Source: an uncultured Roseobacter sp.
Lineage (GTDB): Bacteria; Pseudomonadota; Alphaproteobacteria; Rhodobacterales; Rhodobacteraceae
Length of the DNA stretch: 64,000 nucleotides
Assembly (NCBI RefSeq): GCF_947495275.1
Contig: NZ_CANLYL010000004.1
Span: forward strand, 124,001-188,000
Reading direction: 5' to 3'
Both the position numbers and the translations under genes were made by a program. Positions 1-64,000 of this stretch are shown piece after piece; the stretch's first letter is position 1; each line of letters starts with the position of its first letter. The notes under the pieces were generated by a model. It was not told where the DNA came from and made no database searches. It saw nothing but the letters and a program-made list of their open reading frames with translations.

Positions 1-801
1 CCACAAGGCCATGAAGCTGCCGATTATGAAAAATGCAGCGCGGTTACCCGCCTCTGATCCGTCCGATAAGACGGAATAGAAATAGATCGGAATGCCCACG
101 ACAAACCAGACATCGCGGGCGGCAAAAAGGAACACGCGGGCAAAGCTCAGCCAGTTGATGTCGCGGTTCTTGGAAAAAACGTCCTTGAATTTCGCGTCCT
201 TGCGCCCGGTGGGCAGGCCGCGCGGCATCAGAGACATGACAAGAACAAGGATGACGGTCAGCACAGCCGCCATGCTCAGAACGGCGGCAGACAGCCCGAT
301 CCACCCCAGAAGCACAGCGCCCAGAAGAAAACCCAAACCCTTCACCGCATTCTTGGAGCCGGTCAGTACGGCGACCCAGCGAAACAGCCCGCCTTGCTCC
401 GCCGGTGCGAGTAGTTTGACGGCGGATTTTGCGCTCATCTTGGCCAGATCCTTGGCGACGCCCGAAGCGCCCTGAACGGCCATGACAAAGATGACAGAGG
501 CACCCACCGCCCAGCCTGGATCAAGCTGCGCCAGTGCCAGAAGGGCGGCGATTTGCAATGCCAGACCGGCATAGAGCGTTGAGGTCAGTCCAAAGCGGGC
601 AGCGATCCATCCTGCCGTGAGGTTCGTCACAACGCCTGCTATCTCGTAGAGGACAAAGAGATAGGCCAGTTCAACGGGTGAAAATCCCAAGGTATGAAAA
701 TGCAACAAGACCAGCATGCGCAAAGCGCCATCGGTGAGCATAAACGCCCAATAGGCGGCCGTAACGGCAACATATGCCGATCCTGCCCGGTCCGGTGTCA
801 C
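1..801 (-). CDS. arsJ: ArsJ, organoarsenical MFS efflux permease (3' end outside the window)
   Basis: Major facilitator family permease that, in the known GAPDH/ArsJ arsenate resistance route, exports 1-arseno-3-phosphoglycerate across the inner membrane. The reading frame is open for 267 codons and runs off the left edge, so the C-terminal part is missing. It starts at a GTG (799-801) that overlaps the TGA of the upstream GAPDH gene. The visible part has several hydrophobic segments and begins with a [17 protein letters not shown] stretch typical of ArsJ, followed by MFS loops such as GWIAARFGL. The assignment rests on this sequence and on the directly coupled GAPDH gene, the usual ArsJ partner. 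Being third in the operon, it should be induced by arsenic through the ArsR domain of the first gene. Confidence 0.88.
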
Positions 802-1796
802 AGGCTGTTGCCAACCATGAAGGCCACGTCAACCAGGCGGTTGGCATACCCCCATTCGTTGTCGTACCAGACGTAAACTTTGAGTTGTGTGCCGTTGACG
901 ACCATTGTTGAAGGCCCATCAACGATGCCGGAGCGCGGATCATTGGTGTAATCCGTGCTCACCAGCGGTCTGGTCTCATATCCAAGAATGCCTTTGAGCG
1001 GACCTTCGGCGGCGGCTTGGAAAAGAGAATTGACCTGTTCAACGGTCGTTGCGCATTCCAGTTCAAACACACAATCCGTCAGCGAGGCATTCAACAGCGG
1101 CACACGTACGGCGTGGCCATTCAATCGCCCCTTGAGGTCGGGGTAAATCAGAGTGATCGCCGTGGCACTGCCCGTGGTCGTGGGGATCAGGGAGTTCAAG
1201 GCCGACCGTGCCCGGCGCAAATCTTTTGCAGGCCGGTCAACGATGGTTTGCGTGTTGGTCACATCGTGGATCGTGGTGATCGAGCCGTGTTTGATGCCAA
1301 GGTTTTCATGCACGACCTTCACCACGGGGGCGATGCAATTGGTGGTGCAACTCGCGGCAGTGACAATGTCGTGCTGGTCTGGATCATAGGCGTGGTTGTT
1401 CACGCCATAGACGATATTGGCGGTGGGGCCATCCTTGACCGGTGCGGACACCACAACCTTTTTGACCCCGGCAGCGAAGTAAGGGGCCAGTGCCGCTTCG
1501 GTCTTGAAGACGCCGGTGCAGTCGATGACCACATCCACGCCATCAAGCGGGAGCCGGTTCAACTCGGTCTCGGCATGCGCAGGCAGCCGGGTGCCGTCGA
1601 TGGTGAGGCTGTCTGCATCCGATGAAAACGCCGCTGGCCAGCGCCCGTGCACGGTGTCGAACTCCAGCAGATGGGCATGCATCGCCGGATCGCCCACCGC
1701 GTCATTGATCCAGGCAATTTTTGCACCACGTTCAAGCAGCGGACGCAGGGCAAGTTTGCCAATACGGCCCAGTCCATTGAGGGCGTAGACGGTCAT
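798..1796 (-). CDS. ArsJ-associated glyceraldehyde-3-phosphate dehydrogenase
   Basis: NAD-dependent GAPDH of the arsenic-resistance type. With arsenate in place of phosphate it forms 1-arseno-3-phosphoglycerate, which ArsJ exports. The 332-residue protein has the N-terminal NAD-binding LNGLGRIGK motif and the catalytic ASCTTNC motif (nucleophile Cys150 from the ATG start). The C-terminal [13 protein letters not shown] segment is also present. Length is normal for GAPDH. The ATG at 1796 shares one base with the TGA of arsRC (TGATG); a TTG one codon upstream is an unlikely alternative. It lies between the ArsR-ArsC fusion and arsJ, which separates it from a glycolytic gapA: no pgk or other glycolysis gene is nearby. 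Confidence 0.9.
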
Positions 1797-2641
1797 CAAG
1801 CGGTTCCTTCCAGGTGATCTGCGCCGATGTCGTCAACGGCGGCTTGCAACGATATGCGATTGTGGGTTTGGAGCGGCAGGGCGGCAAAGGCTTTGATGCG
1901 GTTGTTCATGGCGCCATAGGTCTGTTGAAAAGCCAGCCTGCGTTCGGCAAGGCTGCCGGTCGCTTTTACGGGGTCGGGCAGACCCCAGTGCCCGCTGATG
2001 GGCTGGCCTTCCCAGGCAGGGCAGTCCTCATTGGCCGCGCGATTGCAGACCGTGAAGACGAAATCCATTTTCGGCGCTTCCGGGCTTTGAAATTCAGAAA
2101 TGTGTTTGGCGCGTAAGTTGGAGGTGTCGTGCCCCTTGGAGATCAGCATCTCAATCGCGAGAGGGTTGAGTTCCGAGCCGGGTTTTGTGCCGGCGGAATA
2201 GGCCTTAAACCGCGATCCTTCCAGATCGCGCAGAATCGCTTCCGCGAAGATGGACCGTGCTGAGTTGCCCGTGCAGATGAACAGAACGTTATAGGTGGTG
2301 TCCGCCATGGTTTTCGCTCCTTTGAGGCCAGAGAAGAGGGAGGGGGGGCAAAGCTCCGGACGGCCGCGACAGCAATCCGTGAACAGGAAGCCAATCAATT
2401 CACCGGCAGCCTCAATGCGCGCGCGATAACGCAACGATGTGCCCACACGGTGCTGAACAATCAGCCCGGCATCGTTGAGCGCGGAGAGATAAACAGAGGT
2501 GGTGGAGGCTTTCAGCATCAGGGCATCGGCGATTTCCCCGGCTGGCACCTCATCCGGATAGCGACGCATCAGCAACCGAAAGACCGCCAGTCTCTGTGGG
2601 TGGCTCAACATCGACAGGCGATTCAGTGATTCTTTTTCCAT
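1796..2641 (-). CDS. ArsR repressor fused to thioredoxin-type arsenate reductase ArsC
   Basis: A 281-residue two-domain protein. Residues 1-110 form an ArsR-type winged helix ([11 protein letters not shown], then [17 protein letters not shown]) followed by a cysteine cluster, Cys90/Cys91/Cys98, a likely arsenite sensor. Residues 112-281 are a low-molecular-weight-phosphatase-fold arsenate reductase with the P-loop CTGNSARS (Cys123, Arg129) and a second cysteine pair in [10 protein letters not shown] for thiol relay. First gene of the operon, starting at 2641 just below an inverted repeat. At the domain junction an internal ATG (2306-2308) has its own AAGGAG eight bases upstream, so a free ArsC could also be made. 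The protein would both sense arsenite and reduce arsenate. Confidence 0.9.
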
Positions 2642-2661
2642 ATTTCATGAATATATGAAAT
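2642..2661. promoter_or_regulatory. Candidate ArsR operator upstream of the ars operon
   Basis: Perfect inverted repeat ATTTCAT-N6-ATGAAAT starting one base upstream of the arsRC start codon. AT-rich inverted repeats at this place are usual ArsR-family operators. Autoregulation by the fused ArsR domain is inferred. Confidence 0.6.
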
Positions 2662-2689
2662 AGAGATTTGCGCCAGTGATTTTTGACCC

Positions 2690-2729
2690 CTAAAACGAAA
2701 ATCGGCGCGTCCTTTTCAGAGCGCGCCGA
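2690..2729 (-). terminator. Rho-independent terminator of the TAXI-TRAP/usp operon
   Basis: On the minus strand a GC-rich stem (2703-2709 pairs with 2722-2728, plus an outer A-T pair) with an 11-base loop is followed by a T-rich tract. It begins 24 bases after the usp stop codon. Confidence 0.7.
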
Positions 2730-2752
2730 AGGGAGTTCAAAATGGTCGCGGG

Positions 2753-3184
2753 TTACCGAACCACGTGAACGCTGCACGAGGAGTGCCGCACCACGCGGGC
2801 GGCGTTTGGACCCAGCAAGTAGTCTTTGAAATCAGGCTTATGCGCGCCGATCACAATCAACCCGCACCCGGTTTCACCCGCGACCTTGAGGATTTCCTCA
2901 TAGGCATTTCCGGTGGCCACGACATGGCGCACCATCGCGTCCGCGTCGGACCCAAGGCTTGCGGTGATTTCATCGCTTAGCAGCTGCCGCGCTTCGGCGA
3001 CCACCTTCTCATGGTGATCGCTTTCAAAGTAGGTGCTGACGATGCTCTGGCCAAAATCCGGAACAACGGTGACCACGTCAAGCGAGGCACCATCCAGATC
3101 GGCCAGGCGCTTGGCGATTTTCAACACATCGGCATCGCGGCCTTTGTGGCTGACGTCAATGGCGCACAAAACGGGACGGCTCAT
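2753..3184 (-). CDS. Universal stress protein UspA, TRAP-associated
   Basis: A 143-residue single-domain UspA-fold protein, starting MSRPVLCAIDVSHKG. Its ATG overlaps the stop of the TRAP permease gene (ATGA), so the two are translationally coupled. UspA-type partners of TRAP transporters are known, for example TeaD of the ectoine TRAP system, which modulates uptake. The usual nucleotide-binding signature G-x2-G-x9-G(S/T) near the C terminus is altered here: GAHK and then GPNA, so a Gly is replaced by Lys and the Ser/Thr by Pro. Nucleotide binding may be lost or different. A role in controlling the transporter is inferred from coupling alone. Confidence 0.85.
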   Translation of the reverse strand: MSRPVLCAIDVSHKGRDADVLKIAKRLADLDGASLDVVTVVPDFGQSIVSTYFESDHHEKVVAEARQLLSDEITASLGSDADAMVRHVVATGNAYEEILKVAGETGCGLIVIGAHKPDFKDYLLGPNAARVVRHSSCSVHVVR

Positions 3185-5790
3185 GCGGTCACTCCTTCTT
3201 CTTCCTTACCTGCACGACCACGCTGTAACAGAACGACAAGGCCCAACAGCAACAGCGCCGGGATGAAGATCAACTCCTTGGGCATCTGATCGGCAGGAGC
3301 CTTGACCGCCTTGATGGTCACGAAGGTGTCTGCGTAGAAATCATAGCTCTGGAAGGTTTCCGCGAAAGGTGTCCCAAAGAGGGGTTCCTCCAGCGCAACT
3401 TCATCTCCCTCCGCGACGGTCAGGAGCCCGTAGGCATCCATGCGTGTGCCCTCGGCTTCCTCGCCAATCGGCACCAGCAATGTGGTTTCCTTGGTCTCGC
3501 CGGTGTCGAAATCAGGCCCGCTGACGACGACCCTGAACTCGCGTCCGACAGGTGCCGCCTCGACCCGTTCAGCAAAGGCCGCCGGTTCGATATCCTGGAA
3601 TGGAGGCGACAGGCGATCCATGAAGAAATCCGGACGGAAGAGCATGAAGGCAATGAAGATCAACGCGATGCTTTCATAGATGCGGTTGCGCGTCAGGAAA
3701 TAGCCCATGGTGCCTGCGGTGAAGACCAGAATGGCGATGGTGGCCGTGATGAACACCAAGATGCCCTGCGCCCATCCCACGTCGATCAACAACAGGTCGG
3801 TGTTGAAGATGAAGACGAAGGGCAGGGCCACGGTGCGCAAGCTGTAGAAGAAGGCCACGAAGCCTGTGCGGATGGCATCCCCGCCGGAAACCGCTGCGGC
3901 GGCGAAACTGGCCAGACCCACCGGCGGTGTCACATCCGCCATGATCCCGAAGTAGAACACAAAGAGGTGCACGGCGATCAGCGGCACAATCAGCCCTGAT
4001 TGCGCGCCCAGTTCGACAACCACCCCTGCCATCAGCGAGGAGACCACGATGTAATTCGCCGTGGTCGGCAGACCCATGCCGAGGATGAGGCTGAGAAGCC
4101 CCACCATGATCAGCATCAGGATCAGATTGCCGCCCGACAGGAATTCCACCAGATCGGCCATGACCTGACCCACACCTGTCAGCGTCACCGTACCGACAAT
4201 CACACCAGCGGTTGCCGTGGCAAGGCCAATGCCGATCATGTTGCGCGCGCCGTCGATGAGACCTTGCAGCAGGTCGGCAACGCCGTCCTTGAAGGCATTC
4301 GCCATTTCGCTTTCACCCCGGAACATCGCTTTGAGAGGTTTCTGTGTGAGCAGGATCACGAACAGAAGCGACGTGGCCCAGAAGGCCGAAAGACCTGGCG
4401 ACTTCTGCTCGATCATCAGGAAGTAGACCAGCACGATGATCGGCAGCAGGTAGTAGAGACCCGCCTTGTAAATCTCGCCCACAACGGGCAATTCGATCTC
4501 CTCGGCATTGGGATCATCCGGTTGCAGATCGGGCACTTTTGCCGCGAAAAAGAGCAGGAACACATAGGCCAGAAAGACCAGCCCCGAGAGCAGCAGACCG
4601 GAATTCGGCAGCAGCGATGTGACCCATTTCACCGGGTATTGCACGCCGTAGCAAAGTGCCGCGAAACCCACGAAGAAGGCTGCCATACCGCCGATGGTCT
4701 TGCCCATCGACACTACGCGGTTGCCCAGCGTCGGCATATTATTCTTCACCGCTTCGAGGTGCACGATGTAGACCAAAGCGATGTAGGAAATCGTCGCGGG
4801 CAGGAAGGCGTGGGTAATGACTTCCACATAGGAGATGCCCACATATTCCACCATCAGGAAGGCCGCGGCCCCCATGACGGGTGGCATGATCTGCCCGTTC
4901 ACCGAAGACGCCACCTCGACCGCGCCGCCTTTTTCAGCGGAAAAGCCTACGCGTTTCATCAACGGGATTGTGAAGGTGCCGGTGGTGACCACGTTGGCGA
5001 TGGAAGAGCCGGAGATCAGGCCAGTTGCGGCGGAGCCCACGACGGCTGCCTTGGCCGGGCCGCCCTTGAGGTGGCCCAGTGCGCCAAAGGCCATCTTGAT
5101 AAAATAGTTGCCCGCGCCCGCCTTATCGAGCAGGGCGCCAAAGAGCACGAAGAGGAAGACGAATTTCGTCGAAACACCCAATGCGATCCCGAAGACGCCT
5201 TCGGAGGTGATCCACATATGGCTCATGGCTTTTTGCAGGCTGGCACCTTTCCAGCGGATCACATCCGGAACCGCCTGTGACGAGCCAAAGAAGACGTAGA
5301 GCAGGAAGATCGTGGCAATGATCGCCATGGCCGGTCCCAATGCGCGGCGCGCGCCCTCAAAGAGGATGACCAGCCCGATCAGCGCGAACCATTTGTCCAC
5401 ATCATCGGCAAGCCCGCCGGAATTCACGATCTTGTCGTAGAAAATATAGCCGTACATCGCGATGAATGCGCCCGCGATGGCCAGTATCCAATCGTGTATG
5501 GGGATATAATGGCGGGGGCTGGATTTCAGCATCGGGTAGGCCATGAAGGCCAGGAATATCGAAAACGCCAGATGGATTTGCCGCGAATTGTTGATCACGG
5601 AGCCCGGCAGAAGCTGGTTGGACAGCGGCGAGGCCAGCATGACCTGAAACAGCGACCAGATGATGGCCGTTATGGCCAGGAATGTCCCCACGGCACCGGC
5701 CGGGGCTCGCGCTCCGGCATCAGAGGAGGATACAAGATCCTGTAGTTCTTCTTCGGATAGCGCGCGGCCACCGCTGGAGTTATCTGACAT
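3181..5790 (-). CDS. TRAP transporter permease, TAXI type, fused small and large subunits
   Basis: An 869-residue integral inner-membrane protein in which the small (4-helix, DctQ-like) and large (12-helix, DctM-like) TRAP permease domains are one chain, as usual in TAXI systems. The large domain shows the conserved stretch SAATGLISGSSIANVVTTG and the repeat-like motif GMGLPTTANYIV. A soluble region follows near residues 700-830, before a final membrane segment close to the C terminus. It works with the TAXI binding protein upstream and takes up an unknown organic anion by ion symport. The stop codon overlaps the start of usp. Confidence 0.93.
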   Translation of the reverse strand: MSDNSSGGRALSEEELQDLVSSSDAGARAPAGAVGTFLAITAIIWSLFQVMLASPLSNQLLPGSVINNSRQIHLAFSIFLAFMAYPMLKSSPRHYIPIHDWILAIAGAFIAMYGYIFYDKIVNSGGLADDVDKWFALIGLVILFEGARRALGPAMAIIATIFLLYVFFGSSQAVPDVIRWKGASLQKAMSHMWITSEGVFGIALGVSTKFVFLFVLFGALLDKAGAGNYFIKMAFGALGHLKGGPAKAAVVGSAATGLISGSSIANVVTTGTFTIPLMKRVGFSAEKGGAVEVASSVNGQIMPPVMGAAAFLMVEYVGISYVEVITHAFLPATISYIALVYIVHLEAVKNNMPTLGNRVVSMGKTIGGMAAFFVGFAALCYGVQYPVKWVTSLLPNSGLLLSGLVFLAYVFLLFFAAKVPDLQPDDPNAEEIELPVVGEIYKAGLYYLLPIIVLVYFLMIEQKSPGLSAFWATSLLFVILLTQKPLKAMFRGESEMANAFKDGVADLLQGLIDGARNMIGIGLATATAGVIVGTVTLTGVGQVMADLVEFLSGGNLILMLIMVGLLSLILGMGLPTTANYIVVSSLMAGVVVELGAQSGLIVPLIAVHLFVFYFGIMADVTPPVGLASFAAAAVSGGDAIRTGFVAFFYSLRTVALPFVFIFNTDLLLIDVGWAQGILVFITATIAILVFTAGTMGYFLTRNRIYESIALIFIAFMLFRPDFFMDRLSPPFQDIEPAAFAERVEAAPVGREFRVVVSGPDFDTGETKETTLLVPIGEEAEGTRMDAYGLLTVAEGDEVALEEPLFGTPFAETFQSYDFYADTFVTIKAVKAPADQMPKELIFIPALLLLGLVVLLQRGRAGKEEEGVTA

Positions 5791-5859
5791 TCGACTGTCT
5801 CCCTGAGATGCCGCTGTTTACGGCTTTTGTTCTGAGAATTTGCCCTTTTTTGCGGGCGA

Positions 5860-5883
5860 CAGAGGGCAGCGTGCTGCCCTCTG
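5860..5883 (-). other. Intercistronic RNA hairpin after the TAXI binding-protein gene
   Basis: CAGAGGGCAGC and its exact complement, separated by GT, give a stem of about ten pairs 19 bases after the binding-protein stop. There is no good T tract. It probably stabilises the upstream mRNA segment or attenuates transcription into the permease gene. Confidence 0.5.
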
Positions 5884-5901
5884 CGGTGTCAGGAGAGTGG
5901 A

Positions 5902-6870
5902 TTACTCAATCCAGCCTTTTTCCTTGTAGTACTTTGCAGCACCGGGGTGCAGCGGTGCGGAAAGGCCCGCTGTGGCCATTTCCTCTGCCGTCAGGTTTGC
6001 AAAGGCAGGGTGCAGTTTTTTGAAATCGTCAAAGTTGTCAAAGACCGCAGCGACAACCGCATAGACCGCTTCTTCCGATACGCTGGCGGAGGTTACGAAG
6101 GTTGCACCCACACCAAATGTGGTGATGTCCTCATCCGACCCGCGATACATGCCACCGGGGATTTTCGCAGTCCGGTAGTAGGAGTTTTCGCCGATCAGCT
6201 TGTCGATTTCAGCCCCGGACACCTCGACCAGAACGGAATCGCAGGCTGTGGTGGCTTCCTGAATGGACCCTGAGGGGTGGCCTACCGTGTAGATCATCAC
6301 GTCGATCTGGTTGTCACAAAGCGCTGCTGATTGCTCTGCGGCTTTCAACTCGGCTGCCAGAGCCAGATCGCCCGTTGTCCAGCCCATTGCGGCCAGAACA
6401 ACCTCTGTGGTGCCACGGGCACCGGAACCGGGGTTGCCGATGTTCACACGTTTGCCCTTGATGTCGGCGAGGGTTTTCACACCGGCGTCAGCACGTGCCA
6501 CAACGGTGAAGGGTTCAGGGTGGATGGAGAACACCGCGCGCAGGTCTTCAAACGCGCCCTGATCTTCGAATTTTGAAGTGCCATTATACGCATGGTACTG
6601 CCAGTCCGACTGGGCCACGCCGAATTCCAGCTCGCCTTCGCGGATTGTGTTGATGTTGTAGACCGAACCACCGGTTGATTCGACGGAGCAGCGGATGCCG
6701 TGCTCCTTGCGGCCCTTGTTGACCAGACGGCAGATGGCCCCGCCGGTTGGATAGTAAACCCCTGTGACGCCCCCGGTCCCGATGGTAATAAAATCCTCCG
6801 CCATTGCGGCGGGTGCCGCCAGCATTGCCAGTGCCGCACCTGCGGCCGTCATTTTTAATCCGTTGAACAT
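5902..6870 (-). CDS. TAXI-family TRAP transporter solute-binding protein
   Basis: A 322-residue periplasmic binding protein. The N terminus [20 protein letters not shown] is a Sec signal peptide, with cleavage likely after AMA near residue 24. The mature start, [20 protein letters not shown], is diagnostic of the TAXI (TRAP-associated extracytoplasmic immunogenic) family. Later motifs, such as [20 protein letters not shown], also match. A GGGAG Shine-Dalgarno precedes the ATG. It delivers its ligand to the fused permease downstream. The ligand cannot be read from sequence; TAXI proteins bind glutamate-like and other carboxylic acids. Confidence 0.93.
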
Positions 6871-6904
6871 TGTTGTCTCCCTTTTTTGGATTATTGGTCG
6901 TAGA

Positions 6905-7819
6905 TTAGCCGTCTAGTATCTCTTGTAAACGGCGGTTGCTTGTTTCCACCTCCGCAATGCGATTTCTGGACGCTTCGCCTCCGATTTGGGCGAGCATCCC
7001 GATCAGGGTTTCCACAAAAAACAGCGTAGCGGTGTAGGATGAAAAGAAATGCGGAGATTTGGCGGGAATGATAAAGCGCGCCGAGGCGTGTTTAAGCGCC
7101 GGGCAGGCGTGGGTATCGGTGATGACGACGACATGCGCGCCGTTGGCACGTGCCAGCTCCGCAGCCCTGACCGGCCGGGGGGAGTATGGCGTCTGGGTGA
7201 TCAGCACCAAAACGTCATTGGCGTCCAACCCTGCCAGACCCGCCCCCAGAGACGATCCCATCCGGCCAGCGAGGCTCCAATTGTCGAACAAGAGGCTGGC
7301 CATGTAATTGAGGTGTTCCGCAACACCGGTGGAACTTAACGCGCCGAATACCAGAACGTTTCGCGCTTTGTGCAATTTGCCGACGGTGTTCTTGAACTCG
7401 GTGCCCTCCAATCCATCCGCCAGGGTCTGAATGTTGCCGGTACAGGCGTTGGCAAAGCCCGCGACGAAATCCTCATTGCCCTCTCTTTGCAGATGGGTCA
7501 GTTGCCGGGTGCGCTGTGACGCGCCGTTCACGCGGCGGTCAATGGACGTGCGGATATCACCTCTGAGCGACCCAAAATCCGCATACCCAAGGGCGCGGGC
7601 GAGGCGGGAAAACGAGGCGGGCGCAATTTTGCTTTGCTCGGCGACGGAGCGCAGAGAGCGGGTAGCGACATCAATCTGGTTCTCGATAAGATAGTCGGCG
7701 GCCTGTTTCAGCCTGCCGCTTAAGTCTTCGTAGTTCGCAGATATTCTGATATCGAGTGGCTCAGCCACGCACGTTCCCCAACCGTTGCGATTCCTCCTTG
7801 GAGGATTCATTTGTTTCAT
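6905..7819 (-). CDS. RpiR/MurR-family transcriptional regulator
   Basis: N-terminal helix-turn-helix of the RpiR type ([19 protein letters not shown]) and a C-terminal SIS sugar-isomerase-like domain ([14 protein letters not shown], later [15 protein letters not shown]). The frame is open further upstream to 7951, but that part overlaps the divergent gene and looks non-coding. The ATG at 7817-7819 or that at 7808-7810 is more likely. Neither has a clear Shine-Dalgarno, so the start is uncertain. The gene lies upstream of the TAXI transporter on the same strand and is divergent to a class III aminotransferase, so it probably controls one or both in response to a small metabolite. Confidence 0.85.
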
Positions 7820-7852
7820 AGTGTTGTCAACAATGACTCCGTATGTTTCATA
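7812..7852. promoter_or_regulatory. Divergent rpiR/aminotransferase promoter region with paired repeats
   Basis: TGTTTCATA occurs twice in the same orientation, at 7812-7820 and 7844-7852, spaced 32 bases (about three helical turns). A perfect TGTTG-T-CAACA inverted repeat (7822-7832) lies between them. The first copy covers the rpiR start codon. This fits an RpiR operator, but that is inferred only from position and symmetry. Confidence 0.45.
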
Positions 7853-7880
7853 AATGGCAGATGAAAGAGGGAGATTTCGA

Positions 7881-9197
7881 ATGTCACATGTATTCGCCCG
7901 GCACTCTACGGCCAAAGTTCGACGAGCGTCTATAGGTAAAGGCGCGTACATCTATGATGCTGATGGTAAAGAATATTTTGATGGATCAGGGGGGGCGGCG
8001 GTGTCGTGCCTGGGGCATGGCGATCCTGACGTGATCGCTGCAATTCAGGAACAGGTCGCCCAGCTCGCATATGCTCACACCAGTTTCTTCACCTCTGATC
8101 CTGCGGAAGAGCTTGCCGACAGGTTGATCGCGAAAGCGCCGGGTGATCTGGAAAAGGTCTATTTTGTTTCAGGTGGGTCCGAAGCGGTTGAGGCTGCGCT
8201 GAAACTGGCGCGTCAGTATTTTGTTGAGATCGGCCAACCGGGTCGCCGCCATTTCATCGCGCGGCGTCAGAGCTATCATGGCAATACTCTGGGCGCTCTA
8301 GCCACGGGCGGCAATGTCTGGCGCAAGCAGGCATTTGCGCCGATCATGGTCGAGACGTCGCTGATCTCCCCTTGCTATGCCTACCGTGGTCAGCAGGACG
8401 GTGAGAGCGCCTTTGATTATGGCCAGCGGGTTGCCAATGAACTGGAAGCGGAACTGCTGCGCCTCGGCCCTGATACCGTGATCGGCTTTGTCGCGGAACC
8501 GGTCGTCGGGGCCACTCTGGGCGCGGTGCCGCCGGTTGAAGGATATTTCAAGCGCGTTCGCGAGATTTGCGACCAATACGGTATTCTGCTGATCCTTGAT
8601 GAGGTCATGTGCGGCATGGGCAGAACGGGCAGTTTTTTTGCGCACGAGCAGGAGGGGATCACCGCAGATATTGTCACCATCGCAAAAGGTCTGGGGGCGG
8701 GATATCAACCTATTGGCGCGATGATATGCACTTCAAAAATCCATCAGGCTATCGCGGATGGGACCGGATTTTTTCAGCACGGGCATACCTATATCGGCCA
8801 TCCGACGGCCTGTGCGGCAGGGAATGCAGTCGTCAAAAAACTGACCGGTGGTTTGGTGGATCAATGCGCCGCCATGGGCGTGAAATTGCAGGATGCTCTG
8901 CAGGCGGAATTCGGGCAGCACCCGAACATTGGTGACATTCGGGGCAGGGGCTTGTTTCTGGGGCTGGAAATCGTGGCCGACCGTGGCTCGAAGGCGCCCT
9001 TTGCGCCCAGCGACGGGGTGAACAAGAAGATCAAGCAAACGGCGATGTCGAACGGTTTGGCCTGCTACCCGATGGGTGGCACCGTGGATGGTCAGAACGG
9101 TGATCATGTGCTGCTCGCGCCGCCGTTCATTATGGAAGATAACCACGTTGACGAGATCGTTGGGAAGTTGAAAAAGACTTTTGATGAAGTGCTTTAG
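7881..9197 (+). CDS. PLP-dependent class III (omega) aminotransferase
   Basis: A 438-residue fold-type I aminotransferase. It has the cofactor-contact motif SGGSEAVEAALKLAR, the LILDEVMCGMGRTG stretch (Asp240 contacts the PLP pyridine nitrogen) and the Schiff-base lysine in TIAKGLGAGYQPIGA (Lys269). An upstream in-frame ATG at 7854 exists, but AGGGAG eight to nine bases before 7881 supports MSHVF as the start. The family transfers an amino group from omega-amino acids or amines to pyruvate or 2-oxoglutarate. The true substrate is unknown. The divergent RpiR regulator suggests inducible catabolism, possibly of the compound imported by the neighbouring TAXI-TRAP system. Confidence 0.9.
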   Translation: MSHVFARHSTAKVRRASIGKGAYIYDADGKEYFDGSGGAAVSCLGHGDPDVIAAIQEQVAQLAYAHTSFFTSDPAEELADRLIAKAPGDLEKVYFVSGGSEAVEAALKLARQYFVEIGQPGRRHFIARRQSYHGNTLGALATGGNVWRKQAFAPIMVETSLISPCYAYRGQQDGESAFDYGQRVANELEAELLRLGPDTVIGFVAEPVVGATLGAVPPVEGYFKRVREICDQYGILLILDEVMCGMGRTGSFFAHEQEGITADIVTIAKGLGAGYQPIGAMICTSKIHQAIADGTGFFQHGHTYIGHPTACAAGNAVVKKLTGGLVDQCAAMGVKLQDALQAEFGQHPNIGDIRGRGLFLGLEIVADRGSKAPFAPSDGVNKKIKQTAMSNGLACYPMGGTVDGQNGDHVLLAPPFIMEDNHVDEIVGKLKKTFDEVL

Positions 9198-9206
9198 GAG
9201 GCTTCT

Positions 9207-9995
9207 TTAATCCAGATTGAAGCCGATTTTCTGCATGAACGCGGCAAAATCCTGCCGTTGCGGTTCCGCATACATTCTGGCCTTGGCACCTGACCAGCCC
9301 GGACCTTCGGAACCGGCCAGCCTACGCGCATCATAGGTCAGCACCTGTTCTTTCGATGTGTCGGCAAAGCTGTTGTGATGCACCGTCGCCTCCAACGGCA
9401 GGCGGGCGCTGATGCGGGGCTCATATCTGGGATAACCCACAGCCAGGCCCGCAACGGGAAAGACATGATCGGGCAAGTGCAGTAGCTCTTTTACGTCTGG
9501 GAGGTGGTTGCGGATCGTGCTGATCGGGCAGCAGCCCAAACCTGCGTTTTCCGCGGCGGCCATGAAAAAAGCCAGCGCGATACCGGCGTCGAGGCTCGCA
9601 TTGAAAAAAGCGTCCAGATGGTCGTTGGGAAAGGGTTGATCATGCCACGTCTGAATTTGCCTTTGGCGTCTGTTATTGGCCAGAAACACCACCATTGCAG
9701 GCGCATCCGCGATCCACTCCTGCGCTTTCAGAAGCATTTTGAGTTCCGTCATCATGGTCTGATCGGAAACGATCAGCAGGTCGCGTTGCTGCAAATCGCT
9801 TTTTGAAGGCGCGCAAAGAGCTGCGGCGCAAAGGGTTTCCAGTATGTCCCGCGAAGGCACTTTCCCGTCGAACCAGCGACACGATCCTCGCGCAGCTATG
9901 CCTTTGAGTACACGGGCCTCTGCCATTTCTGAAGGCACATCCGGAGCCGAGCCAAACCGGTCCTGAAAAAGCGATTTGAGTGTGGGATCAGACAT
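9207..9995 (-). CDS. Nitroreductase-family FMN flavoprotein
   Basis: A 262-residue protein of the nitroreductase/flavin reductase fold, NfsA/FRP-like. An FMN-phosphate contact is seen in ARGSCRWFDGKVPSRDIL, the LCAAALCAPSKSDLQ stretch matches the family core, and GLGCCPISTIRNHLPDV is the second conserved block. The C-terminal YAEPQRQDFAAFMQKIGF segment is typical of dimeric NAD(P)H-dependent members. It is expected to be a cytoplasmic NAD(P)H-dependent reductase of nitro, quinone or flavin substrates. It is convergent to the aminotransferase gene (nine bases between the stops) and divergent to the SDH-like operon, with a palindrome in the shared promoter region. Confidence 0.88.
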   Translation of the reverse strand: MSDPTLKSLFQDRFGSAPDVPSEMAEARVLKGIAARGSCRWFDGKVPSRDILETLCAAALCAPSKSDLQQRDLLIVSDQTMMTELKMLLKAQEWIADAPAMVVFLANNRRQRQIQTWHDQPFPNDHLDAFFNASLDAGIALAFFMAAAENAGLGCCPISTIRNHLPDVKELLHLPDHVFPVAGLAVGYPRYEPRISARLPLEATVHHNSFADTSKEQVLTYDARRLAGSEGPGWSGAKARMYAEPQRQDFAAFMQKIGFNLD

Positions 9996-10013
9996 GAAAG
10001 GGCGCCATATTTA

Positions 10014-10030
10014 TGTAAGTTGATCTTACA
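10014..10030. promoter_or_regulatory. Palindromic operator between the nitroreductase and SDH-like genes
   Basis: TGTAAG-N5-CTTACA, a 17-base inverted repeat 19 bases upstream of the nitroreductase start and about 90 bases upstream of the SDH-like operon. Its central 15 bases, GTAAGTTGATCTTAC, match 13 of 15 positions of a sequence in front of the fdh genes at 33916-33930. One regulator may see both sites. Confidence 0.5.
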
Positions 10031-10119
10031 AGAACCATAAGAACATATTCCTTCTCGTTAGCAATTCTGGCGGATATATCATACGGGCACCACCGTAATG
10101 AACAAGTCAGGAACGCCGG

Positions 10120-10848
10120 GTGACCGCTCAGAACGACACGCTTGAAGTTTCCGTCTGGCGCGGGTCAGGCGTGGCCGGGCAGTTTGAAACTTTCGAAGTT
10201 CCGGCGCAGGACAATCAGACAATCCTCGATGTGGTTTCCTGGATACAGCACTATGCGGATGCGACGCTGACCTACCGGTTTGCCTGTCGCGTGGGCATGT
10301 GTGGCTCCTGTGCCATGATGGTCAACGGGCGGCCACGTTGGACCTGCCGGACCCATGTGAAAAAAGTGCTGAACGGTGGCAAGGTCGAGATCGGCCCGTT
10401 GCGAAACCTGCCGATTATCAAGGATTTAGCGGTTGATATGGACCCGTTTTTCGACAAATGGGTTGCTGCCGGGGGGGTTCACACGCCGAGTGCCAGCCGT
10501 GCGGATCCGATACCGGCCATTGATCCCGGTGACCACAGCAGACAAGTGGCGAGCGCGGGGATTGAATGCATCAATTGCTCGGTCTGCTATGCCGCCTGTG
10601 ACACGGTGGCGGGCAATCCTGAATACCTCGGCCCTGCTGCGCTGCAACGGGCCTGGACCCTTTACAATGATGCCAAACATGAGGACCGGACGGATATCCT
10701 GGCGGCGGTGTCTGGCGCCGGCGGGTGCCATAATTGCCACTCCATGGGCAGTTGCACGGTTTATTGCCCCAATGATCTGGACCCAATGTCGGCAATTGCC
10801 GGGCTGAAACGCGAAACGGCCCGGGGTTTTCTGCGGAGGCGCAAGTAA
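10120..10848 (+). CDS. Succinate dehydrogenase/fumarate reductase-type iron-sulfur subunit
   Basis: A 242-residue SdhB/FrdB-type protein carrying three clusters: [2Fe-2S] in CRVGMCGSC with a fourth Cys in PRWTC, [4Fe-4S] in CINCSVCYAAC, and [3Fe-4S] in CHSMGSCTVYCP. The residue after the [4Fe-4S] motif is Asp where SdhB usually has Pro. The start is a GTG with AGGAA upstream. It passes electrons between the flavoprotein encoded three genes downstream and the membrane subunits encoded next. The gene order B-C-D-A and the company of a fumarase pair differ from the housekeeping sdhCDAB of Rhodobacterales, so this is a paralogous system. Confidence 0.9.
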   Translation: MTAQNDTLEVSVWRGSGVAGQFETFEVPAQDNQTILDVVSWIQHYADATLTYRFACRVGMCGSCAMMVNGRPRWTCRTHVKKVLNGGKVEIGPLRNLPIIKDLAVDMDPFFDKWVAAGGVHTPSASRADPIPAIDPGDHSRQVASAGIECINCSVCYAACDTVAGNPEYLGPAALQRAWTLYNDAKHEDRTDILAAVSGAGGCHNCHSMGSCTVYCPNDLDPMSAIAGLKRETARGFLRRRK

Positions 10849-10852
10849 ACCG

Positions 10853-11197
10853 ATGCTTGATCTGCGCCTTTATATGCTGCAACGGATCACCGCGTTGATC
10901 ATGGCCCCGCTGACGCTGGGCCATATCGCTGTGATAATCTACGCCGTGCAGGGCGGCTTGTCGGCGGCGGAGATTTTGGGACGGACGCAGGGTTCGGTCT
11001 TTTGGTTTTTGTTTTACGGCAGTTTTGTTCTGGCGGTCGCCGTCCACGCTGCCATCGGATTGCGCGTCATCCTGCACGAATGGACCGGGATGACGGGCAC
11101 CCGGCTTGCCGCGTTGACCTGGGGTGTCGGTTTGGGGCTTTTTGTCATGGGGTCAAAGGCCGTGATCGCCGTGACCTGGCCGGTGGGCCTGCCATGA
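10853..11197 (+). CDS. SDH/FRD-type membrane anchor subunit 1
   Basis: A 114-residue protein with three predicted membrane helices (near residues 15-33, 45-70 and 87-110). Histidines in TLGHIAVIIY and VHAAIGLRVILHEW are candidate haem b ligands. It starts five bases after the iron-sulfur subunit stop, and its own stop overlaps the next start (ATGA). It should form the quinone-reactive membrane domain together with the next gene product. It is too short and divergent to name more exactly as SdhC or SdhD. Confidence 0.82.
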   Translation: MLDLRLYMLQRITALIMAPLTLGHIAVIIYAVQGGLSAAEILGRTQGSVFWFLFYGSFVLAVAVHAAIGLRVILHEWTGMTGTRLAALTWGVGLGLFVMGSKAVIAVTWPVGLP

Positions 11198-11532
11198 GAG
11201 TGGCGCGCGTGCATCCTTTGTGGCTGGCCTATGTGCTGCACCGTGTGTCCGGGCTGGCGCTGGCGCTTTTCCTGCCGCTGCATTTCTGGGTCTTGTCGCT
11301 GGCCCTGACCCAGCCCGAACGTCTGGACGCCTTTCTGAATTTTGCCGATCAGCCATTGGTGAAACTGGCGGAGTTCGGGCTGATTTTCCTGCTGGCTGTG
11401 CACATATTTGGCGGCTTGCGGTTGATGGCGATGGAATGGCTGCCCTGGTCAGCGCCTCAGAAAACCCTTGCGGCCGGGGCCCTGGGGGTCGCATTTGTGA
11501 TTTCGGGTACGTTTTTCCTACAGGTGGTATGA
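11194..11532 (+). CDS. SDH/FRD-type membrane anchor subunit 2 (SdhC-like cytochrome b)
   Basis: A 112-residue protein with three membrane helices. The segment HRVSGLALALFLPLHF corresponds to the HRxTG motif of SdhC, which helps build the quinone site, and the VHIFGGLRLMAMEW segment corresponds to the haem-ligand region. The chosen ATG overlaps the preceding stop; a longer frame upstream only shadows the previous gene. It pairs with the previous membrane subunit to anchor the iron-sulfur and flavin subunits at the cytoplasmic face of the inner membrane. Confidence 0.82.
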   Translation: MRVARVHPLWLAYVLHRVSGLALALFLPLHFWVLSLALTQPERLDAFLNFADQPLVKLAEFGLIFLLAVHIFGGLRLMAMEWLPWSAPQKTLAAGALGVAFVISGTFFLQVV

Positions 11533-11535
11533 GCG

Positions 11536-13293
11536 ATGACAGGAACCATCGAACGGCATGACACGGATATTCTGATCCTCGGCACCGGCGGCGCAGGGCT
11601 TTTTGCCGCCCTTCATGCACAGCAAGCCGCGCCCGAAGGCACTAAGATCACCATTGCCGTAAAAGGGTTGATTGGCAAATGCGGCTGTACCCGGATGGTG
11701 CAGGGCGGCTACAACGTCGCACTTGGTGGCGGCGATACAGTGGCGCGTCATTTCATGGACACGATTGAGGGCGGTAAATGGCTGCCCAATCAGGACATGG
11801 CCTGGCGGCTTTGTGAACAGGCTGTGGTGCGCATTCGCGAGTTGGAAAACGAGATCGGCTGCTTTTTTGACCGCAACCCCGATGGCAGTTTGCATCAAAA
11901 GGCCTTTGCCGGGCAGACGGCGGACCGCACCGTGCACAAGGGCGATCTGACGGGCATCGAGATCATCAACCGGTTGATGGAACAGGTGCTGAGCCGACCG
12001 GTGGAGAAACTGCAGGAACATCGCGCCATCGGTCTGATCCCGACAAAAGATGGTAGTGCGCTGGCCGGTGTTCTGATGATCGACATGCGCACCGGCGGGT
12101 TTCGGTTTGTGCGGGCCAAGACGGTGCTGATGGCCACGGGCGGTGGGCCGACCATGTACAAGTATCACACCCCCAGCGGCGACAAGACGATGGACGGGCT
12201 GGCCATGGCGCTGCGCGCGGGCCTGCCGCTGCGGGATATGGAGATGGTGCAGTTTCACCCGACGGGGCTGCTGGCGGGCGCGCACAGCCGTATGACCGGC
12301 ACGGTGCTTGAAGAGGGGCTGCGCGGCGCGGGTGGGCAATTGCTGAATGCCGCCGGACAGCGCTTTATGTTCGATTATGACGTCAAAGGCGAGCGGGCCA
12401 CGCGCGATGTGGTCAGCCGCGGCATCTACGCGGAGATGCGCAAAAGCAATGACCCGGGTCAGGTGGGGATGTTCATCTCCATGGCGCATCTGGGCCCGGA
12501 CAATGTGCGCCGGAAATTCAAGGGCATGGTCAGGCGTTGTGAGGACAGCGGCTTTGATCTGGCCGGTGGGCTGGTCAAGGTGGTGCCGACGGCGCATTAT
12601 TTCATGGGGGGCGTGGTTGTGGATGTGGATACGCGCACCGCACTTGAGGGCCTCTATGTGGCCGGCGAAGATGCGGGCGGTGCGCATGGGTCGAACCGGT
12701 TGGGCGGCAACGGCGTGGCCAATTCCACCGTCTATGGCGGGATCGCGGGCGACACGATGGGGCGGGATATTCGCACGATGGGCAACCTGCGAGATCCGGA
12801 TGAGGCGGTTCTTGCGGCAGAATATGCCCGCGCTGTGCATCCGCTGAGCCGTAAACCCGATCTGGTGCAGCCTTTGCGGAACCGGTTGCAGGAGGCCATG
12901 TGGGAGGATGTCGGTGTCATGCGCACGGCCAGTGGCATGCAGCGCGGGCTGGAGCGGATTGCCACCATCGAGGATGATCTGATGCAGGTCGGCGTCGCTC
13001 CGGGCAATTTAGCCTTCAACCTGACCTGGCACGACTGGCTGAACATGGCGAGCCTGTGCGATATCTCCAAAGTGATCGCCAAGGCGGGGCTTGCCCGCGA
13101 AAACTCGCGCGGGGCACATTTCCGCGAGGATTTCCCCGAAACGGGCGACTTGGCTGCGTCCTATTTCACCATCGCCCGGCAAGACGGCGCGGATGTGGAC
13201 GTGACCCGCGAACCTGTCGATTTTTCCATTGTTCGACCGGGCGAGACCATCCTGCCCGAAGGCGAACCCGAAACACTGGTGGCTGCGCAATGA
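11536..13293 (+). CDS. SDH/FRD-type flavoprotein subunit lacking the FAD-linking histidine
   Basis: A 585-residue flavoprotein. It has the N-terminal dinucleotide-binding motif LILGTGGAGLFAALHA, the dicarboxylate-site segments QFHPTGLLAG and LEEGLRGAGG with the catalytic-type Arg, and HYFMGGV near residue 355. At the place where SdhA/FrdA carry the His that covalently binds FAD (SHTVSAQGG) this protein reads GCTRMVQGG, with Cys51 instead, so the FAD is probably non-covalent. Soluble fumarate reductases and aspartate oxidases also lack the covalent link. The substrate may be succinate, fumarate or a substituted analogue. The stop overlaps the start of the fumarase alpha gene. Confidence 0.88.
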   Translation: MTGTIERHDTDILILGTGGAGLFAALHAQQAAPEGTKITIAVKGLIGKCGCTRMVQGGYNVALGGGDTVARHFMDTIEGGKWLPNQDMAWRLCEQAVVRIRELENEIGCFFDRNPDGSLHQKAFAGQTADRTVHKGDLTGIEIINRLMEQVLSRPVEKLQEHRAIGLIPTKDGSALAGVLMIDMRTGGFRFVRAKTVLMATGGGPTMYKYHTPSGDKTMDGLAMALRAGLPLRDMEMVQFHPTGLLAGAHSRMTGTVLEEGLRGAGGQLLNAAGQRFMFDYDVKGERATRDVVSRGIYAEMRKSNDPGQVGMFISMAHLGPDNVRRKFKGMVRRCEDSGFDLAGGLVKVVPTAHYFMGGVVVDVDTRTALEGLYVAGEDAGGAHGSNRLGGNGVANSTVYGGIAGDTMGRDIRTMGNLRDPDEAVLAAEYARAVHPLSRKPDLVQPLRNRLQEAMWEDVGVMRTASGMQRGLERIATIEDDLMQVGVAPGNLAFNLTWHDWLNMASLCDISKVIAKAGLARENSRGAHFREDFPETGDLAASYFTIARQDGADVDVTREPVDFSIVRPGETILPEGEPETLVAAQ

Positions 13294-14246
13294 TCCCCAT
13301 TCATCTGATACAACAAACCGCCGAAACCCTGATGGATAAGGCAGCCATCGAAATCCCGCAGGATTATCTGGACGGGCTGAAGGCGGCCGCAAAAACCGAA
13401 GATGGCGATCTGTCGTCCTTTGTTTTGCAAGCGATGCTGGAGAATTACGAGGCCGCCAAGGAGGATCGGCGCGCCATGTGCGGGGATACGGGCGTGCCGC
13501 GCTGGTATGTGAAAATGGGCAATGAGGCGCGGATCGAGGGCGGACCGGTGGCGCTGGAGGCCGCATTGCGCCGTGCCACGGCCAATGCAACCACGGGCGT
13601 GCCGCTCAGACCCAACCGGGTGCATCCGCTCTGGCGGACGGATCATAACAATAACGTCGGGATTGGTGCGCCTGAGATTGAATATGGGTTTGAACCCCAG
13701 GGGGAATGGATTGATCTGATCACCGTGCATAAGGGCGGGCTTTTCGGCACGGATTACCGGATGCTCTTCCCGTCGGACGGTATTCAGGGGATCAAACGGT
13801 TCTACCTCGACAGTCTGGTGGCTTTCGGCAAACGCGGGTTGGCGTGCCAGCCTGCGATCATCGGGATCGGGCTTGGCGGGTCGAAAGACACCTGCATGGT
13901 GCTGGGCAAACGCGCGTCAGTGCTGCGCACCGTGGGTAGCCGGAATTCCGACCCGAAGATTGCCGCGATGGAGGATGACTTCAAGGAGCTGGGGAACTCC
14001 ATCGGCATGGGGGCCATGGGATTTGTCGGCAAAAACATGGTGATAGACTGCAATATTGAAGTAGGCTACTGCCATACGGGCGGCATGCAGATGTCCGTGC
14101 ATGCGTTTTGTCTCTCGTCGCGTCGCGCGGTGGCGCGCATTTTTCCGGACGGTCGGGTGGAGCACCGCACGGATCCCGATTGGTTCACCGCTTATCAGCG
14201 CCGCGAGGGTATCGAATGGGAAATGGGTCTGGAGGCGGCGGAATGA
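13290..14246 (+). CDS. Class I fumarate hydratase / tartrate dehydratase, alpha subunit
   Basis: A 318-residue protein of the TtdA/FumA N-terminal type. It carries the three cysteines that bind the catalytic [4Fe-4S] cluster, in MCGDTGVPRW, GGSKDTCMVLGKR and VIDCNIEVGYC. The ATG at 13290 overlaps the flavoprotein stop (ATGA). With the next gene it makes a heteromeric oxygen-sensitive hydro-lyase that adds water to, or removes it from, a C4 dicarboxylate. Fumarase, L-tartrate dehydratase and mesaconase-type activities share this architecture and cannot be told apart by eye. Coupling to an SDH-like complex favours fumarate or a methylated analogue. Confidence 0.88.
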   Translation: MIPIHLIQQTAETLMDKAAIEIPQDYLDGLKAAAKTEDGDLSSFVLQAMLENYEAAKEDRRAMCGDTGVPRWYVKMGNEARIEGGPVALEAALRRATANATTGVPLRPNRVHPLWRTDHNNNVGIGAPEIEYGFEPQGEWIDLITVHKGGLFGTDYRMLFPSDGIQGIKRFYLDSLVAFGKRGLACQPAIIGIGLGGSKDTCMVLGKRASVLRTVGSRNSDPKIAAMEDDFKELGNSIGMGAMGFVGKNMVIDCNIEVGYCHTGGMQMSVHAFCLSSRRAVARIFPDGRVEHRTDPDWFTAYQRREGIEWEMGLEAAE

Positions 14247-14911
14247 AGATACGCGAAGTGACCCTGTCGACCACCCCCACAGCCGAGGCCATCGCCGATC
14301 TGCGTCTGGGCGATATCGTCTATCTGGACGGGCTGATCTACACGGCGCGCGAAGGGGTCTACATGCGGGCGCTGGAGGATCAGGCCAACATCCCCATGGA
14401 ACTGCCCTCCCAAAGTGCCGCCAATTTCCATTGTTCGCCCGCAGCGGTGATCCGGGAGGATGGTTCGTTCGATCTGGGGGCGGTGACGGCCACGGCGAGT
14501 TTCCGCTTTGCCAAATGGTTGCCGGAATGGATGGCCAGAACCGGTGCGCGCCTGATCATCGGCAAAGGCGGCATGTCCTCAAAGGACTACAAAGAGTATT
14601 TTGTGCCGAACGGGGCCGTATACCTCTCTACCGTCGGCTATGGCACCGGCGCGCTACTGGGCCGGGGGGTTGAGACGGTTGAGGCCGTTCACTGGCACGA
14701 AGAGCTTGGCATCGCGCAGGCCATGTGGGTGATCCGCGCACGCCGGATGGGGCCGTTTATCGTCGCCTCCAATATGCAGGGCGAGTGTCTGTTTGAGCGC
14801 GAAAACGCCAAGATCGTCAAAAACCTCGACCGCGTTTACGAAGGCACAAAACCGGCTGTGCTCAAACGCTACGGTGAGACGGATGATCGTTCGGATGAGG
14901 TCATCGGCTAA
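14243..14911 (+). CDS. Class I fumarate hydratase / tartrate dehydratase, beta subunit
   Basis: A 222-residue TtdB/FumA C-terminal-type protein with a swivelling beta domain. Conserved stretches include LRLGDIVYLDGLIYTARE near the N terminus and RLIIGKGGMSS in the middle, then VEAVHWHEELG. The start is the ATG overlapping the alpha stop; the longer upstream frame is a shadow of alpha. It is the last gene of the operon, with its stop only four bases from the convergent TSUP gene. Confidence 0.88.
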   Translation: MKIREVTLSTTPTAEAIADLRLGDIVYLDGLIYTAREGVYMRALEDQANIPMELPSQSAANFHCSPAAVIREDGSFDLGAVTATASFRFAKWLPEWMARTGARLIIGKGGMSSKDYKEYFVPNGAVYLSTVGYGTGALLGRGVETVEAVHWHEELGIAQAMWVIRARRMGPFIVASNMQGECLFERENAKIVKNLDRVYEGTKPAVLKRYGETDDRSDEVIG

Positions 14912-14915
14912 CGGC

Positions 14916-15659
14916 TTACAGCAGTTCGCGCGCCAGCAACACAGCGCCGGAGACAAAACAGATCGCGATCAGTAACCGCCTGAAAGCGCTGTCGCTCAGT
15001 TGCCGGAAGACGAAAATACCCAGTTGGGCGGAGATCATCGCGGTCGGGATCGCGATGCAGAGAAACCACAAGGTGCGGGGTTGATACGCGCCATTGAGCG
15101 CCAGCAGCACGGCCGTTAGCGACAAGACCGTGACGTTGAAAGGTTGCAGTACCGCGCGGGTTTCCACCTTTGGCCAGGCGCGCATCGCGCACCACATGGT
15201 GGGCAGCGCGCCGGACAGCGATGCGGCGCCACCAAGGATGCCCGCGAAGAACCCGACCACGCAATCAATGAGGGGCGTGGGATGGTCAATTTTCGGCAGG
15301 TTTCGTCTGAGCGTGAAAAATCCGCCGTAAAGGATCAGGAAAAACGCGATCAGAAGTTTCAGAACCGATGCGTCGATCTGTTTGAGCGAGGCGATGCCCA
15401 ATGGAATGCCCAAAATGGCTGGCATGAGAAACCTGGCCAGCCGTCTGGGGTTGGCAGCAATGGATTTTCGCACGATCCACAATCCTTGTAGCCCGCTGGT
15501 GACGGAAATGACCACAATGATCGCGACCGCTTCCAGCGCGGGCATGACCGTCAGGAAAAAACCAAGCGCAAACAAGGAAGTGCCGAACGCAGCTAATCCA
15601 TTGATAAAACCACCGGCAATGGAGCCAATCACCAGATAGAGGATCTGTTCAGACGTCAT
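14916..15659 (-). CDS. TSUP-family (TauE/SafE) membrane permease
   Basis: A 247-residue protein with seven or eight predicted membrane helices and the two-repeat layout of the TauE/SafE (TSUP) family: SIAGGFINGLAAFGTSLFAL in the first half and FFAGILGGAASLSGALPTMW in the second. Members export or import sulfite, sulfoacetate, sulfolactate or other small organic anions. Its start lies inside the end of the LysR gene upstream (11-base overlap), so the two are co-transcribed. The substrate is unknown; a link to the TTT transporter or fumarase operon is only positional. Confidence 0.87.
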   Translation of the reverse strand: MTSEQILYLVIGSIAGGFINGLAAFGTSLFALGFFLTVMPALEAVAIIVVISVTSGLQGLWIVRKSIAANPRRLARFLMPAILGIPLGIASLKQIDASVLKLLIAFFLILYGGFFTLRRNLPKIDHPTPLIDCVVGFFAGILGGAASLSGALPTMWCAMRAWPKVETRAVLQPFNVTVLSLTAVLLALNGAYQPRTLWFLCIAIPTAMISAQLGIFVFRQLSDSAFRRLLIAICFVSGAVLLARELL

Positions 15660-16557
15660 TGACTATTTTCGCATCACCAAAAGCGCCCTTGGCGACGGCG
15701 CGCAGGCAGACGCTGTGCAGCTCGGACAAAACGCGCCCGTGTGCGGTGTCGCGCGGGTAAAGCAGACCCAACCTGCGAATAGGCGCGTCATCCCCCAGCG
15801 ACAGGCGTTTGAGCGGCAGCGGGTTATTGGGCAACACCGACCGTTTGGGGGCGATGGCCACGCCGAGATTGGCATAGACCATGCTGGAGATGGCCTCCAA
15901 ACCGTCCAGTTCCATCGCTTCATTGACGCGGATGTTTTTGTTTTGCAGCCAGCTTTCGATCATGTGGCCGACCACCGCTTCGCGATTGAACCGGATGAAT
16001 GGATGTGTGGCGATCAGTTCAAAGGGATCGTCACTTTTGGTGTCCATGGAGGCCAGCAATTGCAACGGTTCTTCGGCGACTTCAAGAAATTCGACGCCTG
16101 CGGGCAAAAGCTGCGGGCGCGAGACCAGCACCGCATCCAATGCGCCGCGCTCCAGTTGTGAGATCAATTGCAGAGTCAACCCCGGGAAAAGCCGTACATG
16201 CACCTGGGGGAAGGCCGCGACAAGCATGGAAATTGCCGAGGGAATGAGGGTCGTGAGTGTGGTCGGCAGTGCGCCGAGAGCGACCTCCCCGCTGACACCG
16301 GTTTCACCCAGAACGGAGGGCAGCATCTGGTCGTAAGCGCGCACCACTTCCCTGGCCTTGGCCACCAGCGCGCGTCCGAGCGGTGTGAGTTCCGGCGTGC
16401 GTCTGCTGCGATCAAAAAGCTGAATGCCCCAGTTTTCCTCCAGGGTGCGCATTTGTTGGCTGACCGCGGCGTGGGTGACAAAAACCGCATCCGCAGCGGC
16501 ACTGAAGGTTTTATGGTCATGCACCGCAATAAGCGTGCGCAGGATGCGGATGGACAT
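15649..16557 (-). CDS. LysR-family transcriptional regulator
   Basis: A 302-residue LysR-type regulator. The winged helix-turn-helix at the N terminus reads KTFSAAADAVFVTHAAVSQQ, and a periplasmic-binding-protein-like effector domain begins near residue 90 (GEVALGALPTTLTTLIPS). It is divergent to tctCBA with a perfect palindrome between them. It therefore probably activates the TTT transporter in response to a carboxylate, and may also control the SDH/fumarase operon and its own operon with the TSUP permease. Confidence 0.9.
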   Translation of the reverse strand: MSIRILRTLIAVHDHKTFSAAADAVFVTHAAVSQQMRTLEENWGIQLFDRSRRTPELTPLGRALVAKAREVVRAYDQMLPSVLGETGVSGEVALGALPTTLTTLIPSAISMLVAAFPQVHVRLFPGLTLQLISQLERGALDAVLVSRPQLLPAGVEFLEVAEEPLQLLASMDTKSDDPFELIATHPFIRFNREAVVGHMIESWLQNKNIRVNEAMELDGLEAISSMVYANLGVAIAPKRSVLPNNPLPLKRLSLGDDAPIRRLGLLYPRDTAHGRVLSELHSVCLRAVAKGAFGDAKIVNDV

Positions 16558-16574
16558 GGTTTTCGGCCTTTAAT

Positions 16575-16589
16575 GTTAGCATTGCTAAC
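16575..16589. promoter_or_regulatory. LysR-type operator between the regulator and tctC
   Basis: Perfect inverted repeat GTTAGCA-T-TGCTAAC, containing the T-N11-A pattern of LysR-type sites. It lies 18 bases upstream of the LysR gene start and about 115 bases upstream of tctC. Confidence 0.65.
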
Positions 16590-16703
16590 GGAATTTGTAA
16601 TATATTATTACTTCTTTAAAGCATGTCTTAACGATACCAATTGTGCAAGAGCGTCCACGGCAGGTTTCGTGCGGCGTCAACAGGTAAATCCAACGGGGAG
16701 AAT

Positions 16704-17681
16704 ATGATGTCAATGAAAACGATGAGCGCGGTTTGTGCGTTAAGCCTGGGGCTGGCGGGGGCAGCGTTCGCCGAATATCCGGAGCGGCCGATCAACATGG
16801 TCATTCCTTACGGTGCGGGCGGGGCGACGGATATCTCCGCACGCACGATTGCGGAACCGCTGGGAGCGGCTGTGGGCAAACCGCTGGTCATGGCGAATGT
16901 CACCGGTGCCGGCGGGGCGACCGGCTCCGTGGCTGTCCAGAACGCCAAGGAAGACGGCTACACCATGCTTTTCGCCCGCGTTGGCTCGCATTCCGTCAAC
17001 CCGGCGATGAAAGCGACCTTGCCCTACGGTCTGGATGATTTCCGCTTCGTCACTGTCTATGAGATCAACCCGGTGGCCTGCGCTGTCAGCCCGTCCTCGG
17101 GCATTACCTCCATGGACGATCTGGTAGCAAAGGTGAATGAGGGCGGCGTGACCTATTCGTCCTCGGGTGTCGGCTCGCTGCTGCATCTGGCCGCTGTGAT
17201 GGTGCTGAAGGAATTCGGCGTCGAAGAACCTTTGACGCAGACCACCCATATTCCGCAAAAGGGCGGCGGGGCGGCTGCCACGGCGGTTTTGAACGGCACC
17301 GCCACGTTCCTGTGCACAAATTCCTCGGCCATTTCCGGTTTTGTCGCGAACAAGCAGCTTGTGCCTTTGATGGTGACCACCGCGGAACCTGTCGCGGGGT
17401 TCGATGTGCCCACGGCGGCGGATCTGGGTAAACCCGCCTTGCATCAATTGGTTGGCTGGACCGGCATCGCGGGGCCAGACGGGTTGCCGGATGATGTTGC
17501 CGACAAATGGGGCGCCTGGATGGCCACGGCCACCAAGGACGAAGGGTTCCTTTCGAAAATGACCGAACGGGGGTCGGTGATCGAGTTGATGTCCCCCGAA
17601 GATGCCAATGCCTTTATCGAAAGACAGTACAACACGTTCCGGAAACTGGTTGACGAATTAGGCATGAGAATTGAAGGCTAG
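16704..17681 (+). CDS. Tripartite tricarboxylate transporter binding protein, TctC family
   Basis: A 325-residue periplasmic binding protein. The signal peptide is MMSMKTMSAVCALSLGLAGA with cleavage after AFA near residue 22. The mature start YPERPINMVIPYGAGGATD is the diagnostic TctC/Bug motif. GGGGAG lies three bases before the ATG at 16704 and six before a second ATG at 16707, either of which could be used. It captures a carboxylate for TctA/TctB. Ligands of this large family range from citrate and C4 dicarboxylates to aromatics. The fumarase/SDH-like operon next door suggests a C4-C5 dicarboxylate. Confidence 0.92.
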   Translation: MMSMKTMSAVCALSLGLAGAAFAEYPERPINMVIPYGAGGATDISARTIAEPLGAAVGKPLVMANVTGAGGATGSVAVQNAKEDGYTMLFARVGSHSVNPAMKATLPYGLDDFRFVTVYEINPVACAVSPSSGITSMDDLVAKVNEGGVTYSSSGVGSLLHLAAVMVLKEFGVEEPLTQTTHIPQKGGGAAATAVLNGTATFLCTNSSAISGFVANKQLVPLMVTTAEPVAGFDVPTAADLGKPALHQLVGWTGIAGPDGLPDDVADKWGAWMATATKDEGFLSKMTERGSVIELMSPEDANAFIERQYNTFRKLVDELGMRIEG

Positions 17682-17707
17682 GGTCAACGCCCTGCTTTGA
17701 AATCACG

Positions 17708-17742
17708 AAAAACGCCGGGCCACTGGAGGTCCGGCGTTTTTT
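17708..17742 (+). terminator. Attenuating terminator between tctC and tctB
   Basis: Strong GC-rich hairpin (17708-17721 pairs with 17728-17741, six-base loop) ending in a run of six T. It sits 27 bases after tctC and 34 bases before tctB. It should end most transcripts after the binding-protein gene and let part through to the permease genes. Confidence 0.8.
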
Positions 17743-17775
17743 GCAAGACCCGGAAAAAGGGCGAGGGGGGAGTGC

Positions 17776-18267
17776 ATGACTGAGCGACAGGTGCAGCTGC
17801 GATTGGGGACCGGCGCATTGATCGCGGCCCTGTTTCTGACCCTTTATGCCATTCCTGCATGGGTCTCATCGCCCAGCAATGTGGGCAATGTGATCCTGTC
17901 ACCGCTTTTTTGGCCTTATGCGCTGGCGGGCTTCACCGGGCTGACGGGTCTGGGGCTGGTGTTTTCCGGAATGCGCATGGCACCCGATGGTGCGCCCCTG
18001 GACGGCCCCGATGAGGATGCAAAGGCTGCCTGGATGCGGCTGGCGGGCATGGCGGTCATCATGGGGGTCACCATGTTCCTGCTGCCGCGCCTGGGCATGG
18101 TGCTGACCTCCATGCTGGTCTTTGCCGCGTCGGCCTTTCTGGTGCGCACAAGACATCCGGTCACCGCCTTGATCTGCGCGGTGATCATTCCGCTGGTGCT
18201 CTATGCGTTTTTTGCCCATGTGGCCGGGGTGGCAATCCCGCAGGGCAATTATCTGAGGCTGCCATGA
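17776..18267 (+). CDS. Tripartite tricarboxylate transporter small permease, TctB family
   Basis: A 163-residue membrane protein with four predicted helices (near residues 10-30, 44-66, 88-118 and 128-152), the usual size and layout of TctB. It follows the attenuator, and its stop overlaps the tctA start (ATGA). It supports the large permease TctA. Confidence 0.9.
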   Translation: MTERQVQLRLGTGALIAALFLTLYAIPAWVSSPSNVGNVILSPLFWPYALAGFTGLTGLGLVFSGMRMAPDGAPLDGPDEDAKAAWMRLAGMAVIMGVTMFLLPRLGMVLTSMLVFAASAFLVRTRHPVTALICAVIIPLVLYAFFAHVAGVAIPQGNYLRLP

Positions 18268-19778
18268 GCTTTCTCGACAGTCTCGCTGCAGGTCTCAGCC
18301 TTGTCGGCAACATCGAATCCTTTCTGGCGCTGTTTATCGGAGTGGCGGTTGGGGTTATTGGCGGTGCCATTCCGGGGATGTCGGCGACCATGGCCGTGGC
18401 GCTCACGCTGCCCTTCACCTTTGCGATGCAGCCCATTACCGGCATCCTGCTGCTCCTGGGTGTTTACAAGGGCGGGATATTCGGCGGCTCCATTCCCGCC
18501 ATCCTGATCAAGACACCGGGCACGCCCGCGTCATCGGCAACCATTCTGGACGGCTACCCGATGGCCGAAAAAGGTGAGGCGGGCCGCGCATTGGGCATGG
18601 CGCTTTGGGCGTCCTGCACGGCGGATGTCATCTCCAACCTGTCGCTGATCCTCTTTGCTGGCTGGCTGGCCTCTTTTGCGCTGAGTTTCGGCCCACCGGA
18701 ATTTTTCACGCTGATCCTGTTTTCACTCACGATCATCGCGGGTGTGTCGGGTGACAGCCTGTTGCGCGGCGCGCTCTCCGCGCTTCTGGGGCTCTTGCTG
18801 GCGACCATCGGGTTGGATCTGGTCTATGGCACCAACCGGTTTACCTTTGGCGATCCCAACATGATGGGCGGTCTCAATTTTATCGCTGTGCTGATCGGGC
18901 TTTTTGCGATCCCGGAAATTCTGGCGATGGTCTGGCATCCCACGGCACATGTCGGCAAGGCGCGCTCGCTGGGCAAGAACTGGGTCAGTTTCGCCGACTA
19001 CCGGCGCAGTTTCAAATCCATCGTGCGGGGCAGTTTCATCGGCGTTTTTCTGGGCTCAATCCCCGGCATCGGTGCTGCCCCATCGGCCTTTCTGAGCTAT
19101 TCCGAAGCGCGCCGTACGTCAAAAAACAAGGAGAATTTCGGCAAGGGAGAGATCGAGGGCGTCGCCGCTTCCGAGGCGGGCAACAATGGTGTGGCGGGCG
19201 CTACCCTGATCCCTTTGCTGGCGCTTGGTGTGCCGGGGGATGTGATCACAGCGATCATCATCGGGGCCTTCATGATCCACGGCCTGCAACCCGGGCCGAT
19301 GATGTTCATCCTCAACGTGGACATCATTTACGGTCTGTTCATCGGTCTGATCGTCAGTTCCGCCTTTTTGTTCCTGATCGGCTCGGTTGCCATCCGGGGG
19401 TTCAAATATGTGGCGGATATTCCCAAACGCATCCTGATCCCGGCGGTCCTTGTGCTGTGCATCTACGGCGTCTTTGCGGTGAACAACAATATCTTTGACG
19501 TGGGCGTGATGTTTGTCATGGGCTGGGTCGGCTATCTGATGGTGCGCTACCATATTCCTGCGGCCCCCTTCCTGATCGCCTTTATTCTGGGGCCCTTGCT
19601 GGAGGACAACTTCCGCCAGTCGATGCTGATGTCGGGCAGCGATCCGCTGATCCTGGTGCGCGGGCCCATCACCTGGTTTTTCTGGTCGCTTACGGTGCTG
19701 ACTGTGGTTGCCATCATTCGTGCCGGCGTCCGCGCGGTCAAAGGGGGTGCCTTGACGTCGGGAAACCTGGAAAACTGA
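18264..19778 (+). CDS. Tripartite tricarboxylate transporter large permease, TctA family
   Basis: A 504-residue membrane protein with about twelve helices. Family signatures include VGVIGGAIPGMSATMAVALT near the N terminus, GGSIPAILIKTPGTPAS, and the second-half repeat GVFLGSIPGIGAAPSAFLSY. It forms the transport channel of the TTT system. It is the last gene of the operon; a weak GC hairpin without a T run follows at about 19790. Confidence 0.93.
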   Translation: MSFLDSLAAGLSLVGNIESFLALFIGVAVGVIGGAIPGMSATMAVALTLPFTFAMQPITGILLLLGVYKGGIFGGSIPAILIKTPGTPASSATILDGYPMAEKGEAGRALGMALWASCTADVISNLSLILFAGWLASFALSFGPPEFFTLILFSLTIIAGVSGDSLLRGALSALLGLLLATIGLDLVYGTNRFTFGDPNMMGGLNFIAVLIGLFAIPEILAMVWHPTAHVGKARSLGKNWVSFADYRRSFKSIVRGSFIGVFLGSIPGIGAAPSAFLSYSEARRTSKNKENFGKGEIEGVAASEAGNNGVAGATLIPLLALGVPGDVITAIIIGAFMIHGLQPGPMMFILNVDIIYGLFIGLIVSSAFLFLIGSVAIRGFKYVADIPKRILIPAVLVLCIYGVFAVNNNIFDVGVMFVMGWVGYLMVRYHIPAAPFLIAFILGPLLEDNFRQSMLMSGSDPLILVRGPITWFFWSLTVLTVVAIIRAGVRAVKGGALTSGNLEN

Positions 19779-20022
19779 TGGTTGCCCCGGTGTTGCGGGG
19801 ACCGGACAGGCCATCATCCAAGAAAACCAACGTGTTAATGGGCTCATCACCACTGACGTCAGAAAACAACAAATGCGGGAAATTCACCGTTTTCGCATGA
19901 TCTGGGCAAATTGTGATTTGGCTTGCTAAGTTGATTTGTCGCACCTTGCGGTGACATAACTCGAAGAACGTCCAAAACGTCCCAGCAGTGCGGCGAATGC
20001 CAAAGCAAGGAAGAAGATCCCT

Positions 20023-21633
20023 ATGACCCCAACACCCGTTGCGACCTTGAGCACTTTGCCTGACCGTGATCCACAATATGCAATTATAGGCGAAGTCGAT
20101 CTGGTGGTCGTGCGGTTTGACGAGGAGGTGTCGGTTTTCTACGGACGATGTCTGCACCGAGGGGCGCTGATGGCGGACGGCCACGTGCGCGGCAAGGATC
20201 TGATCTGCGGGGTGCATGATTGGGACTACCGGCTCGACAGCGGTGTGTCGTCTTATGCCAACGACGAGGCATTGCCAAAGTTCAAATCCTGGATCGAAGA
20301 TGGCGAGGTTATGGTTGATGCGGATGAGATCAACCAATGGGGGTATGACAATCCGCAACCCTATAACCGGGACGCCTATCTTGGTCTTTATGCCGACCCC
20401 AGCCATGGCGATACTGGTGAGCCCTATACCGGGTTGATCCAGCAATATGCGCGGGACGGTCTCAGCAAGACCGGCCATCACGGTGTGGTGGACGCCATGG
20501 GTGTGTTGCGCGCGGAACTGCCTGATTGGGATGACATCCAGCTTCTGACAGCGCAATTGGCCAAGGCACCGCTGCTGGATGATGAACCGGTGGGCACCGA
20601 TGTGGTGATCGGGCCCAACGCACAAAAACCGCTACGCCTGAAAATCCCTCTCTTTGTCTCGGACATGTCTTTCGGGGCCTTGTCGGAACCGGCCAAGGTG
20701 GCGCTGGCGATGGGTGCTGAAATGGCCGGGACGGGCATCTGTTCCGGTGAGGGCGGCATGTTGCCCGAAGAGCAGGAAGCCAATTCGCGCTACTTCTACG
20801 AACTGGCCTCCGCGCGCTTCGGGTTCAGCTGGGACAAGCTGGACAAGGTGCAGGCGTTTCACTTCAAGGGCGGGCAGGGGGCCAAAACCGGCACCGGCGG
20901 CCATCTGCCGGGGGCCAAGGTCAAAGGCAAGATCGCCAAGGTGCGCAGCCTCGACGAAGGGCAGGACGCCATTTCGCCGCCGCGCTTTCCCGATTGGACC
21001 GACCCCGCACAGATCAAGGATTTTGCCGATGAGGTGCGCGACCGGACGGGGGGTATTCCCATAGGCTACAAGCTCAGCGCGCAACATATCGAAAAGGACA
21101 TAGACGCCGCCCTTCAGGTGGGTGTCGATTACATCATCCTTGACGGGCGCGGGGGCGGCACCGGGGCGGCACCGGTGATTTTCCGCGACAATATCTCCGT
21201 CCCGACGATCCCGGCGCTGGCCCGCGCGCGGGCGCATCTCGACAGGCTGGAGCGCAACGACGTCTCGCTGGTCATCACCGGGGGCTTGCGCAAACCGGCG
21301 GATTTCATCAAGGCGATGGCATTGGGGGCGGATGCGATTGCACTCTCCAATTCTGCGATGCAGGCTATTGGCTGTCTGGCCATGCGCGCGTGCCATACCA
21401 ATAACTGCCCGGTGGGGATCGCGACGCAGAAACCGCATCTGGTCAGCCGGATCATCGTGGATAAATCAGCGCGGCAACTGGCCAATTTCTTTGACGCTTC
21501 GGTGGAACTGATGCAAGTGATGGCGCGCGCCTGCGGGCACACCCATCTGTCGCAATTCACCCACAGCGATCTGACCACCTGGAAGAAGGACATGGCCGAA
21601 ATCTCCGGGGTTGCCTTTGGAGGTGCCGCATGA
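20023..21633 (+). CDS. Rieske domain fused to FMN-binding glutamate-synthase-like domain
   Basis: A 536-residue cytoplasmic protein. Residues 15-95 are a Rieske-type [2Fe-2S] domain with Cys43/His45 and Cys62/His65 (CLH, 16 residues, CGVH). The rest is a glutamate-synthase central/FMN domain: VSDMSFGALSEPAKVALAMG, then FHFKGGQGAKTGTGGHLPG, the FMN loop DGRGGGTGAAP, and a [3Fe-4S] motif of Cys451/Cys457/Cys462 (CHTNNCPVGIATQ). No glutaminase domain is present, so it is not an ordinary GltB. Related stand-alone domains occur in methylamine metabolism (N-methylglutamate synthase). First gene of a tight six-gene operon. The Rieske fusion suggests electrons enter or leave through a ferredoxin-like path; the substrate is unknown. 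Confidence 0.88.
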   Translation: MTPTPVATLSTLPDRDPQYAIIGEVDLVVVRFDEEVSVFYGRCLHRGALMADGHVRGKDLICGVHDWDYRLDSGVSSYANDEALPKFKSWIEDGEVMVDADEINQWGYDNPQPYNRDAYLGLYADPSHGDTGEPYTGLIQQYARDGLSKTGHHGVVDAMGVLRAELPDWDDIQLLTAQLAKAPLLDDEPVGTDVVIGPNAQKPLRLKIPLFVSDMSFGALSEPAKVALAMGAEMAGTGICSGEGGMLPEEQEANSRYFYELASARFGFSWDKLDKVQAFHFKGGQGAKTGTGGHLPGAKVKGKIAKVRSLDEGQDAISPPRFPDWTDPAQIKDFADEVRDRTGGIPIGYKLSAQHIEKDIDAALQVGVDYIILDGRGGGTGAAPVIFRDNISVPTIPALARARAHLDRLERNDVSLVITGGLRKPADFIKAMALGADAIALSNSAMQAIGCLAMRACHTNNCPVGIATQKPHLVSRIIVDKSARQLANFFDASVELMQVMARACGHTHLSQFTHSDLTTWKKDMAEISGVAFGGAA

Positions 21634-22007
21634 ACCAGGCGGAAATCATCCTGATGGGTCTGCGCATTTGGGGGACCATCGGGGCGCTGGTCGCGGCGGT
21701 CTTTCTGACCTTCGGCATGGACCGCATCGACGAGGATGCACAGGACGCCTATATTTTCCGGCCGCTGTTGATCCCCGGCATTCTGGCCATCTGGCCGCTG
21801 GTGCTCTGGCGCTGGTATCTCTACGAGACCGGCCGCGAGGTCTGGGCGCGCCGCTATGACCCGCCGCGCAAGGCGCATTTTGCCGTCGGGTGGATATTGC
21901 CCATCGGCATCTGCGCGATCATCGTCACCGGGCTCAGCATCCGCCAGCAATGGCCTGCAGAGATCGCCCCCGAACGCCTGTCGGCCCCGACGGAGGTCAG
22001 CCAATGA
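21630..22007 (+). CDS. Small membrane protein of the Rieske/FMN/ThDP operon
   Basis: A 125-residue protein with three predicted membrane helices (near residues 9-29, 46-62 and 84-102) and a hydrophilic C terminus. It overlaps both neighbours by ATGA. I recognise no family. A cytoplasmic basic loop (YETGREVWARRYDPPRKAHF) lies between helices 2 and 3. It is probably an accessory or anchoring subunit of the membrane part encoded next. Confidence 0.75.
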   Translation: MNQAEIILMGLRIWGTIGALVAAVFLTFGMDRIDEDAQDAYIFRPLLIPGILAIWPLVLWRWYLYETGREVWARRYDPPRKAHFAVGWILPIGICAIIVTGLSIRQQWPAEIAPERLSAPTEVSQ

Positions 22008-23065
22008 GCGTCAAATACACCCCCGTTCAATGGAACAACAACAAATACATCTACGACGCGGTGATGCTGCTGGGCGTGGCGCTGTTTCTCTATGTTTTCC
22101 TCTATGCCTCGCCGGGCATTCTAAGCCATGAGCGCCCGATCAACCCGCAGGTTCACAACGCGCGCGCCTTTGGGGCCTGTGCTTTCACCATGCTCACAGT
22201 GATCCTGTGCATCGGCCCGCTTGCGCGGCTGGACAAACGGTTTTTGCCGCTGCTCTACAACCGTCGCCATTTCGGGGTGATGACGGTCTTTGTGGCGATC
22301 ACCCATGCGGGGTATATTCTGGACTGGTATTTCGCCTTTTCGATGTCGGATAAATACGAAGCCCTGCTTTTTGCCAACACCAGCTATGGCCAGCTTTCGG
22401 GTTTCCCCTTTGAAGTTTTTGGCATTTTTGCGCTGATCGTGCTGATCGTGCTGGCGGCCACAAGTCATGATTTCTGGATGAAATTCCTCAGCCCGCCGGT
22501 GTGGAAGCGCATTCATTACCTCATCTATCCGGCCTATCTGTCGGTTGTCGCCCATGTGTCGCTGGGGATATTGCAGGACCAGCAGAACCACGTCTTTACG
22601 GTGATTTTCATTGGTGGGGCGGCGGCGGTCGGCATTCTGCACTTGCTGGCAGCGCTGCATGAACGCCGGGCAGACCAGATGCTGGCGGCTGATGCCGGGG
22701 CCTGGGTGCCGGTTTGCGAAGTCACCGAGATGACCGAAGGCTTCGCCAAGATCAAGCTTTTGGCAAATGGCGAGCGTGTGGCGGTCTATCTCAACGACGG
22801 GACCCTCAGCGCCATCTCCAACGCCTGTGCGCATCAAAACGGCCCGCTCGGCGAAGGCAAAATTATTGATTGTCTGGTGACCTGCCCATGGCACGGGTTT
22901 CAATACGAGGTGTCCTCTGGCCGGTCGCCTGCGCCTTTCACCGAGATGGTGCCGACCTACAACCTCAAACTCGAAGGAACCAAGGTCTTGGTTGATCCTA
23001 AGGCAAATCCGCCCGGCACCTATGTCGAACCGCTGGTGGCCCCCAAGCAGGAGGCGGTGGCATGA
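22004..23065 (+). CDS. Ferric-reductase-like membrane protein fused to a Rieske domain
   Basis: A 353-residue protein. Residues 15-220 hold about six membrane helices of the ferric-reductase-like (b-type haem) fold, with candidate haem-ligand histidines at 101, 171 and 184 in HAGYILDWYF and HYLIYPAYLSVVAHVSLG. Residues 235-330 are a Rieske domain with Cys275/His277 and Cys294/His297 (CAH, 16 residues, CPWH). A Rieske domain takes the place of the FAD/NAD module found in ferric and NADPH oxidases. It would link the membrane haems to soluble electron carriers. The start is the ATG overlapping the previous stop; upstream sequence in this frame is a shadow. Confidence 0.85.
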   Translation: MSVKYTPVQWNNNKYIYDAVMLLGVALFLYVFLYASPGILSHERPINPQVHNARAFGACAFTMLTVILCIGPLARLDKRFLPLLYNRRHFGVMTVFVAITHAGYILDWYFAFSMSDKYEALLFANTSYGQLSGFPFEVFGIFALIVLIVLAATSHDFWMKFLSPPVWKRIHYLIYPAYLSVVAHVSLGILQDQQNHVFTVIFIGGAAAVGILHLLAALHERRADQMLAADAGAWVPVCEVTEMTEGFAKIKLLANGERVAVYLNDGTLSAISNACAHQNGPLGEGKIIDCLVTCPWHGFQYEVSSGRSPAPFTEMVPTYNLKLEGTKVLVDPKANPPGTYVEPLVAPKQEAVA

Positions 23066-23823
23066 GTGACAAACACGCACCGTTTTTTGTGGGATACCTG
23101 CCTGTGCCGGGTCCGTTGCGCGGTATCTTGCTGGCTGTCTGCGTGTTGTTCATCTCCGGGCTGGCGGGTTTCGGTCTGGCGCTTGGGGTGGCGCAGGACG
23201 ATCCGGGCGATGGCGCGTTCCGGTTCGACTACGGTCGTCAGACGGTAACCGGCGTTGTGGAATTGACGCCCTATCCGCTGCTGCGCGTGACCGAAGGCAA
23301 CGACCGGATCAAAGCAGGCCATACGCTGATGCTGGCTGGGCAGGGCAAGAATAGCGTCGAAAACCGCGCGATTCCGCTGGAGGGGAAACTGGCCAAGGTG
23401 TCCGGTGTCATTCTGCAACGCGGTGATCTCGACATGTTGCAGTTGCGCGGCGGGCGCAACGGGCTGGGCCCGGTGGAGGGTGCGGCCCCTGAACTGGTGA
23501 CCGAACCTCTGGGCCGCTGGAAGCTGGCAGGAGAGATTTGCGATGGCAAATGCCTTGCGGGCGCCATGCGTCCCGGGCGTGGGCTGGCGCATAAAGCCTG
23601 CGCCAACCTCTGCCTGATTGGCGGCGTGCCGCCGGTTTTTGTCTCGACGCAGCCGGTGGAAGGGTCGGAGTTTCTGCTGATCACTGGCCCTGACGGCGGC
23701 CCGCTGCCCCAAGGCGCCTATGACTATGTGGCGCAGTTTGTCTCTCTGGAGGGGGACGTGGAGCGGCGCGGCGATTTGCTGGTGCTGCGCCTGGACCCCG
23801 AGACGCTGGAGGTACTGGAATAA
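23062..23823 (+). CDS. Membrane-anchored protein with a conserved-looking Cys/His motif
   Basis: A 253-residue protein with one N-terminal membrane helix (near residues 20-42) and a large soluble domain, probably periplasmic. The striking part is CDGKCLAGAMRPGRG, then HKACANLCLIGGVPPVF, which gives four cysteines and a histidine in C-x3-C and HK-x-C-x3-C arrangement around residues 155-185. Such a set could bind a metal or an iron-sulfur cluster or form redox disulfides. The motif is not CxxCH, so it is not a c-type cytochrome. It overlaps both neighbours, so it belongs to the same complex or pathway. Function unknown. Confidence 0.75.
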   Translation: MSDKHAPFFVGYLPVPGPLRGILLAVCVLFISGLAGFGLALGVAQDDPGDGAFRFDYGRQTVTGVVELTPYPLLRVTEGNDRIKAGHTLMLAGQGKNSVENRAIPLEGKLAKVSGVILQRGDLDMLQLRGGRNGLGPVEGAAPELVTEPLGRWKLAGEICDGKCLAGAMRPGRGLAHKACANLCLIGGVPPVFVSTQPVEGSEFLLITGPDGGPLPQGAYDYVAQFVSLEGDVERRGDLLVLRLDPETLEVLE

Positions 23824-24107
23824 TGCGCCGTGCTTTCATGATTGTCATCGTCGCACTCCTCGCCCTGATCATGTTTTACCTGTCGCGTTTCTGGATTCTG
23901 TCGCTTTGGTCGCGGGACGGGTTGTTCGGGCAACAGGCACTGCGGCCACAGGGGGATCTGCTCAGCGTCTGGCTGCGCGGCACCGACGCGGCTCCGTTTG
24001 AGCTGCTGATCTGGGCGCTGGGGTGTTTCGCCGTGCTGACCCTTGCCCAGAAACTCTATGACTATTTCACGACGCCAACCGATGCAGGAGAACCCAATGA
24101 CGGATGA
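23823..24107 (+). CDS. Small two-helix membrane protein
   Basis: A 94-residue protein with two predicted membrane helices (residues 5-27 and 58-78) joined by a short polar segment. Its ATG shares one base with the previous TAA, and its last eleven bases overlap the next start. No family recognised. It is probably a structural subunit of the membrane redox complex of this operon. Confidence 0.7.
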   Translation: MRRAFMIVIVALLALIMFYLSRFWILSLWSRDGLFGQQALRPQGDLLSVWLRGTDAAPFELLIWALGCFAVLTLAQKLYDYFTTPTDAGEPNDG

Positions 24108-26076
24108 AACCCTTGACTGGATCAGTGTTGGCCATATCGACGATCTCCCCGAAGGGCGGGTAAAAACCGTCACAGCGCGCACAACATCGGTCTGTCTGGT
24201 GCATTTCGACGGCCAATGGGCAGCGATGAACAACCATTGCCCGCACCAGCGCGGCCCTCTGGGCGAAGGCTCCATCGAAAAAGGCATTGACGACAAATGC
24301 TGGATTCGCTGCCCCTGGCATGGGTGGGATTTTGACCCTTTGACCGGCAAACCGCCGGGAGGACATGAAGACACCGGTCAGCAGATGTATCCGGTGGACA
24401 TCCGCGATGGCGAGATTTTTGTGGGCATCGTGCCAGAGCCGCCGCACGAACGCACAGTCACGGATGTGATGGTGGAAACCCTGTCGAACTGGGGTGTGCA
24501 ATCGGTTTTCGGCATGGTGGGGCATTCCAATCTGGGTCTGTCCGATGCGATCCGGCTGGCGGTGGGTGACGGGCGGATGAAATATTTCGGCATCCGTCAC
24601 GAAGGGGCGGCGGCCTTTGCCGCATCCGCCTATGGCAAGCTGACCGGAACGCCTGCGGCCTGTCTGACCATTGCAGGACCGGGGGCCACCAACCTGCTCA
24701 CCGGTCTGTGGGATGCCAAGGTGGACCGCGCGCCGGTGCTGGCGCTGACCGGTCAGGTGCAGACCCAGGTAATGGGGCCGGGGGCGTTTCAGGACATTGA
24801 TCTTTTGTCCGCGTTTCAGGCTGTGACCAGTTTCTCGCAGCCGGTTCTGGGCAGCTCCAACCACGCGGAACTGGCCGCCCTTGCCTGCAAGACCGCAATT
24901 GTTGAACAGAATGTGGCCCATCTGATTTTCCCTGACGATGTGCAAACCAACCCCTCTGACCAACCGGCGAGCGCTCCGGAGGGCCGTGTGACAGCCGCGC
25001 CGGTGATCCCGGCCCAAAGTGAGATCGACAAGGCCGCCGCGAAAATCAAAAGTGCGAAACGTCCGATCATTGTTGTGGGTCACGGGGCCTATCCGGTGCG
25101 CGATGAGATCGCGGCGCTGGCCGAAAACCTTGGCACACCCGTGCTGACGACCTTCAAGGCAAAGGGGCTTCTGCCCGATGATCACAAATGTGCGGGCGGG
25201 GTGCTGGGGCGGTCCGGGACGCCGATTGCAAGCTGGTTCATGAACGAAGCGGACCTGATCATCGCTCTGGGCACCAGCTTCTCCAACCACACGGGTATCG
25301 AGCGCAGCAAGGAGATCATTCAGGTCGATCACGAACGCATGCAGCTGGGCAAGTTCCACCCCGTCGCCCTGCCGATCTGGGGCGATGTGGGCGCGTTTTG
25401 TGACGCCATCGGGCGCACCGATTGTCATAATTCTCAGGCGGATGATCAGATCACCGAACTGGCCGACCGCTGGGACATCTGGCGGCGCGAAAAACAGCAG
25501 CGCCTGCAAGAGGATCTGGGCCGTGGTATCCATTCCTTTGCCATCTTCGAAACCCTCGGGCGGCTGGTGCCTGACAACACGATCTTTGCGGTGGATGTGG
25601 GCAACAACACCTATTCCTTTGGCCGCTATCTGGAGACCAAGGGGAGCCAGCGGGTGCTGATGTCGGGCTATCTCGGCTCCATCGGGTTCGGGCTACCTGC
25701 TGCGATGGGGGCTTGGGCCGCCACACAGGACAAAGAGGGTCTCAAAGGCTGCAAGGTTGTGTCGATCTCCGGCGATGGTGGTTTTGGCCAATACCCGATG
25801 GAATTCACCACGGCGGTCAAATACGGCATGGATATCACCCATATCCTTCTCCATAACGGCGAGCTCGGCAAAATCTCCAAGGAACAGCGCTCCGGTGAAT
25901 GGCCGGTCTGGGAGACCGATCTGCAAAATCCCGGCTTTGCCGCTTTTGCCCGGCTTTGCGGCGGCCACGGCGTCAAAGTGACCGAGGCGGGCGATATCGA
26001 GGCCGCCATCCGCGATGCGCTGGATCACAAGGGCCCGGCACTTGTGGAAATCATGACAGATGCGGAATTGGTCTGA
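24097..26076 (+). CDS. Rieske domain fused to ThDP-dependent (pyruvate-oxidase/acetolactate-synthase-like) enzyme
   Basis: A 659-residue fusion. Residues 8-112 are a Rieske domain with Cys48/His50 and Cys72/His75 (CPH, 21 residues, CPWH). Residues 120-659 are a complete ThDP enzyme of the PoxB/IlvB superfamily. The cofactor-activating Glu169 sits in GIRHEGAAAFAASAYGK, TIAGPGATNLLTGLWDA follows, and the GDG motif at 559 has its Asn at 587 (GDG-x25-N). The ATG at 24097 has AGGAG upstream; earlier ATGs in frame are less likely. A [2Fe-2S] domain on a 2-oxoacid-cleaving ThDP enzyme suggests that the hydroxyalkyl-ThDP intermediate is oxidised by one-electron transfer. The substrate is not evident. 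Confidence 0.87.
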   Translation: MTDETLDWISVGHIDDLPEGRVKTVTARTTSVCLVHFDGQWAAMNNHCPHQRGPLGEGSIEKGIDDKCWIRCPWHGWDFDPLTGKPPGGHEDTGQQMYPVDIRDGEIFVGIVPEPPHERTVTDVMVETLSNWGVQSVFGMVGHSNLGLSDAIRLAVGDGRMKYFGIRHEGAAAFAASAYGKLTGTPAACLTIAGPGATNLLTGLWDAKVDRAPVLALTGQVQTQVMGPGAFQDIDLLSAFQAVTSFSQPVLGSSNHAELAALACKTAIVEQNVAHLIFPDDVQTNPSDQPASAPEGRVTAAPVIPAQSEIDKAAAKIKSAKRPIIVVGHGAYPVRDEIAALAENLGTPVLTTFKAKGLLPDDHKCAGGVLGRSGTPIASWFMNEADLIIALGTSFSNHTGIERSKEIIQVDHERMQLGKFHPVALPIWGDVGAFCDAIGRTDCHNSQADDQITELADRWDIWRREKQQRLQEDLGRGIHSFAIFETLGRLVPDNTIFAVDVGNNTYSFGRYLETKGSQRVLMSGYLGSIGFGLPAAMGAWAATQDKEGLKGCKVVSISGDGGFGQYPMEFTTAVKYGMDITHILLHNGELGKISKEQRSGEWPVWETDLQNPGFAAFARLCGGHGVKVTEAGDIEAAIRDALDHKGPALVEIMTDAELV

Positions 26077-26156
26077 CCCGATTGCGCAAGGCACAGGCAT
26101 GTCCTAGGACGGTGCAACTGAGATTTGAACGCGTGGCACATGCACCGGCCTGACAT

Positions 26157-26861
26157 ATGAATGATATCTACGAAGGGCTGGTTTCCGCGTTCTGGCTGGT
26201 TGTCACGTTTGATGCAGACCTGATGGAGATCAGTCTGCGCTCGCTGCAGGTCAGCCTGACGGCGCTGGTCATTGCCTCGGCCATTGCCTTGCCGCTGGGG
26301 ACGTTTCTGGCGATCCGGCGGTTCCGCTACAGACGGCTGGTGATTTCGCTCTTGAATGCGCTGATGGGCCTGCCCCCGGTGGTCGTGGGGCTGATCGTCT
26401 ATATTCTGCTGTCACGCTCGGGACCTTTTGGCGTGTTCGGTCTGCTTTTTACGCCGACGGCCATGATCATTGCGCAGGTGGTGATCATCACGCCGCTGAT
26501 TGCCTCGATCACCCATCAGGCGATGCGGGAGCTTTGGGCGGAATATCACGACCTGCTGATTTCGCTCAACACCAGTGCCTGGCAACGGATAAAGACCCTC
26601 ATCTGGGACGGGCGTCGCAACCTGCTGACTGCCTCGCTGGCAGGCTTTGGTCGGGCCATTGGTGAGGTCGGTGCGATCATGATCGTGGGCGGCAATATCG
26701 ACAACGCCACCCGCGTGCTGACCACCGCGATTGCGCTGGAGACCGGCAAGGGTGATTTTGCGCTGGCACTGGCGCTGGGGTTCGTATTGATCGCCTTGGC
26801 CATTGGCATCAACATTTGCATCCACTGGCTCTCGCGCACGGAACGGGAGGGCCGCTGGTGA
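26157..26861 (+). CDS. tupB: Tungstate ABC transporter permease TupB
   Basis: A 234-residue permease with five or six helices and the ABC coupling-helix segment ISLNTSAWQRIKTLIWDGRR, followed by GFGRAIGEVGAIMIVGGNI, which is typical of tungstate/molybdate permeases. It lies 80 bases after the Rieske-ThDP gene on the same strand and overlaps the ATPase gene by GTGA. The TupA-type binding protein downstream makes tungstate the likely cargo. Confidence 0.9.
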   Translation: MNDIYEGLVSAFWLVVTFDADLMEISLRSLQVSLTALVIASAIALPLGTFLAIRRFRYRRLVISLLNALMGLPPVVVGLIVYILLSRSGPFGVFGLLFTPTAMIIAQVVIITPLIASITHQAMRELWAEYHDLLISLNTSAWQRIKTLIWDGRRNLLTASLAGFGRAIGEVGAIMIVGGNIDNATRVLTTAIALETGKGDFALALALGFVLIALAIGINICIHWLSRTEREGRW

Positions 26862-27571
26862 GCACCATCCTGCCCCTGACCCTGACCGATGTGGCCGTGC
26901 GGAGGCGTGGCAAGCGCCTGCTGGGGCCGGTCAATCTGACGCTGGGTGAGGCCGGTCTGACCATGATCATCGGCCCGAACGGCAGCGGCAAGACGACGCT
27001 TTTGCGGGTGATGCACGGGGTGGAGCGTCTCAGCAAGGGTCATGTTGAATGGTCCGTCACCGAAGACGCGGCGCGCCATCGGCAGGCCTATGTTTTCCAA
27101 ACACCGATCATGCTGCGCCGGTCGGTTGCGGATAATCTGCGGTATCCGTTGCACTTGCTGGGCCTGCCTAAAGCTGAAGTGGAAACCCGTGTGGGCCGCT
27201 GGATCGCGCGGATCGGGTTGGAAGAACGCACCGGCCTTCAGGCCACGCGCCTCTCCGGTGGCGAAAAACAGAAACTGGCGATCGCGCGCGCTCTGATCCG
27301 CAAACCGGACGTGCTGTTTCTGGATGAACCCTGCGCCAATCTCGATGGGGCCTCCACCCGTGAAATCGAAACCCTGCTGCAAAACGCGCTCGCCGAAAAA
27401 ACACGCATTATCATGACCACACATGATCTGGGTCAAGCCAGACGCCTTGCAGATAGTGCACTCTTCATGTTGCATGGCGTGGTGCATGAGAAAGGTTCGG
27501 CGGAGGATTTTTTCAACGCACCAAAGACAGACGAGCTTCAGGCTTTTTTCAGAGGAGATATCATCGCATGA
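26858..27571 (+). CDS. tupC: Tungstate ABC transporter ATPase TupC
   Basis: A 237-residue ABC ATPase with Walker A GPNGSGKTT, signature LSGGEKQKLAIARAL, Walker B VLFLDEPCANLD and switch His in TTHD. The start is a GTG overlapping the tupB stop; the longer frame upstream belongs to tupB. The chain ends soon after the ATPase core and has no molybdate-binding (TOBE) extension, unlike ModC. Its stop overlaps the tupA start. Confidence 0.9.
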   Translation: MSTILPLTLTDVAVRRRGKRLLGPVNLTLGEAGLTMIIGPNGSGKTTLLRVMHGVERLSKGHVEWSVTEDAARHRQAYVFQTPIMLRRSVADNLRYPLHLLGLPKAEVETRVGRWIARIGLEERTGLQATRLSGGEKQKLAIARALIRKPDVLFLDEPCANLDGASTREIETLLQNALAEKTRIIMTTHDLGQARRLADSALFMLHGVVHEKGSAEDFFNAPKTDELQAFFRGDIIA

Positions 27572-28374
27572 TCGCACGGGTTTTTGCCCTCGTGAGCACC
27601 GTTTTTCTGGGCACCGCAACATTGGCGGATGAAATCCGGCTGGCGGTAACAACCTCCTTTGAAAATTCCGGTCTCGCGGATGTCCTGTTGCCTGCGATCA
27701 AGGAAGATATTGATCTGGATGTGCAGCTGCTGGTTGTCGGCACCGGGCAAGCGCTGCGTTTGGGCCGGGCGGGTGATGTTGACGCAATCCTGGTGCATTC
27801 GCGCGCCGCAGAAGAGGCATTTGTGGCAGAGAAGCATGGCACCTACCGGCGCGAGATCATGTACAATGATTTCGTGCTCATCGGTCCCAAGGATGACCCT
27901 GCGGGGGTTGGTAAGGCCCGGTCGGTAGCCGAGGCGCTAAAGCGCGTCGGCGTGACAAAACCCGCCTTTGTCAGCCGTGGCGATGACAGCGGAACACACA
28001 AGAAGGAAATCGCCCTTTGGCGGGCCGCAGATTTCGACCCCGCGACATTTGCCGCGTGGTACCGCGAAGTGGGCGCAGGCATGGGCGCGAGCCTGAACAC
28101 AGCCGCTGGCCTTGACGCCTATATTCTGGCGGACCGTGCAAGCTGGCTGAATTTTGGTAACAAGGCTAATCTGACGCTGCTTTATGCCGGTGATGCAGCG
28201 CTTTTCAACCAATACGCGTTTTTGGCGGTGAACCCGGAAAAGCACCCGCATGTGCAAAACGATCTGGCCGTCAAATTAGAGGCGTGGCTGACCAGCCCCC
28301 GCGCCGCAGAGCTTATCAACGGCTACACCATCAACGGCGAGACGCTCTTTACCTTCAACGCCAAACCGGAATGA
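27568..28374 (+). CDS. tupA: Tungstate-binding periplasmic protein TupA
   Basis: A 268-residue binding protein with a Sec signal peptide (cleavage near LADE, about residue 20). The mature N terminus RLAVTTSFENSG carries the TTTS-like oxyanion motif, and SRGDDSGTHKKE is the second ligand-binding stretch typical of TupA/WtpA-like proteins. It should give high-affinity tungstate uptake for the W- or Mo-dependent formate dehydrogenase encoded 8 kb downstream. The gene is convergent with the DUF6505 gene, with only two bases between. Confidence 0.9.
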   Translation: MIARVFALVSTVFLGTATLADEIRLAVTTSFENSGLADVLLPAIKEDIDLDVQLLVVGTGQALRLGRAGDVDAILVHSRAAEEAFVAEKHGTYRREIMYNDFVLIGPKDDPAGVGKARSVAEALKRVGVTKPAFVSRGDDSGTHKKEIALWRAADFDPATFAAWYREVGAGMGASLNTAAGLDAYILADRASWLNFGNKANLTLLYAGDAALFNQYAFLAVNPEKHPHVQNDLAVKLEAWLTSPRAAELINGYTINGETLFTFNAKPE

Positions 28375-28376
28375 TC

Positions 28377-28871
28377 CTAATGCTGGTGTGGCTCGTCATC
28401 CAGTGACCCGTGGATCGCGAATTGTTCGATCCCGGCGTCTTGTGGCTCGATCATGCGGTAGCTCTCTTTCACACCTGCCTCTGTGAGTTCGCGCGTTACC
28501 GTCAGCAGCGTGTTGAACTCCTGATCTTCGCAAAGCGCGGCCATCTGGGTGATCTCTTCCATGGCCACGCCCATGGCGGCCTCGACGGAGGGTGCGCCAT
28601 AGATGTCCACGAAATGCTGGGCGAGGGCGGTGGCCAGCGCGTCGCGTTCGATCTCTTCGATCTGCGTGACCGCCACAAAGCTCGCGCGGCCAAAGGTCTC
28701 GACCCCCATCCAGCCATTCGTGAAGGCCTGTTTGGCCTTGCCGGTCAGATCTCCTTCCGACCAGTTCGAGAACTCAAACCCACCGGATATGCACCATTCA
28801 CCGGTGCGCGCCGGGCTGTGAAACACGCGGGTGTCGCTGTCGTCGAAATGAATGGCGCGCGCCAGTTTCAT
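28377..28871 (-). CDS. DUF6505-type protein of formate dehydrogenase loci
   Basis: A 164-residue soluble protein beginning MKLARAIHFDDSDTRVFHSP. No catalytic motif is evident. I recall similar proteins as DUF6505, regularly encoded beside formate dehydrogenase accessory genes; the family number is from memory. It is the last gene of a four-gene minus-strand operon (DUF6494, Mrp, ligase-like, this gene) and overlaps the ligase-like gene by ATGA. It may assist cofactor or Fe-S assembly for the dehydrogenase. Confidence 0.7.
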   Translation of the reverse strand: MKLARAIHFDDSDTRVFHSPARTGEWCISGGFEFSNWSEGDLTGKAKQAFTNGWMGVETFGRASFVAVTQIEEIERDALATALAQHFVDIYGAPSVEAAMGVAMEEITQMAALCEDQEFNTLLTVTRELTEAGVKESYRMIEPQDAGIEQFAIHGSLDDEPHQH

Positions 28872-29572
28872 GGAGCCTCCGTCAAGGTATCGGTGATCGG
28901 TATGATCATTGTCTGATCGTTCTGCTGCAACAACAATCCGAAATTTTCGTCAATGCCGAGGAATTTGCCGGTTCTGCCGCCCTGCGAAACGGTTTCGCCC
29001 ATGCCGTGGGCCAGACCCGTCCATTCACTGTGCACCGGTTTGACGCCTTCTTCGTCCCAGCGGTTGATCCAGACCAATGTGTGACGTACCCAAGCCTCCA
29101 GCAAATCGGTTGGGTCAACCTCGCTGCATCCCTCATCGGCAAGCGTGGTCCTGTCGGGCGTCTCTCCCGTCTCCGCTCCGTCGGACCAAAGCGGCAGCGT
29201 CAGGCCAACCACCAGCCAGTCCGGCTCCGCGTCGGCATCGACGGGTGATGCGGCGATGGTCAGGGCGCCGCAACTGGCGCCGTTGACGCGGATGTCCCCC
29301 TGCCATTCCAGATGTACTGAAACTTCGGGAGGGGCCAGCGCACCCAGTGCATTCTGAAACCCAATACCGCAGTTCGGCAGCATGATCATGGCCTTGCGCA
29401 GAGGGACCTCGGGGGCAAAGACAATGGCCGCGCGCAGACTGTCCAGCCCGATGTCATAGGTCACAAGGCCCGCATCGCAGCCCCGGCGTGCCTCGGTACA
29501 TGCGATGGCGACCGGATCGGCACCCGCCGTTGCAAGCCCCTGAAAGAGCGGCGGAAACCCCGGTCCGCTCAT
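28868..29572 (-). CDS. Biotin/lipoate-protein-ligase-like protein
   Basis: A 234-residue protein related to the biotin/lipoate protein ligase fold, with a C-terminal extension (around residues 170-225) that I recall as DUF4444. The segment IRVNGASCGALTIAASP replaces the usual RGRRGR-type nucleotide-binding motif. True ligase activity is therefore doubtful. It overlaps the Mrp gene upstream and the DUF6505 gene downstream, which ties it to the formate dehydrogenase maturation group rather than to general lipoylation. Confidence 0.75.
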   Translation of the reverse strand: MSGPGFPPLFQGLATAGADPVAIACTEARRGCDAGLVTYDIGLDSLRAAIVFAPEVPLRKAMIMLPNCGIGFQNALGALAPPEVSVHLEWQGDIRVNGASCGALTIAASPVDADAEPDWLVVGLTLPLWSDGAETGETPDRTTLADEGCSEVDPTDLLEAWVRHTLVWINRWDEEGVKPVHSEWTGLAHGMGETVSQGGRTGKFLGIDENFGLLLQQNDQTMIIPITDTLTEAP

Positions 29573-30636
29573 GCTTTTCCGTCAGCAATCAGGGCGCGGG
29601 CCACGTGGCGGAACGCCTCCGCCTGCGGACTGTCGGGTTTGGAGACGACAATGGGTGCGCCGCCGTCTGCGGCCAGTCGAATGTCCAGATGTAACGGGAT
29701 TTCTGCCAGCAGCGGCACGCCCAGCTTTTCGGCTTCAGTGGCCACGCCACCATGTCCGAAGACATGTTCTTCGTGACCGCAGTTCGAACAGATATGCGTC
29801 GACATGTTTTCGATCATGCCCAGAATGGGCGTGCCAAGCTGGTTGAACATGTCAATGCCCTTGCGCGCATCCATCAGGGCGACGTCCTGTGGCGTGGAGA
29901 CCACGATGGCCCCGTCGACCTGCGCCTTTTGCGCGAGCGTCATCTGCACATCACCTGTGCCGGGTGGCAGGTCAACGATCAGCACGTCCAGTGCACCCCA
30001 TTGCACCTGTGTCATCATCTGCTGCAGCGCCCCCATCAGCATCGGGCCGCGCCAGACAACCGCCTGATCGTCGTTGGTCATCAGTCCGATTGACATCATG
30101 GTCACGCCAAAGTTGCGCATGGGCAAAATCGTTTTGCCGTCGGGGGAGGCCGGACGCCCGGAAACCCCCAGCATGCGCGGCTGCGACGGCCCGTAGACAT
30201 CCGCATCCAGGAGCCCGACACGCCGCCCTTCGGCCACCAACGCGCAGGCTATGTTGGAGGCTACGGTGGATTTGCCAACGCCACCCTTGCCCGACGCAAT
30301 GGCGATGATCCTGTCGATGCCCGGGATCTGTTGCGGACCGGTCGGCGCGGATTTCTGAGGTTTGAGATCGGGCGGGGCGGACGGCGTGCTGTGGGCCGTC
30401 ATCACCACAGAAACCTTGCCGACACCCGGTATTGCAGTCACAGCATTTTCCGCTACCGCCTGCACCTCGCTATAAAGCTTGGCCTGCGACGGCGGGATTT
30501 CGATCACGAAACGCACGTCGCCGGTGTCGCTCACCGTCAGCGCCTTGACCAGCCCTGCGGCCATGATGTCGGTCTCGGTCACAGGGTCAGTGACCGTTTT
30601 CAGGACGCTTAAAACGTCATCGCGTGTCAGGCTCAT
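29569..30636 (-). CDS. Mrp/ApbC-family Fe-S cluster carrier ATPase
   Basis: A 355-residue MinD-type P-loop ATPase. Residues 1-90 are an MIP18-like domain (VTDPVTETDIMAAGLVKAL), and the deviant Walker A GKGGVGKST follows near residue 115. A C-terminal CSNCGHEEHVFG segment gives the CxxC pair that binds a bridging [4Fe-4S] cluster. It loads Fe-S clusters onto apo-proteins. Its location inside the formate dehydrogenase accessory group suggests a dedicated role for the many-cluster dehydrogenase and ferredoxin proteins here, although it could equally be the only cellular Mrp. Confidence 0.88.
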   Translation of the reverse strand: MSLTRDDVLSVLKTVTDPVTETDIMAAGLVKALTVSDTGDVRFVIEIPPSQAKLYSEVQAVAENAVTAIPGVGKVSVVMTAHSTPSAPPDLKPQKSAPTGPQQIPGIDRIIAIASGKGGVGKSTVASNIACALVAEGRRVGLLDADVYGPSQPRMLGVSGRPASPDGKTILPMRNFGVTMMSIGLMTNDDQAVVWRGPMLMGALQQMMTQVQWGALDVLIVDLPPGTGDVQMTLAQKAQVDGAIVVSTPQDVALMDARKGIDMFNQLGTPILGMIENMSTHICSNCGHEEHVFGHGGVATEAEKLGVPLLAEIPLHLDIRLAADGGAPIVVSKPDSPQAEAFRHVARALIADGKA

Positions 30637-30642
30637 GCGTGA

Positions 30643-30843
30643 TTATCCGTCCGCACGGCCGGTGATCTGGCCCGTCACCACATGTTCCAGATCAAGACCG
30701 TCCACTGTGAGGACCACCTTGGCGGTGTAGGTCTGGCCGGTGGTATCACCGGCGTCGCGCATGGCCTCTTCGATGGCTTGCTGCGAGGTCACACCGACCT
30801 GTTTGAGAAATTTGCGCATGGACATGTTGAAATCGTCGCTCAT
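30643..30843 (-). CDS. DUF6494-type small protein
   Basis: A 66-residue protein, MSDDFNMSMRKFLKQVGVTS and onward, ending in a beta-rich stretch (TAKVVLTVDGLDLEHVVTGQI). AAGGAG lies eight bases before the ATG at 30843. I recall this family as DUF6494, a small protein found in formate dehydrogenase and Mrp neighbourhoods (number from memory). First gene of the minus-strand accessory operon, divergent to the cytochrome c fusion gene. Function unknown. Confidence 0.75.
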   Translation of the reverse strand: MSDDFNMSMRKFLKQVGVTSQQAIEEAMRDAGDTTGQTYTAKVVLTVDGLDLEHVVTGQITGRADG

Positions 30844-30950
30844 GCTGGGCTCCTTCTGGCTGCTTTGGCTGGGGAATGTTATGAAAACTTGACGGTTCGG
30901 GAGGACTGGTTCTAGGCTGAAATCCTCACCGGCGATATTTGGGAGGGTGC

Positions 30951-31682
30951 GTGCGGGTCTTCTTGGCGATGTTGCTGGTGATTTGTGCCCTGCGGCCCGT
31001 GTCTGCGCAAGAGGACTTGCGACTGGCGGTGCCTGAGGCGCTTGAAACATCCGGATTTGCCCAGTTTCTCGTACCGCGCTTCGTTCTGAAAACCGGTGTG
31101 CGCATCACGCGGGTCGGCGCAGGCGATCCGGCCCAGATGCGGTTTAGCGCGCAAGGCCGTGCCCTTTTTGAAGGCCTGGGCGAACGGTGGGCATTCGAAC
31201 ATGACGGCAGCAACGGGGCGGAGCGTTTTGCAACCTGGCTGCGGTCGGACATCGGACTCCGCACAATCGAGAGTTTTGTGGCCCCCGATGGCAGCAGCTT
31301 TTCGACGGCAGTCAAAGCCGCCGCCGTAACGCCGGTGCTGAGCTATGATGGCGATCCTGTGGAAGGTGAGGCGTTGTCCCTGCGCATGTGCGGGCGCTGT
31401 CATGTGATTAACGAGAAAAACCGCATGAACGGTATGGGCGCGACCCCGTCTTTTTCGGTGTTGCGGTCGATGCGCGATTGGGATGACCGCTTTGCCACCT
31501 TCCATTTGCGCAACCCGCATCCCAGTTTCACGCAGATCGAGGATGTCACCGATCCTTTTGACCCCACCTTGCCGCCGCCGATTGTGCCGATGGAGATGAC
31601 CTTTGAAGACCTCGAAGCGATCCTCGCCTATGTTGCGGGCATTCCACCTGCCGATCTGGGCGCGCCGCTGCAACTTCAATGA
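30951..31682 (+). CDS. Cytochrome c fused to a shortened TupA-like module
   Basis: A 243-residue exported protein (Sec signal with cleavage after VSAQ, about residue 20). Residues 21-60 (EDLRLAVPEALETSGFAQFL and onward) align by eye with the mature N terminus of TupA encoded at 27568, and residues 93-120 (FATWLRSDIGLRTIESFV) align with its last helix. The central ligand domain is missing. Residues 140-230 form a c-type cytochrome with CGRCH (Cys147, Cys150, His151) and several possible Met ligands (RMNGMGATPSF). The GTG at 30951 follows GGGAGG and is preferred over a TTG at 30939. It probably carries electrons in the periplasm, near formate dehydrogenase. Confidence 0.8.
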   Translation: MRVFLAMLLVICALRPVSAQEDLRLAVPEALETSGFAQFLVPRFVLKTGVRITRVGAGDPAQMRFSAQGRALFEGLGERWAFEHDGSNGAERFATWLRSDIGLRTIESFVAPDGSSFSTAVKAAAVTPVLSYDGDPVEGEALSLRMCGRCHVINEKNRMNGMGATPSFSVLRSMRDWDDRFATFHLRNPHPSFTQIEDVTDPFDPTLPPPIVPMEMTFEDLEAILAYVAGIPPADLGAPLQLQ

Positions 31683-33628
31683 TCCTTGCGTTTGCTCAGG
31701 TAGTCATCGGTGGTCCGCACAGCCGGGCGATCGCCCCCGGAAAACGGGTTGTTTTCCGAATGATATTGCGCCTGAATGCGACAGTTCTCGCACATCTGGA
31801 TCATCCGCGCACTTGCCGGATTTGAGAACATCGCGTGATTGCCCGCGAGTTTTTCCATGATGCGCTCAACGGTGGATTTCGACCCAAATAGCGCGCCGCA
31901 TTCGACGCAGGCAAAGGGGTCTTCTTCATTGAGCACTTTTTGCGTGAAGGCCTCATCGGTCAGGTTCAGTTGCGGGATCAGGGTGATCGCATCCTCGGGG
32001 CAGATATTGCTGCACAGACCGCATTGCAGGCAGGCATCTTCCTGAAATCTCAACTGGGGTTTGTCGGGATTATCCCCCAGCGCGCCGGAGGGGCACAGCG
32101 ACACACAGGACAGGCACAGCGTGCAGGCGTCCTGATCGACGAGAATGGCACCGTAGGGCGCTGCTGTGGGTAAAGGGATTGTCTCAGTATCCGGTTGCAA
32201 GGTTTTGGCGGCAAGCCGTGTGACCTGTCGGCGCGATCCCAATGGCAGCACGGGGGCCTTAACCCCCATGGCTTTGCTGTCCGTGTAAAGCGCGTCGCTC
32301 AAAGCGTCCGGATCGGCAATGTCCAGCAATGTGATGGTGTCCGGACCCGCAATCGCCGAGGCAAGTTCGGCTTCGCTTTCGAGAGCCGCGCGTTCGGTCC
32401 TGGGGGCCAACAGGATGGAAACCGAACTGAAGCCACTTGCCAGTGCGGCCAGCATCTCTGCATGGCCAAAACCGGCAAGCGCTGACACTGACAAGGGAAT
32501 GACATCCGCCGGCAGCCCACGATCGAAGCGCGCGCTGAGAGAGATCATCTCCGCGCCGAAATCGTCGTGCACTAGTAGGCGTGGGGCATCGCCACCGGCC
32601 TTGCGATACGTACTGGCAAGCGTGTGAATGCGCGAGAAAATTGTTGCAACCGGTGGCGCGTCATAGGTGATCGCATTTGACGGGCAGAGCGCGGAACAGG
32701 CACCGCACCCGGCGCAGATCATCGGGTCTATCGCCACATGCTCGCCCGCAGACGTAATGGCACCTGTCGGGCAGATGTCGAGGCATTTGGAACAGGCCGC
32801 TTGTTCAGCGCGAGAATGCGCACACAGAGTTTCCTCAAAGCGCAGATAAAGCGGTTTTTCAAAGGTGCCGATCAGTTGCGATGCTTCCAGTACCGCCTTG
32901 GCCACCGCCGATTGGCTGCCCGGATCGGCACGCAGATAGCCGTCGCGTTTTTCCGGGGCAGGGAACAGAGGGGGCTGGGCACGCAGATCGAGAATGATAT
33001 CGCATTCCGTCAGCGCCCCGTTTTTCGCGTCAGTCCAGGTGGTGGAACCACGTCCGCCCGCGATCGTCTGTTGAAAGTGATCAATACGCAGGTTGAAGGC
33101 GCCAAATGTGCCGCTGGCACGTGTCAACTGGCCACTTACGACGTCAAATTGCGCGCCGGGGAGGGCATCTATGGGATGATCTACCAGAACGGTCACTGCC
33201 AGAATATCCGACAGATCGGCCGCTGCCTTCAATGCCACGTCACCTTCGCCCAGGATCAGACAGGCACCGGTCGATACCACATCCACGGATTTTTCAGAGG
33301 GTTGAGGCAGCAGAGCTTCGGCCACGAGTGCGGCCATCTTGGGACCGGCCGCATCCGCCTCATCTGACCACCCGCCGCGATCTCTGATATCAATAAAGCC
33401 TGGGGTATCTACCTGAATTTCGTCCGCTAACTCTCTGAAAAGCGGGGCTTCCTGCTGGCATGCGATCAAGGTACCCGCTTCGGTCAGCAAGGCAGCAGTC
33501 TCTTTGATCTGCTTGCCGCATGCCTCTGTCAAAACCTTGCTGCAGGTGACATCAGCCGCGTTTTCGAGCGTTTGCGTGTTGATCGGTTGGCTGCCGAGGC
33601 AATCACACAGAATGAGTTTCTTGGTCAT
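31676..33628 (-). CDS. Multi-cluster 4Fe-4S ferredoxin-domain protein of the fdh locus
   Basis: A 650-residue soluble protein. At least four ferredoxin-type sites are visible: CSKCLDICPTGAI after a preceding CAH, CAGCGACSALCPSNAI, CTLCLSCVSLCPSGAL and CLQCGLCSNICPEDAI. Two further pairs follow near the C terminus (CVECG and CENC). The ATG at 33628 is preceded by GGGAGAG; an upstream ATG at 33727 is unsupported. It is divergent to the DUF3305-fdh operon, and its last seven bases overlap the convergent cytochrome c fusion gene. Large ferredoxins of this type accompany respiratory formate dehydrogenases; an intracellular electron-distribution or maturation role is inferred. Confidence 0.85.
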   Translation of the reverse strand: MTKKLILCDCLGSQPINTQTLENAADVTCSKVLTEACGKQIKETAALLTEAGTLIACQQEAPLFRELADEIQVDTPGFIDIRDRGGWSDEADAAGPKMAALVAEALLPQPSEKSVDVVSTGACLILGEGDVALKAAADLSDILAVTVLVDHPIDALPGAQFDVVSGQLTRASGTFGAFNLRIDHFQQTIAGGRGSTTWTDAKNGALTECDIILDLRAQPPLFPAPEKRDGYLRADPGSQSAVAKAVLEASQLIGTFEKPLYLRFEETLCAHSRAEQAACSKCLDICPTGAITSAGEHVAIDPMICAGCGACSALCPSNAITYDAPPVATIFSRIHTLASTYRKAGGDAPRLLVHDDFGAEMISLSARFDRGLPADVIPLSVSALAGFGHAEMLAALASGFSSVSILLAPRTERAALESEAELASAIAGPDTITLLDIADPDALSDALYTDSKAMGVKAPVLPLGSRRQVTRLAAKTLQPDTETIPLPTAAPYGAILVDQDACTLCLSCVSLCPSGALGDNPDKPQLRFQEDACLQCGLCSNICPEDAITLIPQLNLTDEAFTQKVLNEEDPFACVECGALFGSKSTVERIMEKLAGNHAMFSNPASARMIQMCENCRIQAQYHSENNPFSGGDRPAVRTTDDYLSKRKDH

Positions 33629-33859
33629 TTCTCTCCCAGCAGACCGATGTCTTGAAGCATTGTCGCCGACGGCCATCGGCGCATAGCTAGGCAGGAATGT
33701 GAGCCCTCGTAAACCAGATTCGAGCAATTCAACTGGAGAGGGTTGGGTATTGATACATCAAATGGCCGTTCAACCCGAGGGTCAGATGAAATGCAAAACC
33801 CCCAAAGGTAAGTGTTTTCAGGTGCTTGATAAAATGCAAAATAATTTATGCGCAGAAGG

Positions 33860-33875
33860 GCACACAATTGTGTGC
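33860..33875. promoter_or_regulatory. Perfect 16-base palindrome upstream of the fdh operon
   Basis: GCACACAATTGTGTGC is fully self-complementary. It lies about 80 bases upstream of the DUF3305 start. It is a likely homodimer operator; the regulator is unknown. Confidence 0.55.
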
Positions 33876-33912
33876 GATTGCAGGCAAATTTTCCTAGGAT
33901 AACGGGGATGAT

Positions 33913-33933
33913 TTGGTAAAGTGATCTTACCAA
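33913..33933. promoter_or_regulatory. Inverted repeat close to the fdh operon start
   Basis: TTGGTAA-N7-TTACCAA. The 15 central bases (33916-33930) match 13 of 15 positions of the palindrome at 10015-10029. At 21 bases from the DUF3305 start it would overlap the promoter or 5' end of the transcript, fitting a repressor site. Confidence 0.55.
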
Positions 33934-33954
33934 CCGTGCGCTTGAGAGGTTCCC

Positions 33955-34530
33955 TTGGGAGTCGTCTATCCAAATTCAAAGTCACTAAAGCTGGGTGTTG
34001 TCCTGCGCAGAACGCGTGGCGCGACCGTTTGGAGCAAGTGGGCCTGGAAGGCAACATCCGTTCTGCCCGGGGCACCGGATGCCTCCTGGAAATTGATGCG
34101 TGAAGAGGGCGATGTGGCCGAGTTTCACGCGACCACGCTTGATGCGTGGCTTTATGTCTCCGACGCAGAGGCCTATGCGCATGAGCTTCAGGCGCAGCAG
34201 CCGTCGGTTTATGTCATCATGCGAGAACCCGAAGCGGATGACGACACCGATGTGCCGTTGAACGTCTTGCAGGTGACCTTCTCGCCTTATGAGGCGCAGG
34301 ATTATTCCGACAGCGGCGAAGAAATTGTCGAGCGCGTGCCGATGCCGCCAGCGCTGCACGCATGGGTCGCCGAATTCGTCGCGGAGCACTACGTCGAAGA
34401 GGCATTCGTGAAACGCCGTCGCGACAAGTTGCGCATGGACCGCAAGCAGGACGGCATCGGGGACGCGCGTATTTCACAGGCCACGGATGTTTACCGTGCG
34501 CCGCGTTCACTAAGAGAAGCGGCAGAATGA
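33955..34530 (+). CDS. DUF3305 family protein, formate dehydrogenase accessory
   Basis: A 191-residue soluble protein with the DUF3305 core KLGVVLRRTRGATVWSKWAW and SVLPGAPDASWKLMREE near the N terminus. No ATG is available before the conserved core; the TTG at 33955, with GAGAGG six bases upstream, is the best start because the frame is closed by a TGA at 33943. DUF3305 and DUF3306 genes regularly precede TorD and formate dehydrogenase genes in Proteobacteria. Role unknown. It overlaps the next gene by ATGA. Confidence 0.85.
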   Translation: MGVVYPNSKSLKLGVVLRRTRGATVWSKWAWKATSVLPGAPDASWKLMREEGDVAEFHATTLDAWLYVSDAEAYAHELQAQQPSVYVIMREPEADDDTDVPLNVLQVTFSPYEAQDYSDSGEEIVERVPMPPALHAWVAEFVAEHYVEEAFVKRRRDKLRMDRKQDGIGDARISQATDVYRAPRSLREAAE

Positions 34531-35117
34531 GCACACAGGGCACTTTCTGGGCGCGCCGACGCGCCGCCGTTCAGGCCGAAGCAGAAGCGGAGGCCCGCGC
34601 CGAAATAGCAGCGGAGCAGGAAGCGGCGTTCGCTGAAAAGGACGATGCAGAGGTGCTCGAAGAGCTTGGCCTACCAGCGCCGGAGACGCTTGCGGCGGGA
34701 GATGATTTTGCCGCCTTCATGGCGCGTGATGTGCCCAAACACCTGCAAAACAGGGCGTTGCGCTCGTTGTGGCGCAGCAATCCTGTATTGGCCTGTGTGG
34801 ATGGGCTGAACGAATATGATGATGACTACCGCGCCGCCATGCTGGCCATGGAGCCGATAAAGACCGCGTATCAGGTGGGCAAGGGCATGATGTCCCATCT
34901 TGAAGAGGTGGCGCGTCAGGAAGAAGCCGCCAAGCAAGTCGCAGAAGTGGAAGCAGAAGGGCCGTGTGAGCCGGAGGAAGAGATCGAGACGCCTGAAGCG
35001 GTTTCCGCTGCCGAAGAGGTCACGTCGGAGCCCGCCCCCTTGCCATCGGTTGAAACAGAGGTATCCGACCCCGCGCCGCGCCGCATGCGCTTCAGATTCG
35101 AGGAGGCTGCCGTATGA
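34527..35117 (+). CDS. DUF3306 family protein, formate dehydrogenase accessory
   Basis: A 196-residue protein. The N terminus, FWARRRAAVQ and an acidic/alanine-rich helix, leads to the conserved core DVPKHLQNRALRSLWRSNPV and DGLNEYDDDY. The C-terminal third is low-complexity and Glu/Ala/Pro-rich, ending in a basic RRMRFRFEE tail. It is translationally coupled to both the DUF3305 and TorD genes. It is probably a chaperone or scaffold for dehydrogenase assembly; its biochemistry is unknown. Confidence 0.85.
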   Translation: MSTQGTFWARRRAAVQAEAEAEARAEIAAEQEAAFAEKDDAEVLEELGLPAPETLAAGDDFAAFMARDVPKHLQNRALRSLWRSNPVLACVDGLNEYDDDYRAAMLAMEPIKTAYQVGKGMMSHLEEVARQEEAAKQVAEVEAEGPCEPEEEIETPEAVSAAEEVTSEPAPLPSVETEVSDPAPRRMRFRFEEAAV

Positions 35118-35722
35118 GTGCCGCCGCCGATATGATGGATGTCGCCCCGGAAGACCGTCTGCGGGCGGATTTGTATAATTTCCTGGGGCTGGCGCTGGCG
35201 CGTCCCGCGGATCAGATTTTGCTTGATCAGATGTCGGAACTTTCAGGGGATGACAGTGATTTGGGGCAGGCGGTTGCGGGTCTTGCGCGCGTCGCCAGGG
35301 CCAGCAAGCTCAAGGCGGTCGAGCGCGAATTCAATGCGCTTTTCATTGGTCTCGGGCGCGGGGAGCTATTGCCCTACGCCAGTTATTACCTGACCGGTTT
35401 CCTGAACGAAAAACCGCTGGCGCGGCTGCGCAGCGACATGGCGGCGCATCAGATTACCCGCGCGGAAAATGTCTTCGAGCCCGAGGACAGCATGGCATCG
35501 CTGATGGAAATCATGGGCGGCCTGATCGTGGGCCGTTTTGGCCAGCCTGCGTCGCTGGAAGCGCAGCGGATGTTTTTCAACAATCACATCGCACCCTGGG
35601 CCACGCATTTCTATTCGGATCTGGAGGCCGCGAAAACATCCGTCCTGTACGGATCCGTCGGGGCCGTTGGGCGTGAATTCATGGTGATCGAGAAAGAAGC
35701 ATTCAGAATGACGGCAGTTTGA
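35114..35722 (+). CDS. TorD/DmsD-family molybdoenzyme chaperone
   Basis: A 202-residue all-helical TorD-like protein, with the family stretch EREFNALFIGLGRGELLPYASYYLTG and later FFNNHIAPWATHFYSDLEAA. Such chaperones bind the Tat signal peptide of the catalytic subunit and hold it until the Mo/W cofactor is inserted. Its place just upstream of the Tat-dependent dehydrogenase subunits fits this role. Confidence 0.88.
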   Translation: MSAAADMMDVAPEDRLRADLYNFLGLALARPADQILLDQMSELSGDDSDLGQAVAGLARVARASKLKAVEREFNALFIGLGRGELLPYASYYLTGFLNEKPLARLRSDMAAHQITRAENVFEPEDSMASLMEIMGGLIVGRFGQPASLEAQRMFFNNHIAPWATHFYSDLEAAKTSVLYGSVGAVGREFMVIEKEAFRMTAV

Positions 35723-35776
35723 TCTGCCACAAGGGGCGGGACGCCGCTCAGAGTAAGACGAAAGGGAGGAAGACAC

Positions 35777-35968
35777 ATGGCAACGAAATCGGAAGGCGGC
35801 ACAAACCGCCGGGATTTCCTGAAACTCGCGGGCACGGCTGCCCCGGCAGCGGCGGTCGCCGTGGCCGCAGGGTCGGGATCGGCTGAGGCCTCGCCGGTCG
35901 ATCCGACCTCGGACAAGATGCAGGACACCGCACATACGCGCGCGTATCTGGACAGCACACGGTTCTGA
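35777..35968 (+). CDS. Small twin-arginine protein of formate dehydrogenase regions
   Basis: A 63-residue peptide with a Tat signal (NRRDFLKLAGTAAPAAAVAV) and only a short mature tail ending in TRAYLDSTRF. GGGAGG precedes the ATG. It matches the 'formate dehydrogenase region TAT target' family found between torD and the alpha subunit. It may be a small structural subunit or help export the complex. Confidence 0.87.
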   Translation: MATKSEGGTNRRDFLKLAGTAAPAAAVAVAAGSGSAEASPVDPTSDKMQDTAHTRAYLDSTRF

Positions 35969-36058
35969 GACTTCCGGGCCCGTCGGATGACGCGCCCTGA
36001 CCGTCTTTGAACCCCCAAAACACCTAGCCACCTGATCGGGGCAGCAAGGGAGGAAAAC

Positions 36059-38956
36059 ATGTTAAGAAAAAAGACCAATAGGGTCACACAACGCGCCGGA
36101 CGGACGAACATCCTGACGGAAGTGGCGGAAAAACCAGTGGATCGCCGTGCGTTTCTACGCGGATCGGGCCTTGCGATTGGCGGGTTGGCGGCGATTTCCG
36201 CAACCGGCGGATCGGTCACGCAAGCCTCGGCGCAGTCGGCGGTCGATGGCGCGGTTCAGACGATCAAATCGGTTTGCACACACTGTTCGGTCGGTTGCAC
36301 GGTCATTGCAGAGGTCGCCAATGGCGTCTGGACGGGGCAGGAGCCCGGCTGGGACAGCCCGTTCAATCTGGGCGCGCATTGTGCCAAGGGGGCGGCTGTG
36401 CGCGAACACGCCCATGGCGAACGGCGTCTCAAGTACCCGATGAAGAAAGAGAACGGCGAGTGGGTGCGCATCTCTTGGGAGCAGGCGATCAACGAGATCG
36501 GCGACGGCATGAACAAAATCCGCGAAGAAAGCGGACCGGATTCCGTCTACTGGCTCGGCTCGGCCAAACACAATAACGAACAGGCCTATCTCTTCCGCAA
36601 GTTCGCCGCCTATTGGGGCACGAACAACGTTGATCACCAGGCGCGGATTTGCCACTCGACCACGGTGGCCGGTGTGGCCAACACATGGGGCTACGGCGCC
36701 ATGACCAACAGCTACAACGACATCCACAATTCCAAGGCGATTTTCCTGATTGGCGGCAACCCTGCCGAAGCGCACCCGGTTTCCCTGCTGCATATCCTGC
36801 GCGCCAAGGAACAGAACAACGCGCCGATGATCGTTTGCGACCCGCGCTTTACGCGCACAGCGGCGCATGCGGATGAATATGTGCGCTTCCGTCCCGGTAC
36901 GGACGTTGCATTGGTCTGGGGTATCCTGTGGCATATCTTCGACAACGAGTGGGAGGACAAGGAGTTCATCCGCACCCGTGTCTGGGGCATGGACCAGATC
37001 AAGGAAGAAGTGGCCCGCTGGACGCCTGAAGAGGTTGAGCGCGTCACCGGCACACCCGGCAGTCAGCTCAAACGCGTGGCCCGGACGCTGGCCAACAACC
37101 GCCCCGGCACGGTGATCTGGTGCATGGGCGGCACGCAGCACACCAACGGCAATAACAATACGCGCGCGTATTGCGTGTTGCAGTTGGCCCTAGGCAACAT
37201 GGGCACGTCGGGTGGCGGCACCAATATTTTCCGCGGTCACGACAATGTTCAGGGGGCCACCGACCTCGGCGTTCTGGCCAATACATTGCCGGGGTACTAC
37301 GGCCTCAAGCCCGGATCATGGGCGCATTGGGCGCGTGTTTGGGAAGAAGACCTGGACTGGCTCAAGGGCCGTTTCGCGGTCATGGAAGGGGCCGGAAAAG
37401 ACGGCGCCGACCGGATGATGATGAACGAGACCGGCATCCCGGTGTCGCGCTGGATCGATGGTGTTCTGGAGGATGCAGAAAACATCGACCAGCCCGACAA
37501 TACCCGCGCCATGGTTCTCTGGGGCCATGCGCCAAACTCGCAGACCCGTCAGAAAGAAATGAAGACGGCGATGGAGAAACTGGACCTGATGGTCGTGGTT
37601 GACCCCTATCCGACGGTTTCCGCCGTGTTGCAGGACCGTCAGGATGGTGTGTATCTGCTGCCCGCCTGTACGCAGTTTGAGACACGCGGCTCGGTCACGG
37701 CCTCCAACCGGTCGTTGCAATGGCGGGACAAGGTTGTCGATCCGATCTTTGAATCTTTGCCGGATCACACGATCATCTCGATGTTTGCCAAGAAGTTCGG
37801 CTTCCACGACAAGCTTTTCCGCAACATCGCGATGGATGGGGAGGAGCCCAACGTCGAGGATATCACCCGCGAGTTCAATCGCGGCATGTGGACAATCGGC
37901 TATACCGGCCAGTCGCCCGAGCGCCTGAAAAAGCACATGGCGAACCAGCATACGTTCGACCGCACGACACTGCGGGCTGTGGGTGGACCGGCGGATGGCG
38001 ATTACTACGGTCTGCCATGGCCAAGCTGGGGCACGGCAGAAATGAACCACCCCGGCACACCGAACCTCTATGACATGAGCAAACCGGTGGCCGAAGGGGG
38101 GCTGACGTTCCGCGCCCGCTTTGGCGTCGAGCGTGATGGCGATAACCTGCTGGCCGAAGGGGTTGCATCGGTGGGTTCGGAAATTCAGGATGGTTATCCT
38201 GAGTTCACGATGCAGATGCTGATGGACCTTGGATGGGACGGCGATCTGACAGCGGATGAACGCGCTGCCATTGACGCGGTCGCCGGGCCCAAGACCAACT
38301 GGAAAACCGACCTGTCGGGCGGTATCCAGCGGGTTGCGATTGCCCATGGCTGTGCGCCTTTCGGCAATGCCAAGGCCCGCGCCGTGGTCTGGACCTTCCC
38401 GGATCCGGTGCCGGTGCACCGCGAACCGCTCTACACCAACCGTCGCGATCTGGTCGCCGATTATCCGACCTACGAGGACAAGAAGTTCTGGCGTCTGCCG
38501 ACCATGTACAAGTCGATCCAGGATCAGGATTTCTCTCAAGAGTATCCGATGATCCTGACCTCGGGTCGTCTGGTCGAATATGAGGGCGGCGGGGACGAAT
38601 CCCGCTCGAACCCATGGTTGGCGGAGCTTCAACAGGACATGTTTGTCGAAGTGAACACTCGCGATGCCAATAACCTTGGCATTCGCGATGGCGAACAGGT
38701 CTGGGTCGAAGGTCCCGAGGGCGGCAAGGTCAAAGTGATGGCCATGGTCACCGAGCGTGTTGCCGCCGGTGTGGCCTTCATGCCTTTCCACTTCGGCGGG
38801 CATCTCGAAGGGGTCGATCTGAGGGATAAATATCCCGAAGGGGCCGATCCTTACGTTCTGGGGGAGGCGTCGAACACGGCGCAGACCTATGGCTATGACA
38901 GCGTGACACAGATGCAAGAGACGAAATCGACGCTCTGCAAAATCTGGGCAGCATAA
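36059..38956 (+). CDS. Formate dehydrogenase catalytic (alpha) subunit, Mo/W-bis-MGD
   Basis: A 965-residue member of the DMSO reductase superfamily that oxidises formate to CO2, exported by the Tat pathway. The Tat motif is DRRAFLRGSG. An N-terminal [4Fe-4S] cluster is bound by Cys73, Cys76, Cys80 and Cys108. The active-site pair is Cys198-His199 in RICHSTTVAG, so cysteine replaces the selenocysteine of E. coli FdnG. The C terminus carries the dinucleotide-binding domain with LTSGRLVEYEGGGDESRSNP. The enzyme is therefore periplasmic, membrane-bound through the beta and gamma subunits, and non-seleno. The nearby tungstate transporter suggests W use. Confidence 0.93.
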   Translation: MLRKKTNRVTQRAGRTNILTEVAEKPVDRRAFLRGSGLAIGGLAAISATGGSVTQASAQSAVDGAVQTIKSVCTHCSVGCTVIAEVANGVWTGQEPGWDSPFNLGAHCAKGAAVREHAHGERRLKYPMKKENGEWVRISWEQAINEIGDGMNKIREESGPDSVYWLGSAKHNNEQAYLFRKFAAYWGTNNVDHQARICHSTTVAGVANTWGYGAMTNSYNDIHNSKAIFLIGGNPAEAHPVSLLHILRAKEQNNAPMIVCDPRFTRTAAHADEYVRFRPGTDVALVWGILWHIFDNEWEDKEFIRTRVWGMDQIKEEVARWTPEEVERVTGTPGSQLKRVARTLANNRPGTVIWCMGGTQHTNGNNNTRAYCVLQLALGNMGTSGGGTNIFRGHDNVQGATDLGVLANTLPGYYGLKPGSWAHWARVWEEDLDWLKGRFAVMEGAGKDGADRMMMNETGIPVSRWIDGVLEDAENIDQPDNTRAMVLWGHAPNSQTRQKEMKTAMEKLDLMVVVDPYPTVSAVLQDRQDGVYLLPACTQFETRGSVTASNRSLQWRDKVVDPIFESLPDHTIISMFAKKFGFHDKLFRNIAMDGEEPNVEDITREFNRGMWTIGYTGQSPERLKKHMANQHTFDRTTLRAVGGPADGDYYGLPWPSWGTAEMNHPGTPNLYDMSKPVAEGGLTFRARFGVERDGDNLLAEGVASVGSEIQDGYPEFTMQMLMDLGWDGDLTADERAAIDAVAGPKTNWKTDLSGGIQRVAIAHGCAPFGNAKARAVVWTFPDPVPVHREPLYTNRRDLVADYPTYEDKKFWRLPTMYKSIQDQDFSQEYPMILTSGRLVEYEGGGDESRSNPWLAELQQDMFVEVNTRDANNLGIRDGEQVWVEGPEGGKVKVMAMVTERVAAGVAFMPFHFGGHLEGVDLRDKYPEGADPYVLGEASNTAQTYGYDSVTQMQETKSTLCKIWAA

Positions 38957-38970
38957 GGGGAGTATGAAAA

Positions 38971-39567
38971 ATGGCCGCTAGAGCAAAATTTCTCGTCGAC
39001 GCTGAACGCTGCATCGAATGCAACGCCTGCGTTACAGCCTGCAAAAACGAACATGAAGTGCCATGGGGCATCAACCGCCGGAAGGTCGTCACCATCAATG
39101 ACGGCTCGCCGGGGGAACGGTCGATCTCCGTCGCCTGCATGCATTGTTCGGACGCGCCCTGTATGGCCGTCTGTCCGGTGGATTGCTTCTATCAGAACGA
39201 AGAAGGCGTCGTTCTGCATTCCAAGGACCTCTGCATCGGATGCGGGTACTGTTTCTACGCATGCCCCTTCGGCGCGCCGCAGTTCCCGCAGGCGGGCAAC
39301 TTCGGATCGCGTGGCAAGATGGACAAATGTACCTTCTGTGCCGGGGGTCCGGAAGAAAACAACTCCACCGCCGAGTTCGCCAAATACGGCCGCAACCGCA
39401 TCGCCGAAGGCAAGCTGCCGATCTGTGCGGAGATGTGCGCGACCAAGGCACTGCTGGCCGGTGACGGCGACGTCGTTTCCAGCATCTACCGCGAACGTGT
39501 GGTGGCGCGCGGGTTTGGGTCCGGTGCCTGGGGGTGGGGAACCGCCTATGACCAGAAAGGGGGCTAA
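38971..39567 (+). CDS. Formate dehydrogenase iron-sulfur (beta) subunit, FDH3 type
   Basis: A 198-residue ferredoxin-like protein with four [4Fe-4S] sites: CIECNACVTACKNEH, CMHCSDAPCMAVCP, CIGCGYCFYACPFGAP, and a split site CTFC with CAEMCATKAL. It carries electrons from the catalytic subunit to the cytochrome b. It has no C-terminal membrane helix, unlike FdnH, so anchoring depends on the gamma subunit. It follows the alpha gene by 14 bases. Confidence 0.92.
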   Translation: MAARAKFLVDAERCIECNACVTACKNEHEVPWGINRRKVVTINDGSPGERSISVACMHCSDAPCMAVCPVDCFYQNEEGVVLHSKDLCIGCGYCFYACPFGAPQFPQAGNFGSRGKMDKCTFCAGGPEENNSTAEFAKYGRNRIAEGKLPICAEMCATKALLAGDGDVVSSIYRERVVARGFGSGAWGWGTAYDQKGG

Positions 39568-39593
39568 CCGCCTCTGGTCACTTTGAAAAATAC

Positions 39594-39624
39594 CTCAGGG
39601 GCGGCTCAAACGGGCCGCCCTGAG
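39594..39624 (+). other. Intercistronic hairpin between fdh beta and gamma genes
   Basis: CTCAGGG-G-CGGC pairs with GCCG-CCCTGAG (one bulged G, eight-base loop) 27 bases after the beta stop. No T run follows, so it is more likely a processing or stability element than a full terminator. Confidence 0.5.
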
Positions 39625-39643
39625 TGTCTTAGCCAAACAGGAT

Positions 39644-40834
39644 ATGCCCATGCTTCGTCTTCTTTGTCTTTTGGTGGTCTCAGTGGTCCTGTCGATCCCC
39701 GTGCACGCACAGGAGGCAGAACAACCCGTCGATCGGAGCGCCACAGGCGGCGCGCAGACGCTTGAAGACATCATGAAGCGTCAGGAGGGGTTGAAGGTTG
39801 ACGACAGTTTCCGAAGTGATGTGACAGGCAGCCCGGAAAGCGCGGCTCCGATCAGCGGGCAATTGGGCACCTTGGGTGGCGCGTCCGATCCTGATCTGTG
39901 GCGTGCCTACCGCTACAATTCGGCGGCCATTACCACACAGGCGCGGGGACCTGCGGCCGATGTGCTGATCCAGGATGGCGGTATGTGGTGGCTGGAATTC
40001 CGTCAGGGGCCGCTGCTCAAATACGGTGGCTGGCTGCTCGGTGGTATGGTGATCCTGCTCGCTGTATTTTTTCTGATCCGCGGGCGCATCCGCATTGACG
40101 GTGAAAAGACCGGTCAGACCATTTTGCGATTCAATTCGGTGGAACGGTTTGCGCATTGGTTATTGGCCGGATCGTTCATCCTGCTGGGCATCACCGGGCT
40201 GATCACGCTGGCAGGACGCAAACTGCTGATCCCGGCCTTTGGGCATGAGGCTTTCGCGACGCTGGCGGTTGGATCAAAATGGATACATAACAATGTCTCC
40301 TGGGCCTTCATGCTGGCGCTGATCCTCGTCTTTGTCTTCTGGGTGATCCATAATCTGCCCGACCGGACGGACATCAACTGGATTCTCAAAGGCGGCGGCA
40401 TATTGGGCGGGGGGCATCCGCCGGCCAAGAAGTTCAATGCGGGTCAGAAGCTGATCTTCTGGTCGGTCATCCTGTTGGGCGGCTCCATTTCAGTCTCCGG
40501 TCTGTCACTTCTGTTTCCCTTTGAGTTGCCGATGTTTGCCATCACCTTTGAAAAGCTGAACGCGCTCGGCTTGCCGCAACTGCTTGGCTTGGGGGAATTG
40601 GCCACATCACTCGCCCCGCACGAAGAGATGCAATATGCCCAATTGTGGCACGCCATTGTGAGCTTTGTCCTGATGGCCATCATCATCGCGCATATCTACA
40701 TCGGCTCCGTGGGCATGGAAGGTGCCTATGGCGCGATGGGCAAAGGCGAGGTCGAACTGCAATGGGCGCGTGAACACCACAGCATCTGGACGGCGGAAGT
40801 CGAGAAAAAGAAATCGCAGGCGGGATCCACATGA
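39644..40834 (+). CDS. Formate dehydrogenase cytochrome b556 (gamma) subunit
   Basis: A 396-residue membrane protein. An N-terminal signal peptide (cleaved near VHAQE) and a periplasmic segment of about 100 residues precede the FdnI-like four-helix cytochrome b domain. Candidate haem histidines are in NSVERFAHWLLAGSF, SKWIHNNVSWAF and LWHAIVSFVLMAIIIAHIY. It passes electrons from formate to the quinone pool. A second ATG at 39650, with AGGA at better spacing, may be the true start. Its stop overlaps the next small gene. Confidence 0.9.
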   Translation: MPMLRLLCLLVVSVVLSIPVHAQEAEQPVDRSATGGAQTLEDIMKRQEGLKVDDSFRSDVTGSPESAAPISGQLGTLGGASDPDLWRAYRYNSAAITTQARGPAADVLIQDGGMWWLEFRQGPLLKYGGWLLGGMVILLAVFFLIRGRIRIDGEKTGQTILRFNSVERFAHWLLAGSFILLGITGLITLAGRKLLIPAFGHEAFATLAVGSKWIHNNVSWAFMLALILVFVFWVIHNLPDRTDINWILKGGGILGGGHPPAKKFNAGQKLIFWSVILLGGSISVSGLSLLFPFELPMFAITFEKLNALGLPQLLGLGELATSLAPHEEMQYAQLWHAIVSFVLMAIIIAHIYIGSVGMEGAYGAMGKGEVELQWAREHHSIWTAEVEKKKSQAGST

Positions 40835-40959
40835 GAGAGATACTTCTTGCAGCCATCGCGATGGTCGTGATCGCCTTTGGGGCCAACTATGTTCTGAACG
40901 ACGCCGGATTCTCAGCAGCCGATCAGACATCCGGTCAGGCGGTGCGTCTGGGCGAGTGA
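40831..40959 (+). CDS. 42-residue membrane microprotein at the end of the fdh operon
   Basis: MREILLAAIAMVVIAFGANY and 22 further residues: one N-terminal hydrophobic helix, or an uncleaved signal, and a polar tail. The ATG overlaps the TGA of the gamma gene (ATGA), and the frame ends at 40959, one base before the convergent GntR gene. The tight coupling supports translation. It may be a small subunit of the formate dehydrogenase membrane domain. Family unknown to me. Confidence 0.65.
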   Translation: MREILLAAIAMVVIAFGANYVLNDAGFSAADQTSGQAVRLGE

Positions 40960-40960
40960 G

Positions 40961-41617
40961 CTATTGCGCGGCGGTGCGCAGCTCTGTCATGAGGTGGCGG
41001 AATTTCTCGCCCTGAATGCCGACATGTTTGCGCAGCACTTTGGCCGCGCGCTCATCGGCTCCCGCTTTGAGGGCTGAGACGATCTCTTCGTGCTCGGCCA
41101 TGGATTGCGCCATCCGCCCGCGCAGGCGCAGTTGCAGGCGGCGAAACGGTTTTAGCCGTCGGTGCAACCGCACCGCTTGTCCGGCCAGATAGCTGTTGCC
41201 GGATTCCGTATAGATGGTGTGATGAAACCGCTCGTTTTCGCGGTAATAGCCATCTGTGTCACCCGAGGCGACCGCTTCACGACACAATGCGTTTGCATGT
41301 TCCAGATCGGCTAATGCCGCGTCGGTGATCCTGCGTGCGGCCAGCCTTCCGCAGACCGCTTCGATTTCGGCCATGGTTTCGAACATTTCCATCAACTCAA
41401 CCGGCCCGGGTTGGCGCACAAAAACCCCCCGGCGCGGCAGCTGCTCGGCGATGCCCGACGCCACAAGACGTTGCAGTGCCTCGCGAATGGGTGTGCGCGA
41501 GACGCCAAACTGTTTTGCCAGGCGTATTTCATCCAGCCGGTCGCCGTCATTGAATTGACCGGTGAAAACCAGCTCTTCTAAAGCATCTGCAATTCTGTCG
41601 GCGTGACGCATATCCAT
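40961..41617 (-). CDS. matR: GntR/FadR-family regulator of malonate genes, MatR-like
   Basis: A 218-residue GntR regulator. The winged helix is at the N terminus (DEIRLAKQFGVSRTPIREAL), followed by an FCD effector domain with metal-ligand histidines in NERFHHTIY and MAEHEEIVSAL. It is divergent to the malonate transporter and enzyme genes with a TTGTATACAA palindrome between, the arrangement of MatR in rhizobial malonate operons. It probably represses the operon until malonate or malonyl-CoA is present. Confidence 0.85.
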   Translation of the reverse strand: MDMRHADRIADALEELVFTGQFNDGDRLDEIRLAKQFGVSRTPIREALQRLVASGIAEQLPRRGVFVRQPGPVELMEMFETMAEIEAVCGRLAARRITDAALADLEHANALCREAVASGDTDGYYRENERFHHTIYTESGNSYLAGQAVRLHRRLKPFRRLQLRLRGRMAQSMAEHEEIVSALKAGADERAAKVLRKHVGIQGEKFRHLMTELRTAAQ

Positions 41618-41660
41618 GGTATCACTTTAGTAGGAAACGAAGTGCTCAACAATCACAATA

Positions 41661-41670
41661 TTGTATACAA
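41661..41670. promoter_or_regulatory. MatR-type operator
   Basis: TTGTATACAA, a perfect palindrome of the kind bound by FCD-type GntR regulators, 44 bases from the regulator start and 80 bases from the binding-protein start. Confidence 0.7.
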
Positions 41671-41750
41671 GAATATTGACTTTGAATGCGAAGAGCGAAA
41701 TGCTGAAAACATTCCCGGGCGCAAAAAGCCCGGCATTCTGGGAGGAAACA

Positions 41751-42737
41751 ATGAAATCGAAAATGCTGTCCGCGGCGCTTGGCGCTGCTCTTGCTACTTT
41801 TGCCATGTCCGCACAAGCAACCGAACTGCGTCTGTCGCATCAATGGTCGAACAAGGATATTCGTCATCAGGTTGCCCAGATCATCGCCGATGAGGTGGCT
41901 GCCGCAGATGTCGATCTGGACATCAAGATTTTCGGCTCGAAATCGCTTTTCAAACCGCGTGAGCAATATAAACCCCTCAGCCGTGGTCAGCTCGACATGA
42001 CCGTTCTGCCTCTCAGCTATGCGGGTGGACAGCAACCGGCCTATAATCTGACGCTGATGCCGGGGCTGGTGAAGAACCACGATCATGCCGCACGACTGAG
42101 TGACAGCCCTTTCATGGAAGCGCTGGAGGCCAAGATGGCCGACGATGATGTCATGGTGCTTGTGCACGGCTATCTGGCGGGCGGTTTTGTGGGCAAGGAC
42201 AAATGCATCACCAAGCCCGATGACGTGGTAGGTCAGCAGACACGTGCGGCGGGCAAGGCGTTTGAACAGATGTTGGCGGGTGCAGGCGCGTCCATCGCCT
42301 CCATGGCGTCTTCGGAGATCTACAACGCCATGCAGACAGGCGTTTTGACGGCGGCAAACACATCGTCGTCATCTTTTGTTTCCTACCGGATTTATGAGCA
42401 GGTTACATGTTACACACCGGCGTCAGACGTGGCACTCTGGTTCATGTACCAACCGGTTCTGATGAATAAATCCACCTTCGATGGCCTGTCGGAAGCCCAG
42501 CAAACAGCGCTTCTGGACGCTTCCGAGAAAGCGGAGGCTTTCTATCTGGAGGAAGCCAAGAAGCAGGATGCCGCATCGGTCAAGGTGTTTGAGGACGCAG
42601 GGGTCGAGATCGCACAGATGACGGCAGAGGATTTCGCCGCCTGGCAGGCGATCGCCAAGGAAACATCCTACAAGGCTTTCGTGGCGGATGTTCCGGACGG
42701 GCAGGCGTTGCTCGACATGGCACTGGCGGTCGACTAA
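41751..42737 (+). CDS. TRAP solute-binding protein, DctP family (probable malonate)
   Basis: A 328-residue periplasmic protein. GGGAGG precedes the ATG at 41751; the frame is open further upstream but overlaps the operator. The signal peptide is MKSKMLSAALGAALATFAMS with cleavage after AQA near residue 23. The mature sequence begins with the DctP-like ELRLSHQWSNKDIRHQVAQ, and QTRAAGKAFEQML corresponds to the carboxylate-binding Arg region. Placement at the head of a MatR-MatA-MatB operon makes malonate the likely ligand. Confidence 0.9.
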   Translation: MKSKMLSAALGAALATFAMSAQATELRLSHQWSNKDIRHQVAQIIADEVAAADVDLDIKIFGSKSLFKPREQYKPLSRGQLDMTVLPLSYAGGQQPAYNLTLMPGLVKNHDHAARLSDSPFMEALEAKMADDDVMVLVHGYLAGGFVGKDKCITKPDDVVGQQTRAAGKAFEQMLAGAGASIASMASSEIYNAMQTGVLTAANTSSSSFVSYRIYEQVTCYTPASDVALWFMYQPVLMNKSTFDGLSEAQQTALLDASEKAEAFYLEEAKKQDAASVKVFEDAGVEIAQMTAEDFAAWQAIAKETSYKAFVADVPDGQALLDMALAVD

Positions 42738-42744
42738 CCCGCCC

Positions 42745-42766
42745 GGGCGGCACCTACCTGCCGCCC
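42745..42766 (+). other. Intercistronic hairpin after the malonate binding-protein gene
   Basis: GGGCGGCA pairs perfectly with TGCCGCCC around a six-base loop, starting eight bases after the stop codon. No T run. It probably sets a higher mRNA level for the binding protein than for the permeases. Confidence 0.55.
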
Positions 42767-42797
42767 CTCCATTTCTTCCAGCAGTCAGGACAATTTC

Positions 42798-43346
42798 ATG
42801 GCCGGTCAAAACACCGCTGTCAGCGCGCAAGTTGGCAATCATCCGTTCTTGCGGCTCGTCGCGGCGTTGTCCACTGTCGCGGGGTGGTGCTCTGCTGCGA
42901 TGATCGTGCTGGCTGTGGGCATTACCTGTCAGATGATTTTTGTGCGGTTTGTCCTGAACGGCTCCACGGTCTGGCAGACAGAGATGGTGATCTACTTGGT
43001 GGTTGCGGCAACTCTGGTTGGATTGCCCTATGTTCAGCGCCTGCGGGGTCATGTGAATGTCGACCTGATCCCGCTGGCCTTGCCGCCGCGGGGCAGGCGG
43101 GTTCTGGCTGTGATCACGCTGTCGCTGTCCATCGCGATCATTGGCGTGATGCTCTGGTATGGCTATGAATACTGGCACTTCGCCTGGGATCGCGGCTGGC
43201 GGTCCGACACCGTCTGGGGTGTTCGGTTGTGGATACCCTACCTCGCCCTGCCCATCGGATTTGGACTGCTGCTGTTGCAACTGGTGGCGGACTTGGTGGG
43301 TGTACTGACCGGAACGGAAGCCCCGTTCGGTCTGGAGGAAAGCTGA
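42798..43346 (+). CDS. TRAP transporter small permease, DctQ family
   Basis: A 182-residue protein with four predicted membrane helices. It has the DctQ pattern VRFVLNGSTVWQTEMVIYLV, followed by LRGHVNVDLIPLALP and a last helix ending before residue 170. It pairs with the large permease downstream, whose ATG overlaps this stop (TGATG). Confidence 0.9.
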   Translation: MAGQNTAVSAQVGNHPFLRLVAALSTVAGWCSAAMIVLAVGITCQMIFVRFVLNGSTVWQTEMVIYLVVAATLVGLPYVQRLRGHVNVDLIPLALPPRGRRVLAVITLSLSIAIIGVMLWYGYEYWHFAWDRGWRSDTVWGVRLWIPYLALPIGFGLLLLQLVADLVGVLTGTEAPFGLEES

Positions 43347-44662
43347 TGGATCCGCTTTTGCTGGGCGCGCTTGTGGCGCTTTGCACCATCATCGTGTTGT
43401 TTTCCGGTGTCTCTGTCGCGGTGGGGTTGCTGATCGTCTCGGCAGGTTTTCTGATGATCTTCGACGGCATGCGCTCGCTGGAACTCATGCCTGAAATCCT
43501 CTTTGGGAAACTCGACAATTTCGCGCTGCTGTCGATTCCGATGTTCATCATCATGGGGGCCTCCATCGCATCGACACGTGCGGGCGCGGACCTCTATGAA
43601 GCCCTCGAACGCTGGCTGACACGGGTGCCAGGCGGCCTTGTCATCTCCAACCTTGGGGCCTGCGCGCTTTTCGCGGCCATGTCGGGATCAAGCCCCGCGA
43701 CCTGTGCCGCCATCGGCAAAATGGGCATTCCGGAGATGCGCAAACGCGGCTACCCCGATGGGGTCGCAGCTGGCTCCATCGCCGCCGGGGGCACCCTGGG
43801 CATTCTGATCCCGCCATCGGTGACCATGATTGTTTACGGCATCGCGACGGAGACGTCGATTGGCAGGCTTTTTCTGGCCGGTGTCATTCCGGGGCTGCTT
43901 CTGGTGGCGCTTTTTATGGCATGGTCTCTCTATTCCACATGGAAATCGGGCAATGCACAGCTGCTGACCGCGGGCAGCTACACGTGGCGCGAAAGGTTCG
44001 AAATCCTGCCGCGTGTCCTGCCGTTTCTTGGCATCATTCTCGGGGTGCTCTATGCGATGTACGGCGGCATCGCGACCCCGTCGGAAACCGCGGCCGTGGG
44101 TGCGCTCCTTTGTCTGCTCATCGCTATGGTGATCTACAAACTCTGGGCACCCGCTGCCTTATGGACGGTTTTGCGTGACAGCACCAAGGAGAGCGTGATG
44201 ATCCTGTTCATCATCGCCGCTGCCGGTGTCTTCTCCTACATGCTGTCGAGCCTTTTCATCACCCAGTCCATCGCGGAATGGATCGGCACGCTGGATGTCA
44301 ATCGTTGGGTGTTGATGGGCACGGTGAATGTGTTTTTGCTGATCGCGGGGTTTTTCCTGCCCCCGGTTGCCGTGATTCTGATGGCGGCACCCATCCTTCT
44401 GCCTATCATCACGACGGCGGGGTTTGATCCCATCTGGTTTGCGGTTGTACTGACCATCAATATGGAAATCGGTCTGATCAGCCCGCCGGTCGGCCTGAAC
44501 CTTTATGTCATCAACGGCATCGCGCCCGATATTTCGCTCAAGACCATTCTGACCGGGTCATTGCCCTTCGTCGCCTGTATGGTCATTGCCATCGTCTTGC
44601 TGTGCGTTTTCCCCGGTCTCGCCACATGGCTGCCGGATGCTGTCATGGGACCTGCGTTTTGA
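43346..44662 (+). CDS. TRAP transporter large permease, DctM family
   Basis: A 438-residue membrane protein with about twelve helices and the DctM signatures AMSGSSPATCAAIGKMGIPEM and SIAAGGTLGILIPPSVTMIVYG, then EIGLISPPVGLNLYVINGIA. It forms the transport path for the substrate bound by the DctP protein. The start is the ATG within TGATG; upstream sequence in frame is a shadow of DctQ. It uses a TRAP permease where rhizobial malonate operons use the MatC carrier. Confidence 0.92.
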   Translation: MDPLLLGALVALCTIIVLFSGVSVAVGLLIVSAGFLMIFDGMRSLELMPEILFGKLDNFALLSIPMFIIMGASIASTRAGADLYEALERWLTRVPGGLVISNLGACALFAAMSGSSPATCAAIGKMGIPEMRKRGYPDGVAAGSIAAGGTLGILIPPSVTMIVYGIATETSIGRLFLAGVIPGLLLVALFMAWSLYSTWKSGNAQLLTAGSYTWRERFEILPRVLPFLGIILGVLYAMYGGIATPSETAAVGALLCLLIAMVIYKLWAPAALWTVLRDSTKESVMILFIIAAAGVFSYMLSSLFITQSIAEWIGTLDVNRWVLMGTVNVFLLIAGFFLPPVAVILMAAPILLPIITTAGFDPIWFAVVLTINMEIGLISPPVGLNLYVINGIAPDISLKTILTGSLPFVACMVIAIVLLCVFPGLATWLPDAVMGPAF

Positions 44663-45903
44663 GCCTTTTTGCCGATCTTCTCTCTTCTGTTTTCGAGCGC
44701 CGCTACCGCAGTGCGCTGGAACCGGAGCTGAGCGGACGCAGCATTCAGGAGCTATGTTTTGACCTGCTGGGAAGCGCTGGCGAAGTATCAGGCTCAGTGA
44801 CGGCACGGTACATTCTAGACCGCTATAACCAAATGAGCGTCGTAGAGAAAACGGCGTTTTTCTGGTTTCTGACCAATGACCTGGGATTAATGCCAGACGC
44901 GGTTCACACAGCGTTGGCGGAATACGAATCCACCCCGAACAAATCCACATACCGGGCCTTCATGCAGGCGGTCGAGCCCCGGCGACAGGAGTTGGCGCGC
45001 AGATTGAACCGGGTGCCCGGTGCCACGGCGCAATTGGTGAAGCTGCGCGCGGATTTACGCGAACTTTTACCGGAAAACCCCGCTTTCGATTTGGTGGATC
45101 AGGATTTCAAACATCTCTTTTCGTCCTGGTTCAATAGGGGATTTCTGGTTCTGCGCCCGATCAACTGGGAAAGCGCCGCCGAAATCCTTGAAAAGATAAT
45201 TGCCTATGAGGCGGTGCACGCCATTGGCAGTTGGGAAGATCTGCGCAGACGGGTCCAGCCCAGCGACCGGCGCTGCTATGCATTTTTCCATCCGGCGATG
45301 CCAAACGAACCGTTGATATTTGTCGAGGTGGCGTTGACCAAAGGGGTTCCCGGGGCCATTCAGACAGTATTGTCAGAGGAACGCGATACCCTGGACGCAA
45401 TCGAAGCAGATACGGCTGTCTTTTATTCCATTTCCAATTGTCAGGCCGGCCTTGCGGGTATTTCGTTCGGCAACTCCCTGATCAAACAAGTGGCTGCAGA
45501 TTTGTCACGCGATCTGCCGGGTATTGAGACGTTTGTCACACTGTCGCCGATTCCGGGGCTGAACGATTGGATGCCTCAGCGTGATGAGCAGGATGTCGCG
45601 AAAGGAGAAGCGTTGCGTCAGGCGGCGGCCTATTATCTTTTGCAAGTCAAACGGCCCGATGGCCGTCCGCGCGACTCTGTTGCACGTTTTCATCTGGGTA
45701 ACGGGGCTTTGGTTCACGATGTGCATGCTGCCGCTGACCTTTCGGCGAATGGCATGACGCAATCGTCGGGAGCAATGGTCAACTACCTTTATGACCTGCC
45801 AAGGGTCGCGGAGTATCATGAAGGATACGCAACCGAACACAGTATTGCGGCCTCTGTCGAGGTTCAGGCCCTTGCTGCTGCATATCAGAAATCCCTGCAA
45901 TGA
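44659..45903 (+). CDS. matA: Malonyl-CoA decarboxylase MatA
   Basis: A 414-residue malonyl-CoA decarboxylase, converting malonyl-CoA to acetyl-CoA and CO2. Conserved parts include FFWFLTNDLGL in the helical N-terminal domain and, in the GNAT-like catalytic domain, CYAFFHPAMPNEPLIFVEVAL and TLSPIPGLNDWM (Ser of the catalytic pair), with His in ARFHLGNGA. The likely start is a TTG overlapping the permease stop (TTGA); an ATG at 44626 is the alternative. With MatB downstream it completes malonate to acetyl-CoA. Confidence 0.92.
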   Translation: MSLFADLLSSVFERRYRSALEPELSGRSIQELCFDLLGSAGEVSGSVTARYILDRYNQMSVVEKTAFFWFLTNDLGLMPDAVHTALAEYESTPNKSTYRAFMQAVEPRRQELARRLNRVPGATAQLVKLRADLRELLPENPAFDLVDQDFKHLFSSWFNRGFLVLRPINWESAAEILEKIIAYEAVHAIGSWEDLRRRVQPSDRRCYAFFHPAMPNEPLIFVEVALTKGVPGAIQTVLSEERDTLDAIEADTAVFYSISNCQAGLAGISFGNSLIKQVAADLSRDLPGIETFVTLSPIPGLNDWMPQRDEQDVAKGEALRQAAAYYLLQVKRPDGRPRDSVARFHLGNGALVHDVHAAADLSANGMTQSSGAMVNYLYDLPRVAEYHEGYATEHSIAASVEVQALAAAYQKSLQ

Positions 45904-45913
45904 GGGCAAGGTG

Positions 45914-47428
45914 ATGGCAAATCCGCTTTATGATACGCTCTTTGGCCGCCACGCGGAGAGAGAGACGCCCTTCCTCTTTCTGCCCGATGGAGAGGCCCTG
46001 ACACATGCCGCGTTTCTGGACATGACGGCGCGTTTTGCCCATTCATTTGCTGCCCTCGGTGTGTCCGCCGGTGACAGGCTGGCGGTGCAGATCGAAAAGT
46101 CCCTGCAGGCGTTGGCGGTCTATGCGGCCTGCGTTCAGTCCGGCATCGTTTTCCTGCCACTCAACACTGGCTACACCGCCAGCGAATTCAGTTATTTTGT
46201 CGAGAACAGCGGAGCGGCCCTGGTGCTGTGTGACCCGGCCCGGAAAGAGAGCCTGACCGCAATTGCTGAAACCAACGGTGCCTTGCTTGAAACGCTGGGT
46301 GCGGATGGGCGGGGCAGCCTGTCGGAGCTTGCGGCCCGCTTGCCCGACCGCTTTGAAACCGTGGCGCGCGGCCCGGATGATCTGGCCGCTCTTCTTTATA
46401 CTTCCGGCACCACGGGACGCTCGAAAGGCGCGATGCTGACACAGGGCAATCTGCTGTCCAATGCGGAAACCCTCACGCGGGTGTGGCGTTTCGACAAAGA
46501 AGACGTGCTGCTGCATGCGCTGCCGATCTTTCACACCCATGGGCTTTTTGTTGCGACCAACATCACCCTGTTGGCAGGTGGTGCGATGATTTTCCTGCCG
46601 AAATTTGACCTTGACGCCATCATCGACCGCCTGCCTCAGGCCACGTCAATGATGGGTGTGCCGACCTTTTACACGCGTCTTCTGGAAGATCCGCGTTTCA
46701 CGCGGGATCTGGCGGCACATATGCGGCTTTTCATTTCCGGAAGCGCGCCGCTGCTGTCGGAAACCCATACGCGCTTTGAAGAGCGCACGGGCCACCGCAT
46801 TCTGGAACGCTATGGCATGACCGAAACCAATATGAATACCTCCAACCCCTATGACGGCGACCGCAGGCCCGGAACGGTCGGATTTGCCTTGCCGGATGTG
46901 GAGCTGAAGGTGACCGATCCGGCAACGGGTGCGACATTGCCGGACGGCAAAATTGGCCAGATCGAAGTGCGCGGCCCGAATGTGTTCAAAGGCTATTGGC
47001 AGATGCCTGAAAAAACCCGTGAAGAACTGCGAGAGGATGGGTTTTTCATCACCGGTGATCTCGGCGTGATCGACGATCAGGGGTATCTTCAGATTGTGGG
47101 CCGCAACAAGGATTTGATCATTTCAGGCGGTTACAACGTCTACCCCAAGGAGATAGAGGCCGTGCTGGATGCGCAACCCGGCGTTCTGGAAAGCGCTGTG
47201 GTGGGCGTGCCGCATCCTGATTTTGGGGAAACCGTGATCGGCATTGTGGTTCCGGAGAAAGGGGTTACGCCGGATACGGCGCGCATCAACGCGTCGGTGC
47301 AGGATCAATTGGCGCGTTTCAAACATCCGCAAAAGCTGATCGTGCGGGATGCGTTGCCGCGAAACACCATGGGCAAGGTGCAAAAGAACCTGTTGCGCGA
47401 GGAATATGCGACGCTGTTTGCCGACTAG
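45914..47428 (+). CDS. matB: Malonyl-CoA synthetase MatB
   Basis: A 504-residue adenylate-forming enzyme that activates malonate with ATP and CoA. The P-loop is LLYTSGTTGRSKGAMLTQG. The A5 motif is ERYGMTETNMNTSNPYDGDR, in which MatB-type enzymes use Arg residues for the second carboxylate. The A8 region is GYLQIVGRNKDLIISGGYNV, and the catalytic Lys lies in LPRNTMGKVQKNLLR. The ATG at 45914 is the best start. Last gene of the mat operon; its stop overlaps that of the convergent dehydrogenase. Confidence 0.93.
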   Translation: MANPLYDTLFGRHAERETPFLFLPDGEALTHAAFLDMTARFAHSFAALGVSAGDRLAVQIEKSLQALAVYAACVQSGIVFLPLNTGYTASEFSYFVENSGAALVLCDPARKESLTAIAETNGALLETLGADGRGSLSELAARLPDRFETVARGPDDLAALLYTSGTTGRSKGAMLTQGNLLSNAETLTRVWRFDKEDVLLHALPIFHTHGLFVATNITLLAGGAMIFLPKFDLDAIIDRLPQATSMMGVPTFYTRLLEDPRFTRDLAAHMRLFISGSAPLLSETHTRFEERTGHRILERYGMTETNMNTSNPYDGDRRPGTVGFALPDVELKVTDPATGATLPDGKIGQIEVRGPNVFKGYWQMPEKTREELREDGFFITGDLGVIDDQGYLQIVGRNKDLIISGGYNVYPKEIEAVLDAQPGVLESAVVGVPHPDFGETVIGIVVPEKGVTPDTARINASVQDQLARFKHPQKLIVRDALPRNTMGKVQKNLLREEYATLFAD

Positions 47429-48384
47429 AGCTTGTCCCTGGGGGTTTGACCCGCAAAGAACGCATCCAGATTGTCCAGCGCGCGAAATCCCATGGCATCG
47501 CGTGTGCGTGTGGTCGCGGAGCCGATGTGCGGCAGCATGAAGATATTCTCATGTGCGGCAAATGCCGGGTTGCCGCCGGGCTCCACCTGAAAACAGTCAA
47601 GGCCCGCTGCCGCAATTTGACCGCTGGCAAGCGCCTCCAGCAAGGCGGCCTCATCGACCAGAGCGCCCCGGGCCGAATTCACCATGACAGCGCCCTTGGG
47701 CAACAGGGCGAAGCGTTCCGCATTCATCAGATTGGTTGTCTGCGGTGTGGCGGGGCAGTGCAGGGATAGAAAATCTGCCACGCTCAGCAGGCTCTCGACG
47801 GTATCATGGTAGGTGGCGCCAGCGGCGATACCCTCGGGTAGCGGGCTCCGGTTATAATAGTGGATTTTCATATCGAACCCGCGCGCCTTGGCGGCAAATG
47901 CGCGCCCGACGCGCCCCATGCCGATGATCCCCAGCCGTGATCCCGTCACCTGTTTGCCGACCATGAAAGAGGGTGACCAGAAGTCCCACGCGCCAGTGCG
48001 CACGATCCGGTCACCTGCCACCGCGTGACGCGCGGCACCGAGCATCAACAGCATCGCCAGTTCCGCTGTGGCATCCGACAGCACGTCTGGCGTGTTGGTC
48101 ACCGTAATGCCCCGCGCGGCCAGTGCGGGCAGATCGCAATGGTCAACGCCCACCGAGTGATTGGCGATGATTTTCAGCCTGGTATCCAACTGTGCCGCGA
48201 CGTCGGCGCTGAAGTGTTCCGAATGGCAGGGAATGATCGCGTCAAATTCCGCGCTGGCGGCAATAAGCGCGTCGGCGCTGCCCGGCGTGTCTTCGTGATT
48301 GATAACCGTGTCATAGTCGCGCGCGGCGCGTTCAAGCGTGGCATCAGAGAGGCGGCGGGTGATCCACAAACGGGGCTTTGTCAT
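47425..48384 (-). CDS. D-2-hydroxyacid dehydrogenase, glyoxylate/hydroxypyruvate reductase type
   Basis: A 319-residue NAD(P)-dependent dehydrogenase. The Rossmann motif is GIIGMGRVGRAFAAKARGFD. The catalytic Arg lies in NSARGALVDE, the Glu near residue 260 and the His in LPHIGSAT. The second Rossmann strand (IHYYNRSPL) has Asn-Arg-Ser instead of an acidic residue, which favours NADPH. It may reduce glyoxylate or hydroxypyruvate, or oxidise a D-2-hydroxy acid. It closes the operon that starts with the second TRAP binding protein and lies near the glyoxylate-assimilating bhc genes. Confidence 0.88.
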   Translation of the reverse strand: MTKPRLWITRRLSDATLERAARDYDTVINHEDTPGSADALIAASAEFDAIIPCHSEHFSADVAAQLDTRLKIIANHSVGVDHCDLPALAARGITVTNTPDVLSDATAELAMLLMLGAARHAVAGDRIVRTGAWDFWSPSFMVGKQVTGSRLGIIGMGRVGRAFAAKARGFDMKIHYYNRSPLPEGIAAGATYHDTVESLLSVADFLSLHCPATPQTTNLMNAERFALLPKGAVMVNSARGALVDEAALLEALASGQIAAAGLDCFQVEPGGNPAFAAHENIFMLPHIGSATTRTRDAMGFRALDNLDAFFAGQTPRDKL

Positions 48385-48387
48385 GGG

Positions 48388-48582
48388 TTATTTCTTCCGG
48401 ATGCATTCATCCCAATAATCATAGATCGCCATGCCGCAAACGATGATCGCGATCACCATGAAAGGAAAACCGCCCCAAAAACCGGCGAAGCCCGACGAGA
48501 TGCTGTGAGACAGCCCGCTGATGAAGGTCACCAGCAAGGCGGTGCCAATCAGACCCATGATCAGTTTGGTGATATATGACAT
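48388..48582 (-). CDS. Small two-helix membrane protein
   Basis: A 64-residue protein, MSYITKLIMGLIGTALLVTF and onward, with two predicted membrane helices and a short charged C terminus (YDYWDECIRKK). It lies between the dehydrogenase and amidase genes with gaps of 3 and 16 bases. No family recognised; it is probably co-transcribed, and its function is unknown. Confidence 0.65.
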   Translation of the reverse strand: MSYITKLIMGLIGTALLVTFISGLSHSISSGFAGFWGGFPFMVIAIIVCGMAIYDYWDECIRKK

Positions 48583-48598
48583 TGATCAGACCTCTTTT

Positions 48599-49939
48599 TC
48601 AGGCGGCCTCTGCCGCGATGTGTTGTTGCAGCCAGCGTGCGGTGCGCATCAGCCGGTCGTCCTTTTTGGCCGGTCCGATCAGTTGTACACCAATGGGCAG
48701 GCCGGCCTCTCCCACAAGCAAGGGCAAAGTAACACAAGGCAGGCCCGCAAGCGTCCATAAAGTGCAGAAGATCGGATCGCCGGTGCCGGACCCGAACCGC
48801 GGGGCCTCTCCCGCAGCAGCAGGGGCCAGGATCGCGTCATATTCGGTGAAAAAGTCCTCAAAGAAGGCTTCGGCGGATGCTTTGACGGCCAATGCATCGT
48901 CATATTCTGTCTGGCTGATCTGGCGTGCACGCGTGATGATCGGTTTCAACGTGTCGCTGATCTGATCCCAGTGAGCATCAAAGACCTGCGCCTGATGGTG
49001 TGCAATTTCAAACTCGTGGATGCGTGCCTGCACGGCTACAAGTTCAGACAGTTGATCGGCTGGATCCATGCGTCTGACACGCTCTCCCAATATCTCCATC
49101 ACCCCGTCGAGACCTTCGCGGGTGTCCTCCGCCAGACGGTCGTTGAAGGGCAGATTGAACCAGACGATATCCGGCTCCATCGCGGGGTCTTCGACAGCTG
49201 CCTTTGCCATACGCGGGCGGGCGTGGCCAAAGCTCTCGCGGTCCCGTTGGTCGTAGGCGCTGATGGCGTCGGCCAGAAAAGCCGCGTCTTCCAGCGTCCG
49301 GGCGAATGTCCCGATCTGATCAAGCGACACAGAGGTTTGCAGGACACCAGTGCGCGGGATCGTTCCACGTGTGGGTTTAAACCCGAATGTCCCGCAGAAG
49401 GAGGCGGGCCGGATAACGGACCCGTTGGTCTGTGTGCCGATGGCCAGTGGGACATGACCGGCAGCGACGGCAGCCGCCGATCCGCTCGAAGACCCGCCGG
49501 GCGAATGCTCAGTGTTGTGCGGGTTGCGGGTTTCATTGGCATGCACAAAGGCCAGTTCGGTCGTCACGGTTTTCCCCATGATCACCGCCCCGGCTTCGCG
49601 CAGCAATTCGACGATCCGCGCATCATCTTCGTTTTGACGGCCCGCAAAGATGGGGGTGCCACGCTGAGTGGGCATGTCGCGCGTGTCGATGATGTCTTTC
49701 AACGCCACCGGCAATCCGTGAAGCGGCCCTGTTGCCAGGCCCTTTTGCCGCAAGGTGTCACAGGCTTCGGCCTGTGCCAGTGCGGCACCGGGATCAAGAA
49801 AGGCCCAGGCGCGGATCGCGTCATCGGTTTGCGCGATATGATCGAGACAGGACTGCACCAGCTGAACGGATTTAAGCTGGCCGGAGGCGATAAATCGCGC
49901 CGCCTCCGTTGCCGAGAGCGTATGCGGTTTGATCTTCAC
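48599..49939 (-). CDS. Amidase signature family hydrolase
   Basis: A 446-residue amidase with the Ser-cisSer-Lys triad: Lys in LPVALKDIID, the cis-Ser in PGGSSSGSAAAVAAG, and the nucleophile Ser in GTQTNGSVIRPASFCG. No gatB or gatC is present, so it is a stand-alone catabolic amidase, not the tRNA amidotransferase. Its start overlaps the TRAP large permease stop (ATGA). It may release an acid from an imported amide; the substrate is unknown. Confidence 0.9.
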   Translation of the reverse strand: MKIKPHTLSATEAARFIASGQLKSVQLVQSCLDHIAQTDDAIRAWAFLDPGAALAQAEACDTLRQKGLATGPLHGLPVALKDIIDTRDMPTQRGTPIFAGRQNEDDARIVELLREAGAVIMGKTVTTELAFVHANETRNPHNTEHSPGGSSSGSAAAVAAGHVPLAIGTQTNGSVIRPASFCGTFGFKPTRGTIPRTGVLQTSVSLDQIGTFARTLEDAAFLADAISAYDQRDRESFGHARPRMAKAAVEDPAMEPDIVWFNLPFNDRLAEDTREGLDGVMEILGERVRRMDPADQLSELVAVQARIHEFEIAHHQAQVFDAHWDQISDTLKPIITRARQISQTEYDDALAVKASAEAFFEDFFTEYDAILAPAAAGEAPRFGSGTGDPIFCTLWTLAGLPCVTLPLLVGEAGLPIGVQLIGPAKKDDRLMRTARWLQQHIAAEAA

Positions 49940-51303
49940 GGAATATATTCACCGAAGAGATAATCGGGGAACCACAGCGCAATGCCCGGGAACTGATACA
50001 TCAGCACCATCGTCAGGATCACGATGCCGAGATAGGGCATGATGCCACGGAAGATTTCCATCAGTTCGATCTGCTTTTTGAGCACCCCCTTTAAGTAATA
50101 GGCCGACATGGCCATGGGCGGGGTCAAGAACGAGGTCTGAAGGTTCAGCGCCACCAGCATCGCAAAGAAATAGGGGTTCACGCCGAAGACTTCGAGCAAT
50201 GGCAGGAAGATTGGCACGAAGATGATCAGGATTTCCGACCATTCCAGCGGCCAGCCCAGCAGGAAGATGATGATCTGCGCAAGCACCAGGAACTGCCAGG
50301 GCTCCAGGTCCATGCCGCCGACCCAATCGGCGATGATGTCATGCCCCCCGAGGTAGGAGAAGACGGAAGCAAAGGTCCAGGAGCCGACAAAGAGCCAGCA
50401 GACCATGGCGGTCGCCTTGGCGGTGAGGAACACGCTTTCCTTGAGCTTGGTCCAGGTCATCGACCGGTAGAGCACGGCGAGAACCATTCCGCCCAAAGCC
50501 CCCATGGCCGCCGCTTCCGCCGGTGTCGCCAGACCGCCAAGGATCGAGCCCAGAACCAGCGCAATGAGCACCGTCAGGGGCACAAAACTGACCAACAGAT
50601 TCCAGTAAATTTCGCGCGGCGGCGGGATGTCATCCATCTGCGGCTTGGGGGCCAAAGCAGGGTTAAACCAGACCCGGACGATCACATAGACGATATATAG
50701 GCCCGCCAGGAGCAACCCGGGGAAGACGGCCGCCGCGTAGAGGCGCAGCGGGGATAGATCCGCGATCGCCGAATAAACGATCAGCATGATGGACGGTGGG
50801 ATCAAGATGCCCAGTGTCCCGCCCGCGCAGATAACGCCAGAGGCGAAACTTTTGTTATAGTTGGCGTTGGCCATGGCGGGAAAAGCCAGGAGCCCCATCA
50901 GGGTCACAACAGCGCCGACGATGCCTGAGGCGGTGGAGAAGACCGCGCAGGTCAGCAGGGCGGCGATGGCCAACGAGCCGGGCAGGTTGCGCGCCGCCTG
51001 ATAGAGCGAGAAGAAGAGCTTGTCGACGATATTGGCGCGTTCGACCACGTAGCCCATGAACAAAAACAGCGGGATCGCCACCAGCGTGGGGTTTTCCATC
51101 ACCGAATAGGTGTTCTGGTTGAGCAGGTAGAAAATATTGTTGTTGAAGATATCGCTGAAGGTCTCGATCGGATGACCTTGGTGATAGGCGTAATAGCCAA
51201 AGGCCACGCCCATCGCCAAAAGCGTGAAGGCAATCGGAAACCCAAGCAAAACCAGCAAAATAAACAGGCCCAGCATCAACAGGGCGACTTCGGGATTTGT
51301 CAT
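49936..51303 (-). CDS. TRAP transporter large permease, DctM family (second system)
   Basis: A 455-residue membrane protein with about twelve helices. Signatures include TASGIVGAVVTLMGLLAFPAM and VICAGGTLGILIPPSIMLIVYS. The segment LLGWPLEWSEILIIFVPIFL and the TSFLTPPMAMSAYYLKG loop are typical of the FcbT3/TakM-like subgroup that pairs with Tat-exported binding proteins. It serves the DctQ and DctP proteins encoded upstream. Confidence 0.92.
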   Translation of the reverse strand: MTNPEVALLMLGLFILLVLLGFPIAFTLLAMGVAFGYYAYHQGHPIETFSDIFNNNIFYLLNQNTYSVMENPTLVAIPLFLFMGYVVERANIVDKLFFSLYQAARNLPGSLAIAALLTCAVFSTASGIVGAVVTLMGLLAFPAMANANYNKSFASGVICAGGTLGILIPPSIMLIVYSAIADLSPLRLYAAAVFPGLLLAGLYIVYVIVRVWFNPALAPKPQMDDIPPPREIYWNLLVSFVPLTVLIALVLGSILGGLATPAEAAAMGALGGMVLAVLYRSMTWTKLKESVFLTAKATAMVCWLFVGSWTFASVFSYLGGHDIIADWVGGMDLEPWQFLVLAQIIIFLLGWPLEWSEILIIFVPIFLPLLEVFGVNPYFFAMLVALNLQTSFLTPPMAMSAYYLKGVLKKQIELMEIFRGIMPYLGIVILTMVLMYQFPGIALWFPDYLFGEYIP

Positions 51304-51333
51304 TTTTGTATCTTTCTTCCTGCTGGCGCGTCG

Positions 51334-51924
51334 TTATTGCTTGCCGGGATGGATGGCTTGGATTTCAGCGATATCTGCGTCCGAGAGCAGATCTTCGGTC
51401 TCTTTCACATCGGCCAGCCGCTCGGGCCATTCCCCGCTTCGGATGGCGATGACACAACGCACCAGCTCGGCGACGCCCTGGATCATCAAAAGCGCACCGG
51501 CAACCGGGATCAGCGATTTGAAAAAGTAGATCTGAATGCTGGCGGGGCTGTTGAAGCTCACTTCCTTATAGCGCCAGCTGTCTGAGGCGATCTCGTAGCC
51601 GAACCAGACAAGGGCGGTGACGCCCGGAAAGAAAAACAGGAAGTAGAGGAGGAAATCGAGGCTCGCCTGCACCTTGACCGGGAAGAGACGGTAGATGACG
51701 TCGGCGCGTACGTGGGTGTCTTGCGCCAGTGCATAGGCGCCACACATCAGGAACAATGCACCATACATCTGGATCATCATGTCAAAGGCCCAGACGGTGG
51801 GCGCATTGAGCACATAGCGCACGAAGACCTCATATGACACGGACAGCGTGAGGATCAGGATGCACCAGCCGAATGCGCGACCGACCCAAAGGCTCAATCC
51901 TTCGATGGCATGTACGAATTTCAT
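51334..51924 (-). CDS. TRAP transporter small permease, DctQ family (second system)
   Basis: A 196-residue protein with four predicted membrane helices and the pattern YEVFVRYVLNAPTVWAFDMM, then HVRADVIYRLFPVKVQ. Its C-terminal 35 residues are acidic and cytoplasmic. It lies between the binding-protein gene (upstream, beyond a hairpin) and the large permease gene. Confidence 0.9.
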   Translation of the reverse strand: MKFVHAIEGLSLWVGRAFGWCILILTLSVSYEVFVRYVLNAPTVWAFDMMIQMYGALFLMCGAYALAQDTHVRADVIYRLFPVKVQASLDFLLYFLFFFPGVTALVWFGYEIASDSWRYKEVSFNSPASIQIYFFKSLIPVAGALLMIQGVAELVRCVIAIRSGEWPERLADVKETEDLLSDADIAEIQAIHPGKQ

Positions 51925-51990
51925 GGTAGTTGATTTCCCTGTCGCGGCTGCGCGAACGCTTTTCTGGTGGCCCGGTCAGCATCATGTAAA

Positions 51991-52016
51991 CCCGGACATC
52001 TTGCGAGATGCCCGGG
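51991..52016 (-). other. Intercistronic hairpin after the second DctP gene
   Basis: On the minus strand an eleven-pair stem with one mismatch (51991-52001 with 52006-52016) and a four-base loop lies 24 bases after the binding-protein stop. No strong T tract follows. Confidence 0.55.
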
Positions 52017-52040
52017 GTCACTTTTTTGTGCTTTGTCAGA

Positions 52041-53135
52041 TCAACCGAAGTAGTGGTTGTAGGCCAGCTTATAGTCAGGCTGGTTCAGGTTCAGATAGTT
52101 CATCACATTTTTGGCGTAGGCCTTTTGCGAGTCCATCACCTTGGCAAAGAAGGGATCATCACTTGCAATGCGCTCCGTGACCTTGTCCCAGGCTGCCAGC
52201 TGGGCTTCCATGACTGAATCCGGTGTGCGGTACACGTTCACGCCATCGGCTTCCTGCAGTTTCAGCAGGTCATCGGAATAGCGCTTGGTGTTGCCCCAAT
52301 AGAAACCGGAGTTTTCCGCCATCGACGCGTTCTTGATGATCGCCTTATGGTCATCGGAAAGCGCGTTGAACTTGTCCTTGTTGATCGTAACCTCAAAGAA
52401 CTCCTGGCTCTGGTGGAAGGACGCGAGGTGGTAGTGCTTGGACACGTCCTGCATCCCGAAGTCACGGTCGGACGTCGGGTTGTTGAACTCCGCCGCGTCG
52501 ATCAGGCCGGATTTCATCGCCGGCTGAATCTCACCACCGGGCAGCTGAACAACCGACATGCCCATCTCCAGCAGAACGTCTGCGGCCAGACCAACGGTCC
52601 GGTACTTGAGACCTTCCATCTGCGAGGCGTCGGTGATCTGCTCCTTGAACCAACCCATCGGCTGTGCGGGCATCGGCGAATTGAAGAAGGACACCACGTT
52701 CAGGCGCAGTTCAGACATCAGCTCGTCAAAGAGTTCCTGACCGCCGCCAGCATAAACCCAGCCCAGCACCTCCTGGCTCGACCAGCCAAAGCAGGGGCCG
52801 GTGCCAAAGAGCGAGGCCGCCTTGGATTTGCCGTACCAATAAGCGGGCACGTAGTGAGCCGCGTCCAGAACGCCGCGGTGAACCGCATCCTGCATCTGGC
52901 TGGTTTTAACAACAGCGTCGACCGACAATACTTCGATGGTCAGTGAGCCGCCGCTCATTTCATTGACGCGAGCCGCAAAGGACTGCGCGTTTTCGAGAAA
53001 GATACCGCCGCCCCAGGCTGCCTGCATTTTTAGTGTAACGCCGTGGCCGTCAGCAATGGCCGGCGTGGCAAGGGCTGCTGCACCTGCGACCGCGGAGCCA
53101 CGCAGGAATTTTCTGCGATTAAGGTTTTCTGTCAT
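52041..53135 (-). CDS. TRAP solute-binding protein, DctP family with Tat signal
   Basis: A 364-residue periplasmic protein. The N terminus NRRKFLRGSAVAGAAALATP is a twin-arginine signal, so it is exported folded, as for TakP-like 2-oxoacid binding proteins. The mature part starts VTLKMQAAWGGGIFLENAQS. The Arg-containing segment GLKYRTVGLAADVLLEMGMS and the LIDAAEFNNPTSDRDFGMQD block match the subgroup binding keto- or hydroxy-acids, often with calcium. GGGAGG precedes the ATG. The neighbourhood (2-hydroxyacid dehydrogenase, bhc genes) suggests a 2-oxo or 2-hydroxy acid. Confidence 0.9.
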   Translation of the reverse strand: MTENLNRRKFLRGSAVAGAAALATPAIADGHGVTLKMQAAWGGGIFLENAQSFAARVNEMSGGSLTIEVLSVDAVVKTSQMQDAVHRGVLDAAHYVPAYWYGKSKAASLFGTGPCFGWSSQEVLGWVYAGGGQELFDELMSELRLNVVSFFNSPMPAQPMGWFKEQITDASQMEGLKYRTVGLAADVLLEMGMSVVQLPGGEIQPAMKSGLIDAAEFNNPTSDRDFGMQDVSKHYHLASFHQSQEFFEVTINKDKFNALSDDHKAIIKNASMAENSGFYWGNTKRYSDDLLKLQEADGVNVYRTPDSVMEAQLAAWDKVTERIASDDPFFAKVMDSQKAYAKNVMNYLNLNQPDYKLAYNHYFG

Positions 53136-53441
53136 ATTTCCTCCCTAGGAATGGACTGTTTCAGCCCAAGTCAGCTGCGAGCGAGAACGCTCAAGTGTCT
53201 TATGAAATTTCAAGAATTGACGACCGTGCGGGCCCTGTTCGTCACGCCGCATCCAAAATGGAACAACGCTCAAACAATTCCTCCCCGAATTTCCATGATG
53301 TAAACTTAGCGGCCCAATACGATCCGGCAAGAAAAAGAAACCGCAAAACAACACTTTAGTACAACCTTCGGGTGTAAATTGGCGATTTCTCACAGTTTTT
53401 TGTGTTTTTCTCCTTTCGCATGAGAAACTGGGCCGTCCGGT
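53136..53441. other. Gap between the TRAP operon and bhcR (no gene)
   Basis: About 306 bases without a convincing open frame. It must hold the promoter of the minus-strand TRAP operon and the 3' end of bhcR. I see only a loose TTTCTCA...TGAGAAA pairing (53385-53427) with a long loop, too weak to call a terminator. Confidence 0.6.
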
Positions 53442-54302
53442 TCAGGTGGTGTTGGTCGAATGATCTGGCTCTTTGACAGGCACGCGACCACCGATCAGAT
53501 GGGTGATTTGCTGCGCTGCGTCCAGGACAGTGGCACCAAGTTCCGGCACCCGCAGGTCGTCAAACCGGGTGCTGGGTCCGGAAATGGAAACCCCCGCGAA
53601 AGGTTCCTTGTGCTCGTCATAGATAACGCTGCCGATGCAGGACATGCCAATATGGCGCTCCTCACGATCAAAGGACCAGCCGCGTGCACGGGTTATATCA
53701 AGGTCCGTGAATAGCGCGTCCGGTGTGACAAGCGTATTATCTGTGAAGCTCGAAAGACCGGACGTCATCAGTAGTTTTCTGGCGCGATCTTGGGGCAGGG
53801 CAGAAAGGATTGCCTTGCCTGTGCCGGAGGCGTGCATCGATGTTCGGGTGCCGCGCGCAAAGAATGCGCGGATCGGATTGACGGTCTCGACCTGCCCCAC
53901 AAAGACAACTTCTGATCCGTCCGCAATGGCGAGATTTGCCGTCTCGCCGGTCTTTTCCATCAATTGCCGCATGATGGGGCGGCTGACGGCGCTCAGATTT
54001 GTGCGGTTCATGAAGGATACGCCGGTGCGGTAGGCTTCGATGCCGATCACCCAATCCTGCCGCTCCTCGTCGAATGCGACAAACCCATGCTTTTGCAGCG
54101 TGGTCAAAATCCGGTGCGTGGTCGCTGTGGGGACGCCCAGCGATAGCGACAGGTCGGTCAATGATGCCCGTTCGGCGCGAGAGACCGCTTTGAGAATGCC
54201 CAAGGCACGATCCAGCGATTGCAAGGTGCCTGCGGAGCTTTCCTTGAACTGTGACTTTGGCCTGCCACGTTGCCGTTTCTGGGTATTCACGGGCGTCTCC
54301 AA
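53442..54302 (-). CDS. bhcR: IclR-family regulator of the beta-hydroxyaspartate cycle, BhcR-like
   Basis: A 286-residue IclR regulator. A basic N-terminal tail (KRQRGRPKSQ) precedes the winged helix (SLTDLSLSLGVPTATTHRIL) and the GAF-like effector domain with ASGTGKAILSALP and the Cys-containing HIGMSCIGSVIYD. It is divergent to bhcABCD with an inverted repeat at its start, the arrangement known from Paracoccus, where BhcR controls the cycle in response to glyoxylate. The exact ligand here is inferred. Confidence 0.88.
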   Translation of the reverse strand: METPVNTQKRQRGRPKSQFKESSAGTLQSLDRALGILKAVSRAERASLTDLSLSLGVPTATTHRILTTLQKHGFVAFDEERQDWVIGIEAYRTGVSFMNRTNLSAVSRPIMRQLMEKTGETANLAIADGSEVVFVGQVETVNPIRAFFARGTRTSMHASGTGKAILSALPQDRARKLLMTSGLSSFTDNTLVTPDALFTDLDITRARGWSFDREERHIGMSCIGSVIYDEHKEPFAGVSISGPSTRFDDLRVPELGATVLDAAQQITHLIGGRVPVKEPDHSTNTT

Positions 54303-54322
54303 ATACTAGATTACCCTAGTAT
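54303..54322. promoter_or_regulatory. Candidate BhcR operator
   Basis: ATACTAG-N6-CTAGTAT inverted repeat starting one base upstream of the bhcR start codon. Its symmetry and place fit autoregulation by the IclR protein. The rest of the 192-base divergent region (to 54494) is unusually AT-rich, with long A/T runs at 54340-54440. Confidence 0.55.
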
Positions 54323-54494
54323 CTATAAGTGAAAAATGTTTTCAATAACAAAATACGAAAGCATATGAAAAAATAAAAATATATTAATATCAGAAAGTTG
54401 AGTATTATATTTTGATAATGAAAAATATTTTCGAGAAAATTGATTGCGCCACCCTATTTGGTATGATGTCGCCGTGAATTAGGAGGACGACGCC

Positions 54495-55685
54495 ATGTCA
54501 GATCAAAATCCAGTGTTTATCCCGGGGCCAACAAACATTCCGGATCGGCTGCGTGCTGCGATGCACGTCCAGACCCGTGATCATCGCGCGCCCGACTTCG
54601 TGGAGACATTCGCGCCCGTTCTGGAAGATACCAAAAAGGTTTTTGGCACCACTGAAGGCTCCGTGATTACCTTCCCCGCCAGTGGCACGGGTGGATGGGA
54701 GGCGGCGATATGCAACACGCTGAGCCCCGGCGATAAGGTTCTGGTGGCACGCTATGGCATGTTCAGCCATCGCTGGATCGATCTTTGTCAGAGACATCAG
54801 TTGGATGTTCAGATCATTGAATGCCCATGGGGTTCAGGCGCACCGGCGGATAAATTTGAAGCCGTACTCAGTGCGGATAAGGACCACACCATCAAAGCCG
54901 TTCTTGTGACGCATAATGAAACTGCAACGGGCGTGAAATCCGATATTGCAGCCGTCCGCGCCGCCATGAATGCCGCCAGCCATCCGGCGATGATGTTTGT
55001 CGATTGCGTCAGTTCGCTGGCGTCGATGGATTTCCGTATGGATGAGTGGGGGGTCGATATCGCCGTGTCCGGATCGCAAAAAGGGTTCATGCTGGCGACC
55101 GGTATGGCCATCCTCGGGGTGAGCCCCAAGGCTTTGGCTGCCATGGAAACGGCGAAACTATCGCGCACCTTCTTCGATTTCCGCGACATGATGGGCGCGA
55201 ACGCCTCCGGTGGTTTTCCCTATACGCCGCCATTGCAACTAATCTATGGCATGCGTGAAAGCCTCAAAATGCTCTTTGAAGAAGGGCTGGAAAACGTCTA
55301 CGCGCGGCATTTTCGTCTGGCGGAAGGCGTGCGCAAAGCCGTGGGTGCCTGGGGGCTGAACCTGGTTGCCGAAAGCCCGGAACTTTATTCCGACACTGTC
55401 AGTGCGATCTACGTTCCCAAAGGTTTTGACAGCAACGCCCTGACAGATCAGGCGTTCAATGCCTACGGTGTCTCCTTTGGGATCGGGCTTGGTGAGATGA
55501 ACGGCAAGGCGTTTCGGATTGGCCATTTGGGCAGCCTGACGGATGTGATGGTGCTATCCGGGCTTGCGACGATTGAAATGGCGATGGCTGATCTGGACTA
55601 TCCGATTGAGTTGGGCAGTGGTGTCGCAGCGGCGCAGGATTACTTTCGCACGCATCGGTCAGCCATGATCAAATCTGCAGCATAA
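54495..55685 (+). CDS. bhcA: L-aspartate:glyoxylate aminotransferase BhcA
   Basis: A 396-residue PLP enzyme of the alanine-glyoxylate/serine-glyoxylate aminotransferase class. It turns glyoxylate into glycine with aspartate as donor, the entry step of the beta-hydroxyaspartate cycle. The N-terminal FIPGPTNIP is the family signature, FPASGTGGWEAAICN binds the PLP phosphate, Asp170 (MFVDCVSSLASMDF) contacts the ring, and Lys196 in SGSQKGFMLATG forms the Schiff base. AGGAGG precedes the ATG. It is first in bhcABCD, which separates it from serine-cycle enzymes. Confidence 0.93.
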   Translation: MSDQNPVFIPGPTNIPDRLRAAMHVQTRDHRAPDFVETFAPVLEDTKKVFGTTEGSVITFPASGTGGWEAAICNTLSPGDKVLVARYGMFSHRWIDLCQRHQLDVQIIECPWGSGAPADKFEAVLSADKDHTIKAVLVTHNETATGVKSDIAAVRAAMNAASHPAMMFVDCVSSLASMDFRMDEWGVDIAVSGSQKGFMLATGMAILGVSPKALAAMETAKLSRTFFDFRDMMGANASGGFPYTPPLQLIYGMRESLKMLFEEGLENVYARHFRLAEGVRKAVGAWGLNLVAESPELYSDTVSAIYVPKGFDSNALTDQAFNAYGVSFGIGLGEMNGKAFRIGHLGSLTDVMVLSGLATIEMAMADLDYPIELGSGVAAAQDYFRTHRSAMIKSAA

Positions 55686-55699
55686 TGGGGAAACGACAA

Positions 55700-56671
55700 A
55701 TGTTGGACACAATGACGGGACCTGATCTGACACTTGATCACGTGCGTGACGCCCATGCGCGGATCAAGCCCTATATCCATCGCACGCCTGTGCTGACGTC
55801 GTCCTATTTCAACGATCTGACGGGCGCGGAGCTGTTCTTCAAATGTGAGAATTTTCAGAAAGCCGGTGCTTTCAAGGTGCGTGGTGCGTCCAACGCCGTC
55901 TTTGGCCTCAACGATGCGATGGCTGAGAAGGGCGTTGCGACCCATTCGTCGGGCAATCATGCGCTGTCGCTCAGCTACGCGGCCGGCAGGCGCGGCATCC
56001 CCTGTCACGTGGTGATGCCGCGCACAGCACCCGAGGCCAAAAAGGCAGCCGTGCGCGGCTACGGTGGGATCATCACGGAATGCGAGCCGTCGACCACCAG
56101 CCGCGAGGCCGTTTTTGCCGAAGTACAACAGGCCACGGGCGCGGAATTTGTGCACCCTTACAATGATCCGCGCGTTATTGCCGGGCAGGCGACCTGTTCT
56201 TTTGAATTGCTTGAGCAGACGGAAAACCTTGATGCGGTGATCGCGCCGATTGGTGGCGGTGGAATGATTTCAGGCACCTGCCTGACTTTGTCGAACCTTG
56301 CACCCAAAATGGAGATTTATGCGGCAGAGCCCGATCAGGCGGATGATGCGGCGCGTTCCTTCCGGGCGGGGCATATCATTGCCGATGATGCGCCTGTAAC
56401 AATTGCCGATGGTCTGAAAGTACCATTGAAGGAAAACACTTGGCACTTTGTGTCGAATTTCGTGACCGACGTGCTGACAGCATCGGAACAGGAAATCATT
56501 GATGCGATGAAACTGACATGGCAACGCATGAAGATTGTGATGGAGCCAAGCTGTGCTGTGCCAATGGCGGCCATCCTGCGCAACCCGGACGTGTTCCGCG
56601 GCAAGCGCGTGGGTGTGATCATCACCGGCGGCAATGTGGATATGGATAAACTGCCCTGGACATTGGGCTAA
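55700..56671 (+). CDS. bhcB: Beta-hydroxyaspartate dehydratase BhcB
   Basis: A 323-residue fold-type II PLP enzyme related to serine racemase and threonine dehydratase. It removes water from (2R,3S)-beta-hydroxyaspartate to give iminosuccinate. The Schiff-base lysine is Lys59 in FQKAGAFKVRGA, the substrate loop is HSSGNHALSLS, and the phosphate-binding loop is PIGGGGMISG. GGGGAA eight bases upstream favours this ATG over one at 55685 that overlaps the bhcA stop. It sits between bhcA and bhcC as in the known cluster. Confidence 0.93.
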   Translation: MLDTMTGPDLTLDHVRDAHARIKPYIHRTPVLTSSYFNDLTGAELFFKCENFQKAGAFKVRGASNAVFGLNDAMAEKGVATHSSGNHALSLSYAAGRRGIPCHVVMPRTAPEAKKAAVRGYGGIITECEPSTTSREAVFAEVQQATGAEFVHPYNDPRVIAGQATCSFELLEQTENLDAVIAPIGGGGMISGTCLTLSNLAPKMEIYAAEPDQADDAARSFRAGHIIADDAPVTIADGLKVPLKENTWHFVSNFVTDVLTASEQEIIDAMKLTWQRMKIVMEPSCAVPMAAILRNPDVFRGKRVGVIITGGNVDMDKLPWTLG

Positions 56672-56683
56672 GGAGATACGGAC

Positions 56684-57847
56684 ATGAACAAACAAGTAAA
56701 TATCGAAGAATACGAAGTTGGCTACGACATCCCGGCAGCAATCGGCATGGATGAGGCCAAGATCGCAACGCCCTGTCTGGTGCTCGATCTGGATGCGCTT
56801 GAACGCAACATCAAGAAGATGGGCGATTGGGCACGCGATCACGGCATGCGGCACCGTGTGCACGGAAAGATGCACAAATCTGTCGACGTTGCCCTGCTTC
56901 AGGAAAAACTGGGCGGAAGCTGTGGTGTCTGTTGCCAGAAAGTGTCCGAAGCGGAAGTTTTTGCCCGTGGTGGTATCAAGGATGTGCTGGTCTCCAACCA
57001 GGTGCGTCAACCAGAGAAAATTGATCGCTTGGCCCGTCTGCCCAAACTTGGCGCGCGCACCATCTGCTGCGTGGACGATGTGGAAAACGTCGCGGACCTG
57101 TCGGAGGCGGCCACCCGTCATGGCACCGAAATCGAATGTCTGGTAGAGATTGACTGTGGCGCGGGGCGTTGTGGCGTCACAACAACGCCAGCCGTTGTGG
57201 AAATCGCCAAAGCCATCGATGCGGCACCGGGACTGAAATTTTCCGGCATCCAGGCCTATCAGGGCGCGATGCAGCACATGGACAGCTATGACGACCGCAA
57301 GGCGAAAATCGACATCGCCGTGGCGCAGGTGAAAGACGCTGTGGACACGCTCAAGGCGGATGGTCTGGAGTGCGATATCGTCGGCGGCGGCGGCACGGGG
57401 TCCTATTATTTTGAAGGCAACTCGGGCGTATATAACGAATTGCAGTGTGGCTCCTACGCTTTCATGGACGCAGATTATGGCCGCATTCTGGACAAGGACG
57501 GCAACCGGATTGATCAGGGCGAGTGGGAAAACGCGCTCTTTATCCTGACCTCCGTGATGAGCCACGCCAAAGCCGACAAGGCAATCGTCGATGCGGGTCT
57601 GAAGGCGCAATCGGTGGATTCAGGGCTGCCCACCATCTTTGGCCGCACGGATGTGGAATATGTCAAATGTTCGGACGAACATGGCGTAGTTGCTGATCCC
57701 GACGGCGTGCTCAAGGTCAATGACAAGCTTAAACTGGTGCCGGGCCACTGCGATCCGACCTGCAACGTGCATGACTGGTACGTCGGTGTGCGGGGCGGCA
57801 AGGTGGAGACAATCTGGCCCGTCTCCGCGCGCGGTAAAGCCTACTGA
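56684..57847 (+). CDS. bhcC: Beta-hydroxyaspartate aldolase BhcC
   Basis: A 387-residue PLP enzyme of the alanine-racemase-like fold (D-threonine aldolase / D-serine dehydratase family). It joins glycine and glyoxylate into beta-hydroxyaspartate. The N-terminal TPCLVLDLDALERNI begins the barrel, and RHRVHGKMHKSVDVALLQ carries the PLP lysine. The C-terminal PGHCDPTCNVHDWYVGVRGG holds the His/Cys pair that binds the divalent metal. Carbon from two glyoxylates is thus fixed without CO2 loss. Confidence 0.93.
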   Translation: MNKQVNIEEYEVGYDIPAAIGMDEAKIATPCLVLDLDALERNIKKMGDWARDHGMRHRVHGKMHKSVDVALLQEKLGGSCGVCCQKVSEAEVFARGGIKDVLVSNQVRQPEKIDRLARLPKLGARTICCVDDVENVADLSEAATRHGTEIECLVEIDCGAGRCGVTTTPAVVEIAKAIDAAPGLKFSGIQAYQGAMQHMDSYDDRKAKIDIAVAQVKDAVDTLKADGLECDIVGGGGTGSYYFEGNSGVYNELQCGSYAFMDADYGRILDKDGNRIDQGEWENALFILTSVMSHAKADKAIVDAGLKAQSVDSGLPTIFGRTDVEYVKCSDEHGVVADPDGVLKVNDKLKLVPGHCDPTCNVHDWYVGVRGGKVETIWPVSARGKAY

Positions 57848-57868
57848 TCCCCTTACAAAAACACAGCA

Positions 57869-57893
57869 GCGCGTCCGGTCCGTCCGGTCGCGC
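57869..57893 (+). other. Hairpin between bhcC and bhcD
   Basis: GCGCG and CGCGC, with an inner CCGG/CCGG pairing and a five-base loop, lie 22 bases after bhcC. No T run. It may tune the bhcD level. Confidence 0.4.
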
Positions 57894-57925
57894 GGAAATT
57901 CAAAGTAAAAGACAGGAAATCCCAA

Positions 57926-58903
57926 ATGTCCGAAGGATTGTTGATCGTGGGCGAAGACGTCTGCGCCGAAGTTGTGAACAGCAAGGATGCCTTTGATGCG
58001 GTTGAGGCCGTATTTGGTGCCATGGCAAAGGGTGATGCCTACAACTTTCCGGTGATCCGCGAAGCGATCGGATATGCGGATGCGCTTTATGGTTTCAAAT
58101 CGGGATTTGACAAGGCCGGTAAAACACTGGGCGTGAAGTCGGGCGGATATTGGCCCGGCAATATGGACAAAGGCCTGACCAACCACCAGTCGACCATATT
58201 CCTCTTTGATCCCGACACCGGCATGTTGCAGGCGCTGGTGGGCGGCAATTACCTGACTGCGGTGCGCACGGCGGCTTCGTCGTCGGTGTCGATTGCGCAT
58301 CTGGCGCGCAAGGACGCCAAGGTTCTGGGTATGGTTGGGGCAGGGCATCAATCGACCTTCCAGTTGCGCGCCGCCGTGAAGCAGCGCGATTTCGAGAAGG
58401 TTGTGGCGTGGAACCCGCATCCCGATATGCTGCCACGCCTCGGGGCGGTGGCTGAGGAGTTGGGGCTGGCATTTGAAGCGGTCACCCAGGAAGAACTGGG
58501 CGCGCAGGCGGATGTCATCATCACGATCACCAGCGCCTTTGAACCGCTGATGATGAAAGACTGGATCAAGCCGGGCACACATATCGCCTGCATGGGCACC
58601 GATACCAAAGGCAAGCAGGAGGTCGATCCGGCCATTCTGGCAAATGCCACGGTATTTGCCGATGAGATTGCCCAATCAACCACCATTGGCGAGGCCCAGC
58701 ATGCCATCGCATCGGGTCTGATATCACAAAGCGATATCACCCCGATTGGTGCCGTCATCAACGGCGATCATCCCGGTCGCAGCAATGACGGGGAAATTAC
58801 CCTTTTTGATGGTACCGGTGTCGGCCTGCAAGATCTGGCCGTAGCCTCGGTCGCCGCTGCGGAGGCTGAAAAACAGGGAAAGGCTACGCGCGTAGCACTC
58901 TGA
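57926..58903 (+). CDS. bhcD: Iminosuccinate reductase BhcD
   Basis: A 325-residue member of the ornithine cyclodeaminase/mu-crystallin family. It reduces iminosuccinate to L-aspartate with NAD(P)H, regenerating the amino donor for BhcA. The Rossmann motif is VLGMVGAGHQSTFQLRAA; LGVKSGGYWPGN carries the family lysine, and NYLTAVRTAASSSVSIAHLA follows. A terminator lies 29 bases downstream. It is the last gene of the cluster. Confidence 0.93.
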   Translation: MSEGLLIVGEDVCAEVVNSKDAFDAVEAVFGAMAKGDAYNFPVIREAIGYADALYGFKSGFDKAGKTLGVKSGGYWPGNMDKGLTNHQSTIFLFDPDTGMLQALVGGNYLTAVRTAASSSVSIAHLARKDAKVLGMVGAGHQSTFQLRAAVKQRDFEKVVAWNPHPDMLPRLGAVAEELGLAFEAVTQEELGAQADVIITITSAFEPLMMKDWIKPGTHIACMGTDTKGKQEVDPAILANATVFADEIAQSTTIGEAQHAIASGLISQSDITPIGAVINGDHPGRSNDGEITLFDGTGVGLQDLAVASVAAAEAEKQGKATRVAL

Positions 58904-58931
58904 TTTTCCTTTTTTCCAAATGATTTGACGC

Positions 58932-58968
58932 ATATCCGCGGTCTGTCGGGCCGCGGATATTGTCTTTT
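58932..58968 (+). terminator. Terminator of the bhcABCD operon
   Basis: Perfect ten-pair stem ATATCCGCGG / CCGCGGATAT with a nine-base loop, then TGTCTTTT. It begins 29 bases after bhcD. Confidence 0.75.
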
Positions 58969-59152
58969 GATCTAGCTGGTTTGTCGGTTGAGAACGACCG
59001 CATTCTCCTAAACTTGTCTTTTCATGGCACGTCTCTTCCCTTCTCAAGCCATGTTTTGGACACAGCCTTTCGACCATTTTTGCCACAGGCCCGCGTGCGT
59101 TTTCAAAGCGCGACAGGCGGGTAGTGATCACCAATGGACGATAGAAAACGCG

Positions 59153-60859
59153 ATGAATACGCAAGAAGGGACAATAGCGGACGACGACGCCAACAGCGAA
59201 GCGTTGGCACCCGGCAGCCAGTTGCTGAGCGGACAGTATGAGATCATTCGGTATCTCAGCAGCGGTGGTTTCGGGATCACTTATCTTGCCAAAGACAGTC
59301 TGAACCGCACCGTGGTAATCAAGGAGTGTTTCCCGGAAGCGTTTTGCAGCCGCGTCAACAAAACGGTGCGCGCCAGAACCCGCAACTACGTGGACGATTT
59401 CCGGTCTATCGTTGCGCTCTTTATCAGGGAAGCCCATGCGCTTTCGCGTTTGGACCATTCCAGCGTCGTCGGAGTGCATCAGGTCTTTGAGTACAATGAG
59501 ACGGCCTATATGGCGCTCGATCTGATTGATGGTAAAGATCTGCTGGAGATCATTGAAAGCGGCGAGCCGAAACTGAGCCCCGCGCAGGTCCGGTCGCTGA
59601 CGCTGCAATTGCTTGAAGCCATCGGTCATGTGCACAGTCAGGATTTGTTGCACAGGGATATCTCTCCGGACAACATTCTCGTCGACAAGACAGGGCGCCC
59701 GGTGCTGATTGATTTCGGTGCTGCACGCGAAGAAGCCAGCCGCAAAAGCCGCGTGCTGTCTGCGGTTCTGGTGGTGAAAGATGGCTATTCTCCCCAGGAA
59801 TTTTACGTGGCTGGCAGCCAGCAATATCCTTGCAGCGATCTCTATGCCCTGGCGGCATCGCTCAGTCACCTAATCACCGGGCAAGCTCCGCCGAATAGCC
59901 AGGCGCGGCTTGCAGCGCTCGCGTCAAATCAGCCAGACCTTTATGAGCCGCTTCAGGGCCGTTTTCCCGAATACGACGATGCCTTCCTGGGTGCCATCGA
60001 CATGGCGATGAACATCGTGCCTGCCGAAAGGATTCAGTCCGCGGAGGACTGGATATTGATGATCGACCATTCAAAGCGGGTCGAAATTGCGCGCGCCAAA
60101 GCTCAGGATGATGCGAACATCGACCTGACGGTCAGCAATCTGATCAAGACGGTTTCGGCGGATTTTGAGGGCACTGGCGAGAAACCCGCTGCCGCTCAGA
60201 AGAAAGAGATCGTGCAGGAGGCCGCCACGCCACCGGTCAAATCGAAAACAGTTGATCCCAAATACGACGAGGCGTTTCTCAGAGATCTTTACGATCTCGA
60301 TGAAAACGAAACCCCGGCAGAGGCCACCGAAAGCGACGATCAGTCAATTCTGGCCGGTCAGCAAGGCGAAGTCGCAGCGGCGTCGCAGGCGGATGACCAG
60401 ATAATTGACAGGCTTAACGCCGCAATCGACCAGACAAGCACCGATCTGAGTGCGTCTTCGGATACCGCGCCATCGTCATCAAAGCCTGAAAAAATCTCCA
60501 TAACCCCGGCATCCGTTGTTAAAACCAAGAGCCGTCTCATCAAAGAAGAGGAACGTCTTTACGACGGACCCGATCACAGCCCACGCCCGGCTTCAAGACC
60601 TCGCGGAAAGGCCCGTTTGCCCAAAGTCATTTCCCAGAGTGATTTTGACGCGTTGATTGCGGCGGAAAAGACAATTGAAAGAAGCACCAACTGGCGGCGT
60701 CTGACAACGATACCGGTGATCCTCTTTGCCTATTTCTTTCTGGGGCACACGGCGCTGCAATTCGATGACATTCACGCAGTCACGGTCGGGCAGATCATCT
60801 CGATGGGTGAAAACTACGGCTATTGGACGATCAACCGGTCTGTTGTGGTGGGCGGTTAG
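59153..60859 (+). CDS. Membrane-anchored Ser/Thr (Hanks-type) protein kinase
   Basis: A 568-residue kinase. The catalytic domain at residues 28-300 has a Gly-rich loop (LSSGGFGITYLAK), Lys57 in VIKECFPE, the catalytic HRDISPDN (Asp169, Asn174) and DFGAAR (Asp187). A disordered acidic linker follows, then one membrane helix near residues 533-550 (TIPVILFAYFFLGHTALQF) and a short C-terminal tail. The upstream ATG at 59024 would add a stretch unlike coding sequence, so 59153 is preferred. The next genes encode an FHA reader and a PP2C phosphatase: a complete phospho-Thr circuit of the kind that controls type VI secretion (PpkA/Fha/PppA). No Tss gene is inside the window. Confidence 0.87.
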   Translation: MNTQEGTIADDDANSEALAPGSQLLSGQYEIIRYLSSGGFGITYLAKDSLNRTVVIKECFPEAFCSRVNKTVRARTRNYVDDFRSIVALFIREAHALSRLDHSSVVGVHQVFEYNETAYMALDLIDGKDLLEIIESGEPKLSPAQVRSLTLQLLEAIGHVHSQDLLHRDISPDNILVDKTGRPVLIDFGAAREEASRKSRVLSAVLVVKDGYSPQEFYVAGSQQYPCSDLYALAASLSHLITGQAPPNSQARLAALASNQPDLYEPLQGRFPEYDDAFLGAIDMAMNIVPAERIQSAEDWILMIDHSKRVEIARAKAQDDANIDLTVSNLIKTVSADFEGTGEKPAAAQKKEIVQEAATPPVKSKTVDPKYDEAFLRDLYDLDENETPAEATESDDQSILAGQQGEVAAASQADDQIIDRLNAAIDQTSTDLSASSDTAPSSSKPEKISITPASVVKTKSRLIKEEERLYDGPDHSPRPASRPRGKARLPKVISQSDFDALIAAEKTIERSTNWRRLTTIPVILFAYFFLGHTALQFDDIHAVTVGQIISMGENYGYWTINRSVVVGG

Positions 60860-60951
60860 AGCCCTTCCGAAAGAAATCAGATCAAAACAAATTACACCGT
60901 TCCGGATGATCCGGGGCAGCAGGTTAACAGGCGAAACTGGAAAGGCATAAA

Positions 60952-62094
60952 ATGACACTCTTCCGCAAGGTTTTTCAAAACCAATCGAGGCCTGCTACAG
61001 GCGATGAAGCATTGGACGAGGAGGCAATTCGTGACGCGTTCATGATCGACTCCGAGGATCGGGTTTTGCCCCTGGATCCGTTTGCGGTGGCGGAAGAGCG
61101 CGCAGAAGAGCTATCCGAAGAGACGGCCGAAGAGCACAGTGAGCTGACGGACGTTTCGGTCATGCCCGAGGATGTCGACGCCGAGCTTGAGATTGCAGAC
61201 GATGTCCTTGCCGAAGAGGGCGTCGAAGAGATCGAAGCCGCCGATCAGGACGAAGAAGAAACGCAGACCGCAGATATTGCCGCCGTGCTCGCGCAAACGC
61301 GCATGATGGAGGAACCCGCTGCCCCAACCGCAAATGAGGCCCCGGAGGTTACACCATCCGTGGCTTCTGATGACGCGCCTGCGGCGGCGGCAGAAGAAGT
61401 GGAACCACATGAGGCGCATGAGGCCCAAGACGAGGCGTCGTCAGATGAACCCGCGCAAGAAAAAGCGCCGGATCTGGTTGCCTACGCAAAGCAACAGATG
61501 AGCGCCTTGGGGGAAGATCAGGCGGGGCCCGCCGAGGTGGAATCTCCTCCGGTCGATCTGTCGAATACCGATCCGATGTCGGGTGTGCCCGCTCCGGTTG
61601 CCGGACGGGCGGGACGCCGCGCCGGTCGGGTAAAGACACGATTGCTTGGTTTCAATCGCGCTGAAGCTGACGCCAATGATCCGTTCGGCGATTCTGAGAA
61701 TGCAACCGCCAAGCCCCAGCACGAGAAGTTTCCCGTTGGTTGGCTGGTGGTCGTGGAGGGCCCCGGGATCGGGCATTCCTTCAGCATATTCACCGGCGCA
61801 TCCATGATCGGACGCGGCGATGATCAGGTCATCAAGCTGGATTTTGGCGACAATAGCATTTCACGCCATAACCATGCGGCGATCGCTTATGACGAAGAAG
61901 AAAACAAGTTCTATATTGGTCATGGTGGCAAATCCAACATCATCCGTCGCAATGCCCGCCCTGTTCTGAGCACGGAGGAATTGCTTCACGCCGACCTTCT
62001 GCGCATTGGCGAAACCACATTGCGTTTCGTGGCGTTGTGCGGATCGGATTTCAAGTGGGATATGGCAAATGGCAGCGATGACACCGTCCTTTGA
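60952..62094 (+). CDS. FHA-domain phosphothreonine-binding protein with long acidic N terminus
   Basis: A 380-residue protein. Residues 1-240 are low-complexity and rich in Glu, Ala and Asp, with a basic GRAGRRAGRVKTRLLG patch near residue 220. Residues 260-370 form an FHA domain with the phosphate-binding residues in MIGRGDDQVI, then NSISRHNHAAIAYD. It probably binds threonines phosphorylated by the upstream kinase, including ones in its own tail, and recruits an effector apparatus. It overlaps the phosphatase gene. Confidence 0.88.
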   Translation: MTLFRKVFQNQSRPATGDEALDEEAIRDAFMIDSEDRVLPLDPFAVAEERAEELSEETAEEHSELTDVSVMPEDVDAELEIADDVLAEEGVEEIEAADQDEEETQTADIAAVLAQTRMMEEPAAPTANEAPEVTPSVASDDAPAAAAEEVEPHEAHEAQDEASSDEPAQEKAPDLVAYAKQQMSALGEDQAGPAEVESPPVDLSNTDPMSGVPAPVAGRAGRRAGRVKTRLLGFNRAEADANDPFGDSENATAKPQHEKFPVGWLVVVEGPGIGHSFSIFTGASMIGRGDDQVIKLDFGDNSISRHNHAAIAYDEEENKFYIGHGGKSNIIRRNARPVLSTEELLHADLLRIGETTLRFVALCGSDFKWDMANGSDDTVL

Positions 62095-62920
62095 TTTTGA
62101 TGCCTCCTCTGCGCTGAGCATGGGGCAACGCAGCTATCAGGAAGATGCCCTCATCTGCGATTTTTCGCGCGGAGCGGAGATCGGGTTGACGGTGTTGGCG
62201 GATGGCATGGGCGGGCACGCCGCGGGCGATGTGGCCAGCAAGATCGTCGTGACCGAGGTTTTCAGTGAGCTGACATTCCAACGCGGCAACGAGGCGTTCG
62301 AAGAGACGGTCAGAACAAATCTCTTTGACGCGGCAATGGCGGCAAATGCCTGTCTGCGCGATCACATGGAAACGCACCCCGAGACACGGGGCATGGGGGC
62401 CACACTGGTTGCGACGGTCATCATCAACAAGCGCCTGTACTGGATATCAATCGGGGATTCCCCCCTGTTTCTCTACCGGAATGGAAGCTTGAAACAGCTT
62501 AACGAAGACCACTCCATGGCACCTCAGATTGATTTCATGGTCAAATCCGGCTTGATAGATCATGAAGAGGGGCGCTGCCACCCGGACCGAAACACCCTGA
62601 CATCGGTGCTTTTCGGCGAGAAGGTGCCGCTTGTGGACTGCCCGCAGGAGCCAACCGATTTACAGGTGGGCGACATGCTGATCGTTGCCAGTGACGGGCT
62701 GCAATTCCTGACGGATGCGGAGATCGAAGAGGTGCTGCGCTTGCATGAAGATGATCATAGCGCCAAGATCGCAGATCGACTGTTGGACCGGCTTGCGAAA
62801 CTGAACGATCCGGATCTGGACAACGTGTCCTTTTCAGTTGTGAAACTCAAGGAAGCACAGAACCAAAACGTGACCGATGCCAAGCCAGCGGTACGGGAAG
62901 GCATTCGCCGTGTCGGATGA
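62069..62920 (+). CDS. PP2C-family Ser/Thr phosphatase
   Basis: A PPM/PP2C phosphatase of 283 residues. Metal-binding motifs are RSYQEDA near the N terminus, TVLADGMGGHAAGD, ISIGDSPLFLYR, and the last Asp in NDPDLDNVSFSVV. The length fits a bacterial stand-alone PP2C. It starts inside the end of the FHA gene; ATG 62069 and ATG 62078 are both possible. It should reverse the kinase. Its stop overlaps the next gene by 11 bases. Confidence 0.88.
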   Translation: MAAMTPSFDFDASSALSMGQRSYQEDALICDFSRGAEIGLTVLADGMGGHAAGDVASKIVVTEVFSELTFQRGNEAFEETVRTNLFDAAMAANACLRDHMETHPETRGMGATLVATVIINKRLYWISIGDSPLFLYRNGSLKQLNEDHSMAPQIDFMVKSGLIDHEEGRCHPDRNTLTSVLFGEKVPLVDCPQEPTDLQVGDMLIVASDGLQFLTDAEIEEVLRLHEDDHSAKIADRLLDRLAKLNDPDLDNVSFSVVKLKEAQNQNVTDAKPAVREGIRRVG

Positions 62921-64000
62921 GGTCGAGCGCGTTCAGGTGATGTCAAGGTTGGAGGCTGTGTTGGCGTCCGAGACCTTGAGCGATGCCGCGAAAGCACAGG
63001 CGAAAAACCTGCTGGACCGTTTGGGGTCAGGCGTGAATGTCGTCGTTCTTGGCCCTAAGGGCGCTGGGAAATCAAGGCTTTGCGATGTGATGCTGGAGCA
63101 TGCATTGCCAGAACCCGGGCAAAAAGCCTCGGTCTACAGTTTTGACGATGTTCAGACCGATCCGGATGAGAGCGTCGCGTCGCTTTGCCTGCAATGTGAT
63201 TTTCTCAAGCTGACCACGGTGACGGATGTCACGGCACCACAGGACATGGATGATTTTGCGGCAACGGCCGCTTGGGCGATGTCACGAGCGGATATCGTTT
63301 TGTGGTGTACCTCGGAATTTGGCCCCACCGAGGCGAAAATCTGGGCGGATGCCTCGGATCACCTGAAAGACCACAGCTTCCTGGTGCTCACCAAAGCCGA
63401 CAGATTGGCCGGTCAAGGACAACTAAACCACGTGATTTCAGCGCTGCAATATATTGCAGCGGAAGAATTTCACAGCTTCTTTCCGACCTCTACATTGCAG
63501 GCACATGCGACATTGACGCAAACGGGCGGCATCCCTGATGACCAGATGGCCGCAAGTGGGATCAAAGCTCTTAAAGATACGTTGTTGCGACTGGCCATGT
63601 CTGGTCGGCGTGCGGATCTGGACAGCGCACTTTTGTTTTTGGAACGTTACGGGGCCGATACGTCTGCTCCTGAGACCGCGAAGGATGAGGCCTCTTCACC
63701 GCAAAGACAGACCTATCAGAAGGCACTGGACCTGTTACGGTCCCGCACAGCCGACATCAGTCAGGATGCGGCACCTGATACGGTCCTGAACTGCTGTGGT
63801 GCACTGGCCGAAGACCTCGCCGAACTTGCTTCAGCCGAAACACAAAGCGCGCCTGATTTTGACGCTTGGCGCAATGATCTTTACGAGGCCAGCGACAAGG
63901 TCATGCTGATGACGTTGGAAAACGATCTGCGGTCCGCCGCGGATGCCGCCACCATTATTTTGCAATTGAGCCGGGATCTGCAATCTCGCGTAAGTCATTA
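62910..64000 (+). CDS. P-loop GTPase-like protein (3' end outside the window)
   Basis: An open frame of 363 codons without a stop, from a GTG overlapping the end of the PP2C gene. A later in-frame ATG at 62940 is the alternative start. The protein has a Walker A motif VVVLGPKGAGKSRL near residue 55 and a G4-like FLVLTKADRL about 115 residues later, so it resembles small or dynamin-related GTPases. The C-terminal half is helical and polar. It is co-transcribed with the kinase/FHA/PP2C set. Family and role are unknown; it may connect phospho-signalling to a membrane or secretion machine encoded beyond the window. Confidence 0.75.
   Translation, partial: MSDEVERVQVMSRLEAVLASETLSDAAKAQAKNLLDRLGSGVNVVVLGPKGAGKSRLCDVMLEHALPEPGQKASVYSFDDVQTDPDESVASLCLQCDFLKLTTVTDVTAPQDMDDFAATAAWAMSRADIVLWCTSEFGPTEAKIWADASDHLKDHSFLVLTKADRLAGQGQLNHVISALQYIAAEEFHSFFPTSTLQAHATLTQTGGIPDDQMAASGIKALKDTLLRLAMSGRRADLDSALLFLERYGADTSAPETAKDEASSPQRQTYQKALDLLRSRTADISQDAAPDTVLNCCGALAEDLAELASAETQSAPDFDAWRNDLYEASDKVMLMTLENDLRSAADAATIILQLSRDLQSRVSH

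Follow-up and report, generated by a model that had tools for sequence, protein, structure and literature searches.

A set of six overlapping genes at positions 20023 to 26076 of the window, by which we mean the whole 64,000-nucleotide stretch of DNA analysed, combines three different Rieske fusion proteins with a haem b membrane protein, and, judging from related loci elsewhere, this may be a modular and hitherto undescribed system in which electrons pass to the membrane from an enzyme that depends on thiamine. The reading we prefer, to which we assign a probability of roughly 0.5, is a redox relay, modular in build and connected by Rieske domains, that runs from 2-oxoacid oxidation to membrane haem. 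Among the literature matches listed (titles and abstract openings), no description of this gene set was found. Earlier work had recorded two of the fusions, each by itself, and the set as a whole is undescribed in the literature found.

All six genes lie on the plus strand. The first, g1 (20023 to 21633), codes for a Rieske [2Fe-2S] domain (residues 4-77) followed by an FMN/[3Fe-4S] glutamate-synthase-like core (residues 199-505), as judged from Pfam, conservation and a PDB alignment to GltS. A membrane module is opened by the small three-helix protein g2 (21630 to 22007; ORFs, hydropathy and relatives' loci), continues with g3 (22004 to 23065), a ferric-reductase-type haem b domain with a C-terminal Rieske domain (Pfam, alignment, AF2 model and Foldseek), and g4 (23062 to 23823), an N-terminally anchored protein with a Cys/His motif (alignment, model and fold search), and is closed by the small two-helix membrane protein g5 (23823 to 24107; ORFs, alignment and hydropathy). 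The last gene, g6 (24097 to 26076), joins a Rieske domain (residues 7-85) to a pyruvate-oxidase-like ThDP enzyme (residues 119-651), as seen with Pfam, NCBIfam, PDB and conservation in 79 sequences; its ATG is placed at 24097 and its residue numbering counts from 24100. Successive genes overlap by 4 bases at g1/g2, g2/g3 and g3/g4, by 1 base at g4/g5 and by 11 bases at g5/g6. An earlier note on this DNA had claimed this overlapping arrangement, three Rieske fusions, a membrane haem protein, an anchored Cys/His protein and a PoxB-like ThDP enzyme, and all of these are borne out: every ORF is present with the overlaps described, PF00355 exceeds its cut-off in g1, g3 and g6, and the proteins themselves agree as detailed below. 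The NCBIfam scores given here for g1, g3 and g6 all fall under their cut-offs. An anti-phage role was dropped, since none of the six proteins matched a family in the PADLOC models at E 0.01.

In g6, the Rieske domain (4.6e-17) and the N, M and C domains of the TPP enzymes (3.9e-32, 1.4e-35 and 5e-32) all exceed their Pfam cut-offs. The protein resembles pyruvate oxidases of the PoxB kind (ThDP, FAD) in these three domains, in the RHE glutamate and the GDG motif (RHEG and (G)DGGF are invariant or nearly so in the 79 sequences), and in its best scores, which are obtained with PoxB in the PDB and with pyruvate oxidase PRK08611 in NCBIfam (373.7 bits, below the cut-off of 742; the PoxB model gives 289.3 bits, below 792). 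It differs from PoxB in its N-terminal Rieske domain and in its end. The PDB alignment extends to PoxB residue 528 of 572, where only 4 residues of g6 remain, and thus the C-terminal tail of PoxB, which is membrane-binding, has no counterpart in g6. At the positions that we take to be the FAD-binding loops of PoxB, the middle-domain loops of g6 are strongly conserved within the family and differ from those of PoxB. We infer that g6 would oxidise a 2-oxoacid, for which pyruvate is our first guess, and it may carry a flavin.

The membrane protein g3 matches Ferric_reduct (6.8e-13) and Rieske (5.6e-15) in Pfam, and by hydropathy has five helices at a strict threshold and six at a looser one. The available text of Zhang 2013 (PMC3591440) gives the signature of YedZ and STEAP proteins as an Arg at the first haem His with the three remaining His kept; g3 carries this signature, because R87, H101, H171 and H184 occur in 57 of 57 sequences. 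A figure legend in the same paper lists a Rieske-FRD fusion and gives no function for it there. In the AF2 model (pLDDT 75.7), the membrane part matches STEAP2 and STEAP1 (Foldseek E 1.5e-4 to 4.3e-4, TM 0.35-0.59 by target, rmsd 5.5-7.5) and the Rieske part matches dioxygenase ferredoxins of the CarAc type; the MsrQ model of NCBIfam yields 36.5 bits (cut-off 130). Unlike YedZ/MsrQ and STEAP, its relatives in the ferric reductase domain superfamily, g3 has the C-terminal Rieske domain in place of a flavin/NAD(P)H part, and, in contrast to the partner arrangement of YedZ/MsrQ, no MsrP-like gene is present among the genes annotated in the window, as judged from annotation. The Rieske domain of g3 would face the cytoplasm.

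The Rieske ligands C-x-H/C-x2-H are kept at 97% or more in alignments of g3 (57 sequences) and g6 (79), from which members below set lengths were left out, and are also present in the window's g1. At the two positions that we presume to be those tuning the potential of bc1 Rieske proteins, 77 of 78 g6 sequences carry Trp/Phe, and the second position is Tyr in g3 (54 of 57) and in g1 (all 62 readable sequences of 68). Tyr at this second position raises the Rieske potential in bc1 proteins, and since it is present in g3 and missing from g6, transfer from g6 to g3 would be downhill. In a tree built solely from 29 sources that carry all three fusions, the window among them, the Rieske domains of g1, g3 and g6 each form their own split (support 0.90-1.0). 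Mean identity is 30% between g3 and g6, and 17-19% between g1 and either. Given these separate splits and identities, a common origin of the three domains within the operon is not supported.

Among the remaining membrane-module proteins, simple hydropathy gives three helices for g2, which adjoins g3 in relatives' loci, two for g5, and one for g4, with a second weak helix at a looser threshold. Neither g4 nor g5 has a Pfam match at E 0.1, and g2 has a sub-threshold one alone (E 0.0076, 16.5 bits against a cut-off of 30.1). The g4 motif C160-x3-C164 / H177-x2-C180-x3-C184 is invariant in all 25 aligned sequences, including that of the window. The structure model of g4 (pLDDT 83) probably consists of two OB-like domains, and a Foldseek search with it returned nothing at E 0.001 or better (best E 0.039). 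By sequence, PDB matches are two chains of the sporulation protein 5wq0 (E 4.5e-4 and 3.6e-3, 65 positions) and three defensin chains with E above 1; among g4 relatives, 2 of 25 members match DUF5818 (0.031), and three further Pfam families are matched by single members.

For g1, Pfam reports Rieske at 3.5e-11 and Glu_synthase at 3e-90, and the three [3Fe-4S] cysteines of glutamate synthase are retained (Cys451-x5-Cys457-x4-Cys462, conserved in 70 g1 sequences). Conservation of the Rieske ligands in these 70 is no independent test, because the set was mostly picked by that pattern; in this sorting 10 relatives fell in neither class, several of them shortened by gene calling. At 536 residues, g1 has no room for the amidotransferase, central and GXGXG parts, and so, unlike glutamate synthase, it lacks the glutaminase domain and full-length architecture; it scores 135 bits with the NCBIfam model (cut-off 1047), has an added Rieske domain, and carries the altered active-site loops GEGGM and GTGGH versus GEGGE and GEGGQ. 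A separate GltS-like frame of 1511 residues lies elsewhere in the window's genome. The earlier note had proposed that g1 acts on an amino or imino compound connected with the g6 substrate; the short length, the altered loops and this second frame give that idea no support. N-methylglutamate synthase was weighed and tentatively set aside. The core of g1 is shared with the CDGSH-Glu_synthase proteins that appear in the available text of PMC5859297. In 20 family genomes, relatives sharing this core are 65-71% identical to g1 from about residue 130 to 535, and those looked at, single sequences and 5 more by pattern, have a double CDGSH domain where g1 has its Rieske domain.

Of 65 related loci for which 5 kb or more of upstream sequence is available, 19 have all six genes arranged as in the window, and therefore a single six-gene pathway is too simple a description. 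Rather, there are two modules, soluble (g1 and g6) and membrane (g2 to g5), which shuffle, separate and are lost singly. Among 295 family genomes, 16 have g6, of which 15 also have g1 (expected 1.5, p 1e-16) and 14 have g4 (expected 1.4, p 2e-15), where the p-values are uncorrected for kinship. For these counts, 50 genomes with g1 matches were sorted by hand by match start: 28 include the Rieske part, in 20 the match begins near residue 130, and two are partial (G220 and G249, left out). The g1 count comprises the 28 alone, among them G098 and G157, which are partial, and G184, which is in two pieces. The first searches of the family genomes scored at most four candidates per genome. In the 14 genomes with both, g6 and g4 are neighbours in eight and apart in six, and in G125 and G171 they lie 1.17 and 0.79 Mb apart on one contig. 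Thus, of the expectation that the genes stay together in other genomes, co-occurrence beyond chance stands and backs a functional link between the parts, whereas a fixed six-gene pathway is not supported, given the variable order and the genomes with g6 in which g1 or g4 was not found. Specifically, g4 is absent from 2 of the 16 family genomes with g6, and in a second set of 50 genomes with g6 (50 of 80 loci, genome completeness not given) g1 was not found in six and g4 was not found in seven, and one of the g1 matches that were found (G725) is cut by a contig end; at least six genomes (G685, G690, G691, G693, G707 and G722) share coordinates between the two sets, which therefore overlap. Since g6 occurs without g4 in both, the membrane hub is not obligatory for g6. 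Conversely, 8 of 25 family genomes with g4 have neither g6 nor a Rieske-bearing g1. Relatives of g6 are found on four haloarchaeal plasmids and those of g1 on three (57-61%), and g4 is found on plasmids of Rhizobium only. The plasmid records name such proteins 'thiamine pyrophosphate-binding protein', 'glutamate synthase-related protein', 'Rieske 2Fe-2S domain-containing protein' or 'hypothetical protein'.

In the relay we propose, g6 would oxidise its 2-oxoacid at ThDP, perhaps with a flavin, and its own Rieske cluster, of the low-potential type, would take up the electrons in place of PoxB-like docking at the membrane. This cluster would dock with and reduce the Rieske domain of g3. From there the haem b of g3, which is of the STEAP/MsrQ type, could carry electrons across to the periplasmic face, and the final acceptor may be g4, with its probable OB-like fold and invariant Cys/His, or else a quinone. 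The g2 and g5 proteins would be small membrane partners, and g1 an optional second flavin/[3Fe-4S] enzyme whose Rieske cluster exchanges electrons with the same hub.

Gene neighbourhoods bear on a reading that we regard as unlikely, namely that the relay maintains a pool in the periplasm or cytosol in its reduced state as protection from electrophiles, quinones or oxidants, with neighbouring antiporters tuning pH or K+. The CDGSH version of g1 at one locus (L207) adjoins genes for pirin, a GST-family protein and a hemerythrin-domain protein; annotated DsrE, TauE, pirin, cupin or merA genes lie near the haloarchaeal versions, Dps lies near both Vibrio versions, and one gene cluster, one member of which was identified as an ECF sigma factor, recurs in 5 of 80 loci. 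However, these neighbourhoods are variable and were read by eye, and the neighbours of the set within the window are transporters of the Tct and tungstate types.

Electrons might instead flow inward, with g3 drawing on the quinol pool or the periplasm to feed cytosolic Rieske domains, such that g1, and perhaps g6, act as reductases. MsrQ is termed quinone-binding in the available text of PMC8238504, and glutamate synthase, to which the g1 core is similar, works reductively. Nevertheless, we judge this direction to be rather improbable, given that FRE and NOX enzymes move electrons from the cytosol outward according to the available text of PMC3591440, and that a pyruvate-oxidase core is a source of electrons and not a sink.

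That g1 makes or uses glutamate as a counter-ion for K+ in concert with a cation/proton antiporter is very unlikely. Where the flank is long enough to tell (54 loci), the gene immediately upstream of g1 codes for an NhaP2-like antiporter in 31. Other antiporters adjoin g6 in L104, one of the four haloarchaeal loci, and lie about 3 kb from it in the mycobacterial locus L108. Against this, the other three haloarchaeal loci have no antiporter among their annotated neighbours, the window's genome gave no NhaP2-like match at E 0.001 in a search run without a positive control, and both the separate GltS-like frame and the g1 loops argue otherwise. It is equally hard to credit that g6 has no redox chemistry of its own, being a ThDP lyase or an enzyme like acetolactate synthase, with a Rieske domain serving only as a redox sensor: acetolactate synthase models score close (285.5 bits) and no NCBIfam cut-off is reached, but three Rieske fusions in one operon and co-occurrence with a haem protein point to electron transfer, and the KEQ motif behind the ThDP site, presumably a feature of POX, is kept at 97% or more in the 79-sequence alignment.

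A wider form of the preferred relay, which we offer tentatively and consider doubtful as it stands, is a transmembrane electron exporter in which ThDP-dependent 2-oxoacid oxidation feeds, via interchangeable Rieske domains, a STEAP-type haem and a periplasmic OB-like Cys/His acceptor, while glutamate-synthase-like flavoenzymes swap their one-electron plug (Rieske, double CDGSH or rubredoxin-like) between aerobic bacteria, haloarchaea and clostridia. If the relay is real, STEAP/MsrQ-type haem proteins can take electrons from Rieske ferredoxin domains, and these domains serve as a shared plug linking unrelated enzymes to one membrane hub, a role outside the dioxygenases and bc complexes that are their usual setting. 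Strongly conserved genes on haloarchaeal and rhizobial plasmids would also gain a function.

The transporters that flank the set in the window, one of which is of a type that we take to be Tct, were dropped as parts of the system, because relatives of TctA, TctB, TctC, TupA and TupB are confined to five of the 80 loci (L024-L028, judged where flanks were available). The tungstate-type transporter is more plausibly explained by a formate-dehydrogenase-like Mo/W operon at 35.1-40.8 kb.

We rate the six-gene operon at 20023-26076 as a variant of transmembrane electron transfer of the ferric reductase domain (FRD) type. Each of the six ORFs is confirmed, with successive overlaps of 4, 4, 4, 1 and 11 bases, within the 1-11 bases that an earlier note had given, and the note's three different Rieske fusions are borne out by Pfam, which finds Rieske plus Glu_synthase in g1 (a flavoenzyme resembling glutamate synthase, GltS), Ferric_reduct plus Rieske in g3 (the haem b membrane protein) and Rieske plus three TPP domains in g6 (the ThDP enzyme). 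The same search found no family for the anchored protein g4 or the two-helix protein g5, and none above cut-off for the three-helix protein g2. The products form a soluble module (g1 and g6) and a membrane module (g2-g5). FRD-Rieske and CDGSH-Glu_synthase fusions are each already known singly, and the six-gene set is not described in the literature searched (titles and abstract starts among the matches listed, most subscription papers lying outside).

Our main reading, to which we assign a probability of about one half, is that g6 acts as a 2-oxoacid dehydrogenase feeding a membrane relay. With the help of a presumed flavin, g6 would oxidise a putative 2-oxoacid, electrons would flow through docked Rieske domains to g3, and g3 would pass them to a likely acceptor at the periplasmic face; g1 may form a second, optional spoke. 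Of this relay, the gene set, its modular make-up and co-occurrence, the domains with their ligand residues and the fold match of g3 are observed. The top curated NCBIfam models for g6 are pyruvate oxidases, all under cut-off, followed by acetolactate synthases, and its top PDB match is PoxB, with an alignment reaching residue 528 of 572. Across 79 sequences, its Rieske ligands and ThDP motifs show almost no variation. At the two positions that set the potential of bc1 Rieske proteins, g6 carries Trp/Phe in 77 of 78 sequences; at the second, Tyr is found in g3 (54/57) and in g1 (all 62 readable among 68 sequences). These residues are compatible with electron flow from g6 to g3.

All 57 g3 sequences, that of the window among them, have R87, H101, H171 and H184, in agreement with the YedZ/STEAP signature described in PMC3591440, where the Rieske extension of bacterial FRD proteins appears without assigned function. 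H89 and H155 do not vary in this set either. For the AF2 model of g3 (mean pLDDT 75.7), the structural matches are STEAP2 and STEAP1 across 227-237 columns, at a modest TM of 0.35-0.59 depending on the target, and dioxygenase Rieske ferredoxins across approximately 100 columns. Six helices with both ends inside are predicted, and the Rieske domain would therefore be cytoplasmic. The g4 protein has one anchor helix and a mainly beta model in two halves (pLDDT 83). A fold search gave no match at E 0.001; many of the weak matches are single-stranded-DNA-binding or other OB-type chains, and SilF scored a probability of 0.94 but E 0.14. All 25 aligned sequences keep C160, C164, H177, C180 and C184, and g4 probably binds metal or carries out dithiol chemistry at the periplasmic face.

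A contig scan yielded 296 g6 relatives, the best 80 of which were taken as loci; 65 of these have at least 5 kb of 5' flank. The earlier note had staked its proposal on the six genes staying together elsewhere, which is true in part: all six occur in the window's order in 19 of the 65 loci, but other arrangements exist elsewhere. Eight loci carry g2-g3-g4-g5-g6 with g1 absent, and some carry g1-g6 with flanks devoid of the membrane module; an NhaP2-like antiporter gene is present in part of these. The g2-g3-g4 block lies 3' of g6 in nine loci (titled Roseibium, Labrenzia or Stappia) and 5' of g1 in three. An NhaP2-like antiporter gene is immediately 5' of g1 in 31 of the 54 loci with enough flank. 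Roseobacter alone shows three states: the complete set (L024, L025 and the window), g1 absent (L026-L028) and membrane module absent (L032, in whose genome, G685, g4 was not found). The window's g6 is 93-94% identical to those of five loci titled Roseobacter (L024-L028). Judged from gene neighbourhoods, a stress role of the gene set would be plausible.

Cation/proton antiporters were seen near Rieske enzymes on one haloarchaeal plasmid, on one mycobacterial plasmid and in alphaproteobacteria; those at L104:10985-12217, L108:4271-5890 and L032:7090-8340 have differing best NCBIfam models (Na+/H+ CPA1, CPA2/Kef-like and K+/H+ PRK05326), all scoring under cut-off. Two conserved proteins 3' of g6 in several loci (L073:11981-12856 and L073:12878-13579; clusters of 11 and 7 loci) had no match in Pfam or NCBIfam.

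Co-occurrence was counted in 295 evenly drawn family genomes from 294 genera. Presence was recorded for g6 in 16, for a g1 that includes the Rieske domain in 28 (matches sorted by hand) and for g4 in 25. By hypergeometric expectation, kinship ignored, g6 and g1 share 15 genomes (1.5 expected), g6 and g4 share 14 (1.4) and g1 and g4 share 16 (2.4). The g6 and g4 genes adjoin in 8 of their 14 shared genomes; because the other six have them on separate contigs (G001, G029, G194, G240) or on a single contig at a distance above 0.7 Mb (G125, G171), linkage alone does not account for the association. Eight of the 25 g4 genomes lack both g6 and a Rieske-bearing g1, and the loci examined in seven of these keep the order g2-g3-g4 amid varied neighbours. 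A second, partly overlapping set of whole genomes, from 50 of the 80 loci, has g1 in 44 and g4 in 43; the six without g1 all have g4 and the seven without g4 all have g1, a complementarity that could be chance.

In a wider sample, g6 occurs in 5 of 398 sampled Pseudomonadota genomes, counting the window's own, and four of these five belong to the window's family. Relatives of g6 are present on four haloarchaeal plasmids (57-59% identity) and one Mycobacteroides plasmid (51%), and relatives of g1 on three haloarchaeal plasmids (60-61%), within approximately 4 kb of g6 in two and approximately 17 kb in the third. A plasmid search for g4 matched five Rhizobium plasmids only. Two Rhizobium plasmids carry a Rieske-domain gene and a g4 gene, with small flanking ORFs (L114:6886-8956 and L115:6886-8956); genes for an SDR protein and a ThDP protein lie nearby. 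The L114 g3 relative has both FRD and Rieske domains, and the L114 ThDP protein has no N-terminal extension. A CopD-family gene adjoins the pair in L114 and is approximately 6 kb away in L115.

The g1 core retains its cluster cysteines and has loops GEGGM and GTGGH, whereas the aligned solved glutamate synthases have GEGGE and GEGGQ. It is unlikely to be the host's main glutamate synthase, because the 5.08 Mb genome holds a separate GltS-like frame of 1511 residues. Rather than Rieske, the nearest relatives inspected carry double CDGSH domains (L112:6680-8230, Vibrio; L207:5686-7218, Rhodobacterales), a type already noted in PMC5859297. A Monoglobus relative (L117:4749-6176) carries a rubredoxin-like pair of CxxC motifs (Pfam 23.0 bits, under the cut-off of 26.5). 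Because one core bears three different one-electron domains, we suggest that its reaction requires single-electron exchange.

A three-gene transporter, presumably of TctCBA type, precedes the operon in the window, and an ABC transporter of probable tungstate type (26157-28374) follows it. Its permease passes the general NCBIfam model ABC_perm1 (259.7 bits, cut-off 100) and has a match to TupB that stays under the cut-off (172.7 against 320), as does the match of its binding protein to TupA (184.7 against 400). Approximately 7 kb 3' of this transporter lies an operon like that of a membrane formate dehydrogenase (35114-40834), with a Nitrate_red_del-type chaperone and molybdopterin oxidoreductase, 4Fe-4S and cytochrome b561-type proteins, and a protein with a Ser/Thr protein kinase domain is encoded at 59024-60859.
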